Positions 1 through 64,000 of a stretch of 64,000 bases of DNA are shown here, one piece after another (the first letter of the stretch is position 1; every line of letters begins with the position of its first letter). Source of the DNA: Collinsella aerofaciens (lineage in GTDB: Bacteria > Actinomycetota > Coriobacteriia > Coriobacteriales > Coriobacteriaceae); NCBI RefSeq assembly GCF_005845035.1, contig NZ_SPFO01000003.1, positions 62,001 through 126,000 of the forward strand. Reading direction: 5' to 3'. Position numbers and translations under genes: made by a program. A model generated the notes under the pieces. It did not search any database. It had not been told where the DNA came from and worked only from the letters and a program-made list of their open reading frames with translations.

Positions 1-746
1 AGCGCGAGACCGGCGCACATGTCGCCTTTATCAATCTGTCCGGCGGTGTGGGTATCCCCTACCTGCCCGAGCAGCAGGCTAACGACATTCACGCCATCGG
101 TGAGGGCGTACACGCAGCCTACGACGAGATTCTGGTCCCCGCCGGCATGGGCGATGTGGCGATCTGCACCGAGATGGGTCGCTTTATGATGGGCCCCTAC
201 GGATGCCTGGTCACCAAGGCCATCCACGAGAAGCAGATCTACAAGGACTATATCGGCGTGGACGCCAGTGCCGTCGATCTGATTCGTCCTGCCATGTATG
301 GCGCTTACCACCACATTACGGTGATGGGCCAGCTGGGTGGCGACGACAAGACCACAGCGCCCGTCACGGACACCTACGACATCACGGGCAATCTGTGCGA
401 GAACAACGACAAGTTCGCCATCGATCGCGAGCTGCCGCATATCGACATGGGCGACCTGCTTGTGATCCACGATACCGGCGCGCATGGCTACTCCATGGGC
501 TACAACTACAATGGACGCCTGCGCTCCGCCGAGGTCCTGTTGCGCCCCGATGGCTCGGCCGACCTCATCCGCCGCGCCGAGCGCCCGGGCGATTACTTTG
601 CCACGCTCGACGTGCTGCCGAGCGGCCGAGAGCTGCTGGCCAAGTCGCGCGCCGAAAGTGCCCGCCGTCGCGCCCAAGACGAGCGCCTGGCAGTCGCCGC
701 CCAATGGAACAAACGCATCCAGATCGCGGACGCGAAGGAGAAGAAC
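1..746 (+). CDS. lysA: diaminopimelate decarboxylase, 3' part, open into dapA
   Basis: C-terminal half of LysA, the PLP enzyme that decarboxylates meso-diaminopimelate to L-lysine. The frame is already open at the window edge (codons from base 3), so the N-terminal PLP-lysine domain lies upstream. Visible family blocks are LSGGVGIPY, the EMGRFMMGP stretch, and a C-terminal HDTGAHGYSMGYNYNGRLR active-site block. After the usual end of the fold there is a charged tail of about 40 residues. No stop codon occurs: the frame continues into dapA at 747. Either the product is a LysA-DapA fusion, or dapA is re-initiated from its own ribosome site, or a stop was lost or sequenced wrongly. Confidence 0.9.
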
Positions 747-1637
747 ATGGACATCCGCAATCTCGAGGGCTCAATCGTCGCCCTCGTCACGCCGTTTAAA
801 AAGGATGGCAGTGTCGACTTTGACGCACTCGAGCGCCTTATCGATTTCCACCTGCAAAACGGCACCGACGCCATCCTCACCCTGGGCACCACCGGCGAGA
901 GCGCCACGATGACCGACGACGAGGACAACTCCGTCGTCGCCGCCGTGGTCAAGCATGTTGCAGGACGCGTCCCCGTCATTGCCGGCTCGGGCTCCAACTC
1001 CACGCAGACCATGCTCACCAAGTCGCTTACTTACCAGGGCTTGGGAGCCGACGGCCTGCTGCTCATTACCCCCTACTACAACAAGTCCAACGAAGAGGGT
1101 ATCTATCAGCACTTTAAGACCGTCGCCGATGCCGTGGACATCCCCTGCATCCTGTACAACATCCCCGGCCGCTGCGGCTGCGGTATCAGCGAGCGCAACG
1201 TAGAGCGCCTGGCCGCGCACCCCAACATCATGGGTATTAAGGAGGCCTCGGGCAACGTCGCCTACGCGGCCAAGATCGCCCACCTGCTGTCAGACGACTT
1301 CCGCATGTACTCGGGCGAGGACGCGCTTACCGTGCCGCTCATGAGCCTGGGCGCCTCGGGCACCATCAGCGTGTGGGCAGACGTGCAGCCGCAGCTCGTG
1401 CATGACATGTGCCGCGCCTATTTGGACGGTGACGTGGCGCGTGCCCGCGATATCCAAATTGCCGGCCAGCCGCTCATCAATGCCCTCTTTAGTGAGGTCA
1501 GCCCCATCCCCGTCAAAGAGGCGCTCGCCCAGATGGGTATGATCGAGGCAAACTACCGCATGCCGCTGTGCCCCATGGCAGACGACACGCGCTCTGCACT
1601 TACCGATGCTCTGAAGGGGGCTGGTCTGCTTGATTAA
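747..1637 (+). CDS. dapA: 4-hydroxy-tetrahydrodipicolinate synthase
   Basis: Condenses pyruvate with aspartate semialdehyde, the committed step of DAP/lysine synthesis. Counting from the ATG at 747 the protein is 296 residues, the normal family length. It has the LGTTGES pyruvate-binding loop (about 46-52), Tyr137 in the LYNIPGR block, Arg142, and the Schiff-base Lys165 in IMGIKEASG. An AAGGAG ribosome site lies 6 bases before the ATG, inside lysA coding sequence. This supports independent initiation although the upstream frame runs straight through. dapB begins before dapA ends (8-base overlap). Confidence 0.95.
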   Translation: MDIRNLEGSIVALVTPFKKDGSVDFDALERLIDFHLQNGTDAILTLGTTGESATMTDDEDNSVVAAVVKHVAGRVPVIAGSGSNSTQTMLTKSLTYQGLGADGLLLITPYYNKSNEEGIYQHFKTVADAVDIPCILYNIPGRCGCGISERNVERLAAHPNIMGIKEASGNVAYAAKIAHLLSDDFRMYSGEDALTVPLMSLGASGTISVWADVQPQLVHDMCRAYLDGDVARARDIQIAGQPLINALFSEVSPIPVKEALAQMGMIEANYRMPLCPMADDTRSALTDALKGAGLLD

Positions 1638-2370
1638 GACCGTCATTATGGGAACGGGCCGCATGGGCTCGCTCATCCGCACCACCGCCGAGGGCGTTGT
1701 CGACGCCGCCGGTCAACCCGTTTTTGATATCGTGGCCCAGATTGGCTTCGATTTGAGCAAGCTCGAGAACGCACCGGCTGCCGATGTGATTATCGACTTC
1801 TCGAACGTCGTGACCTTCGATGCCGTCGTCGCCTATGTCGAGCGCACGGGCGCGGCGTTGGTCTCGGGCACCACAGGCTACACCCCCGAGCAGATGGACC
1901 GTCTGCGTGAGCTGAGCCAGAACACCCGCGTTATGCACTCGGGCAATTACTCCATCGGCATCGCAGCCCTGCGTCATCTAGTGGCCCAGGCCACGCGCGA
2001 GTTGCCCGGCTTTGACTGCGAAATCGTCGAGACGCACCATAACCAAAAGGTCGATGCCCCCAGCGGCACTGCCAAGTTGTTGCTCGATGCCGTCGTCGAA
2101 GCCGAGCCCGAGGCAGGCTACCACCCCGTCTATGGCCGCGAGGGCATGTGCGGAGCGCGCGACCCCAAGGAAATCGGCATGCACTCGCTGCGCGGTGGCA
2201 CTGTCGCCGGCGTGCACGAAGTGAGATTCTTTGGCCAGGACGAGGAAGTCACGCTCACGCATCGCGCCACGAGCCGTCAGATCTTCGTCAACGGCGCCCT
2301 GGCAGCCGCGCAGAAGCTCGTCGCCCGCGAACCCGGCTTCTACACCTTCGACCAGGTCATGTTTGCCTAA
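1630..2370 (+). CDS. dapB: 4-hydroxy-tetrahydrodipicolinate reductase
   Basis: NAD(P)H-dependent reductase, the second committed step toward DAP. The start is TTG at 1630, giving an 8-base overlap with dapA and implying translational coupling. The 246-residue protein shows the N-terminal nucleotide loop MGTGRMG (7-13), the SGTTG block near 79-83, the catalytic ETHHNQK segment with His136/137 and Lys140, and the SGT substrate loop (145-147). Family length is normal. It sits between dapA and dapH in the same operon. Confidence 0.95.
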   Translation: MIKTVIMGTGRMGSLIRTTAEGVVDAAGQPVFDIVAQIGFDLSKLENAPAADVIIDFSNVVTFDAVVAYVERTGAALVSGTTGYTPEQMDRLRELSQNTRVMHSGNYSIGIAALRHLVAQATRELPGFDCEIVETHHNQKVDAPSGTAKLLLDAVVEAEPEAGYHPVYGREGMCGARDPKEIGMHSLRGGTVAGVHEVRFFGQDEEVTLTHRATSRQIFVNGALAAAQKLVAREPGFYTFDQVMFA

Positions 2371-2409
2371 CCAGGTATCAACCGAATCCACCCAAAGGAG
2401 AGACAGCAA

Positions 2410-3129
2410 ATGAGCAATGCAGCCGAGATGGATGCCCAGGAGATTATCAACTACATCGCCACCGCGCCCAAAAAGACACCTGTCAAGCTATACGTGCGCG
2501 AGAAGCCCGGCATGAAGGTTGCCTGGGGCAATGCACACGTCTACGGCGGTCGTCGTGGCAAGACCGTCTTTGGTGACTGGGATGAGCTCAAGGCAATCCT
2601 CGGCGCCAACGCCGACTCCATCGACTACTACGACGTCGAGAACGACTGCCGCAACTCCGCCGTGCCCATGCTCGACCTCAAGGGCATCAACGCCCGCATC
2701 GAGCCGGGCGCGATCATCCGTGACCGCGTCGAGATCGGCGATCGCGCCGTCATCATGATGGGTGCCATCATCAACATCGGCTCCGTCATTGGCGAAGGCT
2801 CCATGATCGACATGGGCGCCGTGCTGGGCGGCCGCGCCACCGTGGGTAAGAACTGCCACATCGGCGCTGGCACCGTGCTGGCAGGCGTCGTGGAGCCCGC
2901 CAGCGCCACGCCCGTCATCATCGAGGACGATGTCATGATCGGCGCCAATGCTGTGGTCCTGGAGGGCGTGCACGTGGGCAAGGGTGCTGTCGTTGCCGCC
3001 GGCGCCGTGTGCGTCGAGGACGTCCCCGCCGGCGCCGTCGTGGCCGGTGTCCCCGCCCGCGTCATCAAGATGCGCGACGAGAAGACCGACAGCAAGACCG
3101 GTCTGGAAGAGGGCTTACGTCAACTTTAA
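2410..3129 (+). CDS. dapH: tetrahydrodipicolinate N-acetyltransferase
   Basis: Acetylates tetrahydrodipicolinate in the acetylase branch of the DAP pathway. An N-terminal alpha/beta domain of about 90 residues is followed by left-handed beta-helix hexapeptide repeats (about 90-220), seen as recurrent I/V-G-X-X-A/G units such as [12 protein letters not shown] and [14 protein letters not shown]. The 239-residue length fits DapH rather than the larger DapD. The ribosome site AAAGGAGA precedes the ATG. It is the last gene of the lysA-dapA-dapB-dapH unit and is followed at once by a hairpin terminator. The matching N-acetyl-DAP aminotransferase and deacetylase are not adjacent. Confidence 0.93.
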
Positions 3130-3134
3130 TAGTT

Positions 3135-3159
3135 ACGCGGTTTTGACAAACCGCGTTTT
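3135..3159 (+). terminator. rho-independent terminator of the dap operon
   Basis: An 8-bp GC-rich stem (3136-3143 with 3148-3155), a TGAC loop and a T-run, starting 6 bases after the dapH stop. Confidence 0.8.
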
Positions 3160-3212
3160 CGCTGACGTATGCTCAACCTGCGGCGCAATGTCAGCAACCA
3201 AGCCGAAAACAA

Positions 3213-3252
3213 AAAAGACCGAAGTCCCGAAGGGCTTCGGCCTTTGTTTTTC
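3213..3252. terminator. bidirectional terminator between convergent genes
   Basis: CCGAAG (3219-3224) pairs with CTTCGG (3235-3240). T-rich sequence follows on the plus strand, and an A-run (3213-3217) becomes a T-run on the minus strand. It lies between convergent dapH and the NA37-family gene. Confidence 0.75.
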
Positions 3253-3271
3253 TGCAACGTCCAAGCGCAGC

Positions 3272-4276
3272 TTATCGATTCTCAATACTTCCGATGTTCT
3301 TGAGCTCGATAGAGATGAGGCCGTTGGGCTCATTGACGAACTCAATGTACTCGGAATTCGAACCCATCTCTGCCGGGAAGCTGATCTCGATACCCGTGTC
3401 GGTACGAATCTTGTGATTGCGCACCGCCGCGCGTTCGACCTGCTTGCGCTCCACGGGCACACGCTCAGGCACCTTCTCCTCGGTCAGTGCCGCGCGCACG
3501 CTCTCCTTGATGACCGGTTCGTCCTCAAAGACCTCGTCGACGATATCCCAAGGCGGCAGCTCCTCGTCATCCTCGACCTTCTCGGCAACAGCAGCCTTAA
3601 CCTTGGCGAGCGCTACGGCCGTATTGGCACCGTGCTCCTCGGCGACTTCCTCGACCACACGCGTCACGGTGTCGATGACCTCCTTGCCCGATACGCCCGT
3701 GTCGCACTGCAGCAGGCCATCGGGGATAAGCATACGGTCCTCGCCGGCGATCTTGCGTTTCTTGTCCACATAGCCGATCTCCATGGTGCTTGCACGCACG
3801 ATTGCATAGCTCGGCACCTTTTGCGAAGGGTTCGGCAGAATGGCATAGTGGCGCGCGATGTCGTTACGCACCTCGCCCTCTTCGCGACCCACCTCGTGCA
3901 TGAATGCCTGCTTGGAGCCCAGCAGCATCACGGCAAACCAGCGGGCATCCTCATCGTCGTCAAAGTCCGCCACAAGCACGTCGGTGGACTCGGCTTTCTC
4001 AGCCTTAGTGAGTTCGGAAGAGATAAACTCCGCAATCTGCTGCGACAGGTCCACGAACTCGCGCTCGCCAAAGAAATAGCCCTTGAGCTCGCCGCCAAAC
4101 GCAGAGTTCTCGGCAAACGTGGCGCGTTTATTGTCGGCCGAGGTACGTGCGCGGCGCAGATGCGTGGTCACGAAGTTGCGCACGGTACGGCTCTCGATAT
4201 CGAGCTCGCGTTGGCTCATGACGTTGACGGCAGAGTCAAAGTCCAGGATATGCAGAATCGCGTGATTGATTTTCAT
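3272..4276 (-). CDS. nucleoid-associated protein, NA37/YejK-like
   Basis: Resembles the 37-kDa nucleoid-associated protein family (NA37, YejK/NdpA), which bind DNA or the nucleoid with poorly defined roles. It begins MKINHAILHILDF, typical of the Gram-positive branch, and contains the acidic ADFDDDEDARWFAVMLL block and a VPSYAIVRASTMEIGYV-like central segment. I chose the start at 4276. An in-frame ATG nine bases upstream (4285) has a poorer ribosome-site distance. The gene is monocistronic and convergent with the dap operon. No DNA-binding motif is obvious, so assignment rests on overall family resemblance. Confidence 0.75.
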   Translation of the reverse strand: MKINHAILHILDFDSAVNVMSQRELDIESRTVRNFVTTHLRRARTSADNKRATFAENSAFGGELKGYFFGEREFVDLSQQIAEFISSELTKAEKAESTDVLVADFDDDEDARWFAVMLLGSKQAFMHEVGREEGEVRNDIARHYAILPNPSQKVPSYAIVRASTMEIGYVDKKRKIAGEDRMLIPDGLLQCDTGVSGKEVIDTVTRVVEEVAEEHGANTAVALAKVKAAVAEKVEDDEELPPWDIVDEVFEDEPVIKESVRAALTEEKVPERVPVERKQVERAAVRNHKIRTDTGIEISFPAEMGSNSEYIEFVNEPNGLISIELKNIGSIENR

Positions 4277-4387
4277 ATACGGCATTCCGTTCTAGATTGA
4301 TTTCGGCACGAATCAGTATAGCGGTCGAGCCCGCCCCAGGCGCATCGAAGATTGGCGCATCGGGGACAGGTTGCTTTGTATCAATGG

Positions 4388-5548
4388 CTAGCGCAGGAGC
4401 TCGGACTGCCAAGCCTCGAGCTGTTCTGCCAAACTCTTGCCGGCAGCGGGCACGTCGATCTGGGGTCGTTTGGGCAACAGTGCGCATTTAAGGATTGCCA
4501 CGATGGTCTGCGAGACAAAGCGTCGTGTATCCTTGTCAAAGCCTTGCGCAGCCTGGAGCATCACGGGCAGGCTCTCGCGCAGATTCCCAGCGATATCCGC
4601 AAACCGCTCAGCACCCGTAGCCTCAAACACGGAGAACAACGCATCTACAAAACGCTCGCGTTCGCTAGGCGACACTGCAAGCAGCATCTCGCGAATGGAA
4701 CCATCAACGTATCGAGCACCGGCGGACAGGCGCTCACAGTACACGAAGTCGTGACCATCAACCACCCAGCTAAAGGGATTGTGCTGCAGCAGGCTGAACT
4801 CGGTGCTCTCAACGATGGCATAGTCCTCCTGTGTCTCGAGCATCATGCCAAAGATCGACGATCGAGGTAGCGTCTTGTCGATTCGACCGGAAAGATCGGC
4901 AAAGGCGTTGCCGTTCAGAAACTCCTCGACGAAGCCCGGACCATCATGGGAATACGCCCGTTCGATTCGCTCACGGGCGACATCGGAGCACATCGCCGCA
5001 CCGTACACCGCAAGGTTTCCGCCCTTGGAATGACCTCCGCACAAAAGCGGCCCGTCAATCGCATCCGCCGCCTCGTCCACATAACGCGCCGCGGATTCCT
5101 GGGCCGGCACAGGACACCGGAACGCCATGTTAAAATCCTCTTTCCAGCCCACAATCGTGCTGTCGGTCCCCCGGAAGGAAAGATAGCTAAACCCCGCCGG
5201 AAACCGGAACGCCATGGCTGCAAACTGCTCCGTCGCCACCACATCGCTCACGGCACGATAGCCGCAAACGTGCACGCCGCGGTATCTGGGATTTGCTGCC
5301 ACGGCCTCCAACAAGGCCCTGCTCCCCTCTGGATCCCACAAGTCGTCAATCATGTCCCGATAGCACTCGGCACGCAGCAGCTCGCGTACGTCTAGGCCCT
5401 GCCAGTTCGTCAGCTCCGCCATATCACCCGGCAAACGCAAATAGGACAACCACGCAAAGACCAGGCTGTCCACCGCGCAGAACGGCCGCTCCTCAAACGG
5501 ATCAAACGCCGTCTGAGCATAGGTCAAAAAATTAGGCGAATCCGACAT
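4388..5548 (-). CDS. DUF2974 (Mbeg1-like) alpha/beta-hydrolase
   Basis: A 386-residue lipase-like hydrolase of the DUF2974 type. It has the SFRGTD oxyanion block (about 124-129) and the nucleophile elbow GGHSKGGN with Ser174. The N-terminal region (FCAVDSLVFAWLSYL) is typical of the family. No signal peptide is seen, so it is probably cytoplasmic. Substrate is unknown. It stands alone, with a GGGACAGG-type repeat just beyond its 3' end and another such motif upstream of its start. Confidence 0.75.
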   Translation of the reverse strand: MSDSPNFLTYAQTAFDPFEERPFCAVDSLVFAWLSYLRLPGDMAELTNWQGLDVRELLRAECYRDMIDDLWDPEGSRALLEAVAANPRYRGVHVCGYRAVSDVVATEQFAAMAFRFPAGFSYLSFRGTDSTIVGWKEDFNMAFRCPVPAQESAARYVDEAADAIDGPLLCGGHSKGGNLAVYGAAMCSDVARERIERAYSHDGPGFVEEFLNGNAFADLSGRIDKTLPRSSIFGMMLETQEDYAIVESTEFSLLQHNPFSWVVDGHDFVYCERLSAGARYVDGSIREMLLAVSPSERERFVDALFSVFEATGAERFADIAGNLRESLPVMLQAAQGFDKDTRRFVSQTIVAILKCALLPKRPQIDVPAAGKSLAEQLEAWQSELLR

Positions 5549-5607
5549 GGCCCTCCCATCAACTATGGTGCATTGGGATGGTGCATTGGGGTCAGGTTAC
5601 TTTGCAC

Positions 5608-5645
5608 CAAAAAGGCGCCCGGACCGTGTGGGCCCGGACGCCTTC
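5608..5645 (-). terminator. terminator of ldh
   Basis: On the minus strand a 13-bp GC-rich stem is followed by five Ts, about 30 bases past the ldh stop. Confidence 0.8.
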
Positions 5646-5675
5646 ATTGTAGCTTTTCGCTCTAGCGAGCTTGAT

Positions 5676-6626
5676 TTAGCAGGAGAAATCGACGCTGTCG
5701 ATGATGTCCTTGAGGGCCTTGGCGGAGACGGTGAGCTCATGCTGCTCGTCGTCGTTCAGCGGCACGGGGACGCGGCAGACAACGCCGTCGCGGCCAACGA
5801 CGGTCGGCATGGAGATGGCAAGATCGGACAGGCCATACTCGCCCACCATGAGCGAAGAGACGGGCAGAACGGTCTGCTCATCGCGCATGACGGCGGTGCA
5901 GATGCGCTTGACGGCCATGGCGACGCCATAGTAGGTGGCGTGCTTCTTCTCGATGATGGTGTAGGCGGAGTTCTTGACGTCCTCGGCGATGCGCTTCTCG
6001 GCAGCCTCATGCTCCAAGTGGCCGTGAAGCTCACAGAAAGTGTTCAGCGGAACGCCGGCAACCTGAGCGCTGGACCAAGCGACAAACTCGGAGTCGCCGT
6101 GCTCGCCCATGACATAGGCCTGGACATCGCGCGGGTCAACCTCGACGTGGGCACCAAGCATCTGCTGCAGGCGGCCGGTGTCGAGCACGGTACCGGAACC
6201 GATGACGTGGCCCTCGGGCAGGCCGGACATCTTGATGGCGGCGTAGGTCAGAACATCGACCGGGTTGGAGACGATTAACAGAATGCCGTCGAAGCCGGAC
6301 TTCTTAATCTCGGGAATAATGGACTTGAAGATGCTGACGTTCTTGTTGACCAGGTCCAGGCGGGTCTCACCGGGCTTCTGGGCAGCGCCAGCAGTGACGA
6401 CGATCATGGCGGCGTCGGCGACATCGGAATAATCGCCGGCGTAGATCTTCATCGGCTCGGCAAACGTCATGCCGTGCGCGATATCCAGGGCCTCACCCTC
6501 GGCACGGTTCTTGTCCACGTCGATGAGGACCATCTCGGAGAACAGACCACTCTGCATCAGTGCGAACGCCGAAGACGAACCGACGAAACCGCAGCCGACA
6601 ATAGCGACCTTCTTCTCGTTAACCAT
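5676..6626 (-). CDS. ldh: L-lactate dehydrogenase
   Basis: Reduces pyruvate to L-lactate with NADH, a fermentative NAD-regenerating step. From the ATG at 6626 (ribosome site GGGAG, 7 bases upstream) the protein is 316 residues. Features are the Rossmann loop VGCGFVGSS (10-18), the substrate loop AQKPGETR with Gln83 and Arg89 (Gln here favours lactate over malate dehydrogenase), Asp149, Arg152, and catalytic His176 in GEHGDSE. It is monocistronic, with a hairpin in its leader. Confidence 0.95.
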   Translation of the reverse strand: MVNEKKVAIVGCGFVGSSSAFALMQSGLFSEMVLIDVDKNRAEGEALDIAHGMTFAEPMKIYAGDYSDVADAAMIVVTAGAAQKPGETRLDLVNKNVSIFKSIIPEIKKSGFDGILLIVSNPVDVLTYAAIKMSGLPEGHVIGSGTVLDTGRLQQMLGAHVEVDPRDVQAYVMGEHGDSEFVAWSSAQVAGVPLNTFCELHGHLEHEAAEKRIAEDVKNSAYTIIEKKHATYYGVAMAVKRICTAVMRDEQTVLPVSSLMVGEYGLSDLAISMPTVVGRDGVVCRVPVPLNDDEQHELTVSAKALKDIIDSVDFSC

Positions 6627-6652
6627 TAGAAACTCCCATCTCTCTCCACAAA

Positions 6653-6683
6653 CAAGCCGCCCGGGAACGACCCGAGCGGCTTG
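6653..6683 (-). promoter_or_regulatory. hairpin in the ldh leader
   Basis: CAAGCCGC (6653-6660) pairs with GCGGCTTG (6676-6683), with further GC pairing inside, 26 bases upstream of the ldh ATG. On the minus strand it is followed by a weak T-rich stretch. It could end transcripts from the aminotransferase gene or attenuate ldh; the sequence does not decide. Confidence 0.5.
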
Positions 6684-6827
6684 CCGTAATCCCAATACAT
6701 CCAATCGGGACTTTGATTATGCCCCTATTCGCAGCCAAAAATCGACCGTTTACCGAAATTGTTTGCAGTATTCGTAAAATAACTGCACGAAATCGATTTC
6801 GAGCTATTGACGAGTCGAAATAACTTT

Positions 6828-7991
6828 CTAATACAGGCCCGCCTCGCGAATGGCCTCGACAGCCAAAGCGATCTGATCGGGCGGCAGGACCAGCGCCATG
6901 CGCACGTGTCCCTCGCCCGAAGGACCAAAGCTCGCGCCCGGCGTCACCACAACGCCGGCCTTCTCCATGAGCTCCTCGCAAAACGCCATGGAATCGGTGC
7001 GACCACCGGGAAGCTTGGCCCACACAAACATAGAGCCATGTGCGTTGGGACGCTCCCAGCCCAGGCCCTCAAGACCGTCGCACAGGGCATCGCGGCGCTC
7101 CTGGTACTTCAGACGCTGCGCCTCGACCTCATCGCGCGGGCCATTAAGGCACGCGATGGCGGCCTTCTGGATCGGGAAGAACATACCAAAGTCGATCTGG
7201 CTGCGCAGCTTGGCAAAGGCAGAGACCACGTCCTCGCGGCCGACCAAAAAGCCGATACGCGCACCGGTGACGTTAAACGACTTGGAGAGCGAGAAGAACT
7301 CAACGCCCACCTCGAGCGCGCCGGGATACTGCAAGAAGCTGCCGCCCGGCTCGCCGTCGAACACGATGTCGGAGTATGCGTTGTCATGGACGATGAGCAG
7401 GTCGTGCTCGCGGGCGAAAGCGATGATCTCCTCGTAGACCTCGGGCGTGCCCACCGAGCCGACCGGGTTCGCGGGCAGCGACACGATCATATACTTGGCA
7501 CGATCGGCCACCTCGGGATCGATACCCGCCACATAGGGCAGGTAATTGTGCTCGGCAACCAGCGGATAGTATTCGAGCTTGGCATCGGCGATCTTGGCAC
7601 CCGCCTCAAAGACCGGGTAGCACGGATCGGGAACCAGAATGGTGTCGCCCGGATCGAGCAGGGCCAGGCCCAAATGACCCACGCCCTCCTGCGTGCCGTT
7701 GCACGACTGCACCATGGACGGCGTAATGCCCGAAACGCCAAAGCGGCGCTCATAGTAATCGCACACGGCCTGCTTGAGTTCGGGCAGGTCGCGCAGGGCA
7801 TACTTCCACATCTCGGGATCTTGAGCTGCCTGCGTGAGCGCCTCGACCACGTGGTTGTACGGCTTAAAGTCGGGCGTGCCCACGCTCATGTTATAAATGG
7901 TCTTGCCCTGGGCCTTCAGCGCGAGCAGTTTGTTGTTGAGCGAGGCGAAAACCTCCGCGCCAAAGCGGTCGAGACGCTGCGATGCCTGCAT
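6828..7991 (-). CDS. class I/II aminotransferase (PatA/DapL-like)
   Basis: PLP-dependent fold-type I aminotransferase. From the ATG at 7991 (ribosome site AAAGGTGG) it is 387 residues. Visible are NPVG with Asn175, Asp203, Tyr206, the PLP-binding Lys237 in SLSKSFNVTGAR, and Arg245. A longer in-frame reading upstream lacks a ribosome site and crosses a terminator, so it was rejected. Its sequence style suits enzymes annotated as LL-DAP or N-acetyl-LL-DAP aminotransferases. Because dapH is in the window and needs such a partner, this gene is a candidate for that step, but substrate is not provable here. Confidence 0.85.
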   Translation of the reverse strand: MQASQRLDRFGAEVFASLNNKLLALKAQGKTIYNMSVGTPDFKPYNHVVEALTQAAQDPEMWKYALRDLPELKQAVCDYYERRFGVSGITPSMVQSCNGTQEGVGHLGLALLDPGDTILVPDPCYPVFEAGAKIADAKLEYYPLVAEHNYLPYVAGIDPEVADRAKYMIVSLPANPVGSVGTPEVYEEIIAFAREHDLLIVHDNAYSDIVFDGEPGGSFLQYPGALEVGVEFFSLSKSFNVTGARIGFLVGREDVVSAFAKLRSQIDFGMFFPIQKAAIACLNGPRDEVEAQRLKYQERRDALCDGLEGLGWERPNAHGSMFVWAKLPGGRTDSMAFCEELMEKAGVVVTPGASFGPSGEGHVRMALVLPPDQIALAVEAIREAGLY

Positions 7992-8009
7992 GGTGCCACC
8001 TTTCGATAT

Positions 8010-8042
8010 AAAAAACGCGGCGCTCCGACAAGAGCGCCGCGC
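8010..8042 (-). terminator. terminator after nadE, upstream of the aminotransferase
   Basis: A 9-bp stem (8016-8024 with 8033-8041) followed by TTTTTT on the minus strand. It ends 19 bases before the aminotransferase ATG, so it also lies in that gene's leader. Confidence 0.8.
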
Positions 8043-8109
8043 GATACGGGCCATCAGATTGCAAAAGTGTAACGCTTGCAACCCCCGTATTGGTTCAATT
8101 TAGCCAACC

Positions 8110-10089
8110 TTAGTCAATTGCATTGAGCGCGTCGATCTGTGCGAGCCACAGACGTGAGCTGGCGTCACTCGGCAGACGCCAATCGCCACGCGGGCTGAGC
8201 GTCACCGAGCCCACCTTGGGGCCATCGGGCAGGCAGCTGCGCTTAAACTGCTGGGCAAAGAAGCGACGGTAGAACGTACGCAACCACGTGTGGACGGTCT
8301 TGGCGTCGTAGACACCCTCGAAACTCTTGAGCGCCATGCGGTAGATCTTGCCCGGCTCAAAGCCAAAACGCAGCAGGTAGTAGAGGAAGTAGTCGTGCAA
8401 CTCGTACGGGCCCACCAAATCCTCGGTCTTCTGCGCAATCTCGCCGTCGCCCGTGGGCGGCAGAAGCTCGGGGGACACCGGCGTATCGAGGATATCGAGC
8501 AAAACCTCGGCAATACGCCCGCCAAAGACATCAGCCGCATAACGCACCAGATGGCGCACAAGCGTCTTGGGCACGCTCGCGTTGACGGCGTACATGCTCA
8601 TGTGGTCGCCGTTATAGGTAGCCCAGCCGAGCGCCAGCTCACTGAGGTCGCCCGTGCCGATGACAAAGCCGCCGGCTTGGTTGGCCAAATCCATGAGAAT
8701 CTGCGTGCGCTCGCGCGCCTGGCTGTTCTCGTAGGTCACGTCCTGCACGGTCGGATCATGCTCGATATCCTTAAAGTGCTGCTCCACGGCAGCATGGATT
8801 GAGACCTCGCGGAAACTCACACCCAAGTCACGAGCGAGCGACTCGGCATTCGACTTGGTGCGGTGCGTCGTGCCAAAGCCGGGCATGGAGACCGCCGTGA
8901 TACCCGTACGCGGCAGCCCCAGCGCATCGAAGGCACGCACGGTCACAAGCAGTGCCAGCGTGGAGTCCAAGCCGCCCGAAAGGCCGATGACGGCCGCCTT
9001 GGTGCCCGTATGGGCAAGGCGGGTCTTGAGGCCGGCGGTCTGCAGGTCGAGGATCGTCTCGCAGCGCTCGGCCAAGTCGCCGTGGTCGGCCGGCACAAAG
9101 GGCGCGCGCGGGAAAACGCGGTCGATATCGCAGGCATCGCGCAGGACAGGTTCTTCGGCCAGTACGCCCTCAAACGAAAACTCAACGGTCGTGGCCTCCG
9201 GCGCATCGTCGGTGCGCGCCCACGTCGTCGAGCGACGGCGCTCGGCAACCAGGCGGTCAAGGTCAACGTCGGCGATGGCCATATCGCAGGTAAGCAGTTT
9301 GGTCGCGGCGAGCTTGGAGCCGTTTTCGTAGACGAGGTTCTCGCCCGCAAAGACCATGTCGGTCGTGGACTCGCCCTCGCTCGCGTCCGCGTAGGCATAG
9401 GCGCAGTACAGGCGCGCGCTCTGGTTGGAAATGAGGCTGCGGCGGTAATCCGCCTTACCGATAATCTCGTCCGAAGCCGACGGATTGAGGATCACCGTCG
9501 CACCGGCAAGCGCCATCTCGGTCGAAGGGGGCGCTGGCACCCACAGGTCCTCGCAGACCTCAACGCCCAGCACCATATCCTCGGCATCTTCATCACAGCA
9601 GCGGTAGACAAGCCCCGAACCCAGCGGAACCGGACCCTGACCGGCAAACTCGACCCACACAGGATCTGCGGGCGCCGGAGCAAACCAGCGGCACTCGTAG
9701 AACTCGCCATAGTTGGGCAGATACTTCTTGGCCGTGAGGCCCAAAAGCTCGCCCGCGCAGCACACGGCGGCGCAGTTGTAGATATTCTCGGCAACTGCAA
9801 CGGGAAGACCGATGGTAAAGACAATCGGCAGCTCACGAGTCTCGTCGAGGATATGCACCAGAGCAGCCTCGCAGGCATGCAGCAGCGTGCGATTATGGAA
9901 CAGGTCGGCCGCGGTATAGCCGCACAAGTTAAGCTCGGGCAGCACCAGCGCGCGAACGCCGCGCTCGGCAGCCTCGCGAACAGCCGCCAGCGCAACCTCG
10001 GCATTGCCCTCGACATCGGCCACGCGAATCCGTGGCGACGCCGCCGCCACACGCAAAAAGCCATCAGACTGAGAAAGGTGAAGATTCAT
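8110..10089 (-). CDS. nadE: glutamine-dependent NAD+ synthetase
   Basis: Amidates nicotinic acid adenine dinucleotide using ammonia from glutamine. The start at 10089 follows GGGAG; nine extra codons upstream lack a ribosome site. The N-terminal nitrilase-type glutaminase domain shows the Glu-Lys-Cys triad in LPELNLCGY, KKYLPNYGEF and GVEVCEDLW. The C-terminal synthetase domain has the ATP-pyrophosphatase loop GLSGGLDSTLAL. About 659 residues, normal for the two-domain form. Monocistronic with its own terminator. Confidence 0.95.
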   Translation of the reverse strand: MNLHLSQSDGFLRVAAASPRIRVADVEGNAEVALAAVREAAERGVRALVLPELNLCGYTAADLFHNRTLLHACEAALVHILDETRELPIVFTIGLPVAVAENIYNCAAVCCAGELLGLTAKKYLPNYGEFYECRWFAPAPADPVWVEFAGQGPVPLGSGLVYRCCDEDAEDMVLGVEVCEDLWVPAPPSTEMALAGATVILNPSASDEIIGKADYRRSLISNQSARLYCAYAYADASEGESTTDMVFAGENLVYENGSKLAATKLLTCDMAIADVDLDRLVAERRRSTTWARTDDAPEATTVEFSFEGVLAEEPVLRDACDIDRVFPRAPFVPADHGDLAERCETILDLQTAGLKTRLAHTGTKAAVIGLSGGLDSTLALLVTVRAFDALGLPRTGITAVSMPGFGTTHRTKSNAESLARDLGVSFREVSIHAAVEQHFKDIEHDPTVQDVTYENSQARERTQILMDLANQAGGFVIGTGDLSELALGWATYNGDHMSMYAVNASVPKTLVRHLVRYAADVFGGRIAEVLLDILDTPVSPELLPPTGDGEIAQKTEDLVGPYELHDYFLYYLLRFGFEPGKIYRMALKSFEGVYDAKTVHTWLRTFYRRFFAQQFKRSCLPDGPKVGSVTLSPRGDWRLPSDASSRLWLAQIDALNAID

Positions 10090-10292
10090 AAGAATGCTCC
10101 CGTGCGTAGACGCCATTCACAACAATTAGCAAGCCCTATTGTAGTTCAACCGCCGGGTGTAACCGCATCCCACCAACTTGGTGAGCTATTGATGAGTTGA
10201 TGATATCTGTTAAATGTCACGTACGATTCACATCTGGTGGGTACCCTGATGGCTGCATGAAACGAAGCAGATTTACACCGGGAGGACCCCGT

Positions 10293-11246
10293 ATGACAAC
10301 CAAGTACACCGACGCGCCGCGCACGCGCGTCATGACACCGGCATCGCTCAACAACGGCGTTCACGAAAACCATTCCATCGGACAGACCATGGCCATCGCG
10401 CCCAAAAAGGGCCTGTTCGATGACATTTCCATTCCTCAGATCATTGCCGGCGCCGCAGCCGCCGCCACGAGCGTCGCGCTTGCCTCCAAGATCGGTATCG
10501 CCGGATCGGTGATCGGCGCCGCCGTGAGCTCGGTCATCACCGTTGTGTCCTCGCAGGTCTACCGCCACTTTATCTCTGCCAGCGCCAAAGCCCTCAAAGG
10601 TACGCACGCCGACGTCGACTACCCCGCCGGCGCCTATGAGCCCGTTGAGCTTAATGCCGAGGAGCACCTGGGTGGCGCCGCGACTACGCAGGAGATGCGC
10701 CAGGTTGCTGGGCGCGCGACCACGGCGCGCGTTGCCCCCAACAGCTTGCGTGCCAAGGCGGCGGCAGAGCGCAGCCAGACGCAAAAGAAGGTAATCATCT
10801 TCTCGATCGCCATCGCCATCGTCGCGGTCATCGCCTGTACCGGCGCCATCCTTATAACCACCGCCGGTGAGGGTCTGGGCGAGCGCCCCGAGCCAATCCT
10901 TTCGTCGCGCACGACCGAGAGCGATGTAAATGGCGACACCCAGTCGCAAGATCAGCAGGCACAGGCGGACGGCACGCAAGACAGTTCTACCTCTACCGAT
11001 TCGTCCTCGAACACCCAAAACCAATCGCAGGGCACCGATTCCTCTACGGCCAACAGTGGCACGCCGTCCGGCACGACCGACTCAAGCCAAACGACTGACG
11101 GTTCACAGCCGAACACGGGAGGCCAGACGAGCGACACCACGTCGGGAACGGGCTCAGCAGACAGTAGCAACACCAACAGCCCGAGCGGAACCGCTTCCGG
11201 CACGGCATCTGACAACTCGAGCCAAGGCACGGCATCAGGCAACTAA
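10293..11246 (+). CDS. membrane protein with Ser/Thr/Gly-rich tail
   Basis: Not recognised. The start at 10293 follows GGGAGG. The 317-residue product has a glycine/alanine-rich hydrophobic stretch (about 47-90), a soluble segment, a clear transmembrane helix (about 166-190), then about 110 residues rich in Ser, Thr, Gly, Asn, Gln and Asp with almost no hydrophobic residues. The tail is probably disordered and, if outside the cell, suits a cell-wall spacer. No LPXTG anchor is seen. The longer in-frame reading from 10197 lacks a ribosome site. Confidence 0.7.
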   Translation: MTTKYTDAPRTRVMTPASLNNGVHENHSIGQTMAIAPKKGLFDDISIPQIIAGAAAAATSVALASKIGIAGSVIGAAVSSVITVVSSQVYRHFISASAKALKGTHADVDYPAGAYEPVELNAEEHLGGAATTQEMRQVAGRATTARVAPNSLRAKAAAERSQTQKKVIIFSIAIAIVAVIACTGAILITTAGEGLGERPEPILSSRTTESDVNGDTQSQDQQAQADGTQDSSTSTDSSSNTQNQSQGTDSSTANSGTPSGTTDSSQTTDGSQPNTGGQTSDTTSGTGSADSSNTNSPSGTASGTASDNSSQGTASGN

Positions 11247-11280
11247 GCACGTTTGCCTCTCATAGATAACCGACCTGTAT

Positions 11281-11314
11281 AACGGGCGCGAACCGGCAAC
11301 GGTCGCGCCCGTTT
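11281..11314 (+). terminator. rho-independent terminator
   Basis: The inverted repeat around AACGGGCGCG and CGCGCCCGTT is followed by TTTG, 34 bases after the stop of the membrane-protein gene. Confidence 0.8.
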
Positions 11315-11384
11315 GCCTTGGACGCCGAGGTGGCACGCCCCGTGCGATGGTAAGATGCTTTGGTGTGTAAAGAGGAGATTTGCC

Positions 11385-12686
11385 ATGAGCAAGACAATAG
11401 TTACGCCCACGCTTTCGCTGGGCAACCACATCTATCTATATCGCCTGCTGCGCGACGCGATTGGGTGTGGCAAGCAAACGTTTATGACGCAGGTCGAGGA
11501 GGCACTCGCCGCCGGCGACATGACCGCTTACGACCTAGGCTTTGAGTCCACGCGTGAGCTGCTCGAGGAGCTCGACGACTGCATTAAGCTGACCGTCTTT
11601 AAGGGCGGTCGCCTGTATGCCACCGTCATCGCCAACGATGCCTGGGATGCCGCCCTTGCCAAGGGCGATGACAAGCCCAAGGCAGTCAAGGGCGCTAAGC
11701 AGTCCTACAAAAAGAAGAAACGCGGTGAGAAGGACCTCAAGGCCGTGCGCCCCAAGCACGTTAAGCGTCCCGAGCCAGAAGCCATGGTTGAAGCCGCGCC
11801 GGAACCCGAGCCCGAGACAGAGATCGAAGTCGCTATTGAGGTAACAGCAGGAACCGAAATCGCCGCCACGACCGATTCCGAAGTCATATCCGAGCAGGAC
11901 GCCACTGCGGAGCTCAACGAGGCTCCCAAGTCGACAACCGAAGAAGCTGCTGACCAACCCGAGACGTCTGCGTTCCAAAACAGCGATGTCTTTGGCAACG
12001 AGGCCGAGGACGACCAGTCCGACGAGCCCGCCGATCAAGGCGTTACCGAGTCGGCGCCGGAGCCCGAGACGCCGCAGCCCGCCATCTCGCTCACGGTCGT
12101 CTATGACCCCGAGAACGCCAACGCCGGCATCACCACCATGGCTTCCACGCCGGTCGAGACAAAGCCGAGCATCGAGAACGAGAACGCAACGCAGGTTGAG
12201 ATTGAAACTGCAGCTGCAGACGCGCCCGTCACCGTGAAGCCCGCAGATTCCACAATCAAGCCGGAAGCGACGCCGGAGCCCGCACCCGTCATCGAATCCG
12301 TGCCCACCTCTGCTTGCGACCAAATTCCCGCACCGGCACCGGCTCCGGCACCCGCAGCGGCCCCAACCCCCGCACCTGCAGCGCCCGCCATCCCCGAGGA
12401 CTTCCCCGTCGATTTCGCAACCGAGGTCTTCTGCCCCGGCCCGCTTCTGCACCAGTTGTCGACCTATCTCCCCTACGGCGCCGATACCCTCGGCATCGTC
12501 GGCGAGTACTACTGGATCGCCCGCGAGCGCGGTACCATCGAGGCCGCGCGAAACCGCGCAGACTTCCCCCTGCGCTACACGCAGGCCGGCGAGCGCCGCG
12601 AGGTTACCGTGCGCATCCGCCGCAACACCACCGGTGGCCTCGGATCCACCTGGGCCATCGATAAAGTCGAAGAACCCGAGCAGTAA
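11385..12686 (+). CDS. unknown protein with acidic Pro/Ala/Glu linker
   Basis: Not recognised with certainty. The start at 11385 follows AGAGGAG. The 433-residue product has three parts. First is an N-terminal domain (about 1-95) whose DLGFESTRELLEELDD segment faintly resembles a LOTUS/OST-HTH fold, then a Lys/Arg-rich hinge. Next is a long, low-complexity acidic linker rich in Glu, Pro, Ala and Thr (about 125-345). Last is a compact C-terminal domain (about 348-433) containing GIVGEYYWIARERG and REVTVRIRRNT. The linker composition suggests a flexible tether. Function is unknown. Confidence 0.7.
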   Translation: MSKTIVTPTLSLGNHIYLYRLLRDAIGCGKQTFMTQVEEALAAGDMTAYDLGFESTRELLEELDDCIKLTVFKGGRLYATVIANDAWDAALAKGDDKPKAVKGAKQSYKKKKRGEKDLKAVRPKHVKRPEPEAMVEAAPEPEPETEIEVAIEVTAGTEIAATTDSEVISEQDATAELNEAPKSTTEEAADQPETSAFQNSDVFGNEAEDDQSDEPADQGVTESAPEPETPQPAISLTVVYDPENANAGITTMASTPVETKPSIENENATQVEIETAAADAPVTVKPADSTIKPEATPEPAPVIESVPTSACDQIPAPAPAPAPAAAPTPAPAAPAIPEDFPVDFATEVFCPGPLLHQLSTYLPYGADTLGIVGEYYWIARERGTIEAARNRADFPLRYTQAGERREVTVRIRRNTTGGLGSTWAIDKVEEPEQ

Positions 12687-12690
12687 CGAC

Positions 12691-12728
12691 AAACGGCTCA
12701 AATCCAAATCAGGATTTGAGCCGTTTTT
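12691..12728 (+). terminator. strong rho-independent terminator
   Basis: A 15-bp near-perfect stem (12691-12705 with 12712-12726) followed by TTTTT, directly after the acidic-linker gene. Confidence 0.9.
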
Positions 12729-12743
12729 ATTTGTTGATGTTGC

Positions 12744-12899
12744 GTAACCAACAGCGAGCGGGCCGCAAGTGCCCCAGGTTGCCGTGAAAGAGGAGCGACG
12801 CGTACTTCGGTACGCGAGCGACGGCCTGAACGGCAAGATGGGGTGCTTGCGACCCGCGCAGCGTCGAGCAGTTACGCGGTTTGGAAAACCGCGTAACGA
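12744..12899. ncRNA. candidate structured RNA or palindromic element
   Basis: Nested inverted repeats span the gap between a terminator and the end of ettA. The outer 16-base arms (12760-12775 with 12840-12855) differ at three positions. The next arms are TTGCCGT (12779-12785) with the complement inside 12829-12836. The core is a 7-bp stem with a TTCG loop (12799-12816). A separate hairpin with 12-bp arms follows (from 12870). The TTCG tetraloop argues for an RNA form. Strand and function are unknown. A Collinsella-specific RNA family has been described in the literature, but I cannot test membership. Confidence 0.5.
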
Positions 12900-12900
12900 T

Positions 12901-14580
12901 CTAGTCGCGCGTCAGCTTGCGGTGAATACGATGCGGCTGGGCTGCATCCTCGCCCAGGCGCTCGATGCGGTTGGCCTGATAGGCCTCGAAGTTGCCCTCG
13001 AACCAATACCAGTTGCCCGGGTTCTCATCGGTGCCCTCCCACGCCAGAATGTGCGTGGCGACACGGTCCAGGAACATACGGTCGTGGCTAATGACCACCG
13101 AGCAGCCCGGGAACTCGAGCAGCGCCGCTTCGAGCGAGGACAGCGTCTCGACGTCGAGGTCGTTCGTGGGCTCGTCAAGGAGCAGCAGGTTGCCGCCCTG
13201 CTTGAGCGTGAGCGCCAGGTTCAGACGGTTGCGCTCGCCACCGGAGAGCACGCCAGCGCGCTTCTGCTGGTCCTGGCCCTTAAAGCCAAAGCTCGCCACG
13301 TACGCGCGGCTGGGGACCTCGGTCTCGCCCACCATCATGTGGTCCAGGCCATCCGAGACGACCTCCCACAGGTTCTTGTCGGGGTCGATGCCAGAACGGT
13401 TCTGGTCGACGTAGGAGATCTTGACGGTCTCGCCCACCTCGAGCTCGCCCGAAGTCAGCGGCTCCAGGCCCACGATGGTCTTGAAGAGCGTAGTCTTGCC
13501 CACACCGTTGGGGCCGATGACGCCCACGATGCCGTTACGCGGCAGGGTGAAAGAAAGGTCGTCGATGAGCACACGGCCATCGAACTCCTTGTGCAGGTGA
13601 TGGGCCTCGAGAACCTTGTTGCCCAGACGCGGGCCCACAGGGATGCGGATGTCGGTCCAGTCGAGCTTCTGGCTTGCGCGGGCCTCGGCCTCCATCTCCT
13701 CGTAGCGAGCCAGACGAGCCTTGTTCTTGGCCTGGCGAGCCTTGGGCGAGCTGCGTACCCACTCGAGCTCGGCCTCCATGCGCTTGGCGAGCTTGGCGTC
13801 GCGGTTGCCCTGCGCCTCGATACGGGCGGCCTTGGTCTCCAGATACGTGGAGTAGTTGCCCTTGTAGGGATAAAGGTGACCGCGGTCGACCTCGCAGATC
13901 CACTCGGCGACGTTATCCAGGAAGTAGCGATCGTGTGTGACGGCAAGCACCGCGCCCTGGTAGTTGTGCAGGAAGTGCTCGAGCCACAGGATCGACTCGG
14001 CATCCAGGTGGTTCGTGGGCTCGTCGAGCAGCAGCAGGTCGGGAGCCTCGAGCAGCAGCTTGCACAGGGCCACGCGGCGGCGCTCGCCGCCGGAAAGCAC
14101 GTTGACTGGCATGTCGGAATCGGGCAGCTGCAGTGCGTCCATGGCCTGGCCGAGCTTGGAATCGATATCCCAGCCGTCGGCGGCGTCGATCTCGTCCTGA
14201 AGCTTGCCCATCTCGGCCATGAGGGCGTCCATGTCGCAATCCGGGTCGCACATCTCCTCGCCGATCTTATTGAAGCGATCGACCTTGGCGATCATATCGC
14301 CAAACGCCATGCGCACGTTCTCGATGACGGTCTTGTCGTCGTCGAGCGGCGGCTCCTGCTGCAGGATGCCCACAGTGTAGCCGGGGGTGAGCCTGGCATC
14401 GCCGTTGGAGACCTCCTCGATGCCGGCCATGATCTTGAGCAGGGTCGACTTGCCCATACCGTTGGGGCCCACGACGCCGATCTTGGCACCGGGGTAGAAG
14501 CTCAGGGTCACGTCGTCAAGGATCACCTTGTCGCCATGGGCTTTACGAGCCTGATACATCTGGTAGATAAACTCTGCCAT
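12901..14580 (-). CDS. ettA: energy-dependent translational throttle protein EttA (ABC-F)
   Basis: ABC-F ATPase that binds the ribosome E site and gates elongation according to energy state; cytoplasmic, no membrane domain. At 559 residues it matches EttA length and opening (AEFIYQMYQARK, FYPGAKIGVVGPNGMGKST). Both nucleotide-binding domains are complete, with Walker A GPNGMGKST and GPNGVGKTT, signatures LSGGERRR and LSGGERNR, and Walker B DEPTNHLD and DEPTNDLD. A charged interdomain linker carries the P-site tRNA interaction region. Monocistronic. Confidence 0.95.
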   Translation of the reverse strand: MAEFIYQMYQARKAHGDKVILDDVTLSFYPGAKIGVVGPNGMGKSTLLKIMAGIEEVSNGDARLTPGYTVGILQQEPPLDDDKTVIENVRMAFGDMIAKVDRFNKIGEEMCDPDCDMDALMAEMGKLQDEIDAADGWDIDSKLGQAMDALQLPDSDMPVNVLSGGERRRVALCKLLLEAPDLLLLDEPTNHLDAESILWLEHFLHNYQGAVLAVTHDRYFLDNVAEWICEVDRGHLYPYKGNYSTYLETKAARIEAQGNRDAKLAKRMEAELEWVRSSPKARQAKNKARLARYEEMEAEARASQKLDWTDIRIPVGPRLGNKVLEAHHLHKEFDGRVLIDDLSFTLPRNGIVGVIGPNGVGKTTLFKTIVGLEPLTSGELEVGETVKISYVDQNRSGIDPDKNLWEVVSDGLDHMMVGETEVPSRAYVASFGFKGQDQQKRAGVLSGGERNRLNLALTLKQGGNLLLLDEPTNDLDVETLSSLEAALLEFPGCSVVISHDRMFLDRVATHILAWEGTDENPGNWYWFEGNFEAYQANRIERLGEDAAQPHRIHRKLTRD

Positions 14581-14764
14581 TTGCCTGTTTTATCCTTTCT
14601 ACCTGCTGTTTCCCTATTCTTGTTTCGCTTTAGTGGAAACGAAATGAGAAAACCAGCTCTGAAACTTAACGAAAAAGGGGCATGGTTGCCCACACCCCCT
14701 AATACTACCTGGGAAAAGTCCCCCTTAACACACTATGAACTGCGTACGCTAGTTTTCCGCAACC

Positions 14765-15469
14765 TTAACGAGCGGCTCGCTGCGATTTGCGCCACAACAG
14801 ATACGAGTAGACGTAGACGGCTCCAACCGAACCAAACGCCAGAACCGCAATCACCGCGGCGACGACTTCACTCGAAAGCACGCTGCCTGCCACGCCCATC
14901 ACAATCAGGCCAATACCCAGCACCATAAAGCAGGCGCCGCCAAAACGCTGAGTACGGCGCCAGTTCTCGGGATCGGCAAGCGCCCAAGGCGTCTTGATAC
15001 CGAGCGTATAGTTCTGCTTCACACGCGGCAAGTAGTTGCCTACGCCGATGAATAGCAAACCGACAACACCGGAAATCAGCACGTTAACCGAACCGACCGC
15101 CGGCACCACGCCCCAGACCGTAAGCTCTCCCAGCCAGCTTATGGCGCACATGAACAAGGTGAAGGCGATTACGAAGCCCTGGTAGAACTTGCCCGAGGTT
15201 CGATATGCCTCACCTTTGGGGTCGATGCGCGGCACCACGCAGAACATTGCGAGAAGCGCCAGAGGCAGCACACCGAGCGCAGAGGCCATCCAGCTAGGAC
15301 CCCAACCGTCGACGGCGCCGTTCGCGCCCCAATGCGTGGGAATCTGCGCAGGCAAGCTCGGCATCACCATGAGGTGCGCTACGACATTGGCGACGCACAG
15401 AGCGATCAGCACAATCCACACACGCCGCGATACCCCCGTGGCGTGAATGCCCTTGTTTTCGTTATTCAT
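14765..15469 (-). CDS. SdpI-family membrane protein
   Basis: Polytopic membrane protein with an N-terminal DUF1648-like helix and PTHWGANGAVDGWG loop, ending in an SdpI-type region with GVGNYLPRVKQNYTLGIKTPW, a hallmark of the family. About six transmembrane segments. In Bacillus subtilis SdpI gives immunity to the SdpC toxin and signals to SdpR. The start is taken at 15469, with 15478 an alternative; both overlap the regulator's 3' end, so the two are coupled. No sdpC-like toxin gene is nearby. Confidence 0.8.
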   Translation of the reverse strand: MNNENKGIHATGVSRRVWIVLIALCVANVVAHLMVMPSLPAQIPTHWGANGAVDGWGPSWMASALGVLPLALLAMFCVVPRIDPKGEAYRTSGKFYQGFVIAFTLFMCAISWLGELTVWGVVPAVGSVNVLISGVVGLLFIGVGNYLPRVKQNYTLGIKTPWALADPENWRRTQRFGGACFMVLGIGLIVMGVAGSVLSSEVVAAVIAVLAFGSVGAVYVYSYLLWRKSQRAAR

Positions 15470-15740
15470 CCTTATCACCTTCCGTGTTTGTAAAGCCCAT
15501 AAACCAACCGATCAAGTCCTGCATGACGGTGGTGTTTAAGCTGTATACGATGTTTTGGCCATGGCGCTCGTCGGTCACCAACCCGGCGTTTTTGAGCGTC
15601 GCCAAGTGATGGCTCAGCGACGGCTTACTGATATCGAAATGCTCGGCAAGCTCCCCCGCCGTGCAATTGCCCTCGCGCAGCAACTCCAAAATGCGCCGTC
15701 GCGTTGGATCGGCAAGCGCCTTAAAACCCTCTCCCGGCAT
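15462..15740 (-). CDS. ArsR-family regulator, SdpR-like
   Basis: A 92-residue winged-helix repressor. ALADPTRRRILELLREG, AGELAEHFDISKPSLSHHL (recognition helix) and YSLNTTVMQDLIGW match SdpR closely. It lacks the metal-binding cysteines of classical ArsR. The start at 15740 has an almost perfect AAAGGAGG site; the longer in-frame start lacks one. It overlaps the SdpI-like gene and probably represses its own operon through the palindrome at 15789-15804. Confidence 0.85.
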   Translation of the reverse strand: MPGEGFKALADPTRRRILELLREGNCTAGELAEHFDISKPSLSHHLATLKNAGLVTDERHGQNIVYSLNTTVMQDLIGWFMGFTNTEGDKDE

Positions 15741-15774
15741 AAGACCTCCTTTCATCATCTCTCATGACGTGCAC

Positions 15775-15804
15775 ACTATACTCAATATTTAGATGTTTGT
15801 CTAA
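15775..15804 (-). promoter_or_regulatory. promoter and operator of the sdpR-like operon
   Basis: On the minus strand TAGACA (15798-15803) and TATAGT (15775-15780) are 17 bp apart. The palindrome TTAGATGTTTGTCTAA (15789-15804) covers the -35 box and part of the spacer, which suits repression by the ArsR-type product. Confidence 0.65.
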
Positions 15805-15919
15805 CTATCTAACCGCATTGCTTCAAACCACATCAAAGCAAACGCCATCGCAACCTATGGGCGATTACCTATAATGGCGATAGCTAAAACACGACCTGCT
15901 TCCCCATCGGAGGATATTT

Positions 15920-16717
15920 ATGACCGAAACCGCTGCCGCAGCCGCCATCGAGACACGCGACACCAAGCTCGAGATCATCATGGGCCGCGAGGCACTCGAT
16001 AAGCTCGCCGATGCTACGGTGCTGGTGCTCGGCTGCGGAGGCGTGGGCTCCAACTGCTGCGAGGCACTCGCCCGCGGCGGCATCGGACATTTCGTCATTC
16101 TGGATAAGGACGTCATCGCGCCCAGCAATATCAATCGCCAGGCCATCGCCTTTCACAGCACCATCGGAAAGCGCAAGGTTGACGTGATGGAAGCCATGAT
16201 CCACGACATCAATCCCGCCGCTGCCGTCATCAAGCGAACTGAATACTTGCTGAGCGACAACATCGATGATTTCTTCGCGAGCGTTTTGGAGCAGACGGAC
16301 GGCAAGCTCGACTACGTCGTCGACGCCATCGACACCATCTCGGCCAAGCTCACCATTGCCAAATATGCTCAGGACCACGACATTCGTTTGGTTAGCTCCA
16401 TGGGCGGGGCCAACAAGCTCCATCCCGAGTGCCTCCGCTTTGCCGACATCTTCGATACAGTGCGTGACCCCATGAGCCGCATTATGCGCAAAGAATGCAA
16501 GAAACGCGGAATCAAGAGCCTGCATGTACTGTTTAGCTGTGAGGAATCGGTTAAGACACAGCCCCGCGACCCTTCCAATATCCACGAGCGTACCGAGCTG
16601 GGAACCGCCAGCTTTATGCCGCCCATCATGGGTCAGATGATTGCCGGCGAGGTTATCCGCCAGATCAGTGGGCGCGGCACCGAGCGCGTGCGCGCCGATG
16701 GCCAGCGCCTGGACTAG
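15920..16717 (+). CDS. tcdA: tRNA threonylcarbamoyladenosine dehydratase
   Basis: E1-like (ThiF/MoeB superfamily) enzyme that cyclises t6A37 in tRNA in an ATP-dependent reaction. The nucleotide loop VLGCGGVGSNCCEALARGG sits near residues 36-54, followed by DKDVIAPSNINRQ. The KLDYVVDAIDT, SSMGGANKLHPE and FSCEES segments fit CsdL/TcdA rather than ThiF or MoeB. 265 residues, normal length. Ribosome site GGAGG. A TatD gene follows 14 bases later. Confidence 0.9.
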   Translation: MTETAAAAAIETRDTKLEIIMGREALDKLADATVLVLGCGGVGSNCCEALARGGIGHFVILDKDVIAPSNINRQAIAFHSTIGKRKVDVMEAMIHDINPAAAVIKRTEYLLSDNIDDFFASVLEQTDGKLDYVVDAIDTISAKLTIAKYAQDHDIRLVSSMGGANKLHPECLRFADIFDTVRDPMSRIMRKECKKRGIKSLHVLFSCEESVKTQPRDPSNIHERTELGTASFMPPIMGQMIAGEVIRQISGRGTERVRADGQRLD

Positions 16718-16731
16718 CAGGATGCCCTGCG

Positions 16732-17514
16732 ATGGAACCGCGATTCTTTGACACGCATTGTCACCTTGATTTGATGCTCAGCCCCGATGCTACGGCCAAT
16801 GAGTCGGCGGCATTGGGTCTGGGGCTCTTTGACTGTGGCATCGACCCATGCGACTTCGAGGCAGCAAAAAAGCGGGCCAGCCGTTACCCAAACATTATCG
16901 CGGGCGTCGGCCTCCATCCCTGGTGGCTCGCCGACGGCCGCTGCGGTCCTGCCGAAGTCAATCTGCTTTGCGAAGTTGCTGCCCAAGGGCGCTACATCGG
17001 CGAGGTGGGACTCGACTTTTCCACTCGTTTTGCTGGAAGCGAGCCGCTGCAAATACAGGCACTTGACCGGCTCTGCGATACGCTCGTGCAGCATCCTCTT
17101 ACCGGACGCGTGATATCAATTCATGCCGTTCGTTCGGCAGGAGCCGTACTGGACGTCCTCGAATCGCATGGACTACTCATCCCAAACCCCGACTCCCCCG
17201 TTATCATCTTCCACTGGTTTAGCGGTACTTCGGACGAACTCGTCCGCGCGCGCGATGCAGGCTGCTATTTTTCCGTCAACGAACGCATGCTCGCGACCAA
17301 GCGCGGTCGCGAATACGCACGACAGATCCCACTCGACCGCCTACTGCTCGAGACCGATTCACCAGCCGAACCAAACACAGAAACAAGCGCACAGTCGCTC
17401 ATCAGATCGCTCGCATGGACCTCAGAACGCATCGCCTCACTCAAAAACTGTGGCGCAAAGCACATCGAGTCGGCAGTTTTGGCAAATTCACGCTCTGTTT
17501 TTAGCCTTCGCTGA
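16732..17514 (+). CDS. TatD-family metal-dependent hydrolase
   Basis: TIM-barrel metallohydrolase of the TatD deoxyribonuclease family. It has the FDTHCHLD metal motif (6-13), GVGLHPWW, the GEVGLD glutamate block, a FHWFSG histidine block and the C-terminal LLETDSP aspartate. All ligand positions are present. 260 residues. It shares a transcription unit with tcdA. The 3' end abuts the left end of the MITE-like element, which begins 5 bases after the stop. Confidence 0.85.
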   Translation: MEPRFFDTHCHLDLMLSPDATANESAALGLGLFDCGIDPCDFEAAKKRASRYPNIIAGVGLHPWWLADGRCGPAEVNLLCEVAAQGRYIGEVGLDFSTRFAGSEPLQIQALDRLCDTLVQHPLTGRVISIHAVRSAGAVLDVLESHGLLIPNPDSPVIIFHWFSGTSDELVRARDAGCYFSVNERMLATKRGREYARQIPLDRLLLETDSPAEPNTETSAQSLIRSLAWTSERIASLKNCGAKHIESAVLANSRSVFSLR

Positions 17515-17519
17515 CCCCT

Positions 17520-17749
17520 GTGGTCAAAAAATGTCAAATATGAGTACTGCTAGCGAAATGGATACATTACTTTGAGCTTTACGACCACCAGAATAATCTA
17601 CGATTGTCCATTAACTAACACTTTTACAGTCATTCCTCCTGCATTTTCGCAAGTTTAAACCCCTCCAAACGCTTAAATCACGTCTGAAGGGGTTAATTAT
17701 GCTGCGACTAAATTAGTCACAGTACTCATATTTGGCATTTTTTGACCAC
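17520..17749. mobile_element. MITE-like element with 30-bp terminal inverted repeats
   Basis: Left terminus 17520-17549 and right terminus 17720-17749 are inverted copies matching at 29 of 30 bases, starting GTGGTCAAAAAATG and ending in its complement. The 170-bp interior is AT-rich, carries no gene and contains a smaller hairpin with CCCCT/AGGGG arms (17657-17696). No target-site duplication is clear. It lies between convergent tatD and pfkB-like genes. Confidence 0.7.
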
Positions 17750-17793
17750 CGAGTCACAGGGAGGCGCTAATGCAGCTCCCTGAGCCCGCTCGG

Positions 17794-18657
17794 CTATTCG
17801 CAAATCGGCGCTCCATGGCCCCAAGAGCCTTCCATGCCGCATACGGTCGAGGCAAACCCCGCCGCAAAGTCGAGTGCGCGCTCGATGGCCTCGGCACCAT
17901 CCTCGCCACGCTTGGCGGAATCGAGATAGCACATCAGGAACGAGGTAAGGAACGAGTCACCCGCACCCATGGTGTCCTTCATGTCTGCCACGGGTTTGGC
18001 ATGCTGCCGATAGTAACGCTCGCCGTCATAGGCAATACAGCCCTCAGCGCCAGCCGTGGCCGATACAAAACGCGGACCCAGGCTCTTCACCCATGCCAGG
18101 CGCTCGCGAATCTCATCCTCGCTCGCGGCGTCTGCCGCGCTAAAGAATGCGAAGTCAACGTAGGGAGCAATCTGCTCGTAGTACTCGTCGGTCGAATCGT
18201 CCGAGAAGTCAAACGAAACGGTAATACCCGCTGCCTTCAGCTTAGGCAGCTCGCGCTCGGTAAAGCAGTAGTTACCCGAATGGACCACATCAAACTGTTT
18301 CATATACGCCAAATCAAAACGATCGAGCACATAGCGCGCATCACCACGGATGCCGCCCTCATTGGAGCCAAGGAAAACACGGTCGCCGTTAACGACGGTC
18401 ACGCGCGCAGCACCATTCTCACCGATGAGCTGCTTGCATTTGGCTAGTTCAACGTCCTCATCCTCAAGACTCGCAATCACATGCTCGGCAGCAGCATCAT
18501 TACCAAAGATGCCCATATACGCGGAGCGCGCGGCTCCGCATTTCTTGGCATACACGGCAAAGTTCACCGCATTGCCACCCGGATACATCGTGTGAATATG
18601 CTCGTAGCGGTCGACGACGTTGTCGCCAAACCCAAGAGCATTAACGTTGAATGTCAT
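17794..18657 (-). CDS. PfkB-family sugar kinase (fructoselysine-6-kinase-like)
   Basis: Ribokinase/PfkB-fold kinase. The N-terminal GFGDNVVDRY, the substrate motif YPGGNAVNFAVYAKKCG, and the C-terminal DTMGAGDSFLTSFL with catalytic Asp are all present. The compact 287-residue form and short N-terminus resemble FrlD-type kinases of Amadori-product use, but no frlB deglycase is adjacent, so the substrate is open. The start at 18657 follows AGGGGCGG. A HAD phosphatase gene lies 60 bases upstream on the same strand. Confidence 0.8.
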   Translation of the reverse strand: MTFNVNALGFGDNVVDRYEHIHTMYPGGNAVNFAVYAKKCGAARSAYMGIFGNDAAAEHVIASLEDEDVELAKCKQLIGENGAARVTVVNGDRVFLGSNEGGIRGDARYVLDRFDLAYMKQFDVVHSGNYCFTERELPKLKAAGITVSFDFSDDSTDEYYEQIAPYVDFAFFSAADAASEDEIRERLAWVKSLGPRFVSATAGAEGCIAYDGERYYRQHAKPVADMKDTMGAGDSFLTSFLMCYLDSAKRGEDGAEAIERALDFAAGFASTVCGMEGSWGHGAPICE

Positions 18658-18717
18658 AGCACCGCCCCTCTCTTGTGCCAACGGAACCATTGTTGTGACA
18701 ACGGTACCGCCCAGGAT

Positions 18718-19377
18718 CTACGCGAGTTCCAGCAGGTCCGGCAGCCGATCGATGATCTTGTCCGCGGCATCCTGGCTAAAGCCAAAGCGCTCCTCGCGCT
18801 TGGCGATTACCGTCAGACCGGCACGCTTACCTGCGGTAATGCCATACAGAGAGTCCTCCACACAGCAACAGCGATCCGCGGGCAATCCCAAACGATCTAT
18901 AGCATGCAGATAGATATCAGGATCGGGCTTGCTGCGCTTGAACTGCTCGCCCGAGACCAAAAACTCAAAGTAATCACGAATGCCGCAGGTACCCAGCACC
19001 TCTTCGATATTGTTGAGAGGAGACGACGATGCCAGCGCAACGCGAACCCCACGTTCTTTCAGCCCCGCCAGCGTCTCGGCAACGCCGGGGTTGAGCAGTT
19101 TTCTATAGTCGCAGGAATACGCGCTCGCCCATACCTCATAGCGTGCCTCGGCAGCCTCGACGCTGAGCTTGCCCAAACCCGCACGCTCATGCCAATCGAC
19201 GAGCACCTGCTGAAAATCACGGTGCGATGAACCAACAATCGCATTAAGCTCGTCGCGCGTCACAGAAATCTGCAGGTAATCGATAAACTTCTCGAGTTCC
19301 TTTTGATAGTAAAACTCGGTGTCGACCAAAACGCCGTCCATGTCAAAGATAACGGCGTCAAACGGAAATGCGGACAC
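18718..19377 (-). CDS. HAD-superfamily phosphatase/phosphoglucomutase (subfamily IA)
   Basis: Class IA HAD hydrolase of the beta-phosphoglucomutase-like group. Motif I is DMDGVLVDTE, motif II is ALASSSP, then KRSKPDPDIY (Lys) and motif III/IV VEDSLYGITAGKRAG. I chose the GTG at 19377, preceded by AGGGAGG; the longer in-frame ATG has no ribosome site. 219 residues. It precedes the sugar kinase, so may act on a related sugar phosphate. Confidence 0.85.
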   Translation of the reverse strand: MSAFPFDAVIFDMDGVLVDTEFYYQKELEKFIDYLQISVTRDELNAIVGSSHRDFQQVLVDWHERAGLGKLSVEAAEARYEVWASAYSCDYRKLLNPGVAETLAGLKERGVRVALASSSPLNNIEEVLGTCGIRDYFEFLVSGEQFKRSKPDPDIYLHAIDRLGLPADRCCCVEDSLYGITAGKRAGLTVIAKREERFGFSQDAADKIIDRLPDLLELA

Positions 19378-19441
19378 GGCACCCTCCCTAACAAAAGGAC
19401 GCCCGCGAGCAGGCGCCCGAACCATGCATTAATCGGCGATT

Positions 19442-20284
19442 CTAACCCAGCAGCTTATCCAGCGCCACCGCAATGCCGTCTTCGTTGTTATTGGCGGTCA
19501 CCATCTGGGCCACGGCCTTAACCTCGTCGACCGCGTTGCCCATGGCAACACCAGTGCCGGCCCACTCAATCATGGACTTGTCGTTCTGGCCGTCACCAAA
19601 CGATACGACCTCGCTGGCATCGATACCCAACTTGGACAGGGAGCCCTCGAGCGCGCGAGCCTTATCGATGCCGGGCGCCGTAAACTCAAAGTACCAGTCG
19701 GCCGTAAACATACCCGAAAGCGTCTGAGTAAAGGGCGCGTACATCTCCTCGTGATGCGCTTGCAGATAGGCCGGGTCTCCCGCGGTGAGCAATTTGTCCA
19801 CCGGATAGGCATCTACAACCTCATGGAGGCTCTCGACCTCACGGATCTTAAGGTCGCACGCATCGCGCTCGTATTTGACGATATTCTTCTGCGAACCGTC
19901 CGGCAGTGTGATCATGCAGCGATACGAGTCCACGACGTGCAGGTCCCGACCGAGCGAGATCATGGGAATCACGTCAAAGTTGCGCAGGTGATCGAGCAGA
20001 CGATGCAATTCGTCGACCGGCATGGCCTGGTCAAACAGTACCTCGTCGGTCTGGGCATCGACTACGTGTGCACCGTTAAAGGCCACGAGCAGGCCATCAT
20101 GATTGTGTAGGTCGAGCTCCTGACCAAGGGCGCGAAGGCCCCATGCAGGACGGCCCGAAGCCAGAATGAGCTTGATGCCCGATTCCTGTGCCGCGAGCAG
20201 CTTCTCGCGCGTACGCGGGCTGATGACCTTTTGGTCGTTGGTAAGCGTACCGTCGATATCCATTGCGATGGCTTTGATTGCCAT
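19442..20284 (-). CDS. Cof-type HAD-IIB phosphatase
   Basis: Cof/YidA-like sugar-phosphate phosphatase. DIDGTLTNDQ (motif I), LILASGRP (motif II) and FGDGQNDKSMIEWAGTGVAMGNA (motif IV) flank a type IIB cap domain. The start at 20284 follows AGGGAGG; 280 residues, normal length. Substrate is not predictable. Third of a run of minus-strand genes concerned with sugar phosphates. Confidence 0.87.
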   Translation of the reverse strand: MAIKAIAMDIDGTLTNDQKVISPRTREKLLAAQESGIKLILASGRPAWGLRALGQELDLHNHDGLLVAFNGAHVVDAQTDEVLFDQAMPVDELHRLLDHLRNFDVIPMISLGRDLHVVDSYRCMITLPDGSQKNIVKYERDACDLKIREVESLHEVVDAYPVDKLLTAGDPAYLQAHHEEMYAPFTQTLSGMFTADWYFEFTAPGIDKARALEGSLSKLGIDASEVVSFGDGQNDKSMIEWAGTGVAMGNAVDEVKAVAQMVTANNNEDGIAVALDKLLG

Positions 20285-20433
20285 ATATGCCTCCCTGTCA
20301 TTGAACAGCCTTGTCTGAGCCATCATACAGAACACCCGCGGCGGCGCTGTTTGCAACGGGAAAAATGTCATATTGTCCCGAACATGAACGGCGCGTGGTC
20401 GTGAAGCTTTATCGCTCAGGTCAAATACGTCTG

Positions 20434-21108
20434 CTAGCGACGCTCATCCGTCGGTGCGCCCTCGACGATCGCGATGCCCGCCGATGCACCCAACGCGCTG
20501 GCGCCGGCCTCGATGAATGCGCAAGCCTCTTCATAATTATGGATACCGCCCGCAGCCTTGATTGCCACGGCATCGCCGAGCACCTCGTGCATCAGCCGCA
20601 CGTCCTCGAGCTTAGCACCGCCATAGCTTCTGCCGGTCGATGTCTTAAGGAATCCCGGCTTAGCCTCCAGCGCAATCTCACAGACGCGACGCTTGGCGAC
20701 ATCGTCGCCGTCCAGCTTGCACATCTCGACGATCACCTTGTCAGTGATGCCATGTGCGCGACAAAAATCAGCGACGGCAGTCATCTCGCGCTCGATGGCA
20801 ACAAAATCGCGGTTCTCGACCGACTCCTGATTCAAAACGTAGTCAATCTCGGTAAAGCCGCGCGCAGCGTATTCCTCAAACCTCGCAAGCTTCTCCTCAA
20901 GCGTCATAGTGCCCTGGGGAAAGTCGATAGCGCCGGCAAGGATGATGTCAGAGTCCTCGAGCATGGCGCGACCCGTCTCGTACTCCTGCAGGTTCGCAAA
21001 TACGCAGCGGAAGTTGTACCTTAACGCCTTCTCGACATACTGCTCAAACGTGTCCTCGGGGGCATCGATATAGTCGATGTATTTACTGATGGGTTTGGCA
21101 AACGTCAT
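20434..21108 (-). CDS. deoC: deoxyribose-phosphate aldolase
   Basis: Cleaves 2-deoxyribose 5-phosphate to glyceraldehyde 3-phosphate and acetaldehyde in nucleoside salvage. The Schiff-base lysine is in PGFLKTSTG, the second lysine in AIKAAGG. The 224-residue length is typical. Ribosome site GGAGG. An operator-like palindrome lies about 120 bases upstream. Confidence 0.92.
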   Translation of the reverse strand: MTFAKPISKYIDYIDAPEDTFEQYVEKALRYNFRCVFANLQEYETGRAMLEDSDIILAGAIDFPQGTMTLEEKLARFEEYAARGFTEIDYVLNQESVENRDFVAIEREMTAVADFCRAHGITDKVIVEMCKLDGDDVAKRRVCEIALEAKPGFLKTSTGRSYGGAKLEDVRLMHEVLGDAVAIKAAGGIHNYEEACAFIEAGASALGASAGIAIVEGAPTDERR

Positions 21109-21227
21109 GCTGGGCCTCCTTGTTCAGGACCGACAACCAATCCGTGGGTTCACGCGAAAAACCACGTTCAATGTACGCCCGACATGCAAGGACAGCGTCC
21201 GCATTCCGACAAGTGGTATGAAATTAG

Positions 21228-21247
21228 CCGTAAACGTATATTTACGG
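21228..21247. promoter_or_regulatory. operator-like palindrome upstream of deoC
   Basis: Perfect 7-bp arms CCGTAAA and TTTACGG separated by 6 bases. No other gene start is near. The binding protein is unknown. Confidence 0.45.
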
Positions 21248-21326
21248 ACAGCGAATGGCACCGCACGCGGATGCCGACAGCAAGACATCCCCCCCTCAAT
21301 ACACCCTCATGCCCATTTAAATAGCA

Positions 21327-21358
21327 AGGGGCCCGTATCTGTTGGGATACGGGCCCCT
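21327..21358. terminator. terminator accompanying the displaced pgi 3' end
   Basis: A 13-bp stem (21327-21339 with 21346-21358) flanked by T-rich sequence. Near-copy of the terminator at 24828-24859 beyond pgi. Confidence 0.8.
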
Positions 21359-21388
21359 TTCGGCCATGACCCATCTCAGCAACAAAGG

Positions 21389-21418
21389 CTACTTGCGGTG
21401 AGCGCGGTAGAACTCGAT
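21389..21418 (-). repeat. duplicated pgi 3' end, candidate attL
   Basis: On the minus strand it encodes IEFYRAHRK-stop, identical in protein to the end of pgi at 24892-24921 (27 of 30 bases; the three differences are synonymous). A pgi-type terminator follows it at the same distance as in pgi. Best explained as the original gene end displaced by insertion of the 3.4-kb island. Confidence 0.75.
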
Positions 21419-21881
21419 CGCACCATCTTATCCGAGCCGGGGCACGTTCGCATAGCGTGGCGCGTGACGGTTGCAAAACCACTCCATTTGAAACAAAGGA
21501 AAAAAAGTACTTGCAAAGACGCGTTCCGACATATAAGTTGATAAAAGACCGCCGTTGCGGTTTTAAGTAGATCGAGCATATGAAGTTTGAGTTTTAGCGT
21601 GTAAGAGAAGGAAGATCGGCAAAGTACAACCCCAAACGCAATGACAACTTAATGAGGTAACTGCCACATGTGAGGCACCCAGGGCATTGCTGTCTCGATT
21701 TTGAGCACGATGCCTTCCGCCTTGCATGGGCCGTTCCATCCCGCCCCTGCAGCAACTGCCTCACGGGCTCATTGAAAACCGCATAGCACCCCAACGTCAG
21801 CACATCACCCACGGCAAGCACATCACTCACGACAACCAACACATCAACAAACAGCACGAACATCAACCGATTGGAGAAGCT
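21419..21881. other. gene-free left part of the island
   Basis: No convincing gene. It is AT-richer near 21480-21600, with a small GC hairpin followed by TTTT near 21545-21563. From about 21790 to 21875 it becomes a CA-rich, guanine-poor stretch with repeated ACATCA-like words before the first island gene. It may hold a promoter, transfer origin or recombination site, but I cannot point to one. Confidence 0.4.
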
Positions 21882-22772
21882 ATGACAAACCACCACGCTG
21901 AAGACGGCGATAAGAAAAGCATTCTGGATGCCCGCATTGAGCGAGCATATGCAAACGAATATGACGCCGCCTTTGCCGCCGCGACCATCAAGAACTACGC
22001 GTCGCTACCGCTCGCGACGATCTTGGCCGACCACCCTCAACTGCTGAAGCGCTGCACAAAGATCATGGGCGACCCCGACATTCGCAAGCTGACAGACCCC
22101 TATGCCCCAAAACGCGACAACGATTCGTACGTTCTTACCGTAGGCTGCCTAGCCCATATGCTTACGGCGCTCGACACGAAACTCAAGCTCGAATGGGAAC
22201 CCGACGAGCGTCATGAACTCGAAAGCAAGCGGAACACCCTGCGCACCGCACTGTTCCTTCCGTTGGACGGCCTCAAGCGCTGCAACGTCGAGCTCAATAC
22301 ACAGGCGCGGCAAAAGCCCGGGACCACGGGGCAGAAAACTCCAAGACCCCATGCGGCCATCGTCGACCGCAACCGATATAACCGCATGACCGCGCACTTT
22401 TCTGCCGAGGGAGTAGCCATAAGGACGCTGATCGACCTGCTGTGCCTCCTGAGCATCAACGAGCTATTTGAGGGCTATCTCGCCCTTGTTCCCGCGACGG
22501 CACCCAAGTCGGTAGCAAAGATCATCGAAACCTGCAGACGCCAGTTTGAGCGCCATCGCAATGGCAGCGAGATGAACGCCAGCATCGCGCAGTACTACGC
22601 GGCTCATTACAAAAATGACGGATGTGCCCCTGTCGAGCATCAGCTGCGGCTCGCCTACACCACGCCCGTCGCAACGCTCCATCGCTTTGGAGCCCTTGGC
22701 GCTTGCGAGCCGCACGAACAGGCAGCCTGCCCCACAACCGAGCTCGATTTCAGGCTCGGACGAACCCTGTAG
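21882..22772 (+). CDS. unknown island protein 1
   Basis: Not recognised. Start at 21882 behind GGAGAAG; 296 residues, mostly helical by composition, charged, with no signal peptide or clear membrane segment. A hydrophobic helical segment (RTLIDLLCLLSINELFEGYL) falls near residue 190-210. It is the first gene of the three-gene plus-strand unit and lies 63 bases before the ClpP-like gene. A longer in-frame reading from 21726 lacks a ribosome site. Confidence 0.65.
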   Translation: MTNHHAEDGDKKSILDARIERAYANEYDAAFAAATIKNYASLPLATILADHPQLLKRCTKIMGDPDIRKLTDPYAPKRDNDSYVLTVGCLAHMLTALDTKLKLEWEPDERHELESKRNTLRTALFLPLDGLKRCNVELNTQARQKPGTTGQKTPRPHAAIVDRNRYNRMTAHFSAEGVAIRTLIDLLCLLSINELFEGYLALVPATAPKSVAKIIETCRRQFERHRNGSEMNASIAQYYAAHYKNDGCAPVEHQLRLAYTTPVATLHRFGALGACEPHEQAACPTTELDFRLGRTL

Positions 22773-22835
22773 CCCGCCAGCCCCTCCGCGGGCAGCGACT
22801 CTATTCCACAACACCACCAACAGAAAGGAGTCCTC

Positions 22836-23453
22836 ATGGACACCAATCATTCCCCCATCATCAGCCCCCTCACCATGCGTGAATCCGCCCGAGGTATCAC
22901 GCTCACCAGCATTTACGATGAGATGCTCGCCCGTCGCGAGCTCTCCGTCATGGGAAACATCGAAACCCCGATGGCCCACGACCTATGCCAGCAGATCCGC
23001 CTGCTCGATGCCACCGACCCCAGCCGTCCCATCACCATATTTGTCGCCAGCGCCGGCGGAAGCGTGCGATCGGGTCTTGCGATCTATGACGCCATGCGCC
23101 TCGCATCGTGCCCCATCCGCACCGTCTGCCTGGAATTCGCCGCATCCATGGGCGCCGTGATCTTTATGGGCGGCGACGATCGCCGTATGGCGCCCCATGC
23201 AGAGCTCATGATTCACGACCCGCTGATCCCCCAGGGGGCAGGCGGCTCGGCACTTGCGCTGCAGGAAACCAGCCGGCGTCTCATGCAGACCCGCAAGACC
23301 CTCACGCAAATCCTCTCGGACCGCAGCGGCCTCACGCCCAAGCGCATCCAGTCCCTCACTGCAAAAGACACCTACCTTTCGGCCGAGCGCGCCGTCGAGC
23401 TCGGCTTTGCCCACGAAATCCTCTCGACCACCAAGGAGGTCGCCCATGTCTAA
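22836..23453 (+). CDS. ClpP-like serine protease of the island
   Basis: Crotonase-fold Clp protease family, 205 residues. The catalytic triad can be placed: Ser104 in FAASMGAVIF, His127 in LMIHDPL, Asp178 in AKDTYLSAERAVELG. The SAGGSVRSGLAIYDAM segment is the usual oligomer/handle region. Housekeeping ClpP is normally encoded elsewhere beside clpX; this copy is more like those of phages and conjugative elements. Ribosome site AAAGGAG. It overlaps the ATPase gene by 8 bases, so the two are translationally coupled. Confidence 0.8.
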   Translation: MDTNHSPIISPLTMRESARGITLTSIYDEMLARRELSVMGNIETPMAHDLCQQIRLLDATDPSRPITIFVASAGGSVRSGLAIYDAMRLASCPIRTVCLEFAASMGAVIFMGGDDRRMAPHAELMIHDPLIPQGAGGSALALQETSRRLMQTRKTLTQILSDRSGLTPKRIQSLTAKDTYLSAERAVELGFAHEILSTTKEVAHV

Positions 23454-24750
23454 CCTCGCCAGCCGCCTCGCCGCATCTGAGTCCGCATCGTCCACCATCC
23501 TCGCCAAAGATCGAACGCTTTCCTGCGACACCCGCCAAACGGGACTCAACAACAATGCACTTGTGATCGGCCCCTCGGGAGCCGGCAAGACCCGAAACGT
23601 CCTCAAGCCCAACCTGCTGCAAATGAACGCAAGCTACATCGTGCTCGACACCAAAGGCACGCTCTGTCGCGAAGTGGGGCCCGTGCTGGCAGCCCACGGT
23701 TACCGCGTGCAATGTCTCAACTTCGCCGACCTCAACACCGTCCCGGCCCTTGCGCCCGGCATCGAGCGCTGCGGCTACAACCCCCTGAGGCACATTCGCC
23801 GCAAGGCGGACGGCAGGCCCAACCAGCAGGACATCCTCTCGGTGGCAAAGGCCATCTGCCCCATCGAGGACAACAACCAGCCTTTTTGGGATCATGCGGC
23901 GGCAAACCTGCTGTCGTGTCTTATCGCCTACGTCACCGAACAGCTACCCGCCGACGAGCAGACGATCAGCTCGGTCATCAAGCTGATCGAGCACCTGCAG
24001 GACGGTGCCACGGCCCGATTGTTTGACGATCTGATCACGACCGACCCCCAAAGCTATGCCCTCTCGCTATGGCGGCGCTACGCCATTACGCAAAATGCCG
24101 AGCGCATGCACGCGAGCATCGTCGGCATCCTTGCCGAAAAGGTCATGTGTCTGGGATTCGACGGTGCGGCACAGCTCTATCGTGAGTGCCATCAGGTGGA
24201 CTTCGCTTCCATGGGACACACCCCCTGCGCCCTGTTTGTAACCGTAAGCGATATTGACCGCAATCTCGATCCGCTGACCGGCCTCTTTATTTCGCAGGCG
24301 TTTATGGGCCTCATTCGTGAGGCCGATAGGCAGCCCGACGGCAGCCTGCCCGTGCCCGTGCGCTTTATGCTCGATGACTTCGCAAATCTGCAGATCCCCC
24401 AGATCGACAACGTGCTCTCGATTATCCGAAGCCGCAACATCTGGGCAACGCTGCTATTGCAGTCGACCAATCAGCTCGATGCGCTCTATGGCGAGGCACG
24501 CGCACGCTCCATCATGGGCAACTGCGACACGCATCTGGTGCTGGCGTTCCAGGATCCCGAGAGCGCCCGGGTGTTTTCCGACCGCGCCGACGCGCTGCCC
24601 AGCACGCTCATGGCGACGCCGATTGATCGCTCGTGGCTCTTTGTACGCGGTCGCACTCCCGAACAGGTCGAGCGCTTTAGGCTCGAAGACCATCCGCTCT
24701 ACGGGGAGCTGCCCGAGGCGCAGCGAGGCCATGCGGAGGCCGAGATCTAG
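23446..24750 (+). CDS. VirD4/TraG-like ATPase of the island
   Basis: Type IV coupling-protein superfamily ATPase. Walker A is GPSGAGKT (42-49), followed by NASYIVLDTKGTL. Walker B is RFMLDDFANL with Asp310/Asp311, then the sensor LLLQSTNQLDALYG, a T4CP signature. At 434 residues it lacks the N-terminal transmembrane anchor of full-length coupling proteins, so is probably soluble. It starts inside the ClpP-like gene (ATG 23446). No relaxase or mating-channel genes are in the window, so a role in conjugation would need partners elsewhere. A defence or protein-handling role with the protease is an alternative. Confidence 0.8.
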   Translation: MSNLASRLAASESASSTILAKDRTLSCDTRQTGLNNNALVIGPSGAGKTRNVLKPNLLQMNASYIVLDTKGTLCREVGPVLAAHGYRVQCLNFADLNTVPALAPGIERCGYNPLRHIRRKADGRPNQQDILSVAKAICPIEDNNQPFWDHAAANLLSCLIAYVTEQLPADEQTISSVIKLIEHLQDGATARLFDDLITTDPQSYALSLWRRYAITQNAERMHASIVGILAEKVMCLGFDGAAQLYRECHQVDFASMGHTPCALFVTVSDIDRNLDPLTGLFISQAFMGLIREADRQPDGSLPVPVRFMLDDFANLQIPQIDNVLSIIRSRNIWATLLLQSTNQLDALYGEARARSIMGNCDTHLVLAFQDPESARVFSDRADALPSTLMATPIDRSWLFVRGRTPEQVERFRLEDHPLYGELPEAQRGHAEAEI

Positions 24751-24827
24751 ACGCAGGGTTCTCGCAGCGCGCGACGCCCCGGCGATGTTCCACAAAGGCC
24801 GTGCGCCCCGGGACCACGGCAAAGCAA

Positions 24828-24859
24828 AGGGGCCCGCATCCGATAGGATACGGGCCCCT
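24828..24859. terminator. terminator of pgi
   Basis: 13-bp stem (24828-24840 with 24847-24859), 32 bases beyond the pgi stop on the minus strand. It also lies after the island ATPase on the plus strand. Paralogous to 21327-21358. Confidence 0.8.
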
Positions 24860-24891
24860 GACTATAAGGCGCGATGCGTTAACAGCAGCGA

Positions 24892-24921
24892 CTACTTGCG
24901 ATGCGCGCGATAGAACTCGAT
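24892..24921 (-). repeat. pgi 3' end, candidate attR
   Basis: Last ten codons of pgi including the stop. Direct repeat of 21389-21418 with three synonymous differences. If the island integrated here, this copy came with the element and restores the gene. Confidence 0.7.
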
Positions 24922-26586
24922 GAGCGCCTGGGTCGAAGCGTCCTGCTCGGCCTTGGCGGCGTCGTCGTGGAAGGCAGGGGTAATCTGCTTGGCAAGCTGC
25001 TTGCCCAGCTCGACGCCCCACTGGTCGTAGGAATCGATGCCCCAGACCGTACCCTCGACAAACGTGATGTGCTCGTACAGGGCAATGAGCTCACCAAGGG
25101 CAAACGGGGTCAGCGTGTCGCCGAAAATCGAGGTCGTCGGACGGTTGCCCTCAAAGCAACGAGCCGGGACGATCTGCTCGAGCGTGCCCTCGGCGCGCAC
25201 CTCATCGGCCGTCTTGCCAAAGGCGAGCGCCTTGGTCTGGGCCAGGAAGTTGCCCAGGAACAGCTCGTGGACATCCTGGCCGCTGTCGGTTGCGGGGTTG
25301 GCAGTGTTGGCGAAAGCGATAAAGTCGGCCGGGACCACCACGGTGCCCTGGTGCAGCAGCTGGTAGAAGGCGTGCTGACCGTTGGTGCCGGGCTCGCCCC
25401 AGAAGATCTCACCGGTGTCGGAGGTCACAGCGCTACCGTCCCAGCGGACATGCTTGCCGTTGGACTCCATGGTGAGCTGCTGCAGGTAGGCCGGGAAACG
25501 GTGCAGGTACTGGCAATACGGCAGCACGGCGTGGCTCTTGGAACCGAAGAAGTTGACGTACCAGACGTTGAGCAGGCCCATCAGCGCGACGGCGTTGTTC
25601 TCGAGCGGGGTATTGCAGAAGTACTCGTCGATGGCGTGGAAGCCCTCGAGGAACTGCTGGAAGCGCTCGGGGCCGAGCACGACGATCAGCGACAAGCCCA
25701 CGGCGGAGTCGACGGAGTAGCGGCCGCCGACCCAGTTCCAGAAACCAAAAGCGTTAGCGGGGTCAATGCCAAAGGCCTCGACCTTCTCGAGTGCGGTGGA
25801 GACAGCGACGAAGTGCTTGGCCACGGCCTCGGCGTTCTGCTCATCGGAGCCGTCGATGGCGCCCTGAGCCTTGAGCTGCTCGAGCATCCAGGTCTTGACC
25901 TCACGAGCGTTGGTGAGGGTCTCGAGCGTGGTGAAGGTCTTGGAGACGATGATCACGAGCGTGGTCTCGGGATCCAAACCCTTGAGCTTCTCGGCCTGGT
26001 CGTTGGGGTCGATGTTGGAGATATAGCGGCAATCGATACCGGCGTCGGCATAGGGGCGCAGGGCCTCGTAAGCCATGACCGGGCCCAGGTCGGAGCCGCC
26101 AATGCCGATGGACACCAGGTGCTCGATCTTTTTGCCGGTAACGCCCTTCCACTCACCGGAGCGCACGCGCTCGGCAAAGGCGTACATGCGGTCGAGGACC
26201 TCGTGCACGTCGGCGACGACATCCTGGCCGTCGACGATGAGCTGGCCCTTCTCGCTTGCCGGGCGGCGCAGCGCGGTGTGCAGGACGGCGCGGTCCTCGG
26301 TGGTGTTGATGTGCTCGCCGGAGAACATGGCGTCGCGGCGCTCCTCGAGCTTCACCTCGCGGGCAAGATCGCACAGCAGCTTGACGGTCTCATCGGTCAC
26401 CAGGTTCTTGGACAGGTCGAAGTGCAGGTCACCGGCGTCAAAGCTCAGCTTGTTCACGCGCTCCGCATCGGCAGCGAACCATGCCTTAAGGTCGATACCC
26501 TCGGCCTCGAGCTTCTCCTGATGGGCCTCGAGCGCCTTCCAAGCGGCGGTCGACGTAGCGTCGATAGGTGCGGCAACAGTTGCCAT
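24892..26586 (-). CDS. pgi: glucose-6-phosphate isomerase
   Basis: Interconverts glucose 6-phosphate and fructose 6-phosphate. From the ATG at 26586 (site GAGGAGG) it is 564 residues, the long bacterial form. Signatures include [29 protein letters not shown], the [12 protein letters not shown] block, and the C-terminal [15 protein letters not shown] with catalytic lysine nearby. The gene is intact, but its last ten codons are duplicated 3.5 kb downstream beyond the island. Confidence 0.95.
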
Positions 26587-26716
26587 AAAGTCCTCCTCAA
26601 CATACGGGCGCATACCTCCATGCGCCCGGATAATCAGATAATCCTATTCTAGCGCAGGTCAAGACCGTAATCAGCGAGCGTTGCCAATCCGCCCCCAAAC
26701 GGCGACCGACCAAAAA

Positions 26717-26766
26717 GGGACAGGTTTATTTTGGCAGGTCAAACGCTTTACCTACCAAAAATAACC
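26717..26766. repeat. palindrome with GGGACAGG motif
   Basis: GGGACAGG begins at 26717. The 17-base arms 26723-26739 and 26750-26766 are inverted copies with a few mismatches. It lies just past the 3' end of the Fe-ADH-like gene. Confidence 0.5.
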
Positions 26767-26785
26767 CATCCATTTATGGCAGATA

Positions 26786-27310
26786 TTAGGCCGCGGCGCA
26801 CACGCTGCCGAGCAACTCGCGCAGAGGAGACCCAATGCCCTCAAGCAGTTCAGGAGCGATAATGGCAAAAACGGGAACTTCGCCGGCTCCCACGACGGCA
26901 GGCACCTTGCCCGCCGAGACAATACATCCATAAGGGACAAAACCGTCTTCGCCGGCATCGAGCGCCGCCATGCGACGCGCGAGTTCGCGTGCAAAGCCGG
27001 CAGTATCGGCATCGCCGATCGCAAGGACAAAGTCCACGCCTTCGTCGGTCGCCAGGGCCACGGCTTCGTCGATCAGCTCGTCTCCCCCGTCGCCCTCAAC
27101 CGAGCCGCGGCGAAAAAGCACGCGCTCGAGCAGAGCTCGATCAAGCGAGCCGAGCGCCGCCGAGACGAGCTCATCACGCGTATGCCTGTCACCGCCCAGC
27201 ACGACCAGCGCCTTGGTGCCGCCGTAGTGAGCGACCAATCGTCCACACCAGCGAGCCACGTCTCCATCCGCAACAAGGCGCGTCGGCATACCAAACCCAT
27301 AATTGACCAT
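26786..27310 (-). CDS. Fe-ADH/dehydroquinate-synthase-like N-terminal domain protein
   Basis: Resembles only the N-terminal, nucleotide-binding domain of iron-containing alcohol dehydrogenases of the butanol dehydrogenase type (NYGFGMPTRLV, then KALVVLGGD, then DFVLAIGDADTAGFARELA). The family's GGGS turn is replaced by GDAD and the metal-binding C-terminal domain is absent, so it is a standalone domain or a remnant. About 174 residues from the ATG at 27310, chosen because GGGAAAG precedes it; a longer start at 27361 lacks a ribosome site. Probably not an active dehydrogenase. Confidence 0.6.
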   Translation of the reverse strand: MVNYGFGMPTRLVADGDVARWCGRLVAHYGGTKALVVLGGDRHTRDELVSAALGSLDRALLERVLFRRGSVEGDGGDELIDEAVALATDEGVDFVLAIGDADTAGFARELARRMAALDAGEDGFVPYGCIVSAGKVPAVVGAGEVPVFAIIAPELLEGIGSPLRELLGSVCAAA

Positions 27311-27459
27311 CTTTCCCACAACCCTTCCGTGCGTATAGGCGGTATCAATCGTTAGGCTCATGCTACGAAGCGAGGTTTTCCGAGCTGTTTCGCGCTCTTT
27401 AGAGCTGCGTTAAAACACGATGCAGCCGCACGACCATACCTGCTAAAAAGGGACAGGTT

Positions 27460-27519
27460 TTGACGATGTCCGGATGAGCGGCTATTATCGAACATGTATT
27501 CGATAAGAACATGTGTTTG
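27460..27519 (+). promoter_or_regulatory. SOS-type promoter with two LexA-like boxes
   Basis: TTGACG (27460-27465) and TATTAT (27483-27488) are exactly 17 bp apart. CGAACATGTATTCG (27489-27502) matches the Gram-positive LexA box CGAACATATGTTCG at 12 of 14 bases and covers the expected start site. A second, weaker box lies at 27506-27519. Confidence 0.75.
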
Positions 27520-27531
27520 ATGGGAGGACGC

Positions 27532-29037
27532 GTGGGGCACGAGCGTCACACCTATATCTGCATCGACCTTAAGACGTTTTACGCCAGCGTCGAGTGCGTC
27601 GACCGCGGACTCGACCCACTCACTACGTGCCTGGTCGTTGCCGACGAATCGCGCGGACGCACGACCATCTGCCTCGCCATCACACAGGCCATGAAGGACC
27701 TCGGGATACGCAATCGCTGCCGTCTGTTCGAAATTCCCGACGGCATCGACTACATCAAGGCCGTACCGCGCATGCAGCACTACATGGAGGTGTCGGCGCA
27801 AATCTACGGTATCTATCTGGAATACGTGAGTCCGCAAGACGTTCACGTCTACTCAATTGACGAGTGCTTTATCGACGTGACACCCTATCTGGACCTCTAT
27901 CACACCGATGCGGAAGGCTTCGCCTGCATGTTGCGCGACGAGGTCCTCGCGCGCACCGGCATCACGGCGACGGTCGGCATCGGCCCCAACCTATTCCAGG
28001 CCAAGGTAGCGCTCGATATCACCGCCAAGCACGTACCCAGCCGCATCGGCATACTCGACGACGAGACCTTTCACGAGGAGATCTGGCCCCATCGTCCCAT
28101 CACCGATATCTGGGGTATCGGTCCCGGCGTGGCGGCCCGCCTCGAAAAGTACGGCGTCTACGACCTGATGGGCGTCGCCGCGCTCGATGAAAACCTGCTT
28201 TACGACGAGCTCGGCGTCAATGCCGAATATCTTATCGACCACGCCTTCGGGCGCGAGCCAACAACCATCGCCGATATCCAAGCCTATCGCCCGCAAGCAA
28301 CCTCAACTACCACAGGACAGGTGCTCTCGAAGGGCTATGCCTACGAACAGGCCTACACCGTCTTGCGCGAGATGGTCGATGCCGCCGTGCTGGATTTGAT
28401 CGACAAACACGTGGTGTGCGACAGCATCTCGCTCTTTGTGGGCTATGCAAGCGAACGCGCCGACATACGCCGCCTCGACGCCAGCGGTACAGCACAATAT
28501 GTGGACGGATGCGGACACCTGCGCTCGAGCACGTCGAGTATCGAACCCACCGCAACCGCCGGTCCCGAGCTCGCGCCCCGTGCGCCCAAGCCCGTCCAGC
28601 GCGATGATGAACGGCGTCGCCTGGTGCGCGAAGCGCAGGCAATCGACGGCATCTTTGTGGGAGAGCATGGCGGCAAACCGCGCGGTGGCTATGCCGCACT
28701 CTTTGCGCACTCCAACGCCTCGCGAAAGCTGCCCGAGCGTACCAATTCGTTCAAGAAGATCATGGGCTATTTCGATGAGCTCTGGGCGCAGACTGTCGAT
28801 CCCAAACGACCGGTCAAGCGCATCAATCTGGGATTTGGCAACCTCATGCCCGAGGAATTTGCCACCATCGATCTGTTCAGCGATATCGAGGCCGATGAGC
28901 GCGAGCGCGACCTGGCACGCGCCGTGCTGGCCGTGAAAGGCAAATACGGCAAGAACGCGCTGGTTAAGGGGCTGAGCTTTACCGCCGGCGCCACCGCGCG
29001 CGAACGCAACGATCAGGTAGGAGGACATCGTGCCTAA
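27532..29037 (+). CDS. Y-family DNA polymerase (UvrX/UmuC-like)
   Basis: Translesion DNA polymerase. From the GTG at 27532 (site GGGAGG) it is 501 residues. Catalytic carboxylates are Asp12 in CIDLKTFYASVE and Asp110/Glu111 in VYSIDECFID. The helix-hairpin-helix region reads DIWGIGPGVAARLEKYGV. The C-terminal half has a long insertion (about 310-375) before a second conserved region, typical of UvrX-like polymerases of Firmicutes. It overlaps the YolD-like gene by 8 bases and lies directly downstream of LexA-like boxes, so it is probably damage-inducible. Confidence 0.9.
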   Translation: MGHERHTYICIDLKTFYASVECVDRGLDPLTTCLVVADESRGRTTICLAITQAMKDLGIRNRCRLFEIPDGIDYIKAVPRMQHYMEVSAQIYGIYLEYVSPQDVHVYSIDECFIDVTPYLDLYHTDAEGFACMLRDEVLARTGITATVGIGPNLFQAKVALDITAKHVPSRIGILDDETFHEEIWPHRPITDIWGIGPGVAARLEKYGVYDLMGVAALDENLLYDELGVNAEYLIDHAFGREPTTIADIQAYRPQATSTTTGQVLSKGYAYEQAYTVLREMVDAAVLDLIDKHVVCDSISLFVGYASERADIRRLDASGTAQYVDGCGHLRSSTSSIEPTATAGPELAPRAPKPVQRDDERRRLVREAQAIDGIFVGEHGGKPRGGYAALFAHSNASRKLPERTNSFKKIMGYFDELWAQTVDPKRPVKRINLGFGNLMPEEFATIDLFSDIEADERERDLARAVLAVKGKYGKNALVKGLSFTAGATARERNDQVGGHRA

Positions 29038-29455
29038 GTCCCGACAACAGCCGATGCGGCCACCGACACCTTTTGAACGCCTAGCGGACCCCGAGGGAAG
29101 ACGTCGCTCCGCCGACCCAAAGCTCACCGCCAACGGCACCGTCCGTGCCGGCCGTGCCGCGCAGTTTATGCCCTTTGCCGCCCTCACGGGATACTACGAG
29201 CTCGTGCGTAAACAAGAGATCACCGCCGAGCCAAAATGCGAACTCACAGAAGAAAAAGCCCTCGAACTTTCGAAAAAGCTCGAGGGCCTCAAACGCGGCG
29301 ACCTGGTCCGCGTCACCTATTACGATACGTACGGCTATCGCTCCCGCACCGGTATCCTTGACGAGGTGCTCCCCGCCTTCAAGCTACTCAAGCTCCGAGA
29401 CATCGCCATCGACTTCGACGACATCCAAAACATTGAGCTACGCGGACGAGCCTAG
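29030..29455 (+). CDS. YolD-like protein
   Basis: YolD-domain partner found beside Y-family polymerases and thought to modulate them. 141 residues from a GTG at 29030 (site GGTAGGAGG). RAAQFMPFAALTGYYELVRKQE and the C-terminal RVTYYDTYGYRSRTGILDE are family traits. Overlaps the polymerase gene, so the two are co-translated. Confidence 0.85.
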   Translation: MPKSRQQPMRPPTPFERLADPEGRRRSADPKLTANGTVRAGRAAQFMPFAALTGYYELVRKQEITAEPKCELTEEKALELSKKLEGLKRGDLVRVTYYDTYGYRSRTGILDEVLPAFKLLKLRDIAIDFDDIQNIELRGRA

Positions 29456-29481
29456 ACAAGGACGCGCATCCAAGGCAAGGT

Positions 29482-29865
29482 CTACAGCGTCATGACGTAG
29501 TAACCCGCATCTCTCACGGCCGTCTCAAGGACACCGCGATCGATCGGCCGCTTGGAGCGCACGCGCGCTGTGTGGTTCGCGTACGTTACCGTAGCCCACA
29601 CACCATCCAGCGCATTGAGAGCATTGGCTACGTTCTGAGCGCAGCCGTCACAGCTCATGCCGCCGATGAGCAGCTCATCGCTATAGGGATAGTGCGATGC
29701 ATCGGTATCCACCACAACAACCTTTTTGGCCTTCTTACCGCTCGCGCCATCGCTGCAGCAGCTCTTTCCGTGTGTCGAAGCGACAATGCGACGCAGTCCA
29801 AAAAACATGCCGACGGCAATGACGGCCAACACGATGAGATTCGCAGGGTTGAGCAAGTCGCTCAT
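29482..29865 (-). CDS. membrane-anchored heavy-metal-associated domain protein
   Basis: One N-terminal transmembrane helix (about 7-25), a short cysteine-containing linker (GKSCCSDG), then an HMA domain with metal-binding GMSCDGC. 127 residues from the ATG at 29865 (site AAAGGGG). Probably binds or passes copper(I) at the inner face of the membrane. Upstream lies a CsoR-like operator. No copper ATPase is adjacent. Confidence 0.8.
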   Translation of the reverse strand: MSDLLNPANLIVLAVIAVGMFFGLRRIVASTHGKSCCSDGASGKKAKKVVVVDTDASHYPYSDELLIGGMSCDGCAQNVANALNALDGVWATVTYANHTARVRSKRPIDRGVLETAVRDAGYYVMTL

Positions 29866-29893
29866 GCGTTCCCCTTTCAAGTAGCACTATCTA

Positions 29894-29912
29894 GATACCC
29901 CCACGGGGTGTC
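29894..29912. promoter_or_regulatory. CsoR-like copper operator
   Basis: GATACCCC (29894-29901), a 3-base spacer and GGGGTGTC (29905-29912): an inverted repeat of the form bound by CsoR, 29 bases upstream of the HMA gene start. Confidence 0.6.
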
Positions 29913-29973
29913 CCCATCTTAACCCAAAATCGTGTCCGTTCGGTCAATTAGTTTCCCTCTTCAAACTTTTTTG

Positions 29974-30016
29974 TTGACCATGGCTTACTTTCGTGTATAA
30001 GTTTTCCTAGGCTAAC
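29974..30016 (+). promoter_or_regulatory. promoter and palindromic operator of the DUF3793-flavodoxin unit
   Basis: TTGACC (29974-29979) and TATAAG (29996-30001) with a 16-bp spacer. The palindrome GTTTTCCTAGGCTAAC (30001-30016) overlaps the -10 end and the start site; 12 of 16 positions are symmetrical. It recalls a partial DtxR/IdeR box. Confidence 0.55.
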
Positions 30017-30040
30017 AACTGAGGACCCGAAAGGAGCATC

Positions 30041-30745
30041 GTGACTCGAACCATTGACATCCCAACATACCAAACGGCTGTCGTGCGCAACTGCTCCCCT
30101 ACGCTCGCAGGTATCAAGCCGGCTTCGCTCTTTACCTATCCCGGCGTTTACGCCAACCAAAACGGAAAACCCGGCGCCGCCCATATCGAAGAGCGACGCT
30201 CTCGCCTGCTCGCCGTCATAGCCCAATGCAACCGCGAGCTCCAGCCACTCGGAATCCATATGAGCGTTTTGGTCTGGCGCCCCTGCGGAGCGCTCATCTA
30301 TGTGTATCGCCCTGCGGACCTCATGCGATACCTCTCCGACCCCCGTGCCACGACGGCGCTAGCCGCCGAAGGTTACGATGTCCACAACCTGCCCGCATCC
30401 CTGGTGCATCTCGCCGCGCGCATCACGTTGGCAAGCAGCAATGCCGCAGAAAGCGCCTATGACGGCAGCGTCTGCGCACTCGCGCGAAATAGGCACTGCG
30501 ATACGGGGTGCATATGCGAGTTCCCCCACGAAATTGGCTATTTTTTGGGCTATCCCTACGAAGATGTCCATCAGTTTATCGTCCAGCACGGCGAAAACTA
30601 TAAGGTCTTTGGCGCATGGAAGGTATACACAAACGTTGAGCAGGCGCTCACGACCTTCGATTCCTATCGCGCATGCACGCAATACCTTACCTACATCTAT
30701 CAACAGGGCTGCACCCTGGGACAACTTGTCCAGGCAACCCGATAG
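30041..30745 (+). CDS. DUF3793 family protein
   Basis: Member of DUF3793, found in anaerobes next to flavodoxin and iron-uptake genes; biochemical role unknown. 234 residues from a GTG at 30041 (site AAAGGAG). The C-terminal half has the family block CEFPHEIGYFLGYPYEDV followed by YKVFGAWKVY. Cysteine-containing loop CDTGCICE. Same unit as the flavodoxin 46 bases downstream. Confidence 0.8.
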   Translation: MTRTIDIPTYQTAVVRNCSPTLAGIKPASLFTYPGVYANQNGKPGAAHIEERRSRLLAVIAQCNRELQPLGIHMSVLVWRPCGALIYVYRPADLMRYLSDPRATTALAAEGYDVHNLPASLVHLAARITLASSNAAESAYDGSVCALARNRHCDTGCICEFPHEIGYFLGYPYEDVHQFIVQHGENYKVFGAWKVYTNVEQALTTFDSYRACTQYLTYIYQQGCTLGQLVQATR

Positions 30746-30791
30746 AGCATACAAGACGCGGCCGCACGCCGCACAACCGAAAGGAAAACAT

Positions 30792-31211
30792 ATGAGCAAG
30801 ATCGCCGTCGTCTACTGGAGCGGTACAGGCAACACCGAGGCCATGGCAAACTTCGTTGCCGAGGGCGCAACCGGTGCCGGCGCCGAGGCAGAGGTCATTT
30901 CCTGCGCCGACTTCTCCGCAGACAAGGCCGCCAGCTATGACGCCATTGCCTTCGGCTGCCCCGCCATGGGTTCCGAGGAGCTTGAGTATGACGAGTTCCA
31001 GCCTATGTGGGACGAGGTCAAGGAGACCCTCGGCGACAAGAAGGTCGTCCTCTTTGGCTCTTATTCGTGGGCCGAGGGCGAGTGGATGGACAACTGGAAG
31101 GCCGATGCCGACGAGGCGGGCGTCAACGTCGTCGATTCCGTCATTTGCTACGATGCGCCCGATGATGAGGGCGAGACCGCTTGCAAGGCCCTCGGAGCCG
31201 AGCTCGCGTAA
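30792..31211 (+). CDS. short-chain flavodoxin
   Basis: FMN electron carrier that can replace ferredoxin under iron limitation. FMN phosphate loop WSGTGNTEAMA (about 9-19), the LFGSYSWAEGEWMDNW segment that packs on the isoalloxazine, and 139 residues in all. Start at 30792 behind AAAGGAAAA. Second gene of the DUF3793 unit; terminator 53 bases after the stop. Confidence 0.92.
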   Translation: MSKIAVVYWSGTGNTEAMANFVAEGATGAGAEAEVISCADFSADKAASYDAIAFGCPAMGSEELEYDEFQPMWDEVKETLGDKKVVLFGSYSWAEGEWMDNWKADADEAGVNVVDSVICYDAPDDEGETACKALGAELA

Positions 31212-31264
31212 CGAACCCAGGACCTCCAAAAGAGCCTGCATCAAAGCGCATCCTCATCCCTACA

Positions 31265-31304
31265 AAAGAGCGGGGGCTGGATTCAAGTCCAGCCCCCGCT
31301 CTTT
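31265..31304. terminator. bidirectional terminator
   Basis: 17-bp arms (31265-31281 with 31288-31304) whose AAAGAG and CTCTTT ends give a T-run on both strands. Lies between convergent flavodoxin and glnQ-like genes. Confidence 0.88.
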
Positions 31305-31328
31305 AGTAACGGCAGTTACATCAACCGG

Positions 31329-32081
31329 CTACGAGATATTGCCCAAGAACGCCTTGGTGCGTTCGCTCTTGGGATGGTCGAAGACCTCGCTCGGCGTGCC
31401 CTCTTCCACGATAACGCCACCGTCCATAAAGACGACGCGGTCGGCGACGTCGCGGGCAAAGCCCATCTCGTGCGTCACGACGATCATGGTCATGCCATCG
31501 CGTGCCAGGTCGCGCATGACGCCCAGAACGTCGCGGACAAGCTCGGGGTCAAGCGCCGACGTGGCCTCGTCAAAGAGCATGACGTGCGGGTTCATCGACA
31601 GGGCGCGGGCGATGGCAACGCGCTGCTGCTGGCCGCCCGAAAGCTGACTCGGCATAAAATCGATGCGCTCGGCCAGACCGACCTTGGTGAGCTCCTCGAC
31701 GGCGATCTTCTCGGCCTCTTCCTTGCTGCGCTTGAGCACCTTTTGCTGCGCAAGCATGACGTTCTTTTTGACCGACAGGTGCGGGAACAGGTTGAACTGC
31801 TGAAAAACCATGCCCAGGTGCGTGCGCACTTTGTTGAGGTCGACACCCTTGGCGCACACATCCACGCCCTCAACGATAATCGAGCCGCTCGTGGGATGCT
31901 CCAGACGATTAATGCAGCGAAGCATCGTCGACTTACCCGAGCCCGAGGGACCCAGAACTACGACGACCTCGCCCTTGTGCACATCCAGATCGATATCGCG
32001 CAGGACCACGTTGTCGCCAAAGGCCTTCTGGAGGTTCTTGATACTGACGACGACCTCGTTCGAGTTATTGGTTTCGCTCAT
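31329..32081 (-). CDS. glnQ: polar amino-acid ABC transporter, ATP-binding protein
   Basis: ATPase subunit of a HisP/GlnQ-type importer. Walker [11 protein letters not shown]-loop FQQFNLFPH, signature LSGGQQQR, Walker [14 protein letters not shown]-loop VTHEMGF. 250 residues. Begins 12 bases after the permease gene, site AAGGAGG. Substrate is a polar amino acid, glutamine or glutamate by family habit, but not provable. Confidence 0.92.
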
Positions 32082-32093
32082 GATAGGACCTCC

Positions 32094-33455
32094 TTACAGA
32101 CCGGCGATGTGATCGGCAGGCGTCGCGACAACCTGTCCGGCGCTCTTGGCGGGACGCTTCTTCTTGGTCTCGGTCGTGCCCAAAAGCCTCGCCTCAAGAC
32201 CGCTCACCAAGCGAGCGAGCGGCAGGGTGATGACCAGATAGAACAGGGCGGCAACCACGTACGGTGTAATGGAGCCCGTCGTGGCCACGATGGTACGGGC
32301 GTTCATGACGATCTCGACCACGCCCACGGCCGCAAGCAGCGACGTATCCTTGTAAAGCAGGATGAACTCACTGGTCAACGTAGGCAGGACATTACGGAAC
32401 GTCTGCGGAATCATAACGTAGAGCAGCGTCTGGAACGCGTTCATGCCCAGAGAACGAGCGGCCTCGTTTTGGCCCTTGGGGATCGACTGAATACCGGCGC
32501 GGAAGATCTCACACAGGTAGGCAGACGAGTTCATGGCCATGACGATGACGCCCAGGACATAATCGTCTACCTTGACGCCGGCGAGCGGCAGACCGAAGAA
32601 CGCGATATAGATCTGCAGGAACGCCGGCGTACCGCGAATGATATTCACGTAGATGCCGGCGAGGCAGCGCAGGATGCGCGACTTGGAGATGCGCATGAGC
32701 GACAGGGCGAAACCGAAGGGAATTGCCAGCGGAAACGCCACAAGCACGATCGAAAGCGACATGAGGAAGCCCTTGAAGACGATCGGCAGGCTCTGGACCA
32801 AAATGACCGGGTTCAGGAACAGGCGCAGGAACATATTGGAGTTCCACGCCTCGACCCACGGCTGCTCTTTAAGGTCGGCCAGGAAGTTATCGAAGGCCGT
32901 CACGCCCTTGATCTCCACCGGCGGAATCTTGGAGATCTTCTTGGTCGACCCGTCAGCGAGCGTATAGGTACCGCTAAAGGCCTCGTCGCCGCCCTCGACG
33001 GGGAAGGTCACGCCGTAGACCTCGACGCGGAAATAGCCGCCAGCGGGCGCCGTCTCGCCAAAGTCGATCTTGAGCGTCTGGCCGTCGACCTTACACGTAG
33101 GCTTCATGGGCGTACGGTCCATGAGGTCATCGCCCGAAAGCATCGTCAGGCGCGTGTCGTCCGCGCCAAAGGTCGTGCCATCGGCAAATGTCAGCGAAAG
33201 ACCGCTCAGCTCCTCGTCGGCATCGGCCTGAACTTCCCAAGTGATGCGCGTCTCGGTGCCGCCGACCACATCGCTACCCGAACCGGTATTGGGTCGGGCG
33301 GTAATCTTTGCGGTCTCAAGCGCCTGGGCGGTCGTGGGCACGCAGGCCCCCGCGCATACCAGGGCGAGCGCCACAGCCAGGGCACAGGCCAGCTTTTGGA
33401 GCATCGAGGGCAGTGGAAAACGCTGCTCCGCGGCCCCTTTGTTCAGTCGAGACAA
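32094..33455 (-). CDS. amino-acid ABC permease with secreted N-terminal domain
   Basis: The C-terminal 230 residues are a HisM/GlnP-type permease with the EAA loop NEAARSLGMNAFQTLLYVM and several membrane helices. Ahead of them sit a signal peptide (KLACALAVALALVCAGA) and about 150 residues of beta-rich extracytoplasmic sequence (KITARPNTGSGSDVVGG...), an unusual addition. The start is taken as TTG at 33455, with AGGAA five bases upstream; an ATG at 33404 lacks a ribosome site. About 453 residues. Middle gene of SBP-permease-ATPase. Confidence 0.85.
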   Translation of the reverse strand: MSRLNKGAAEQRFPLPSMLQKLACALAVALALVCAGACVPTTAQALETAKITARPNTGSGSDVVGGTETRITWEVQADADEELSGLSLTFADGTTFGADDTRLTMLSGDDLMDRTPMKPTCKVDGQTLKIDFGETAPAGGYFRVEVYGVTFPVEGGDEAFSGTYTLADGSTKKISKIPPVEIKGVTAFDNFLADLKEQPWVEAWNSNMFLRLFLNPVILVQSLPIVFKGFLMSLSIVLVAFPLAIPFGFALSLMRISKSRILRCLAGIYVNIIRGTPAFLQIYIAFFGLPLAGVKVDDYVLGVIVMAMNSSAYLCEIFRAGIQSIPKGQNEAARSLGMNAFQTLLYVMIPQTFRNVLPTLTSEFILLYKDTSLLAAVGVVEIVMNARTIVATTGSITPYVVAALFYLVITLPLARLVSGLEARLLGTTETKKKRPAKSAGQVVATPADHIAGL

Positions 33456-33523
33456 GGTGGTTCCTATCGTAGAAGTTGCCGGCAAAACGAGACGGAAACG
33501 CTCTCCGTCAAGAGAAGCGCAAA

Positions 33524-33551
33524 GGCCCTTCCCGCCAAAACGGAAAGGGCC
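33524..33551 (-). terminator. hairpin between SBP and permease genes
   Basis: GGCCCTTCCCG pairs with CGGAAAGGGCC, 22 bases after the SBP stop, with a weak T-rich tail. Probably a partial terminator letting the binding protein be made in excess. Confidence 0.6.
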
Positions 33552-33573
33552 CGCGCGCAATCAAGTAGCTATT

Positions 33574-34434
33574 TTACTTGATGTTGTACTTAGCCATGAG
33601 GGCGTCGACGGTACCGTCGTCGGTCAGGTCCTTGATGGCATGGTTGACGTCGTCCTTGAGCTTGGTGTTGCCCTGGTTGATGGCGATGGCGTACTCCTCG
33701 CCGGTGCTGATCTGCTTGATGGTCTGGCAGGTGTTGAACTGCTCGGCGGTCAGCTGGCTGGCAACGGAGCGGTTGGTGACTACGGCGTCGCCCTTATCGG
33801 ACTGCAGGGCGCTGAAGCACTCGGTGGCGTCCTTGTAGGGGACGATCTTGGCCTTGGGGAAGTTCTCCTGGGCAAAAGCCTCGGCGGTTGAGCCAGACTG
33901 GACGATGATGGTAGCGTCGGCGTTGTTGAGCTTCTCGCTGTAGTTGTCGGCCGTGATGTCGGTGTTATCGACCTTGGTCACGATAGCCTGATCGTCCATG
34001 TAGTAGGAATCAGAGAAAGTGACTTCCTTCTCACGCTCGGGCGTGTCGGTGATAGCCGCGATGGCGACGTCATACTTGGCGCCCGAAGCGACGCCCGGAA
34101 CCAGCGTGTCGAAGTCGTTGTTGACGTACTCGACATCCAGACCCAGCTTGTCACCGATAGCCTTGATGAGCTCAAGGTCAAAGCCCTGGTAGTCGCCGTT
34201 GTCATCCTTATACTCAAACGGCGCGTACTCGGCAGAGGTGCCGACGGTCAGCGTGCCGTCCTTGACGAGCGCGTACTCCTTGGAGCCGTCGACCTTCTCG
34301 ACCTTAGCGTCGTCAGAGCTGCTGGAACCGGCATCAGAACCAGAGGTGGCGTTGGACGAACCGCAGCCCGTCAGAGCAAGGGCGAGCGCCATAGCACCCG
34401 TGGCGGCAAATGCGCCAAGCTTCTTCAGCTTCAT
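33574..34434 (-). CDS. amino-acid ABC transporter substrate-binding lipoprotein
   Basis: Family 3 solute-binding protein. Lipobox LTGC with Cys24 after a short lysine-rich signal, then a Ser/Asp-rich linker. The mature part starts GTLTVGTSAEYAPFEYKDDNG and contains GFDLELIKAIGDKLG and the VAIAAITDTPEREK block typical of glutamine/polar amino-acid binders. 286 residues from the ATG at 34434 (site GGAAGGAG). First gene of the transporter operon. Confidence 0.92.
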   Translation of the reverse strand: MKLKKLGAFAATGAMALALALTGCGSSNATSGSDAGSSSSDDAKVEKVDGSKEYALVKDGTLTVGTSAEYAPFEYKDDNGDYQGFDLELIKAIGDKLGLDVEYVNNDFDTLVPGVASGAKYDVAIAAITDTPEREKEVTFSDSYYMDDQAIVTKVDNTDITADNYSEKLNNADATIIVQSGSTAEAFAQENFPKAKIVPYKDATECFSALQSDKGDAVVTNRSVASQLTAEQFNTCQTIKQISTGEEYAIAINQGNTKLKDDVNHAIKDLTDDGTVDALMAKYNIK

Positions 34435-34581
34435 AATCAGTCTCCTTCCGGTGACCTCGTTTGATTCAGAGGTCTGCAAAAACTGTTGGCTATTATGCAC
34501 CCGGAATTACGAATCTGCAATGAGAAAACTGATTGAAACAAACCCATAACGTGAATGGAATACTCCACTTTGTGACAGTCA

Positions 34582-35448
34582 TTACTGCTGCAATGACCTT
34601 AATAGTCTAATTTCAGCTGCATAACCTGCAAGTTCGTTCGGAGTCTCCAAAATAAACGGAAGCGAACGCAAGTGGCCATTCGATACAATATTCTGCATAA
34701 CCTGCATACCGCCACCAAATTCCTCGCTGCCAAGGTATCCCTTGCCGATGCACTCGTGACGATCTTTATGGGCGCCACAAGGGTTCTTCGAATCGTTGAT
34801 GTGTACGGCGTGCAAGCGATCGATACCCACCACGCGGTCGAACTCGTCGAGTACGCCGTCCAGATCATGGATGATGTCGTAGCCGGCATCGCTCACATGG
34901 CAGGTGTCCAAACAAACGCCCAGCTTATCGGACAGCTCTGGGCACTTGGCGGCAACGCCCTCGATAATGCACGCCAGTTCCTCAAAGCTGCGGCCCACCT
35001 CGGTACCCTTGCCGGCCATGGTCTCGAGCAACACCGTCGTCTGCTGGCCCTCAAACATCACCTGGCACAGGGTGTCGACAATCATCTGAATGCCGGCGTC
35101 GGAGCCCTGCCCCACATGCGCACCGGGATGGAAGTTGTAGTAGTTGCCGGGCAGCGCCTCCATGCGCCGCAGGTCCTCTGCCATGGCCTCCAGGGCAAAC
35201 TCGCGCGCCCGCTCTTTGGTTGAGCAGGGGTTATAGGTATACGGGGCATGAGCCACGAGCGGTCCAAAGTCGTTTTGCGCCATAAGCTCGCGCAGGGCCG
35301 CCACGTCATCCATGTCAAGGTCTTTTGCCTTGCCACCGCGCGGGTTGCGCGTAAAGAACGCAAAGGTATTGGCGCCAATGGACAACGCCGTCTCCCCCAT
35401 TGCCCGATAGCCCTTCGTCGTCGAAAGATGACACCCGATCGTCAGCAT
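34582..35448 (-). CDS. nfo: endonuclease IV (AP endonuclease)
   Basis: Zinc-dependent apurinic/apyrimidinic endonuclease of base-excision repair. TIM barrel with [66 protein letters not shown] and ILETPNE: all metal-ligand blocks present. 288 residues from the ATG at 35448 (site GGAGGGAG); the upstream in-frame ATG has no ribosome site. Confidence 0.93.
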
Positions 35449-35469
35449 CTCCAGCTCCCTCCTCATCAG

Positions 35470-35532
35470 TTGCGGTGAAATACGGTCTATTGGTGCCCTA
35501 TTTTGGCGCAAACAGACCGTATTCCACCGCAA
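35470..35532. repeat. palindromic repeat, copy 1
   Basis: 19-bp arms (35470-35488 with 35514-35532, one mismatch). Flanks and loop resemble the copy at 36638-36700, including a following TATAAAAGGG, while the stem sequence differs but still pairs. Confidence 0.65.
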
Positions 35533-35601
35533 GTTATAAAAGGGGCATCAGGGACAAAGGCCTCCAGGCATTCCAAGCGCTGGTGCCATGCCCCCCACGC
35601 C

Positions 35602-36621
35602 CTAAAGTTTCAAACGAATCGCATCGATGATGCGTGCGCAGCGCTGCGTGGCGGCAAGGGGCATGACGGGACTCTCGAGTTTCCCCGCCCGGATGAGCTG
35701 AGTCGCATGCTGGATTTCGCCATAGAAATCATCGATCTCAAACGGAGCATTTATTTCTAGCGTTCGACCGTCGGAATACTTCACATGAGCGAGCTCGGGG
35801 CGATGGAGCCGCTCGATTTCCAACGAGCCCCGCTCACAGGCAATCGTTAAGCGGCTTTCATATGTTGCTTCGCCGTCGCACACCATATGAATGGGTGTAC
35901 CGCCGACGCTCATATGGATCTCGTCGGCCCAATCGACGCGACCGCCCGATACGTCACGCCAGCGAACTTCACGGGACGAAACCTCGCACGCGCCCGCGAG
36001 CAAATCCTCAAACCAACCGACCGCATAACAGCCCATGTCATATAGACAGCCGCCCTGCAACGGATCAAGCAGATAGCCCGAAGGAGACTCGCCGTAATCG
36101 AGCTTTTGCACGCTTTCAATCGAGACAATACGGCCAAGCTCACCCGACGCAAGCAAGTCTTTCACGCGAGTGCGCATCGGGCAAAACCGATTCTTCATCG
36201 CCTCCATAAACAGCACGCCGCGCTCGCGAGAGGTGGAGGCGATCGAGAGAGCCTCTTCCTCACTCAAAACGGCCGGCTTTTCGCACAGCACGGCCTTTCC
36301 GACGCGCAGCGCGCGACAGGCCCAACGCGTATGCATGCCATGCGGAAGAGCCAAGTAGATTGCGTCGACATCGGGGTCGGCAATCAGCGCGTCATAAGCC
36401 GCATCGCCGCTATCGTCGGCCGAGGCATGGCCATGCGCAGCATCGATCGAAAACGCTCGGCAAAATTCCTCGACATGTGCAGGAGTGCGACCGGCCGCAG
36501 CCACCAGCCGTGCCCCGTCGACCTTCTTGAGCGACGATGCAAATCGATGAGAAATGTGCCCAGCGCCCAAAATGCCCCAACGAACCTCACGCGAATCATT
36601 ACGTAAACCTCGGTCACCCAC
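35602..36621 (-). CDS. Gfo/Idh/MocA-family oxidoreductase
   Basis: NAD(P)-dependent sugar/inositol dehydrogenase-like protein. Rossmann loop WGILGAGHISHRFA, LALPHGMHTRWACRAL, and the catalytic VLCEKPAVLSEEEA motif with Lys. 339 residues from a GTG at 36621 preceded by GGGAGG. Substrate unknown. Flanked on both sides by copies of one palindromic repeat. Confidence 0.85.
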   Translation of the reverse strand: MGDRGLRNDSREVRWGILGAGHISHRFASSLKKVDGARLVAAAGRTPAHVEEFCRAFSIDAAHGHASADDSGDAAYDALIADPDVDAIYLALPHGMHTRWACRALRVGKAVLCEKPAVLSEEEALSIASTSRERGVLFMEAMKNRFCPMRTRVKDLLASGELGRIVSIESVQKLDYGESPSGYLLDPLQGGCLYDMGCYAVGWFEDLLAGACEVSSREVRWRDVSGGRVDWADEIHMSVGGTPIHMVCDGEATYESRLTIACERGSLEIERLHRPELAHVKYSDGRTLEINAPFEIDDFYGEIQHATQLIRAGKLESPVMPLAATQRCARIIDAIRLKL

Positions 36622-36637
36622 GATAGCCTCCCATCAG

Positions 36638-36700
36638 TTGCGGCAAAATAGTTCCTGCTATCGCCCTATTCTGCCGCAAACAGGAACTATTCCATCACAA
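36638..36700. repeat. palindromic repeat, copy 2
   Basis: 11-bp perfect core arms (AATAGTTCCTG at 36647-36657, complement at 36681-36691) extended by imperfect pairing to 20 bases each. Shares ATCAGTTGCGG, loop and TATAAAAGGG flank with copy 1. Confidence 0.65.
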
Positions 36701-36712
36701 GATATAAAAGGG

Positions 36713-37903
36713 TCATGAGGAGCGAGTTTTGCTGAAGACTTTAAGCATGGCCGTTACGGGGCCCGGCTGGAAGCGTCGGCGCACGTCATCGAGACGCTCG
36801 GGGATATCGATATGCTGTGGGCAGTGGCGCGCGCATTTGCCGCACTTGACGCAATTGCTCACCAGCTTGGCCTCGCTTGTACGCACCGCGCTCGCCGTAA
36901 AGTACTGCGATAGACCCGTAAACCAGCTGTGCGCATAACTCGCGTTGTAGGCGGCAAAGCAGCCGGGAATGTTGATACCCTTGGGACATGGCATGCAGTA
37001 GCCGCATCCCGTGCAGGGCACACGGTTCGATTTCTCAAACTCCATCAACACGCGCGCAATCGTGTCGAGCTGGTTGGCAGTCATCGAATTCGGCAACACG
37101 AGGTCTGCCAGTGACGAATTCTCGTCCACCTGCGCGGTATCGGTCATACCCGAAAGCAGCATCGTCACCTGAGGATGATTCCACACCCACGAAAGACCCC
37201 AGGCGGCAGGAGTGCTCAAATGCGGGTCACGGGCACTATCGAGCACAGCGCGGGCCCGTGGCGGCAGCTTGCCCGCTAAACGCCCGCCCAGCAGCGGCTC
37301 CATCACAAACACCGCGAGGCCTCGCTCGGCGGCGGCCATGAGTCCCGCCGTTCCCGCTTGGTAATGCTCGCCGGCATAGTTGTACTGGATCTGGCAAAAA
37401 TCCCAGTCATATGCGTCAAGCATCGTAAGGAAGTCCGCCGCGCTGCCGTGGTACGAAAAACCAATCTGGCGAATGCGCCCCGCCGCCTTTTGATGCGCGA
37501 TCCAGTCCTCGATGCCCAACGCCACCACACGTTCCCACTGGGCGGGCGAGGTAATGTTGTGCATGAGGTAATAGTCGATATGGTCGGTCTGCAGGCGGCG
37601 CAGTTGCTCGTCGAAGAACCGGTCGAAATCCTCCGCGCATTTGCACGAAGCATGTGGCAGCTTGGTCGCGAGCAAAACCTGGTCGCGTAGGCCTAGGCGC
37701 TCAAGCGAAGCGCCCACACAAGCCTCGTTGCCGGGATAGAGATAGGCCGTGTCCAGGTAGTTAATCCCCTGCTCCACCGCACGGGAGATGATGGCGTCGG
37801 CTGCCTTCGCATCCGGGCGTCCCGGCGCACCGGGAAACCTCATGCAGCCCAGCCCCAACGCCGAGATACGGTTGCCGCTTTTGGGGTCAACGCGATATTG
37901 CAC
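36713..37903 (-). CDS. aldo/keto reductase with C-terminal [4Fe-4S] domain
   Basis: AKR barrel with NYLDTAYLYPGNE (catalytic Asp and Tyr), LATKLPH (Lys) and YYLMHNI (His), fused to a C-terminal ferredoxin-like region with CTGCGYCMPCPKGI and CVKCGKCARHCPQHI. The fusion occurs in anaerobes and suggests electrons pass through iron-sulfur clusters. 396 residues from a GTG at 37903 (site GGGAGGGGAGG). Substrate unknown. Confidence 0.88.
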   Translation of the reverse strand: MQYRVDPKSGNRISALGLGCMRFPGAPGRPDAKAADAIISRAVEQGINYLDTAYLYPGNEACVGASLERLGLRDQVLLATKLPHASCKCAEDFDRFFDEQLRRLQTDHIDYYLMHNITSPAQWERVVALGIEDWIAHQKAAGRIRQIGFSYHGSAADFLTMLDAYDWDFCQIQYNYAGEHYQAGTAGLMAAAERGLAVFVMEPLLGGRLAGKLPPRARAVLDSARDPHLSTPAAWGLSWVWNHPQVTMLLSGMTDTAQVDENSSLADLVLPNSMTANQLDTIARVLMEFEKSNRVPCTGCGYCMPCPKGINIPGCFAAYNASYAHSWFTGLSQYFTASAVRTSEAKLVSNCVKCGKCARHCPQHIDIPERLDDVRRRFQPGPVTAMLKVFSKTRSS

Positions 37904-38065
37904 GGCCCCTCCCCTCCCATCGAAGCCCTGACAAGGCGAAACAAACCCGTCACGTCATCGAAACACATCGGAATCGCAATTGAGAACGTATCGTAACGCA
38001 GCAGAAATCAGGCCGTCACGGCACCGCTTTAACATCAGCAAAAAGCCCGATGAAAGGAGCCGGGC

Positions 38066-38248
38066 ATGACCGCCTACCCCTACCCCGGCGAGCAATACAT
38101 CCTCTCGGTCGACCGCTATCAGATCGAGGTCATGGACCATCTGGACGAGCTTCCCGCCACGGGTGCCGTCATCTTCTGCACCTTCCCCAAGGTGCGCGAT
38201 GGCGTTGGATATCCCGCACGCGTTTTTGCCATCTGCCCCGCGGCATAA
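38066..38248 (+). CDS. small hypothetical protein, 60 residues
   Basis: Not recognised. ATG at 38066 with a good site (AAAGGAG, 7 bases upstream). Pro/Tyr-rich start and an AVIFCTFPKVRDGVG segment. No membrane helix. Between the divergent AKR gene and panE. The strong ribosome site is the main support. Confidence 0.5.
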   Translation: MTAYPYPGEQYILSVDRYQIEVMDHLDELPATGAVIFCTFPKVRDGVGYPARVFAICPAA

Positions 38249-38320
38249 GTTCCCATGCGTTTGTTCTTCTAAATTCAGCCTCCGGTGCACGCTACATGCT
38301 CCGGCGGCATACAATCCATC

Positions 38321-38343
38321 AGGCGCCCCGCACGCGGGCGCCT
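38321..38343 (+). terminator. hairpin upstream of panE
   Basis: AGGCGCC pairs with GGCGCCT around a CCGCACGCG loop and is followed by TTTC, 22 bases before the panE start. It ends the small upstream gene or attenuates panE. Confidence 0.55.
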
Positions 38344-38364
38344 TTCTGTGAGGAGATGATTCAC

Positions 38365-39279
38365 ATGCAGATCAACAAGGTCACCTTTGTCGGCAAGGGC
38401 GGCGTCGGCCTGCTCTACGGCAGCATGATTGCCAAGGCCCTCGGCAATGACGCCGTCGAATACGTCATGGATGACGCTCGTTTTGAGCGTCATGCGAACG
38501 ACGCGCTCACCGTCAACGGCGAACCCTGCGATCTCACGTCCGTCCGTGCCAGCGAGGCGACACCCGCCGATCTGGTCATCCTGACGGTCAAGACCACCGG
38601 TCTCGACCAAGCACTCAAGACTATGGAGCGCGCCGTAGGACCCAACACGCTCATCGCCTCGCTGTGCAACGGCATTACGAGCGAGCAAAAGATTGCCGAA
38701 CGCTTTGGCTGGGAGCATACCGTTCTTGGTATCTGCCAAGGCATGGACGCCGTGTTCCTCAACGGAGAGCTCACCTTTACCAATGCGGGCGAGATTCGCT
38801 TTGGCGCGGCAGCGGGCACCAAGCCCGCAACCGTTACCGCCATCGACGAGCTCTATACGCGCTGCGGCATCGCCCATACCGTCGAGAGCGACATTGCGCA
38901 CCGCATGTGGGCCAAACTCATGCTCAACGACGGCATCAACCAGACCTGCATGGCCTACGGCGGGACCTACGGAAGCGCCACGGAGCCGGGCTCCGAGCAG
39001 CGCCGCTGTTTTGTCTCCGCCATGCGCGAGACGCTTGCGGTTGCCAACGCCGAGGGCGTTGAGCTGACCGAGGCAGACCTGACGCAAATGGTGCACCTCA
39101 TCGAGGGAATCGACCCCACCGGTATGCCCTCGATGGCGCAGGACCGCATCGCACAACGAAAAACCGAAGTCGAGGAGTTCGCGGGCACCATTTGCCGCCT
39201 GGCCGCCAAACACGATATCCAAGTGCCGCAAAACGATTGGCTCTACCAGAGGATTCGCGAAATAGAAAGCAGCTGGTAG
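38365..39279 (+). CDS. panE: ketopantoate reductase-like (ApbA/PanE family)
   Basis: NADPH-dependent 2-dehydropantoate 2-reductase family, which makes pantoate for coenzyme A. N-terminal nucleotide loop FVGKGGVGLLYG, then LTVKTTGLD, the LCNGITSEQ block, catalytic lysine in MWAKLMLNDGINQTCM, and the C-terminal SMAQDRIAQRKTEVEEF motif. 304 residues from the ATG at 38365, site AGGAG. The family contains non-pantoate reductases too, so function is probable, not certain. Confidence 0.85.
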   Translation: MQINKVTFVGKGGVGLLYGSMIAKALGNDAVEYVMDDARFERHANDALTVNGEPCDLTSVRASEATPADLVILTVKTTGLDQALKTMERAVGPNTLIASLCNGITSEQKIAERFGWEHTVLGICQGMDAVFLNGELTFTNAGEIRFGAAAGTKPATVTAIDELYTRCGIAHTVESDIAHRMWAKLMLNDGINQTCMAYGGTYGSATEPGSEQRRCFVSAMRETLAVANAEGVELTEADLTQMVHLIEGIDPTGMPSMAQDRIAQRKTEVEEFAGTICRLAAKHDIQVPQNDWLYQRIREIESSW

Positions 39280-39314
39280 TGCTCGGCATACTGCAGCCAA
39301 CAGATCCAATGGCA

Positions 39315-39357
39315 AAGCCGCCGCAAGGGGCACTCCCCTCGCGGCGGCTTCCTTTTT
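39315..39357 (+). terminator. terminator of panE
   Basis: AAGCCGCCGC and GCGGCGGCTT arms with inner GGGG/CCCC pairing, then CCTTTTT. Confidence 0.9.
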
Positions 39358-39388
39358 CATCTTTGGCCAAAAATCAGCTTCACAACGG

Positions 39389-39595
39389 TTAGAGCTGCGA
39401 CTCCGACGCCTGGCCCTCATCGTCGCGACAAAGGACTACACCCGCACTTCCCAGCAGTGCGGCCGCGATCAGCGCGCCGACCACGATAGAGGCAGCCCCA
39501 CAAGACCCTTGCATACCCGCGACGAGCGCGGCCGTAGGACCAAGGCAACCAAGCGTCAATGCAACGGCGGCAACGGCGATATCTCGAGCGTTCAC
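39389..39595 (-). CDS. small two-helix membrane protein
   Basis: 68 residues with two hydrophobic helices (about 7-28 and 37-56) and a short charged C-terminus. GTG start at 39595 with GGAGG about 10 bases upstream. Not recognised. Confidence 0.5.
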   Translation of the reverse strand: MNARDIAVAAVALTLGCLGPTAALVAGMQGSCGAASIVVGALIAAALLGSAGVVLCRDDEGQASESQL

Positions 39596-39704
39596 AAGAC
39601 CACTTCCTCCACGAGAAAGACCTTATTTCTCATGAACTAGTGTGCCCCGCGCCCATATGCGCGGCGTACTGCCACGGTAAGCGCTCTGTTAACTCAAGCA
39701 CGCA

Positions 39705-39756
39705 CAAAAAACGGACGCCTCTACGTTGTGCCCAAAGGCTCAGTAAAGACGCCCGC
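39705..39756 (-). terminator. terminator of the secreted-protein gene
   Basis: 13-base arms (39712-39724 with 39743-39755), partly G-U, followed by six Ts on the minus strand. Confidence 0.75.
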
Positions 39757-39786
39757 CCATCATGTGCCCATTTTGCTTATGGAAGA

Positions 39787-40563
39787 TTACCAACCGGTGT
39801 AGTAGTCGGTGGTTCCGGCAGCGCAGCCGGAGTCATAGACCTTGCAATCACCCTTGGAGCCCGTAAAGGTCGAGCCCTGGGCCATATCGCCCGCGGCAAC
39901 AACGTAATAGCCGTCGGAATCGCGCCAGAAGCCCTCAGAATCCTGAGTCCATTCGCCCGTGCGATAGTGATAAAGCACATTGCTGCTGTAATAGGTCTCG
40001 CGGCGCCCGTTGTAGTTATTGACACCCGCAGAGCGCGTCAGGCCCGATCCGTTCGCGTAGGACGCGGCAGACGCGTAGGACGGAGTGTAACCGGCGTTGT
40101 AGTACGAAGCCTGGGCGGCCTCGGCAGCCTCCGCCTCGGCGGCAGCAGCCTCGAGCGCTTCGCGCTTGGCATCCTCAAGCGCAGTGCGCAGCTCATCGAG
40201 CTCGGTCGACTTCGCGTCGACCTCCCCCATCGTCAACAGGCTACCCGCACCGTCGATACAACCCTGCAGTACAGCGCGCTCGTCATCGGTGGCATAGTCA
40301 CCGTACATGTTCATGATGATCTGAGCGCGCATCTCCAGGGAATCGCGCTTGGCCTCCATCGAGGCGTTCCACTCCTGCATGGAACCATAACCGTCGCCGC
40401 GATAGTCAACGGGCTGTACCAGCGTCGTCTCGGACGGCGTAGATCCAACCGTATCGGACAGTGTTGCGGCGTGGGCATCAGTTGCACCGGCGCCCGCCAA
40501 AAGTGCCACGGTCAGAGCGGCGGAAAGGGCGGCGGCTTTCGGTTTTCGTGAATCGATCCTCAT
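39787..40563 (-). CDS. secreted coiled-coil protein with C-terminal conserved domain
   Basis: Signal peptide (KPKAAALSAALTVALLAGAGATDAHA) from the ATG at 40563 (site GGAGG). A helical, coiled-coil-like Glu/Ala-rich region follows (about 100-150), then a Tyr/Ser/Asn-rich stretch and a C-terminal region ending KVYDSGCAAGTTDYYTGW. That ending recalls compact extracellular domains of Gram-positive secreted hydrolases, but catalytic residues are not identifiable. 258 residues. Probably surface or secreted; function unknown. Confidence 0.75.
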   Translation of the reverse strand: MRIDSRKPKAAALSAALTVALLAGAGATDAHAATLSDTVGSTPSETTLVQPVDYRGDGYGSMQEWNASMEAKRDSLEMRAQIIMNMYGDYATDDERAVLQGCIDGAGSLLTMGEVDAKSTELDELRTALEDAKREALEAAAAEAEAAEAAQASYYNAGYTPSYASAASYANGSGLTRSAGVNNYNGRRETYYSSNVLYHYRTGEWTQDSEGFWRDSDGYYVVAAGDMAQGSTFTGSKGDCKVYDSGCAAGTTDYYTGW

Positions 40564-40774
40564 GTAGCTGGAAACCTCCGTAGTGCGTTTTTGCTGCGTT
40601 TGAGCTGCGTGTGATTCGATCGCGCTGCATAGTACCCCGAGCACATCGCGACCTGCGGTTTTACTTAAAAGGTGCACGTCAATTGCGTAAAACTCACATC
40701 CTCTCAACAGGAGTTTTCCACAACTCGAATGCATAAAGCGTGTCAAAAACCCTGTTTTTGCACCCGCTCTATGC

Positions 40775-40815
40775 AAAAAAGGCACCTGTGCAACCATTGT
40801 TCGCATAGGCGCCTT
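40775..40815 (-). terminator. terminator of metY
   Basis: AAGGCACCTGTGC (40779-40791) pairs with GCATAGGCGCCTT (40803-40815); on the minus strand a six-T run follows. The rest of 40564-40875 holds TTGAC-containing, promoter-like sequence for the secreted-protein gene, without a clear -10. Confidence 0.75.
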
Positions 40816-40875
40816 GAGCAGGCATTTTATGCAGTTATACCTATCGAGTCGCATGGGGTCCTTGCACAAGTCGCC

Positions 40876-42186
40876 TTACTCGTCCAGCGCGGCGAAGGCC
40901 TGCTTCAGATCCCAAATGATATCCTCGGCGTTCTCGGTACCGATGGAAAGACGGATCGTGGAGGGCGTGATGTTCTGCTCGGCGAGCTCCTCGGCAGAGA
41001 GCTGGGAGTGCGTGGTGGTAGCCGGGTGCACGACGAGCGACTTGACGTCGGCCACGTTGGCGAGCAGCGAGAAGACCTGCAGATGATCGATGAACTTCCA
41101 AGCTGCCTCCTGGCCACCCTTAATCTCAAAGGTAAAGATCGAGGCACCGCCACGGGGGAAGTACTTCTGATAGAGCTCGTGATCGGGGTGCTCAGACAGG
41201 CTCGGGTGGTTCACCTTGGCGACATGGCTGTCACCAACCAGGAACTCAACGACCTTCTTGGTGTTCTCGACATGACGGTCAACGCGCAGCGACAGAGTCT
41301 CGGTGCCCTGGAGCAGGATCCAGGCGTTGAACGGGCTGATGCAGGCGCCCTCGTCACGCAGCAAGATAGCGCGGACATAGGTTGCGAAGGCGGCGGGACC
41401 GGCAGCCTCGGCAAACGAGACGCCATGGTAGGAGGGGTTGGGCTCGGCGATCTGCGCATACTTGCCGCTCGCCTTCCAATCAAAGTTACCGCCGTCGACG
41501 ATCACACCGCCCAGCGAGGTGCCGTGGCCGCCGATGAACTTGGTTGCGGAGTGAACGACGATGTTGGCACCATGCTCCAGCGGACGGAACAGATACGGGG
41601 TGCCGAAGGTGTTGTCGACGACAACCGGCAGACCGTGCTTCTTAGCGATCTCGGAGATGGCGTCGATGTTGGGGATGTCGGAGTTGGGGTTGCCGAGCGT
41701 CTCGAGATAGATGACCGTGGTGTTGTCCCTGATGGCACCCTCAACCTCTTCCAGGTTATGGGCATCGACAAACGTGGTCTCGACGCCAAACTGGGAGAGC
41801 GTATGCTCCAGCAGGTTGTAGGAACCGCCGTAGATGGTCTTCTGGGCGACCACGTGGTCACCGGCCTGGGCGAGAGCCTGCAGGGTATAGGTGATGGCAG
41901 CGGCACCGGAGGCGACGGCAAGACCTGCCACGCCACCCTCGAGTGCGGCGATACGGTCCTCGAAGACGCCCTGGGTGGAGTTGGTCAGACGGCCGTAGAT
42001 GTTGCCGGCGTCGGCAAGACCAAAGCGGTCGGCGGCGTGCTGGGAATTGCGGAACACATAGCTCGTGGTCTGGTAGATAGGCACGGCGCGGGAGTCGGAT
42101 GCGGGATCGGCGCTCTCCTGGCCAACGTGAAGCTGCAGGGTATCGAAACCAAAGGTGTGCTCGGGGTTGTTGATGAACTGGCTCAT
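40876..42186 (-). CDS. metY: O-acetylhomoserine sulfhydrylase / aminocarboxypropyltransferase
   Basis: PLP enzyme that makes homocysteine (or methionine from methanethiol) from O-acetylhomoserine. GFDTLQLHVGQESADPASDSRAVPIYQTTSY opening, SGAAAITYTLQAL, NPNSDIPNI, and PLP lysine in VVHSATKFIGGHGTSLGG. 436 residues, the longer MetY rather than MetB length. Start at 42186 with AAGGAG. It has a 175-base leader holding a Cys-containing small peptide gene and is divergent from a LysR gene. Confidence 0.93.
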   Translation of the reverse strand: MSQFINNPEHTFGFDTLQLHVGQESADPASDSRAVPIYQTTSYVFRNSQHAADRFGLADAGNIYGRLTNSTQGVFEDRIAALEGGVAGLAVASGAAAITYTLQALAQAGDHVVAQKTIYGGSYNLLEHTLSQFGVETTFVDAHNLEEVEGAIRDNTTVIYLETLGNPNSDIPNIDAISEIAKKHGLPVVVDNTFGTPYLFRPLEHGANIVVHSATKFIGGHGTSLGGVIVDGGNFDWKASGKYAQIAEPNPSYHGVSFAEAAGPAAFATYVRAILLRDEGACISPFNAWILLQGTETLSLRVDRHVENTKKVVEFLVGDSHVAKVNHPSLSEHPDHELYQKYFPRGGASIFTFEIKGGQEAAWKFIDHLQVFSLLANVADVKSLVVHPATTTHSQLSAEELAEQNITPSTIRLSIGTENAEDIIWDLKQAFAALDE

Positions 42187-42247
42187 GATGATCTCCTTGA
42201 TCGAATAAAAGTAATAAGAGTAAGAGAAGTAAGTCGCTGTCTCCTGA

Positions 42248-42301
42248 TCACGCCGACGGACGCAAACAGGAGCCCGGCATTCGTCTTGGTAAGCAATTCA
42301 T
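42248..42301 (-). CDS. metY leader peptide, 17 residues with two cysteines
   Basis: ATG at 42301 behind a perfect AAAGGAGG. It encodes MNCLPRRMPGSCLRPSA and stops at 42248, 61 bases before metY. The two Cys codons and the position suggest a sensor of cysteine supply. A CTCCTG/CAGGAG pairing spans the peptide's end, and metY's own site AAGGAG could pair with the CTCCT. The peptide is too short for protein-level confirmation. Confidence 0.55.
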   Translation of the reverse strand: MNCLPRRMPGSCLRPSA

Positions 42302-42369
42302 ATGCGGGCCTCCTTTCGCATCCCGGTTCCGTGGTCGGCTTAATTACCTACCGCCTTTGTGTGTTTTGA

Positions 42370-42398
42370 ATAGTACGAGCATTGTTTCGCTCGGTCAA
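42370..42398 (-). promoter_or_regulatory. metY promoter with palindromic spacer
   Basis: Minus-strand TTGACC (42393-42398) and TACTAT (42370-42375) are 17 bp apart. The spacer carries the inverted repeat CGAGC-N8-GCTCG (42376-42393), a likely regulator site. Confidence 0.65.
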
Positions 42399-42459
42399 TC
42401 ACTTAAAAGCGCTAACCTGTTATCGGTTTTTTAGATAGCTATCGAAAGGACGGGCACCG

Positions 42460-43362
42460 ATGACCCTTCAGCAGCTTCGTTTTCTGATCGCCGTGGCAGA
42501 GTCCGGCTCAATCAACGCCGCAGCTCAGCGCCTCTATACCGCTCAGTCCAACATCTCAAACGCCGTCAAAAGCCTGGAACAGGAACTTCATATCGAAATC
42601 TTTACGCGCTCTAGCCGTGGTGTTGCACTCACCAACGACGGCACCGAGCTTTTGGGCTATGCGCGCCAGGTCGTAGAGCAGGCCGACATGCTCGAGGCGC
42701 GCTACGAGGACGGCGGCACCCCGCAAGCCCGCCTCGCCATTTCCGCCCAGCACTACGCCTTTTCGGTCGAGGCCTTTGTCAACGTGGTCGAGCGCTGCCG
42801 CGACAGCAAGTTCGAGTTCGTCATGCGCGAGACCACCACATCGCAGATCATCGATGACGTCCGCGCGTTTCGCAGCGACATCGGCATCCTCTATCTGGAC
42901 GACTTTAACGCCCGCGTTCTGCAGAAGGCTTTTGCCGATGCGCGCGCGAGCTTCCATCCCCTATTCGACGCGACGGTCCACGTCTTCGTTAGCGAGCGCC
43001 ACCCGCTTGCCCGCCGCCCGCAGCTGTCCCTTGCCGACCTCACACCCTATACGCGTTATAGCTTTGAGCAGGGAACCTCAAACTCCTTCTATTACGCCGA
43101 GGAACCTTTTAGCTATATCCCTTGCGACCGCAACATACGAATCTCGGACCGCGGAACACTTACTAACTTACTTATCACGTCGAACGGCTACACCCTGTCG
43201 ACCGGTGTCCTCTCCAATGAAATGCAATGGGGTATGGCATCGATCCCGTTAGCAGACGCCCCAACGATGCACGTAGGCTATATCATGCACGACGAGCGCA
43301 AGCCCTCTCCCCTCCTGCAGCAATACCTCGACGAGCTCAACCGCATCATCCATGCCAACTAA
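42460..43362 (+). CDS. LysR-family transcriptional regulator
   Basis: N-terminal winged helix-turn-helix (LRFLIAVAESGSINAAAQRLYTAQSNISNAVKSLEQEL) and C-terminal periplasmic-binding-like effector domain. 300 residues. Divergent from metY, so it probably controls metY and sulfur amino-acid genes. A perfect GATAGCTATC palindrome lies 17 bases upstream of its start. Ribosome site AAAGGA. Confidence 0.88.
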   Translation: MTLQQLRFLIAVAESGSINAAAQRLYTAQSNISNAVKSLEQELHIEIFTRSSRGVALTNDGTELLGYARQVVEQADMLEARYEDGGTPQARLAISAQHYAFSVEAFVNVVERCRDSKFEFVMRETTTSQIIDDVRAFRSDIGILYLDDFNARVLQKAFADARASFHPLFDATVHVFVSERHPLARRPQLSLADLTPYTRYSFEQGTSNSFYYAEEPFSYIPCDRNIRISDRGTLTNLLITSNGYTLSTGVLSNEMQWGMASIPLADAPTMHVGYIMHDERKPSPLLQQYLDELNRIIHAN

Positions 43363-43461
43363 CTGTCGGAAGACGGGGTAGAAATCGTAGAATGCTAGCC
43401 CCCGGCGGGCATGGCGCTACAATGGTCACTCACACGAAACGTACCCAACGAAAGGAAGCCC

Positions 43462-43947
43462 GTGAAGGTCATCATCTATACCGACGGCTCGGCCCGATCA
43501 AATCCGGGACGCGGCGGCTACGGCGCCGTGCTCAAATACACCAACCCCGCCGGCAAGACCTTCACCTCCGAGCTTTCGCGCGGTTACGCCAAGACCACCA
43601 ACAACCGCATGGAGCTCATGGCGGTCATCGTGGCGCTCGAGGCACTTAACCGCCCCTGCGAGGTCGAGGTCCATTCCGATTCGCAGTACGTCGTCAACGC
43701 CTTTAACAAGCACTGGATCGACGGCTGGAAAAAGCGCGGATGGAAAACCGCCAACAAGCAGCCCGTCAAGAACCGCGACCTGTGGGAGCGCCTACTCACC
43801 GCCAAAAGCAAGCACAAGGTTGAGTTCATCTGGGTTAAGGGTCACGCCGGTCACGAGCTCAATGAGCGCTGCGATGAGCTCGCCACCACGGCGGCCGACG
43901 GCAGTAACCTCGATATCGACACCGGCTTTAACGAGAGCGACCTGTAA
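43462..43947 (+). CDS. rnhA: ribonuclease HI
   Basis: Degrades the RNA strand of RNA-DNA hybrids. Active-site carboxylates: Asp in [15 protein letters not shown], Glu in [12 protein letters not shown], Asp in VHSDSQYV, and Asp in [10 protein letters not shown]; basic handle region [17 protein letters not shown]. About 161 residues from a GTG at 43462 with AAAGGA upstream; the longer ATG start at 43411 lacks a ribosome site. Confidence 0.93.
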
Positions 43948-44022
43948 CGGCGTTTTCGCACGCTATTTCCTGCCCCCTCGCGCTACACTCATCCTGTAAA
44001 CCGAACGGCACGAGGGGGATAC

Positions 44023-45129
44023 ATGCTGCGTATAGCGACCATCGGCACATCCATGATTACCGACGACTTTATCCAGGTCGTCAACGCCAACGACCAAGCC
44101 GCGTTTGTGGGCACGCTCTCGCGCGATGCCGAGCGCGGCGCCGCCTTTACCGCCGAACACGGCGGCGAGCGTAACTTCACCGCACTTGACGAGCTTGCGT
44201 CCGCCGACGACGTCGACGCCGTCTACATCGGCAGCCCCAATGCGCTCCACTACGAGCAGGCCCTTGCCTGCATCGCCGGTGGCAAGCACGTCATCGTCGA
44301 GAAACCCTTCTGCGCCACCGAAGCGCAGGCGCTGGAAGTCTTCCGCGCTGCCGAGGCAGCAGGTGTCGTGGCCCTCGAGGCCATGCGTCCCCTCCACGAC
44401 CCCGCCTTCCACGCCATCGAGGACGCCCTGGGCGAGATCGCCCCCATCCGCCGCGCCTCATTGCGCTTTGGCAAGTATTCCTCGCGCTACAACGAGATTC
44501 TCGCGGGACGCGCCACCAATATCTTCGACTGCAATATGGCATCGGGTTCCCTCATGGACATTGGCGTCTACGCCGTCGAGCCCATGGTCGAGATTTTCGG
44601 CATGCCCTCCGGCCTTACGAGCATGACTACTCTGCTCGACCCCACCACGCGACAGCTCACGCACGGCCCCATCGACGGCTGCGGTTCCATCCTCGCCAGC
44701 TACGGCGGTGGCCGGATCTCCGTCGAGCTCGCGCACTCCAAAATTACGAATGACCTGCTGCCCTCGCAGATCGAAGGCGAGCGTGGCACTATCCAGATCG
44801 ACCATCTGTCCACGCCCCGCAACGTCCGCATCGACTATCGCGGCGACGTCGTACGCGGCTCGGCGACCGAGGCACCGCGCGAACAGGGAGACAACGGCCG
44901 CGTGCTCGACCTGCCCAAATCGAGCAACACTATGGAATACGAACTCACAGACTTTATCACCGCCATCGGCGGCATCGATAACATTAAGGAAGAGATTTGG
45001 GAGACCCCGGCAGGACGCCACGAGCTTGGCCACTACCGCGATGTCACGCTCGTCTCACTGCGCATCATGGATGCCGTGCGCCAGCAGGCCGGCATTACCT
45101 TCCCGGCCGACGCAGGCAAGCAGGCATAG
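44023..45129 (+). CDS. Gfo/Idh/MocA-family oxidoreductase
   Basis: NAD(P)-binding RIATIGTSMITDDF, IGSPNALHYEQALACI and catalytic VIVEKPFCATEAQA. 368 residues; C-terminal beta-sheet domain with the MDIGVYAVEPM block. Substrate unknown. The acylphosphatase gene starts 2 bases after its stop. Not closely similar to the MocA-type protein at 35602. Confidence 0.87.
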   Translation: MLRIATIGTSMITDDFIQVVNANDQAAFVGTLSRDAERGAAFTAEHGGERNFTALDELASADDVDAVYIGSPNALHYEQALACIAGGKHVIVEKPFCATEAQALEVFRAAEAAGVVALEAMRPLHDPAFHAIEDALGEIAPIRRASLRFGKYSSRYNEILAGRATNIFDCNMASGSLMDIGVYAVEPMVEIFGMPSGLTSMTTLLDPTTRQLTHGPIDGCGSILASYGGGRISVELAHSKITNDLLPSQIEGERGTIQIDHLSTPRNVRIDYRGDVVRGSATEAPREQGDNGRVLDLPKSSNTMEYELTDFITAIGGIDNIKEEIWETPAGRHELGHYRDVTLVSLRIMDAVRQQAGITFPADAGKQA

Positions 45130-45131
45130 CG

Positions 45132-45542
45132 ATGGGCCTCTTCGATACGTTCTTCTCCAGCGTCACCGGCGGCAGTCGAGAGCCTCAAAAACCATCAAAC
45201 GTCGAGCTCGAGCTGCGCCGCAGGCTTACCGTACTCGCAAGCGACGAGGCCACTCAAGACACTCCCCTGCGCTATTTCCTGCACTGGACGGGGCAAGTCC
45301 AAGGCGTTGGTTTTCGCTTTACCAACACCAACCTCGCGCAGGCACGTGCACTCACCGGCTGGGTGCGCAACATGGAAGACGGCTCAGTCGAGATGGAGAT
45401 ACAGGGAGCTCCGGCAAATATCCTATCTCATCTCGAGGCGCTTCATGCCTCCTACGAGCGCATGGGAACGCGTTTTCGCCTCGTAGACGCCCAGGCCCGA
45501 ACCCCACTTACCAATGAAGACGGTTTCACGCCTCGTTATTAG
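45132..45542 (+). CDS. acyP: acylphosphatase with N-terminal extension
   Basis: Hydrolyses acyl phosphates. Core motif GQVQGVGFRF (catalytic Arg) and TGWVRNMEDGSVEMEIQG (catalytic Asn) in the C-terminal 90 residues. An extra N-terminal segment of about 45 residues precedes the fold. 136 residues from the ATG at 45132. Translationally linked to the preceding oxidoreductase gene. Confidence 0.88.
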   Translation: MGLFDTFFSSVTGGSREPQKPSNVELELRRRLTVLASDEATQDTPLRYFLHWTGQVQGVGFRFTNTNLAQARALTGWVRNMEDGSVEMEIQGAPANILSHLEALHASYERMGTRFRLVDAQARTPLTNEDGFTPRY

Positions 45543-45603
45543 TATTGTGTGCTAAATACGGTATCATTTACCTACGACCGTTGATAGAAAAGAGGCGAGG
45601 CGC

Positions 45604-45984
45604 ATGGCGGTGCAAAGAAGGAATACCAGGCAGCGAAAGCTGGTTCTTGACGCCGTGCGCCAAAGCTATAACCATCCCACCGCCGACGAAATCTACAACG
45701 CCGTGCGCGAACAGGATGACAAGATCAGCCGCGGCACGGTCTACCGCAATCTCAATCTCTTGGCCGACGCCGGCGAGATTCTCTCCATCAAGACGCCGGG
45801 CGGCAGCCGCTTCGATCGCACGATCGAGCCGCATGCGCATATCATCTGCACCTCATGCAGCCGCGTCATCGACGTACCGCTCCCCTTCGATGCCCAGCTC
45901 GACGCCAAAGCGTCCGAGCAAATCGGCTGGCACGTCACGTCGCACTACACCATCTTCGAGGGTCTCTGCCCCGACTGCCGGTAG
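45604..45984 (+). CDS. Fur-family regulator (PerR-like)
   Basis: Winged-helix metalloregulator. Recognition region ISRGTVYRNLNLLADAGEI; metal ligands HAHIICTSC and the C-terminal CPDC zinc-structural pair. 126 residues, on the short side. GGCGAGGCGC before the ATG. Length and the HAHIICTSC block fit PerR as well as Fur; metal specificity cannot be read from this. Confidence 0.85.
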   Translation: MAVQRRNTRQRKLVLDAVRQSYNHPTADEIYNAVREQDDKISRGTVYRNLNLLADAGEILSIKTPGGSRFDRTIEPHAHIICTSCSRVIDVPLPFDAQLDAKASEQIGWHVTSHYTIFEGLCPDCR

Positions 45985-46060
45985 TCTTTGAGGCGTGCCC
46001 GCAAATCTACTTGCCCATCCGCTACAGCAAACAGTACATTTCTAGGCATGTCGCGAAAAC

Positions 46061-46858
46061 CTACTCGGCGAGCAGACGGCGCAGTTCTTCTTCGACCGTG
46101 CGCACGTAACGGACGTGGTCGTTGATGCCACGCATAGAGGGATTGCAGCTCTCCATTAGATAAGGATGGCCCACTACGTTGAGCATGTCGCGGTCGTTTT
46201 CGTTATCGCCAAACGCCATCATCTCATCGGGCGAAATACCCAGGGCACGACCATAATCGGCAAGCGCGGAGCCCTTGCCCGAACCGAAACCGATAAAGTC
46301 CGTCCATTCGGTTCCCGACGTCATCACGTCAACACGGTCGCTAAAGAGGCGCTCGAAATACTCCAGGGCCGCCGGCTGATCCACCTCGGGCGTCTGGAAG
46401 GCGATCTTAATGACGTCCTCGTCGATGTCCTCGGGGCGGTCGACCACCGCCACATCGCAGTGGACCTCATAGCGCAAATGATCGACGAACGCATCGTTGC
46501 CGCTCATGGTGTAGAGGTGTCCCTCACACGAAAGGGTCACGTCGGCATGGGGATACGCAACCACGGCATTCGCGATATCCATAGCAAGACTACGCTCCAT
46601 GGAGCGCTTGACGACGGCGCGACCCTCGCTCATGACCAGGGCACCGTTTTCGCATACATAGGCGAGCTCGTCTGCCACCGGCGCAAAGAGGTAACGCAAG
46701 CTCGCATATTGGCGACCGCTCGCCGGCATAAACACGATACCGCGACGATGCAGCTCATCGATGAGCTCAAAGGCCTCGGAACGCGGCTCGTGCTCCCCCG
46801 GATGCAGCAACGTGCCGTCCAAATCGCATGCAATCAGCTTGATTCCTTCAAGACCCAT
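46061..46858 (-). CDS. Cof-type HAD-IIB phosphatase
   Basis: CDLDGTLLHPGE (motif I), FMPASGRQY (motif II), KGSALADYGRALGI (Lys) and AFGDNENDRDMLNVVGHPYLM (motif IV) with type IIB cap. 265 residues from the ATG at 46858 (site GGGGGAAAG). A longer in-frame start at 46918 has a poor site. Substrate unknown. Confidence 0.87.
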   Translation of the reverse strand: MGLEGIKLIACDLDGTLLHPGEHEPRSEAFELIDELHRRGIVFMPASGRQYASLRYLFAPVADELAYVCENGALVMSEGRAVVKRSMERSLAMDIANAVVAYPHADVTLSCEGHLYTMSGNDAFVDHLRYEVHCDVAVVDRPEDIDEDVIKIAFQTPEVDQPAALEYFERLFSDRVDVMTSGTEWTDFIGFGSGKGSALADYGRALGISPDEMMAFGDNENDRDMLNVVGHPYLMESCNPSMRGINDHVRYVRTVEEELRRLLAE

Positions 46859-46941
46859 ATGCTTTCCCCCACAGCATCTCATCAACAGAAAGACGGACTT
46901 TGAATAGCTGCCTCTCAAAGTCCGTCTTACTCATACGCACG

Positions 46942-47520
46942 TTAACCGCGCGCCTTCTTTACGATCGTAAAGTCTGGAGCCATACTCACAACGGCATCCG
47001 CCGCACTCGACGCAAAGCGCCGGTCCGCATCGAGTTCACGGGTAACCACCGAGAGCCGTACGCCCTCGACGCCCCGGAGCATGCGGCCCAAAACAGGCTG
47101 CACCGGCGTATACATGCGCACGGTATGCTCGTCCGAATCGCCTCGGAAAAGCGGCGCGTGCATATTGCCGATTTCCCAGCACGCATGCGCGAGCGCAATC
47201 GGATCCATTCGGTCAACTTCGACCAAATAAACCTCGGCGCTGCGCAGGCGCACGACAACCGCCACGGGCACCATGCCCGAGCGGTCGATGGCGAGCACGT
47301 CGCCGTCGGCAAGACGACCGCCGTCGGCAGTATCCAGCCGAACATCGATCGTGCGCCCCAGCTCCGTCACGCCCACAAACGCGCGCGTATCAGCCTGGTC
47401 CCAATCGAGCAGTAGCTCGTCAACTTCAAAGACGCCGCCCAAATTCCGGCGGAGCAGGAGTTCATAGGACGGATCGTTGAGATTTCCCAAGCATGTCGTC
47501 GAAACCAAGCGTTCAGGCAT
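46942..47520 (-). CDS. UreE-like protein
   Basis: The middle and C-terminal regions look like the urease nickel chaperone UreE: GGRLADGDVLAIDRSGMV, then ALAHACWEIGNMHAPL and PVLGRMLRGVEGVRL. The histidine of the usual DHVLxxMLR block is replaced (QPVLGRMLR), and no His-rich tail exists, so nickel binding by the standard site is doubtful. 192 residues. No urease genes are in the window. Three bases after a SlyD-like FKBP gene in the same unit. Confidence 0.6.
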   Translation of the reverse strand: MPERLVSTTCLGNLNDPSYELLLRRNLGGVFEVDELLLDWDQADTRAFVGVTELGRTIDVRLDTADGGRLADGDVLAIDRSGMVPVAVVVRLRSAEVYLVEVDRMDPIALAHACWEIGNMHAPLFRGDSDEHTVRMYTPVQPVLGRMLRGVEGVRLSVVTRELDADRRFASSAADAVVSMAPDFTIVKKARG

Positions 47521-47523
47521 ACT

Positions 47524-47952
47524 CTAACCCTCGACCTCAACGAGCTCGATATCAAAGTTGAGGTCCTTGCCGGCCAGCTCGTGGTTGGCGTCGAGCGTCA
47601 CGGCCTCAGGCGTTACGTCGATGACCACGGCGGGGACGGGCATGCCGCTCGGCGTGGACAGGAAAAGCTTCATGCCCTTCTCGATCTGCTCGATGTTGGG
47701 AACCTGTTCGGCCGGGAAGGTAATAACCATCTCGGGGTTGTGCTCGCCGTAGGCATCGGCAGCAGGAATGTGCACGGTCTTCTTCTCGCCCACCTGCATG
47801 TCGACAACAGCGGCGTCGAAGCCCTTGATCATCTGACCGGCGCCGCACGTGAACTCCAGCGGCTCGCCGCGATCGTAGGAGCTATCGAACTGCGTGCCGT
47901 CGTCGAGCGTGCCGCGATAATGAGTCTTGACCTTCTTGCCCTGGTTGGACAT
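47524..47952 (-). CDS. FKBP-type peptidyl-prolyl isomerase, SlyD-like
   Basis: Two-domain SlyD-type isomerase and chaperone: FKBP part with GTLDDGTQFDSSYDRGEP and GQMIKGFDAAVVDMQVGEKK, and an inserted IF domain around AYGEHNPEMVITFP. 142 residues from the ATG at 47952 (site CGGAGG). It lacks the metal-binding His/Cys-rich tail of E. coli SlyD. First gene of a two-gene unit with the UreE-like protein. Confidence 0.88.
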   Translation of the reverse strand: MSNQGKKVKTHYRGTLDDGTQFDSSYDRGEPLEFTCGAGQMIKGFDAAVVDMQVGEKKTVHIPAADAYGEHNPEMVITFPAEQVPNIEQIEKGMKLFLSTPSGMPVPAVVIDVTPEAVTLDANHELAGKDLNFDIELVEVEG

Positions 47953-48072
47953 GGCAACCTCCGTGATAAGGGCGGCGCACAACGCGGGCCGCCGTGAACA
48001 TATGGCGCTAACTATACCCTAGTCATACAATTCAAAGACAGTTTGCAAAGAAACGCTGCAACCGGAGGAACC

Positions 48073-49086
48073 ATGGCATATCCCGTATTTGACCTACACT
48101 GCGACACCGCCGACCGCATCGGCTGGGCCACGCTCGATCTCGACCTGCGCTTTACCGCCGGCACCGACGGTTATTTCCCCGGCGACGAAACGCATCCGCA
48201 AGATTTCGACCTCATCGAGGGCAACGCCTGCGCCATCTCGCTCGCAAAGATCGGCAACACGCCGTGGGCACAGTGCTTCGCCACGTTTGTCCCCGATGAG
48301 ATTCCCACCGCCCACGCCGCGCGCTTCCAGGCGCAGATCATGGCGCACATGAGCGGCCAGGCAATGCTCAACCACGACCGTATGGTCAACGTGCGCAGCG
48401 CCGCAGACATTCGCCCCGCACTCAAGGACGGCAAGGTCGCCTGCATCCACACCATCGAAAACGCCACGTTCTTTGCCGAGGACCCCGCACTGATCGAGGT
48501 GCTCAAGAGCTTGGGCGTGCTTATGTCGTCACTCAGCTGGAACGCGCAGGGACCGCTCGCGAGCGGCCACGACACCCACGCCGGCCTCACCGCCGCCGGC
48601 ATCGAGGCGCTTACGCAGATGGAGCACGCCGGCATGGTACTTGACGTCTCCCACCTCAACGATGAGTGCTTTGACGAGGTTGTCGCCCACGCCACGCGTC
48701 CCTTCGTCGCCAGCCACTCCAACTCCCGTGCGGTTTGCGGCGCCAAACGCAACCTTACCGACGACCAGTTCCGCACCATTCGCGACATGGGTGGCATCGT
48801 CGGCCTCAACTACTGCAGCGAGTTCCTTTCCAACGACGCAACCGACAAGACCGCCGCAGACGTCACCTTCGACCAGCTGGCGGCACATATCGAGCACTGG
48901 CTCGACCTGGGCGGCGAGGACGTCATCGCGCTCGGCGGCGACTGGGACGGCGCCACTGTGCCCGCTTTCCTCTCCGATGCCAGCAAGATGCCCGAGTTCC
49001 AGAACATGCTTTCCAAGCATTTTGGCAAGACCGTGATGCAAAAGCTCTGCAGCGACAACGCGCTTGCCTTCTTCGAGCGTTATTAA
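48073..49086 (+). CDS. membrane dipeptidase-like peptidase M19
   Basis: Zinc dipeptidase of the renal-dipeptidase (M19) family. FDLHCDTAD metal motif, CIHTIENATFF, LDVSHLND, PFVASHSNSRAVCGAKRNLTD and ALGGDWDG blocks all present. 337 residues from the ATG at 48073 (site CGGAGG). No signal peptide, so cytoplasmic. Confidence 0.9.
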   Translation: MAYPVFDLHCDTADRIGWATLDLDLRFTAGTDGYFPGDETHPQDFDLIEGNACAISLAKIGNTPWAQCFATFVPDEIPTAHAARFQAQIMAHMSGQAMLNHDRMVNVRSAADIRPALKDGKVACIHTIENATFFAEDPALIEVLKSLGVLMSSLSWNAQGPLASGHDTHAGLTAAGIEALTQMEHAGMVLDVSHLNDECFDEVVAHATRPFVASHSNSRAVCGAKRNLTDDQFRTIRDMGGIVGLNYCSEFLSNDATDKTAADVTFDQLAAHIEHWLDLGGEDVIALGGDWDGATVPAFLSDASKMPEFQNMLSKHFGKTVMQKLCSDNALAFFERY

Positions 49087-49102
49087 TTTCACATCCCTTG
49101 AG

Positions 49103-49138
49103 CGGGCCGGCATGCCGAACGGTCGACATGCCGGCCCG
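49103..49138 (+). terminator. hairpin after the dipeptidase gene
   Basis: 12-bp perfect arms CGGGCCGGCATG and CATGCCGGCCCG with no T-run, 22 bases before the next start. Terminator or barrier to readthrough. Confidence 0.55.
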
Positions 49139-49160
49139 TCCCCAATCTGAAGGACCGCTT

Positions 49161-49937
49161 TTGACGCAGCAGTTTACGATTTCCGTATCCCGACCGGATG
49201 GGACGCCCATCCCCGTCGTCGTTACCAAAAAGCGCGTCAAGAACTTCAACCTACGCGTCACATCGAGCGGCGAGGTCCACGCCAGCGCACCGCTCGGCGC
49301 CAGCCGCGAGCGTATCGAAGCGTTTGTAAAGCGCAACAGCGCCTGGATTATCAGCCGACTTGCCCAACGCGAGCAACGTCAGGCGACGACGCGAGAGCCG
49401 CTCAGTCCCTCGTCCATCATTGCGCTTTGGGGCAAACCCATCACCGTTCAGGATGCACTCGACCACAACTTTGAACCCCCCGCGCCGCGGCCCAAGCAGG
49501 CTACCTTCGCAAGTTTTATGGGTACCGACGAATCGGACGAAGGCCCACAGGCCAAGCGGTGCGCAATCCTCGACGGCCTAACGCCTAACGAACTCCAAGT
49601 CCATATCGACCAGCTCTATACGTCCGAAGTCACATCGGCGCTGCGTGATATGGTGCACGCATACGAAATCGCAATGGGTGTCGCCGTATCCCGCGTTTCC
49701 GTGCGCGGCATGAAAACGCGCTGGGGATCATGCACGCCCAAGACCGGAGCCATTCGCATCGCACGCGAACTTGCCGCCTATCCCATCGAATGCCTCGACA
49801 TGGTTGTCGCCCACGAGCTCGTCCACTTGCTCGAGCCAAGCCACAATCATCGGTTCCACGCCCTGCTCGACGCGTACTGCCCCAACAATAGAGCGCTGTC
49901 GCAACGGCTCAAGCAGCCACCCATAGAGATGTATTAG
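49161..49937 (+). CDS. YgjP/DUF45-type M48-like metallopeptidase
   Basis: TTG start at 49161 (site GAAGGA) gives 258 residues. N-terminal SVSRPDGTPIPVVVTKKRVKNFNLRV, C-terminal TRWGSCTPKTGAIRIARELAAYP followed by the zinc motif VVAHELVHLLEPSHNHRFHALL. This is the SprT/YgjP pattern. The family has been linked to nucleotide pyrophosphatase activity, but that is not provable here. Confidence 0.85.
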   Translation: MTQQFTISVSRPDGTPIPVVVTKKRVKNFNLRVTSSGEVHASAPLGASRERIEAFVKRNSAWIISRLAQREQRQATTREPLSPSSIIALWGKPITVQDALDHNFEPPAPRPKQATFASFMGTDESDEGPQAKRCAILDGLTPNELQVHIDQLYTSEVTSALRDMVHAYEIAMGVAVSRVSVRGMKTRWGSCTPKTGAIRIARELAAYPIECLDMVVAHELVHLLEPSHNHRFHALLDAYCPNNRALSQRLKQPPIEMY

Positions 49938-49943
49938 AACCGG

Positions 49944-50429
49944 TTAGCGCACGCGCTCGATCTCGACACCGCAGCTTGCCAGGGGAAGACCGACGGGCGC
50001 CCAAGGCTTATCGAGCTTAACGCGCACGCCAAGCAGCAGGGGGTAACGACGTAGCAGCATCTGGGCCACACCCTCGGCTGCAGCCTCGATGAGCTTAAAC
50101 GTATGCTCGCGCAGATAGCCATCGACATCGTGGCACACCGAGCCATAGTCAATCGAGGCGTCCAAGTCATCGTGCTCTCCCGCTGCACGCAAGTCGGCAT
50201 AGAGCACCAAGGACACGATGAATTTCTGGCCCAGCGCGTTCTCTTCGGGATACACGCCGTGGTTGGCAAAGACCTCGAGACCGTCGATAGTAATGCGATC
50301 GGCATGGCGAAGATCGTCATAGCTCACGTGGGGCACCGCCGTTGCAGTGGATATTTCGCCCCTTCCACGGCGGGCGAGCTCGGCGCCTTCAGTCTTGGTT
50401 GCATTCTCGGGCAGTTTCTTGTTACTCAT
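49944..50429 (-). CDS. folB: dihydroneopterin aldolase with N-terminal extension
   Basis: Pteridine aldolase of folate synthesis. DRITIDGLEVFANHGVYPEENALGQKF contains the catalytic Glu region; LIEAAAEGVAQMLL and VRVKLDKPWAPVG follow. The first 40 residues are an unusual charged extension. 161 residues, site AAGGAGA. Last gene of a folE-HD-folB operon; folP and folK are not in the window. Confidence 0.88.
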   Translation of the reverse strand: MSNKKLPENATKTEGAELARRGRGEISTATAVPHVSYDDLRHADRITIDGLEVFANHGVYPEENALGQKFIVSLVLYADLRAAGEHDDLDASIDYGSVCHDVDGYLREHTFKLIEAAAEGVAQMLLRRYPLLLGVRVKLDKPWAPVGLPLASCGVEIERVR

Positions 50430-50471
50430 CGCGATCGTCTCCTTCGTTTAGAACCCCGACCGCACAACTAA

Positions 50472-51053
50472 CTACACGCGAATCGACAGGTTCTTTTTAT
50501 CATCGCTCCAGTTGCAAGCATTGCGCGCGGGGCATGCAAAGCAGGCGCGCGACGCTTTGTCGGCTGCATAGAGCAGACGCTCAAGCGGTTGGCTGTTCAC
50601 GCGCAGCTTTCGATGGCCCAGAATGGCCGTCTTAATGGCTGCGGCATCGGCCGGCTCAAACGCCACATCATCGGACATGCCGCCGAGGATCGCATCAGCG
50701 ACGCGTTCGCTTGCAACATCATGGGATATACCCGATTCATACTGTTCATCTTTGCCGATATCGTGAAGAAGTGCCGTGGCGTAGATGACCTCGCGGTCAA
50801 ATTCGAGCTGTTCCTCGAGATTCTTGATCCACATAATGCGAGCGACATCGAGAAGATGGTCAATACCGTGGCGGCAGAAGATGCGCCCCGATTCCAACTG
50901 TGCAATGTTGCCCAGGTGCCGACGGAACAGCCCGTTGGCACAAATGTAATCAATGCGAGGCATGGCACCAAAGGGAGTCAGGCCCGAAGCCATAAAGCCG
51001 CGACGCGACGTCCCCTCATCGGTCTTCGATGTAAAGTCGTTGACGACCCTCAT
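50472..51053 (-). CDS. HD-domain phosphohydrolase in the folate operon
   Basis: HD-superfamily metal hydrolase: CRHGIDHLLDVARI and ATALLHDIGKDEQY supply the His/Asp metal ligands. 193 residues; the C-terminus carries ACFACPARNACNW, a possible metal site. Its ATG lies one base after the folE stop. Placement between folE and folB suggests dephosphorylation of dihydroneopterin triphosphate, a step lacking a universal enzyme. This is inference only. Confidence 0.82.
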   Translation of the reverse strand: MRVVNDFTSKTDEGTSRRGFMASGLTPFGAMPRIDYICANGLFRRHLGNIAQLESGRIFCRHGIDHLLDVARIMWIKNLEEQLEFDREVIYATALLHDIGKDEQYESGISHDVASERVADAILGGMSDDVAFEPADAAAIKTAILGHRKLRVNSQPLERLLYAADKASRACFACPARNACNWSDDKKNLSIRV

Positions 51054-51054
51054 G

Positions 51055-51612
51055 CTAACGGCCCAGCATCCTAAAGAACCGCTCCTCGAGCGCGGGATCG
51101 GTCTCAAAGACGCCGCGGCGAGCGAGCGTCACGGTCTTGGTGCCGGGCTTTTGCACGCCGCGCATGGTCATGCACATATGCTCAGCCTCCATGAGCACAA
51201 TCGCTCCCTGGGGAGCGAGATAATCCATGAGGGCGTCGGCAACCTGCGCACACAGCTGCTCCTGCAGCTGCAGACGACGGGCATAGACTTCAACCGTGCG
51301 AGCGAGCTTAGACAGACCCGCCACGCGACCGTTAGGGATATAGCCGATCGCAGCCTTGCCATAAAACGGCAGCAGATGATGCTCGCACAGCGAGTAAAAC
51401 GTGATGTCGCGCTCGATAACCAAATCGTTCGAAGCGACGGCAAAGGTTTTGGACAGGTGCTCCTCGGCACTCTGCTCCATACCGCCGGCGATCTCGCCAT
51501 ACATACGGGCAACGCGCGCCGGGGTCTCCAGCAGGCCCTCACGAGTTGGGTCCTCGCCTATGCCCTCAAGCAACAGCTTAATGGCGGCCTCGACTTTTTC
51601 CTGATCGACCAT
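51055..51612 (-). CDS. folE: GTP cyclohydrolase I
   Basis: Converts GTP to dihydroneopterin triphosphate, the first folate step. Zinc ligands Cys76 and His79 in [10 protein letters not shown] and Cys147 in HMCMTMRG. 185 residues, normal length. First gene of the folE-HD-folB operon with near-zero spacing. Confidence 0.95.
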
Positions 51613-51678
51613 CTGGGCCTCACTTTTCCGATTTCACGTTCGCGCTATGGTACCACGCCCTTTGGCATCGACCACAAG

Positions 51679-52260
51679 CTACATAGTATGGGTCGAATAG
51701 ACCGGATCATCACGCCAAAGTTCAACCGCATCACAAAGCGCAACGCCCTCGCGCTCAGCACGGTCGCGCGTAGCGTTCATATCGATCACACGCTGGTTAC
51801 TCGAGCCCCTAAAGCGCAATGAGATATCGTACAGATCCTGAACAAACGGGCCATCCACCAACATATCGAGGCAGGCAAGGATACGGTCCGTCACCTCGGT
51901 GTGGTGGCGACCACCCGGCATAAGCTCCTCGAGCACGTCGCCGGTAAAGCACCAAATGGTCTTGCCCGACCCCGCAGGATAGGCCGCACGCACGCGTTCG
52001 ATAAAGTCAACAAGCCCCGCCTGATTCTCGGGCTCCATGGGCTCGCCGCCCAGAATCGTCAGGCCATCGATAAAGGGATGGTCAAGACTCTCGATAATCT
52101 TATCCTCGACGGCGCGATCGAACGGCTCGCCCGCAGCAAAGTCCCACGCGACAGAGTTAAAGCAATTCTTGCACCCACGACGGCACCCGCTCACAAACAG
52201 AGAAGTACGAACGCCTTCCCCATCAGCAATGTCGAAATACTTAATGTTCGCGTAGTTCAT
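51679..52260 (-). CDS. nrdG: anaerobic ribonucleotide reductase-activating protein
   Basis: Radical-SAM activase that installs the glycyl radical in NrdD. Cluster motif CRRGCKNC (Cys26, Cys30, Cys33), then LTILGGEPM. 193 residues from the ATG at 52260 (site AAAGG). 430 bases of palindrome-rich sequence separate it from nrdD, unusual for this pair. Confidence 0.93.
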   Translation of the reverse strand: MNYANIKYFDIADGEGVRTSLFVSGCRRGCKNCFNSVAWDFAAGEPFDRAVEDKIIESLDHPFIDGLTILGGEPMEPENQAGLVDFIERVRAAYPAGSGKTIWCFTGDVLEELMPGGRHHTEVTDRILACLDMLVDGPFVQDLYDISLRFRGSSNQRVIDMNATRDRAEREGVALCDAVELWRDDPVYSTHTM

Positions 52261-52273
52261 AGGCAACCTTTCT

Positions 52274-52364
52274 GGGGGTCTGGAGTATATCATCCCGTCC
52301 TCAAACAGCTTCGCTCGCTGCGCTCGCTGCAGAACTGCGGGCGGGACGATATACTCCAGACCCC
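52274..52364. repeat. large palindrome between nrdD and nrdG
   Basis: Arms 52274/5-52297 and 52342-52364 form a 23-bp stem with a single mismatch (G-U in RNA). The loop contains repeated GCTCGCTGC words. Ends 14 bases before nrdG. Confidence 0.75.
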
Positions 52365-52541
52365 TCGCGAGCGATGCTCGGTGAACAAAGCGAACATCGA
52401 GTATAGGGTTCGAGGTCTAATAAATACTGAGTTGCAGCTCAACCGACTTCGCAAGCAAAGCGTTGTTGCAAGTCAACTCATTTCCGCTAAGAACTTCGAG
52501 GAGTGAGCAGACCACGAGCTGCATCTCAGCTACGTCAACTT
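52365..52541. other. gene-free spacer between the two palindromes
   Basis: No convincing gene. A 62-codon open frame on the minus strand (52417-52605) starts inside the neighbouring palindrome and looks incidental. TTGACT occurs on the minus strand and may be a -35 for nrdG, without a clear -10. Confidence 0.4.
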
Positions 52542-52680
52542 GGCTGAACCGAGAGGGCCGCTTGGGCTTTTGCTCGATATGAGTTCCGCACGCAAAGAAG
52601 GCCACTTAATGTGGCCTTCGTCTTGCGCAGGACTGTCCGAAATAGCGAGCAAATGCCCAAGCGGCCCTCTCGGATCAGCC
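52542..52680. repeat. 139-bp palindromic element after nrdD
   Basis: Outer arms 52542-52576 and 52646-52680 match at 33 of 35 positions. An inner hairpin (AAGGCCAC, loop TTAAT, GTGGCCTT) sits at the centre. Begins 11 bases past the nrdD stop. Could be a MITE-type insertion or an outsized terminator. Confidence 0.78.
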
Positions 52681-52691
52681 CCGGAGCGGTA

Positions 52692-54914
52692 TTAGAGATG
52701 CAGCACGCGGTCGCGGATCTCCTCGGTTCGGCCCTGGTTCCAGAACTGGGTACCGATGTAGCCGCACGTACGACGAGCGACATTCATCTTCTCCTGGTCA
52801 CGATTGCCGCAATTGGGGCACTCCCACACCAGCTTGCCGTCATCCTCGACAATCTTGATCTCGCCGTCGTAACCGCACACCTGGCAGTAGTCGCTCTTGG
52901 TGTTGAGCTCGGCGTACATGATGTTGTCGTAGATGTACTGCATCACGCGAATGACAGCCTTGAGGTTGTCCTGCATGTTGGGGACCTCAACGTAGGAGAT
53001 AGCACCGCCCGGCGAAAGCTGCTGGAACATACCCTCGAACTTGAGCTTGTCGAATGCGTCGATCTCCTCGGACACGTGGACGTGGTAGCTGTTGGTGATG
53101 TAGCCCTTGTCCGTCACGCCCGGGATGATGCCAAAACGACGCTGCAGGCACTTGGCGAACTTGTAGGTCGTCGACTCAAGCGGGGTACCGTACAGCGAGA
53201 AGTCAATATCGCTTTCGGCCTTCCACTCCGCGCACTTGTCGTTCATGCGCTGCATGACGGCCATGGCAAAGGGCGTACCCTCCTTCTCGGTGTGGCTGTG
53301 GCCCGTCATGTACTTAACGCACTCATACAGGCCGGCATAACCCAGACTAATGGTGGAGTAACCGCCCACGAGCAACTTGTCGATCGTCTCGCCCTTCTTA
53401 AGGCGAGCCAGGGCACCGTACTGCCAAAGAATCGGTGCGGCATCCGAAAGCGTACCCATCAGACGCTCATGACGGCACAGCAGGGCGCGGTGGCACAGCT
53501 CAAGGCGCTCGTCGAAGATCTTCCAGAACTTGTCCATGTCCTGATGCGAGCTCAGCGCGACATCGGGCAGGTTGATGGTCACAACGCCCTGGTTAAAGCG
53601 ACCGTAGTACTTGGGCTTGTTCGGGTCATAGTTCAGCGCGTTGGCCACGTTGTTAAATCCGTTACCGGAGCGGTCGGGCGTCAGGAAGCTGCGACAACCC
53701 ATGCAGGTATAGCAGTCGCCGTTGCCCGCGGTCTCGCCCTTCGACAGCTTGAGCTCGCGCATCTTCTTCTCGGAGATGTAGTCGGGCACCATGCGCTTGG
53801 CGGTGCACTTCGCAGCCAGCTGAGTCAGGTAGAAGTACGGGGAATCCTCGTGAACGTTATCGTCCTCGAGCACGTAGATGAGCTTGGGGAACGCCGGGGT
53901 GATCCACACGCCGGCTTCGTTCTTAACGCCCTCATAGCGCTGACGAAGCGTCTCCTCCACAATCATGGCAAGGTCATGCTTCTCCTGGGGCGTACGGGCC
54001 TCATTGAGATACATAAAGACCGTCACGAACGGCGCCTGGCCATTCGTGGTCATAAGGGTCACGACCTGATACTGAATCGTCTGAACGCCGCGACGGATCT
54101 CGTCACGCAGGCGGTCCTCAACAACCTCGCGGACCTTTTCGGGAGATGCGGAAACGCCGAGCTCCTCGAGCTCGCGGGCGACCTCGCCGCGAATCTTTTG
54201 ACGGCTCACCTCGACGAACGGGGCAAGATGGGTCAGCGAAATCGACTGGCCACCGTACTGGGAGGAAGCAACCTGAGCGATGATCTGCGTCGCGATGTTG
54301 CAGGCAGTCGAGAAGCTGTGCGGCTTCTCGATCAGCGTGCCCGAAATAACAGTACCGTTCTGGAGCATATCCTCCAGGTTCACCAGGTCGCAGTTATGCA
54401 TGTGCTGGGCAAAGTAGTCCGAATCATGGAAGTGAATCAGACCCTCATTGTGAGCATCCACAATCTCCTGGGGCAGCAGCACACGCTGGGTCAGGTCCTT
54501 GGAGATCTCGCCGGCCATGTAGTCACGCTGAACGGAATTGACGGTCGGGTTCTTGTTGGAGTTCTCCTGCTTGACCTCTTCGTTGTTGCACTCAATCAGC
54601 GACAGAATCTTGTCGTCGGTCGTGTTCTTCTGGCGCTTCAGGCTCTGAACATAGCGATAGATGATGTAATGGCGAGCGACCTCGTAGCAGTCGAGACGCA
54701 TAATCTCGTCCTCGACCAGATCCTGAATCTCCTCGACCGACACGGTGTGGCCCGCGTTCTCGCATGCCTCGGCGACGTTTTGTGCCGCGTAAACCACCTG
54801 GCGGTCGGTAAGACGAGAGCTCTCCTCGACCTCCAAGTTTGCGGCGCGGATGGCATTGACAATCTTATCGATGTCAAAGACAACCTCGGTGCCGCTGCGC
54901 TTGATGATCTTCAT
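52692..54914 (-). CDS. nrdD: anaerobic ribonucleoside-triphosphate reductase
   Basis: Class III reductase making dNTPs without oxygen. N-terminal ATP-cone (IIKRSGTEVVFDIDKIVNAI), FHDSDYFAQHMHNCDL, CMGCRSFL and C-terminal zinc site CQVCGYDGE with CPNCGN, then the glycyl-radical region RRTCGYIGTQFWNQGR. 740 residues, normal length. An NrdR box lies about 260 bases upstream, so the leader is long. Confidence 0.95.
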   Translation of the reverse strand: MKIIKRSGTEVVFDIDKIVNAIRAANLEVEESSRLTDRQVVYAAQNVAEACENAGHTVSVEEIQDLVEDEIMRLDCYEVARHYIIYRYVQSLKRQKNTTDDKILSLIECNNEEVKQENSNKNPTVNSVQRDYMAGEISKDLTQRVLLPQEIVDAHNEGLIHFHDSDYFAQHMHNCDLVNLEDMLQNGTVISGTLIEKPHSFSTACNIATQIIAQVASSQYGGQSISLTHLAPFVEVSRQKIRGEVARELEELGVSASPEKVREVVEDRLRDEIRRGVQTIQYQVVTLMTTNGQAPFVTVFMYLNEARTPQEKHDLAMIVEETLRQRYEGVKNEAGVWITPAFPKLIYVLEDDNVHEDSPYFYLTQLAAKCTAKRMVPDYISEKKMRELKLSKGETAGNGDCYTCMGCRSFLTPDRSGNGFNNVANALNYDPNKPKYYGRFNQGVVTINLPDVALSSHQDMDKFWKIFDERLELCHRALLCRHERLMGTLSDAAPILWQYGALARLKKGETIDKLLVGGYSTISLGYAGLYECVKYMTGHSHTEKEGTPFAMAVMQRMNDKCAEWKAESDIDFSLYGTPLESTTYKFAKCLQRRFGIIPGVTDKGYITNSYHVHVSEEIDAFDKLKFEGMFQQLSPGGAISYVEVPNMQDNLKAVIRVMQYIYDNIMYAELNTKSDYCQVCGYDGEIKIVEDDGKLVWECPNCGNRDQEKMNVARRTCGYIGTQFWNQGRTEEIRDRVLHL

Positions 54915-55170
54915 CCTCTTGCCTCTTTCGCGTCGAAATCGTATTGCGCTTCAGAGCCAAACGATGCCCGGCAGGGCTTGCCCCTGTCTTGCGGCGCCGT
55001 CGCGCAATCTGTGTTTTCGAAAACCATAGGCCCTCATGCGGACAATCCTCGCAGCCAATCAAGGGGCTCGAAGATCCATCCAAATGGGGCGAATAAGGTC
55101 CTCGTTCTCTGTCCGCCATCTATCATACGACAAAGAGGCATCTATATCCTGTATTCTTTTTTTAGGTCAA
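54915..55170 (-). other. nrdD leader region
   Basis: About 200-250 bases between the presumed promoter and nrdD. It has short GC hairpins and an 81-codon open frame overlapping the nrdD start, but nothing I can assign. No cobalamin riboswitch signature was found. Confidence 0.35.
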
Positions 55171-55186
55171 ACACAACATATAGTGT
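55171..55186. promoter_or_regulatory. NrdR box
   Basis: ACACAACATATAGTGT matches the NrdR consensus ACACWATATWTTGTGT at 14 of 16 bases. Minus-strand TTGACC lies just downstream and TATAGA 18 bases further on, a plausible nrdD promoter. Only one clear box is seen; NrdR usually uses two. Confidence 0.6.
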
Positions 55187-55480
55187 TTCAGCAGGTCAAA
55201 GCAATTAGTCATTTTGCAGACGCATTAATTATGAGGGGTTCTTGGCAAGTCGGCAAAACGTTACCAACACGGCTACCTGCATGGCAGTTATAAACCCCCT
55301 TAGTCAAGCCGCTGACAAATCCTACCAAAACCAAGCCGCTCACGCCAAAAGAATCCAAAAGATTATGCTTGACCAACATGTTGCGGTCGAATGCCGGCGG
55401 ACGGAGCGACAGGACTGTAAACGCTCGGAAGACTACAGCCCCGGCGCCCCGTCCGCCGGCATTCGATAGGCGAGGAGCTA
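55187..55480. other. gene-free region ending in a large palindrome
   Basis: From 55187 to 55386 I see no gene. Then 55387-55404 and 55449-55466 are perfect 18-base inverted repeats with a 44-base, internally pairing loop. The palindrome ends 14 bases past the stop of the minus-strand membrane-protein gene, so it probably ends the acyl-metabolism locus transcript. Confidence 0.6.
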
Positions 55481-55948
55481 TTACTTCTCTTCGCGAGCTA
55501 TCATGCGGCCGAGAGCCGCTGTAAAGGGATCGAGCAGCACGCCGGCGATAACCACAAAAGCCCACCCCTTTGTGACAAGGCCTGCCCAACGCGCGAAGAA
55601 CGTACGGCCTTCAATCGTTCCGAATCCTCCCCGGAAGGCAATCTCGCCAAAAACGATCACCATAAAAAGGAGCGTGGCACCGATGACCGTACCGGCGATC
55701 TTGTGCGATGTACTCCCCTGCTCAAAACCAAAAAAGTTCAGGCACATACCGACCGTTTTGCCAAACATCGGAAGTGCGCTCAGAACCTCGGCGATTACCG
55801 TGGCCACGATGAGTTGTCCCCAAAAGCCCGTGGGGCTCGTCAGATCCAAGCCAGGCGCCCCTTCGATGATGGGGAGAAACGCGCAGAGCAATAGCGGGTT
55901 AAAGAAGCCGTTGAGAATACCGATAACGCGCCTGACAGGTAACTTCAT
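55481..55948 (-). CDS. small multi-pass membrane protein
   Basis: Not recognised. About 155 residues with four hydrophobic segments (RVIGILNGFFNPLLLCAFLP, LIVATVIAEVLSALPMFG, GTVIGATLLFMVIVFGEI, TKGWAFVVIAGVLLDPF). Start at 55948, with GAAAGG 10 bases upstream. Last gene of the locus, after an MFS gene and a hairpin. Possibly an accessory to transport. Confidence 0.65.
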   Translation of the reverse strand: MKLPVRRVIGILNGFFNPLLLCAFLPIIEGAPGLDLTSPTGFWGQLIVATVIAEVLSALPMFGKTVGMCLNFFGFEQGSTSHKIAGTVIGATLLFMVIVFGEIAFRGGFGTIEGRTFFARWAGLVTKGWAFVVIAGVLLDPFTAALGRMIAREEK

Positions 55949-55982
55949 AGCCGTAAGCCTTTCAAAGTCATTGATAGAAAGA

Positions 55983-56009
55983 GGGCCGCCGGCATATGTC
56001 GGCGGCCCC
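55983..56009 (-). terminator. hairpin between MFS and membrane-protein genes
   Basis: GGGGCCGCCGAC pairs with its complement around CATATG; CTCTTTC follows on the minus strand. Confidence 0.7.
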
Positions 56010-56048
56010 GATAAAACATGATGTACGGCAAAGCAACTACTAGAACGG

Positions 56049-57248
56049 CTACTCTGCCTCGCCGCCGGCCGCCATCTTCTCGGCCTCGGCAAGCTGGGCC
56101 GGGGTGAGCTTGCGATACTTAATGGCGCCAAAGACGACACACGCCGCACAGACGATCATGCCGGCGATGAACTTCTGGTCAATCGTTGCACCAAACGGCG
56201 ACGTTACGGCCTCAAACACAATGGGAGACAGCGCCATGCCAAAGTTGATGCCCGCCATGCCAATGGCGAGGTTAAACGCACGTCCCTCGGGGGCAGAGTT
56301 GCCGGCGGCAAAATTGCCCTCCAGCGGCACGTAGGTCTCCTTGCCCAGCGCGACGACAAAGCCCGCAACGCACAGCACCATAAAGGCGGGCGCAATCAGC
56401 GTCAGGCCCAGGCCAATGAGCGTCACGCCCCACGCGATCGGCATGGCCAGGTTCTTAAACTTGGCAAACAGCGGACCGACCAAAAGACCAGCCGCAATAC
56501 CAGCAACGGTCATAACAGTAGAGGCAAGACCGGCCTCCACGGTACCGCCAAAGCCGCGACCCACAACAAGCAGCGAGACGTTAGAGCTGAAGAGCTGGAA
56601 CGTGAGTACGAACACAAAGCTCATGAGCGTGATAATCGCGACCTCTTTAGGCATATTGGCGAACACGTTGACCTTGCGCTTGGGCTCAAAATGACCCTCG
56701 GGAAGGCAAACAGCCTCAATGACAATAAACACGATCATGATGAAGTACGCCGCATAGCTGTGGAACCACTCGGCAGAACCCAAGATGCCGGAAACCATCG
56801 TCCAGATAATGCCGCCAAGTGCAACAAAAGTGGAGTAGATGCCCATGACAAACGAGCGCTGCTTTCCGCCAAAGTAATCCGCGATAAGAGCGTCCGTTGA
56901 ATTCTGCACGGCGCCGAGACCAAGGCCCATGACAGCAGAAGCCGCTAAGACCTGGCCGAGCGAGTCGTGGAACACCAGCACCGAGGCGCCTGCCAGCATC
57001 ACGATAACGTGACCGACAAGCGTCGTCTTCTTCTTGGACACGCGAGAGGCAAGCTGTGAAGAGACGAGCATGGCGGACAGTGCCATCATCAACGGGATGA
57101 TGCCGATGATCATCTGGACGGCAGCGATGTTTTCGTTGGGAAATGCCGCCGCAACAGAGGCCACGATGGGGACGGGCACCAACATGCCCATAATGCACAT
57201 GGCGGCAGCATAAATGCCCACCAGGTACTTGATCTTGGTTTTATCCAT
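56049..57248 (-). CDS. MFS transporter
   Basis: 399 residues with about 12 membrane helices and the SRVSKKKTTLVGHVIVML loop between helices 2 and 3, typical of the major facilitator superfamily. Acidic C-terminal tail. Start at 57248 with AAGGA. Located downstream of the buk operon behind a terminator-like hairpin, so it may import the substrate or export the acid product. Confidence 0.85.
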   Translation of the reverse strand: MDKTKIKYLVGIYAAAMCIMGMLVPVPIVASVAAAFPNENIAAVQMIIGIIPLMMALSAMLVSSQLASRVSKKKTTLVGHVIVMLAGASVLVFHDSLGQVLAASAVMGLGLGAVQNSTDALIADYFGGKQRSFVMGIYSTFVALGGIIWTMVSGILGSAEWFHSYAAYFIMIVFIVIEAVCLPEGHFEPKRKVNVFANMPKEVAIITLMSFVFVLTFQLFSSNVSLLVVGRGFGGTVEAGLASTVMTVAGIAAGLLVGPLFAKFKNLAMPIAWGVTLIGLGLTLIAPAFMVLCVAGFVVALGKETYVPLEGNFAAGNSAPEGRAFNLAIGMAGINFGMALSPIVFEAVTSPFGATIDQKFIAGMIVCAACVVFGAIKYRKLTPAQLAEAEKMAAGGEAE

Positions 57249-57269
57249 GATCCATCCTTACACTTAGAA

Positions 57270-57312
57270 AAAGGGTCGGGGCGGCCGGACGTCATCATCG
57301 GCCGCCCCAAAC
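57270..57312 (-). terminator. terminator after the buk gene
   Basis: GGGGCGGCCG (57278-57287) pairs with CGGCCGCCCC (57299-57308), followed on the minus strand by CCCTTTTTC. Confidence 0.82.
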
Positions 57313-57321
57313 ACAGCACTA

Positions 57322-58434
57322 TCAGTCGTTGAATCCGGTGAACACGGGCTCTCCGCTGTACACGAGCGCTTCCTCGACACCATCGAGCACGCGGCAGGCG
57401 CCAGACGCCATTGCCTCGAGTTCAAACTCGCCGGGATAAGCCGATACGGGGGCGATCCAAGAGCAGCACTCCTCAATTGAGGCAACGAGCTCCTTGCTGT
57501 GGACCATGCCGCCTCCGAGCAAGATGCCGTCGACGTCGCCCTTCAGCACGCAAGCCATCTCGCCAATCCACTTGCAGATTTGGTAGACCATTGCATCCCA
57601 GGCGCGAGCCGCAGCCTTATCGCCCGCAGCGGCGCGATCGCACACCTCGATGGCATCGGACGTACCCAAAAGGTCAACGAAGCCACCGGTCTTCATGCAA
57701 TGGGCGCGGGCAACGTCGAGACCATGCTCTGCCGTATACTTCGCAATCTCGATCGCGGGAACCGATCCGCAGCGCGTCGGCGCCATGGGACCCTCGCCGC
57801 CAACGATGTCGTTGCCGTCCACCATCTTGCCCTTAAGATGAGCCGAGATAGAGATGCCGCCGCCGATATGGCAAACGATGAAGTTGCACTCATCATAGGG
57901 GCGACCGAGCTTTGCCGCATGGCGGATGGCGGTCTCTTTAAGATTAAGGGCGTGCAGGTGCACGTTTCGATACACGCCCTTAATGCCCGTCATACGTGCG
58001 AGGTCGCACAGCTCGTCGGTATCGGGAGGATTCACCACAAAAGAGGGCTTTCCCGTCTTTGAGGCAAACTCATGGGCAATCTGGGGTCCCAGCTGCGCCG
58101 GGTGTTGAATGCCATTTGCGCCAACGCGAGCATGCTCGAGCATGACCTCATTGATGGCATACGTGCCGCCGGGCAGCGAAAGCAAGCCGCCGCCACGACC
58201 GACAAATGCATCAAAGTCCTCGAGCTTCAGGCCCGCCTCCTCCAGTGCTCCAAGAATCAGATCGCAGCGATACGGCATCTGAGCCGAAACCCCGTCGAAC
58301 TGGGCAAGGTCCTTCGCATCGTGCGCAACGTTCTTACTGAGCTTGCACTCATCGCCCTCAAAAACGCCCACCTTCGTGGAAGTGGAACCCGGGTTGATTA
58401 CCAGGATGCGCCGGGGAGTCTTTTTATCGGACAT
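57322..58434 (-). CDS. buk: butyrate kinase family acyl kinase
   Basis: ASKHA-fold kinase making ATP from an acyl phosphate. RILVINPGSTSTKVGVF phosphate loop, VGRGGGLLSLPGGTYAIN, VCHIGGGISISAHLKG and LLGGGMVHS. Length 370 and the VGRGGG block fit butyrate kinase rather than acetate kinase. Starts 3 bases after the phosphotransacylase gene. Chain length of the substrate cannot be read from sequence. Confidence 0.9.
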   Translation of the reverse strand: MSDKKTPRRILVINPGSTSTKVGVFEGDECKLSKNVAHDAKDLAQFDGVSAQMPYRCDLILGALEEAGLKLEDFDAFVGRGGGLLSLPGGTYAINEVMLEHARVGANGIQHPAQLGPQIAHEFASKTGKPSFVVNPPDTDELCDLARMTGIKGVYRNVHLHALNLKETAIRHAAKLGRPYDECNFIVCHIGGGISISAHLKGKMVDGNDIVGGEGPMAPTRCGSVPAIEIAKYTAEHGLDVARAHCMKTGGFVDLLGTSDAIEVCDRAAAGDKAAARAWDAMVYQICKWIGEMACVLKGDVDGILLGGGMVHSKELVASIEECCSWIAPVSAYPGEFELEAMASGACRVLDGVEEALVYSGEPVFTGFND

Positions 58435-58437
58435 ACC

Positions 58438-59445
58438 TTAAGCCTCCTTAAGCGCCTGAGCGCGCACGCAGCTCATCACCACGTTGCCGACGATCTCATC
58501 GACGGGCGCAGAGCGCGAGCAATCGCACACGATCTTCTTGAAGCCCTGAAGCATGGGACCGTAAGCATTGGCGCCGGTCAGATTCTGGATGATCTTGACG
58601 CCGATATTGCCCACGTTGATATCGGGCCAGATGACCACGTTGGCTTGGCCCGCAACAGCAGACTCACGATGCACCTTCTTGGCCGCGACCTTGGGGTTAA
58701 TCGCCGAATCAAACTGGAACTCACCGTCGATGGCAAGGTCGGGACGGCGATCGTTGGCAATCTCGCGAGCACGACGTACCTTATCGACGAGTTCGTTATC
58801 CATCGAACCGTCAGTCGAATGCGAAAGCAGCGCGCAACGGATATCCCATCCGGTCAGCGAGCGCACCGTTTCACTCGACGAAATCGCGATCGAGGCAAGC
58901 TCCTCGCTCGTGGGGTCAACGCAAACGGCAGAATCGCCAAAAGCCAAAAGGCCACCTTCGCCGCCGTTCCAGTTGGGAATGTCGGCGATACCGCACGAGC
59001 TCACAGTGTCCACCCCGTCAGCAAGACCGACGATGGTCTGACCCGCCAGGATGATATCGCCCGTAGCGTTATCGATACCGGCGAACATAACGTCGACATC
59101 GCCGAGCACCTGCAAAATCAGGGCGCGCTCAAGCGGACGCGTCATACGGCGCGCAGCGCCCTTGGGCTTAAACTTGCAATCCGGATGCGAAAGGTAGCGC
59201 TCGCAACAAGCGGCGTTCGCCCCCTCGTCGGTCACATCGACAATCTCGATGCCGTCAAGGGAGATGCCGCGCTCATCGGCAAGCTCCTTGAGCTTAGCGC
59301 CGTCTCCGACCAGCACACATTCGGCAAGATGCTCGGCGGCGATCTTTGCGACCGCCTGCATCATGGTCTCGTTTTCGCCCTCGGGAAAAGCAACGCGCAT
59401 AGGCTTGGCGGCAGCCTGCTCGCGCAGGGTCTGCATCAGGTCCAT
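58438..59445 (-). CDS. phosphate acyltransferase (Pta/Ptb family)
   Basis: Swaps an acyl thioester for acyl phosphate. MRVAFPEGENETMMQAVAKI opening, ALILQVLGDVDVMFAGIDNATGDI, and the C-terminal VVIWPDINVGNIGVKIIQNLTGANAYGP block. 335 residues, the short form. Between acp and buk with 5- and 3-base gaps, so a strict operon. PlsX of the same superfamily uses acyl-ACP, which makes acyl-carrier use here plausible. Confidence 0.88.
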   Translation of the reverse strand: MDLMQTLREQAAAKPMRVAFPEGENETMMQAVAKIAAEHLAECVLVGDGAKLKELADERGISLDGIEIVDVTDEGANAACCERYLSHPDCKFKPKGAARRMTRPLERALILQVLGDVDVMFAGIDNATGDIILAGQTIVGLADGVDTVSSCGIADIPNWNGGEGGLLAFGDSAVCVDPTSEELASIAISSSETVRSLTGWDIRCALLSHSTDGSMDNELVDKVRRAREIANDRRPDLAIDGEFQFDSAINPKVAAKKVHRESAVAGQANVVIWPDINVGNIGVKIIQNLTGANAYGPMLQGFKKIVCDCSRSAPVDEIVGNVVMSCVRAQALKEA

Positions 59446-59450
59446 GGCAG

Positions 59451-59684
59451 TTACTCCATCTCTTCGGCAGTGCGCTCGATAAGCTCGCCGATGGTCTTCA
59501 TGACCATGACCTCGCGAACGGGAACCTCGGCATCGAGCTCGTTCTCGATCATGGAGGTCAGAGCGATCATCTTCATCGAGCCCTTGCCCAGGGTCTCAAA
59601 CGTCGTCTCGGGGGTCACATCGCCGTCATAGTTGTAAGCGGACTTGGCGAAATCGCAGATCTGCTGAGTGAGTTCTTCGTTCAT
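59451..59684 (-). CDS. acyl carrier protein
   Basis: 77 residues, acidic four-helix type. The phosphopantetheine site is Ser36 in LGKGSMKMIAL; the usual DSL is GSM here, so it is not the fatty-acid-synthase AcpP type. Site AAAGG. Directly precedes the phosphate acyltransferase gene. A phosphopantetheinyl transferase gene lies in the same locus. Confidence 0.85.
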   Translation of the reverse strand: MNEELTQQICDFAKSAYNYDGDVTPETTFETLGKGSMKMIALTSMIENELDAEVPVREVMVMKTIGELIERTAEEME

Positions 59685-59702
59685 GATGGTGCCTTTCTGA
59701 TT

Positions 59703-59752
59703 AAAAAGAGGGACGGCCGCGGCGGGCAGGAGACAGGTATCCCGCCGTGGCC
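59703..59752 (-). terminator. intra-operon hairpin between DUF35 and acp genes
   Basis: GGCCGCGGCGGG (59715-59726) pairs with CCCGCCGTGGCC (59741-59752); a five-T run follows on the minus strand. Suggests attenuated readthrough into acp-pta-buk. Confidence 0.65.
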
Positions 59753-59788
59753 TAAGAGAGGAATCGAATTGTTAAAAGGGGTGAAAGC

Positions 59789-60211
59789 CTAGTCGTCAAG
59801 CTCGAACGTGAGCTCTTTGTAGCCCGGTCGGTCGATGACCTTGGCATGGATGCCAACGGTCTCGCCCGCCATGAGCTTGGCGCGGATCTCGGGGGCCTTC
59901 TTCTTGGTAATGCCGTAGATGACGTAGGTATACTGAGAACCTTCGTCGATATCGACAGCGCCGTAGGCGTACTTGCCAAACTCCTTGAGGTAGGGCTTGT
60001 CATTCTGCGGACCAGGCAGGGTAAAATCGATCAGGTGGCCGTGACCGGAAACCTGGACCCAGTCGGTCTTGTGGTAGCCGCAGGCATTGCAGGCAAGGTG
60101 GGGCGGAAACTCAACGGCTCCGCACTCGGGGCACTGGCGTGCCCAATAGATGCCCTCTTCAAGACCCGTGTAGAACTTCTTGACCACGGGCTCCATATCT
60201 TTGAGTTGCAT
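59789..60211 (-). CDS. DUF35 zinc-ribbon/OB-fold protein
   Basis: 140 residues. N-terminal rubredoxin-like zinc ribbon CPECGAVEFPPHLACNAC, then an OB-fold with TYVIYGITKKKAPEIRAKL and VGIHAKVI. Such proteins bind thiolase-like enzymes as scaffolds that hold acyl-CoA (as in archaeal HMG-CoA synthesis and phloroglucinol acetylation). It follows the thiolase-like gene by 38 bases. Site AAGGAG. Confidence 0.88.
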   Translation of the reverse strand: MQLKDMEPVVKKFYTGLEEGIYWARQCPECGAVEFPPHLACNACGYHKTDWVQVSGHGHLIDFTLPGPQNDKPYLKEFGKYAYGAVDIDEGSQYTYVIYGITKKKAPEIRAKLMAGETVGIHAKVIDRPGYKELTFELDD

Positions 60212-60249
60212 GAGAATACTCCTTATGGGAAATCGAAAACCGCGGTCGC

Positions 60250-61515
60250 TTAGGCGACGGTACGAAGGATCTGGCAGCGCACGTTCTGAGAACCGCCAAA
60301 ACCGCGCAGGAACGCCGTCTCGGGAACCTTCTTCATCTGGGTGGCACCGGCGACGCCGCGCATTTGCTTAACGGCCTCGACGATATCGGCGATGCCCGAT
60401 GCGCCATGTGCGTGACCAAAGTTGCAGCGGCCACCGTGCGGGTTGATGGGCTTATCGCCGTCAAAAGCGGTGCGGCCATCGATCGCGTACTTCCAAGCCT
60501 CGCCGCGCGGAATATAGCCGCACTCCTCAGCCGAGACGATCTCGGAAGCCAGGAAGAAGTCATTGCACATGAACAGGTCGATCTCGTCGGGGCTCACGCC
60601 GGTAAGGTCGTAGACCTGCTTGGCGGCAAGCTCGGTAGCCCAATGCTCGTTGTGAAGCAGGCCGGCTTCGACGGCAGAGGCCCCCGTGCCCAGAACCTCG
60701 ATAGGTGCATACGGGACACCCATGGCCTTGGCCTTCTCCGTGGGCATCACGACAACAGCTGCGGCACCGTCGCATTTCTTCTCAAAGCCGGTAACGCGCA
60801 GGTACTGCGTGACGCGCGGGTTGTACATGCTCTTGAGATACTCGTCGGCGGTATCGAAACCGGCTGCCTTCGCATCCTCCTCGACCGTGGTCTCGTACCA
60901 GGCAAGGGGATTCAGGACGGCACCGCGGCGAAGGCTCTTGGTAAGGCCGTTCAGGGCGTCATCAATCTGTTCGGCAGTAAGGTCGTACTGCATCGAATAC
61001 TCGTTGATCCAGTTGTCGAACGACACGCCAAACGCGCCGTCGAGTGGACGACCATAAGCGCGGTCATAGATCTTATCGAGCGAGGGAATCATAACGTCGA
61101 GCGTAAAGTCCTGACGAATATGGGAGGGCATATGCTCAACGGGAAGCGTCGAAGCCAAATCGCAGGCACCCGTAAGGACAACATCGTAGGCACCGGAGGC
61201 GACTGCCATCACGGCCTGCTCAAGGGCGACGTAGCCCGTGCAGCAAGCCTCGGAATGATGGACGGAGCCCTTGGCACGAACGCCAAACCAATCGGCAACC
61301 TGCATGTTGGGGGTAATGCAATCGCCAACGAGATACGGATTGGCGCTGCCGTGATAGAAAAAGTCGATATCGCGGGGCTCAAGACCGGCATCGGCAATTG
61401 CCTCGAGGGCCGCATAGCCAAACGCCTCGCCCTCGCCAATACCCTGGGTCTCGGGATGCTCCTCAAAATCCTTGAACGGGGTGCAGCCCACGCCTACAAT
61501 CGAGACGCTGCGCAT
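60250..61515 (-). CDS. thiolase-like (SCP-x/PhlC-type) acyltransferase
   Basis: Thiolase-fold enzyme, 421 residues from the ATG at 61515; a GTG at 61536 is an alternative start. Nucleophile Cys91/Cys92 in HHSEACCTGYVALEQ; the C-terminal active site INPHGGRCNFGHAHGASG has the catalytic His. It belongs to the non-classical branch that pairs with DUF35 partners. It probably makes or breaks a C-C bond on a CoA- or carrier-bound acyl group. First structural gene of the operon. Confidence 0.87.
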   Translation of the reverse strand: MRSVSIVGVGCTPFKDFEEHPETQGIGEGEAFGYAALEAIADAGLEPRDIDFFYHGSANPYLVGDCITPNMQVADWFGVRAKGSVHHSEACCTGYVALEQAVMAVASGAYDVVLTGACDLASTLPVEHMPSHIRQDFTLDVMIPSLDKIYDRAYGRPLDGAFGVSFDNWINEYSMQYDLTAEQIDDALNGLTKSLRRGAVLNPLAWYETTVEEDAKAAGFDTADEYLKSMYNPRVTQYLRVTGFEKKCDGAAAVVVMPTEKAKAMGVPYAPIEVLGTGASAVEAGLLHNEHWATELAAKQVYDLTGVSPDEIDLFMCNDFFLASEIVSAEECGYIPRGEAWKYAIDGRTAFDGDKPINPHGGRCNFGHAHGASGIADIVEAVKQMRGVAGATQMKKVPETAFLRGFGGSQNVRCQILRTVA

Positions 61516-61588
61516 GTTCTTTCCGAGCGTAACCACTGAATATCACATCCTAATCATGTGAAGGTGTACGGAGTGATGGCGCAGTCCG

Positions 61589-61620
61589 GCCGCGAGCGAA
61601 GGTGAGAGAGCGCTCGCGGC
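61589..61620. promoter_or_regulatory. hairpin in the thiolase-operon leader
   Basis: Perfect 10-bp arms GCCGCGAGCG and CGCTCGCGGC. A TTTT run follows on the plus strand only, although both neighbouring genes read on the minus strand. Confidence 0.5.
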
Positions 61621-61641
61621 TTTTCTGTGCCGTCACACGTT

Positions 61642-61659
61642 GAACTACTGCAGTGGTTC
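61642..61659. promoter_or_regulatory. candidate TetR operator 1
   Basis: GAACTACTGCAGTGGTTC, an 18-bp palindrome with 8 of 9 pairs matched, about 125 bases upstream of the thiolase-like start. Confidence 0.5.
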
Positions 61660-61675
61660 TTTTGAACGTAGCTTT

Positions 61676-61694
61676 AGTTTATGAGGGGTTAAAC
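61676..61694. promoter_or_regulatory. candidate TetR operator 2
   Basis: AGTTTATGAGGGGTTAAAC, an imperfect palindrome 17 bases beyond operator 1. Confidence 0.35.
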
Positions 61695-61708
61695 GAGACA
61701 CGTGAGAC

Positions 61709-61751
61709 AAAAAGCCCCGATGTGTCCCATCATATGGGGCACATCGGGGCT
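61709..61751 (-). terminator. terminator of the tetR gene
   Basis: 16-base arms (61713-61728 with 61736-61751) followed by a five-T run on the minus strand. Confidence 0.88.
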
Positions 61752-61857
61752 AGGCGTTCCAAATAGCAGATAAATGGCCATACTTAAATCGATTCATAGG
61801 GCCGGATTGCTCTGAATCCGCAAACCTTGCAACCGTTCATCCCTAAAAATCAGCCGT

Positions 61858-62475
61858 TCACCCGAGCGGCTTTTCAAAATCGGGGATGCGTGGGTGCCAG
61901 TGGCGCGATGCATCGTCGACAAAGAGCGGTGCGTAGAACATGCGATTGAGGGCGGCGGCAACGGTGCGCGCCTCAAGGTCGGGCCGGGCCTCGAGCCAAT
62001 ACTGAATGAGGTTATGGTGGCCCGCAAGCGCAAATGCTAGATACAGATCGAGGTCCGTTTCATCGGAAAAAGTCGAGCGAAGCCGATTGCGAAAATAGTC
62101 ATGCATAAAGATCGTTGCCTTGTGAGCAAACACGGGATCGCCGTTATCGCTGTTAAGTGCCAAAACTTTCGAGCGATTAGCCTTGAGGATCTCCATGCGC
62201 TTGATCATCGTGGGCGTAGGGTCCAGCTGCGCATCGCCAAAACGAGCCTCCAACGCAACATCATTGATGTCCTGCATATTCTGGAGCAGCTCATCTTCAA
62301 AACGTTTAACCACATCATCGACAGAGCGATAACAGCGATAGAACGTCGATTTGGATGTATGGGCAAGGCGAAGTACCTCGGCCACCTTAATCGACTGCAC
62401 CGGAGTTGTCGCCATAAGTTCAAAGACGGCATCCTCGATCCGTGAAGCAATATCGTTTTGAGCGTTCAGTGACAT
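61858..62475 (-). CDS. TetR-family regulator
   Basis: 205 residues. N-terminal helix-turn-helix SIKVAEVLRLAHTSKSTFYRCYRSVDDV, then a helical ligand domain with FALAGHHNLIQYWLEARPDL. Start at 62475 with GGGGAGG. Lies 28 bases after the phosphopantetheinyl transferase gene and directly upstream of the thiolase operon, so is its likely regulator. Confidence 0.87.
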   Translation of the reverse strand: MSLNAQNDIASRIEDAVFELMATTPVQSIKVAEVLRLAHTSKSTFYRCYRSVDDVVKRFEDELLQNMQDINDVALEARFGDAQLDPTPTMIKRMEILKANRSKVLALNSDNGDPVFAHKATIFMHDYFRNRLRSTFSDETDLDLYLAFALAGHHNLIQYWLEARPDLEARTVAAALNRMFYAPLFVDDASRHWHPRIPDFEKPLG

Positions 62476-62503
62476 GGCGGCCTCCCCTATTGGCGATTGG
62501 CTC

Positions 62504-63133
62504 CTATGCTACCCGAAAGGCATGCTCCTTGACGACGATACGAGGTATAGAGCGTGCCGCACAAGAGATGACGCAGCGACCGTATGTCATCGACGAAGTA
62601 TTCCATCCGCCGGGCATGCCATCTTTGCGAGGGTCAATCGAAAACCCGACGCCTTCAGCCTTGAGGATGGCCTCGATGCGCGTCCACGTCTGACTCATGC
62701 GAAGATTGCGTTCTTGCAAATTGGGGGCAGCGTTAATCCACGCGCGCTCGTCGTCGTTTGCCATACGCCCAACCGCAACGGGAGCAATCTCATCGATCGC
62801 CTCGATATCCACGCCAATAGGTCCTCCGACCGACCGAGCAACATCGGAAACAGCGAGGACGGCCACGCTTCCGCCATGTGAAATGGAAATAGAAGGTGCC
62901 TCCCCATCCGCAAGCTCGATCTTGCCGAAAGCAGAACGCGCAAGCTGGGTGTCGTCGAAGACACCCAGGGCGTCGCGAAGCAGCAGACCCACGCCTGCAG
63001 CTTCCCTCCGAGACGCAATTGGGAGATCACCGTTGGAAGCACGTAAGGCATAGCGTCCCGCGATTAATGCCATATCAACGGTCTCGCCGGGATCGATCGC
63101 AGAAACGTCAACGAGATGCACGGTTATGTTCAA
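62504..63133 (-). CDS. Sfp-type 4'-phosphopantetheinyl transferase
   Basis: Adds phosphopantetheine from CoA to carrier proteins. SISISHGGSVAVLAVS, magnesium motif IGVDIEAID (Asp109, Glu111), and WTRIEAILKAEGVGF with Glu154. The usual Lys of WxxKEA is Ile. I chose the TTG at 63133, with GGGGG nine bases upstream; the start is uncertain because no ATG is well placed. About 209 residues. Likely activates the ACP of this locus. Confidence 0.8.
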   Translation of the reverse strand: MNITVHLVDVSAIDPGETVDMALIAGRYALRASNGDLPIASRREAAGVGLLLRDALGVFDDTQLARSAFGKIELADGEAPSISISHGGSVAVLAVSDVARSVGGPIGVDIEAIDEIAPVAVGRMANDDERAWINAAPNLQERNLRMSQTWTRIEAILKAEGVGFSIDPRKDGMPGGWNTSSMTYGRCVISCAARSIPRIVVKEHAFRVA

Positions 63134-63242
63134 AATGGTCAACCCCCACTCGATTGAGATGACAAGGCTAAACAGACGCTTAGAACCGCTCTTTCCTGAA
63201 TCGAGATACCTTTTGCCGGCGATTTGGCGACGTAAAACAAAA

Positions 63243-63269
63243 CAGCCCAGAGGCAAAGCCTCTGGGCTG
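63243..63269 (-). terminator. terminator of the tRNA operon
   Basis: CAGCCCAGAGGC pairs with GCCTCTGGGCTG; TTTTGTTTT follows on the minus strand. Confidence 0.88.
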
Positions 63270-63277
63270 CGAACATT

Positions 63278-63352
63278 TGGTGGGCGTTAGAAGATTTGAA
63301 CTTCTGACCTCTTCCGTGTCAGGGAAGCGCTCTCCCCCTGAGCTAAACGCCC
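63278..63352 (-). tRNA. tRNA-Val (GAC)
   Basis: Cloverleaf on the minus strand with 7-bp acceptor GGGCGTT, anticodon loop CTGACAC (anticodon GAC), T-loop TTCAAAT, and encoded CCA (63278-63280). Confidence 0.93.
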
Positions 63353-63355
63353 AAA

Positions 63356-63431
63356 TGGAGCGGACAACGGGGCTCGAACCCGCGACCCCAACCTTGGCAA
63401 GGTTGTGCTCTACCAACTGAGCCATGTCCGC
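63356..63431 (-). tRNA. tRNA-Gly (GCC)
   Basis: Minus strand; acceptor GCGGACA, anticodon stem CAACC/GGTTG with loop TTGCCAA (anticodon GCC), T-loop TTCGAGC, encoded CCA. Three bases upstream of tRNA-Val; the two are co-transcribed. Confidence 0.93.
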
Positions 63432-63443
63432 TTACGAGGATTA

Positions 63444-63472
63444 ATCTTACGTGATACCCGCATCCTATGCAA
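63444..63472 (-). promoter_or_regulatory. promoter of the tRNA-Gly/tRNA-Val operon
   Basis: Minus-strand TTGCAT (63467-63472) and TAAGAT (63444-63449), spacer 17 bp, start expected a few bases before tRNA-Gly. Confidence 0.65.
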
Positions 63473-63572
63473 GAACTTTTTTTGAAAAGTTTTGCGACGC
63501 CCTCGCGAACCTCGCGAAGACATCAGCCGCCACGGAAGGCGCAGACAAACGCAAACTCGCCGCAAGAGGCTC

Positions 63573-64000
63573 CTATATCTCACCGAGCATGATCCAGGCG
63601 GAGCTGTCCTGCGCGAGCCTGCCGTCTGCAAGCGGTGATGAGGTGAGCAGGACCCTGCCCGCCGGCAGCTCCACGGGTGTTGCACCGAAGTTCGTCACAC
63701 ACGCCCAGCCGTTGTCGCGGCGATAGGCGATGACGCCGCCCTCAGCGCCCTCGGCACCATCCGCAAGACCGGTGCGCCCGTCAAGATCGAGCCACGCAAG
63801 ATCGTTGGCGCACCCGCGCAGCTTGCGCCGCAGCCAGAGGGCGTCACGATAGAGCGCAAGCATCGATGTCGGGTCCGCTTCTTCCCTATCGGCAGCATAA
63901 TCGGAAAACCATGCAGGTTGCGGCAGATGGGGCGCCGCATCGGCGTCCGCCAGCGAAAACCCAAACGATCCGCCCTGCGCGGGATCGTCCGCCGCCACCC
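63573..64000 (-). CDS. alpha-glucosidase-type glycoside hydrolase (GH13), C-terminal part
   Basis: Only the C-terminus (about 142 residues) is in the window; the frame is open at the right edge. The segment PHLPQPAWFSDYAADREEADPTSMLALYRDALWLRRKL is the conserved end of the catalytic barrel of oligo-1,6-glucosidase/alpha-glucosidase enzymes, followed by a beta-sandwich domain (GVIAYRRDNGWACVTNFG). Substrate presumably short alpha-glucans. Confidence 0.8.
   Translation of the reverse strand, partial: VAADDPAQGGSFGFSLADADAAPHLPQPAWFSDYAADREEADPTSMLALYRDALWLRRKLRGCANDLAWLDLDGRTGLADGAEGAEGGVIAYRRDNGWACVTNFGATPVELPAGRVLLTSSPLADGRLAQDSSAWIMLGEI

Follow-up and report, generated by a model that had tools for sequence, protein, structure and literature searches.

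An acyl carrier protein beside a divergent phosphate acyltransferase and a butyrate kinase in Collinsella: a candidate ACP-tethered route to acyl phosphate

In standard teaching, substrate-level phosphorylation makes ATP from acyl groups through CoA. The window, a 64,000-nucleotide stretch of the Collinsella aerofaciens genome, contains a 7.8-kb block in which genes for an acyl carrier protein (ACP), a phosphate acyltransferase (Pta) and a butyrate kinase (Buk) follow one another closely, which raises the question of whether an acyl group could be converted into an acyl phosphate while it is held on a dedicated ACP. Within the open-access literature, with most subscription papers outside this scope, we found no account of a Pta-kinase route that involves an ACP. 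If the route exists, an ACP-using branch of the Pta family would let bacteria from the guts of people, chickens and ruminants conserve C-C or ester bond energy without CoA, and the cluster may point to a dietary or host ketone consumed by Collinsella and Olsenella.

Gene content and layout of the block

The block (positions 55389 to 63211, delimited by blastn against six relatives) lies between nrdD and tRNA-Val (63278-63352), with all of its genes on the minus strand. Searches with Pfam and NCBIfam profiles found every gene named in the initial annotation. Beginning at the tRNA side, these are a 4'-phosphopantetheinyl transferase (PPTase; 62504-63133; PF01648, 35.2 bits, cut-off 25), whose start is uncertain (TTG at 63142 or 63133, or GTG at 63121), a TetR-type regulator (61858-62475; C-terminal domain PF14278, 30.5 bits, cut-off 26.1), a thiolase-like enzyme (60250-61536; C-terminal domain PF22691, 101.2 bits, cut-off 28) and its DUF35-type partner with a rubredoxin-like zinc ribbon and an OB fold (59789-60211; PF12172, 21.7 bits, just below the cut-off of 23.2). 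They are followed by the ACP with the attachment site LGKGSMKM (59451-59684; PF00550, 33.8 bits, cut-off 20.8), the Pta-family phosphate acyltransferase (58438-59445; PTA_PTB, PF01515, 282.4 bits, cut-off 24), an acyl kinase of the butyrate kinase family (57322-58434; TIGR02707, 370.9 bits, cut-off 289.1) and an accessory MFS transporter (56049-57248; MFS_1, PF07690, 94.5 bits, cut-off 33.4). The membrane protein proposed at the far end also corresponds to an open reading frame, encoding a small, probably membrane-embedded protein of 155 residues (55481-55947), but it has no Pfam or NCBIfam match and its start was moved to the ATG at 55947, which is more plausible than a GTG whose reading frame overlaps mfs. 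The claimed spacing of 3-5 bases within acp-pta-buk is exact, with 5 nt between acp and pta and 3 nt between pta and buk. Other gaps are wider: 104 nt for duf35-acp, 73 nt for buk-mfs, and 38 or 53 nt for thl-duf35, depending on whether the listed or a later duf35 start is used. Elsewhere, the source genome encodes an ordinary Pta and two acetate kinases, as well as a second PPTase and two further ACP matches.

The thiolase-like enzyme keeps the catalytic Cys98 and His375, as aligned with 7yvy, and C98, C99, G374 and H375 are invariant among nine relatives. Its predicted structure is only moderately confident (mean pLDDT of 66.5), and a Foldseek search with this model returned a mixture of hits to thiolases with DUF35 partners, DUF35-aldolase and PhlC, so that the matches do not fix the reaction. 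A third, PhlA-like KAS III subunit was found neither among the open reading frames of the block nor among the conserved neighbour families. The ACP carries the attachment serine in GKGSM, and the aspartate that would precede it is missing in all 72 of the cluster ACPs listed. The kinase resembles the Thermotoga-type Buk2 (1saz/1x9j) with an E-value of 1e-85.

Conservation of the gene set

In blastn comparisons, the segment from 55389 to 63211 is missing as a unit from six close Collinsella relatives: matches to genomes without the cluster stop at 55388 and restart at 63212 or 63234. The flanks are nearly joined in these Collinsella, and about 91 bases separate them in locus L170. The block has been gained or lost as one unit. 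Among 60 relatives, the orthologous Pta is restricted to the five genomes that also possess the thiolase of the block.

The initial annotation had set the presence of acp and thiolase genes beside pta-buk in relatives as a test beforehand, and this arrangement turned out to be conserved throughout the Coriobacteriia examined and to recur in one Chloroflexota MAG. Genes were called by a codon-based procedure on individual loci, and by plain ORF length in the AT-rich loci L133-L135 and L145. All five genes (thiolase, DUF35, ACP, Pta and Buk) occur near one another in 32 of 49 loci, mostly from Coriobacteriia plus the Chloroflexota MAG (L058), and stand consecutively in this order in 27 of the 49. 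The conserved gene order and the absence of the whole block from these six relatives indicate that the association goes beyond chance. Variants of the arrangement include L137, with the five genes together in rearranged order; L140, with an acetate kinase in place of Buk; L144, a pta-buk pair lacking an ACP; and several rumen Atopobiaceae, in which pta-buk lies kilobases away from acp or off the contig. In L139, the thiolase, Pta and Buk genes accompany a single fused DUF35-ACP protein, whose DUF35 part scores above the cut-off; by its sequence, this fusion links the ACP with the thiolase complex. L145 contains a second set composed of a CocE-type hydrolase, ACP, Pta and Buk.

The accessory genes are distributed more variably. 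The PPTase gene recurs in L012/L063, L030-L034, L058, L138 and L145, the TetR family is present in 27 loci, the same MFS family adjoins the cluster in eight loci and in L137, and the family of the small, probably membrane-embedded protein is confined to three loci from close Collinsella relatives. In many relatives, the set is accompanied by an FMN reductase, an FAD reductase, NuoG/NuoF-like proteins and a PucR-type regulator. Sampling 391 genomes from the class of the Lachnospiraceae MAG and 251 from Chloroflexota recovered only the seed genome(s) in each case.

Residue signature of the phosphate acyltransferase

The acyltransferase is Pta-like, scoring 254.8 bits with the NF007233 subfamily model and 242.5 bits with the pta model, both below the curated cut-offs. 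Its identification as a phosphate butyryltransferase (Ptb) was rejected (TIGR02706, 70.7 bits against a cut-off of 410.5). The initial annotation had also regarded it as a relative of PlsX, a kinship that can be distant at most: the profile search found PF01515 as its sole family and returned no PlsX match.

We examined two arginines that contact the phosphates of CoA (in M. thermophila numbering, which is used throughout), namely Arg133 at the beta-phosphate and Arg87 at the 3'-phosphate. Among 39 non-redundant ACP-linked Ptas, Arg133 is replaced by a hydrophobic residue (L, I, M, V or A) in every one and Arg87 is lost in 38, and the catalytic Ser309-Arg310 pair is retained in all complete sequences. 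The segment of residues 86-105 has a net charge of +1 to +7 in these proteins, mostly at least +5. In the Pta of the window, R87, R133 and R287 are all substituted, Ser309-Arg310 is retained and the local charge is +5. All 23 ordinary Coriobacteriia Ptas checked retain Arg87, Arg133 and Arg287, with a charge of -1 to +2 in the same segment, and position 133 of CoA-dependent Ptbs is K, R or H. Arg133 is retained in the L144 Pta, and the L140 Pta keeps Arg87 and Arg287. We had first adopted Arg287 as a CoA marker and then dropped it, as a Ptb was also found without it; since Ptbs lack Arg287, its change alone says little. In the phylogenetic tree, all ACP-linked Ptas except that of L140 group together with an SH-aLRT support of 100; the L144 protein and the second-type Ptas belong to this clade too.

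The losses of Arg133 and Arg87, together with a basic segment in place of a neutral one, argue against strict CoA dependence at the level of the sequence, and the basic segment next to these arginines might serve as a dock for the ACP. In the P. gingivalis Pta, mutation of Arg89 and Arg135 lowered the activity by only 58% and 21%, respectively, and these arginines were placed in "CoA site 2" (PMC6461089); because the mutants stay partly active and because of this location, arginine loss is no proof of lost CoA use. A Pta that adjoins an ACP, lacks Arg133 and carries the basic segment offers a testable signature.

A proposed ACP-tethered route and its known counterparts

On what is observed, namely the genes, their order, the residue changes and the co-inheritance of the block, we build a proposal for the chemistry, its direction and the substrate: the block would encode a Pta-acyl kinase route in which the acyl group is tethered to ACP, and to this we assign a probability of roughly 0.58. 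Formation of acyl phosphate from an ACP-tethered acyl group is likely, and ATP formation is the likelier direction. The PPTase would convert the ACP to its thiol-bearing form. The thiolase-DUF35 pair would then cleave the C-C bond beside the keto group of a ketone and hand the acyl group from the thiolase cysteine to the ACP, a contact supported by the DUF35-ACP fusion and the operon. Judging from its residue changes, the divergent Pta would exchange ACP for phosphate, releasing acyl phosphate without CoA, and the butyrate-kinase-type enzyme, by its family assignment, would transfer the phosphate to ADP, yielding ATP and a free carboxylic acid. TetR would provide control, and the MFS protein would transport the substrate or product. 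The pathway suggested in the initial annotation is partly supported, by the conserved gene order, the divergent Pta residues and the DUF35-ACP fusion.

An acyl phenol or 1,3-diketone, e.g., a dihydrochalcone, as the substrate is speculation that we consider improbable. Phloroglucinol degradation (PMC10470551) was considered as a link and set aside, as it uses different enzymes. More tentatively, and with odds somewhat short of even, ACP-Pta-Buk could represent a general energy-conserving module, in which differing acyl-loading enzymes feed a dedicated ACP and bond energy passes into ATP via acyl phosphate; thiolase-DUF35 would load from ketones and the CocE-type hydrolase from esters or amides, with ACP replacing CoA or water.

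The same enzymes could also run in reverse, the kinase and Pta attaching a free acid to the ACP at the expense of ATP, thiolase-DUF35 building a C-acylated product and the MFS protein exporting it for a biosynthetic or detoxifying purpose, as might be expected from the frequency of PPTase, TetR and MFS genes in small biosynthetic clusters, the reversibility of the Pta and Buk reactions, and the ability of PhlACB, whose thiolase and DUF35 partner are similar, to make C-acyl phenols reversibly (PMC6392133). We nevertheless judge it unlikely, given that the block contains no assembly enzymes and that the reductases and PucR-type regulator near the set in many relatives look catabolic. Coriobacteriia are, moreover, fermenters that benefit from substrate-level ATP. 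Even less probable is a division of roles, in which the ACP would serve thiolase-DUF35 only and the Pta would act on acyl-CoA once the acyl group had been moved from ACP to CoA. In a studied Pta, CoA use is reduced but not eliminated when Arg87 or Arg133 is lost (PMC6461089), and L140 retains two of the three arginines, as such a division would allow; however, the block encodes no ACP-to-CoA acyltransferase, and the basic segment and Arg133 loss follow ACP linkage in every member, whereas the ACP-less L144 retains Arg133. Finally, although Buk and Pta assign to familiar families, we rejected ordinary butyrate- or acetate-type fermentation genes beside a chance ACP as highly improbable, considering the absence of hydroxybutyryl-CoA dehydrogenase, crotonase and butyryl-CoA dehydrogenase genes from the block, the conserved acp position, the DUF35-ACP fusion, the second CocE-ACP-Pta-Buk set and the separate ordinary Pta and acetate kinases of the genome.

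The proposed ACP-tethered route has partial counterparts among known systems. PhlACB, the Friedel-Crafts acylase of Pseudomonas, likewise combines a thiolase bearing catalytic Cys and His with a DUF35 partner, and its C-acyl chemistry is reversible and independent of CoA (PMC6392133). The block differs in lacking a PhlA-like subunit and in possessing ACP, Pta and kinase, and the structures align with an identity of only about 20%. PlsX converts acyl-ACP and phosphate into acyl phosphate and ACP, the very reaction that we propose for the Pta of the window, but it belongs to another family than this PF01515-only enzyme and serves phospholipid synthesis uncoupled from a kinase. Glycine reductase complex C sets acetyl phosphate free through its Claisen-type and PlsX-like subunits, and a kinase then forms ATP from it; its carrier is a selenoprotein, not an ACP, and its families differ from those of the block. 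Citrate lyase and malonate decarboxylase are catabolic enzymes with a dedicated ACP, but they depend on a special prosthetic group and form no acyl phosphate, and the block contains neither their lyase nor their decarboxylase subunits. Pta-AckA and Ptb-Buk share with the block the PTA_PTB acyltransferase and the acetate/butyrate kinase families as well as the passage from acyl phosphate to ATP, to which the block adds the adjoining ACP, the coupling to thiolase-DUF35, the hydrophobic residue at position 133 and the basic segment.

Organization and distribution of the gene block

All the genes named in the initial annotation, encoding a PPTase, a TetR regulator, a thiolase (thl), a DUF35 protein, an ACP, a Pta-like acyltransferase, a butyrate kinase (Buk), an MFS transporter, and a small membrane-like protein, were found on the minus strand of the window, which spans G000:C32:62001-126000 of a 2.3-Mb genome. 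The reported 3–5 base spacing of acp-pta-buk was also confirmed (acp-pta, 5 nt; pta-buk, 3 nt). The acyltransferase is closer to Pta than to phosphate butyryltransferase (Ptb). The intergenic region between tetR and thl (61537-61857) contains a hairpin that precedes a T run (AGCCCCGATGTG...CACATCGGGGCTTTTT) as well as another inverted repeat (GCCGCGAGCG...CGCTCGCGGC), possibly a terminator and an operator.

In six close relatives devoid of the cluster, about 90 bases, located between nrdD and tRNA-Val, separate the sequences that match window positions 55388 and 63212 (or 63234). The segment absent there, 55389-63211 (7.8 kb), is precisely the gene set described, and the block is one unit. It lies next to tRNA-Val/tRNA-Gly; few Collinsella have it, others cleanly lack it, and no integrase was seen inside 55389-63211. 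The thiolase occurs in five of the 37 Collinsella genomes searched, including the window's own, and in 49 of 398 genomes of the class sample.

A scan of 84,980 species genomes for relatives of the thiolase yielded 48 loci (49 with the window) from Collinsella, Olsenella, Tractidigestivibacter, Parafannyhessea, rumen Atopobiaceae, and single MAGs of Eggerthellaceae, Anaerolineales, and Lachnospiraceae. The expected conservation of gene order in Coriobacteriia was borne out: thl-duf35-acp-pta-buk are consecutive in 27 of the 49 loci, window included. All five genes are present in 32, and others reach contig ends or carry inserted genes that separate acp from pta. The Lachnospiraceae locus shows acp-thl-duf35, with no pta-buk found within it. 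More distant members retain the set in other arrangements: L137 has the order pta-buk-thl-duf35-acp, L139 combines pta, thl, the gene of a DUF35-ACP fusion protein (8079-8852, minus strand, 257 aa; PF12172 and PF00550, 26.8 bits each), and buk, and L140 (G727:C55:1-12000) carries thl-duf35 twice along with acp, pta, and, instead of buk, a gene for acetate kinase. L138 keeps the standard order, and L142 encodes a thiolase-DUF35 fusion (1843-3606, 587 aa) adjoining a small ACP and an SDR.

The acyltransferase and its proposed carrier

The interpretation attached to these genes, ACP-linked acyl phosphate formation yielding ATP, is supported in part. The thiolase-DUF35 pair would pass an acyl group to ACP, from which Pta would make acyl phosphate and Buk would make ATP and a free acid; we place this mechanism as a whole at about 0.58, its component estimates overlapping.

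Of two Pta arginines described for P. gingivalis, the one at Arg87 in M. thermophila numbering contacts the 3'-phosphate of CoA and the one at Arg133 its β-phosphate; in M. thermophila, their mutation mainly alters Km, according to a published account (PMC6461089). In the ACYLTRANSFERASE comparison, position 133 is hydrophobic in all 39 non-redundant ACP-linked Ptas, and Arg87 is absent from 38 of them. Ser309-Arg310 is kept, Asp316 is replaced by Glu in most, and the segment after position 87 changes from near-neutral (e.g., LRAKKGVTIEQARAQVMDAT) to strongly basic (MPDCPFKSKGIRRRAKKPM). All 23 ordinary Coriobacteriia Ptas compared retain Arg87, Arg133, and Arg287. In Ptbs, position 133 is occupied by K, R, or H; Arg287 was dropped as a marker because it is absent from a Ptb. 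The L140 Pta retains Arg87 and Arg287 and has lost Arg133, and a pta-buk pair lacking an ACP (L144) retains Arg133 with a negative segment. A branch with an SH-aLRT of 100 sets apart all ACP-linked Ptas except that of L140, along with seven Ptas that have no ACP found nearby, mostly at contig ends. In the window's own genome, an ordinary pta adjoins two tandem acetate kinase genes (G000:C32:35180-38764, locus L136).

Judged from sequence, these residue changes would reflect the loss of CoA-phosphate binding and the gain of a docking site for a protein at the place that the end of CoA would occupy, and some residual CoA use may persist. We consider it probable that the Pta uses ACP, and the ATP-forming direction is comparably favored. 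None of the 72 cluster ACPs has the Asp found in the usual DSL motif; in the window's own genome, a fatty-acid-type ACP carries LDSL. PPTase genes are found near many of the cluster loci, and the adjacent PPTase is a candidate for loading the ACP of the window.

Proposed loading of the acyl group

A second set in L145 (G026:C1:1134000-1150000; 3577-10803, minus strand) encodes a CocE/NonD-type hydrolase, ACP, Pta, two small proteins, Buk, an MFS transporter, and an AcpS-type PPTase; its Pta has Met in place of Arg133. Many rumen Atopobiaceae also have ACP-CocE pairs adjoining their thiolase set. Together, these arrangements suggest that ACP-Pta-Buk stays constant and that it is the acyl-loading enzyme that varies.

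The neighbors of the thiolase set in many relatives hint at catabolism: they are genes for an FMN reductase, an FAD reductase, NuoF-like and NuoG/GltD-like proteins, and a PucR-type regulator. The best model for the FAD reductase is vinylphenol reductase (317 bits, under the cut-off of 600). Of the five thiolase-bearing Collinsella, three have a close copy of this reductase (83–91% identity), which in two of these genomes lies far from the thiolase; the 32 others have none. Two Collinsella have both the reductase genes and, apart from them, the thiolase block: L151 (3354-13270) carries FAD reductase, NuoG/GltD-like, FMN-reductase, NuoF-like, PucR, and Old Yellow Enzyme-like genes, and L152 (7311-12120) the first three of these. 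The window's own genome has no close FAD reductase copy, and this enzyme is therefore not essential.

C-C cleavage is somewhat favored as the loading step. Since the block contains no ligase, hydratase, or hydroxyacyl dehydrogenase, a free ketone would be a more likely substrate than a β-oxidation intermediate. Both catalytic residues of the thiolase, Cys and His, are retained, and its fold matches include thiolases with DUF35 partners, among them PhlC of PhlACB, a CoA-independent acylase.
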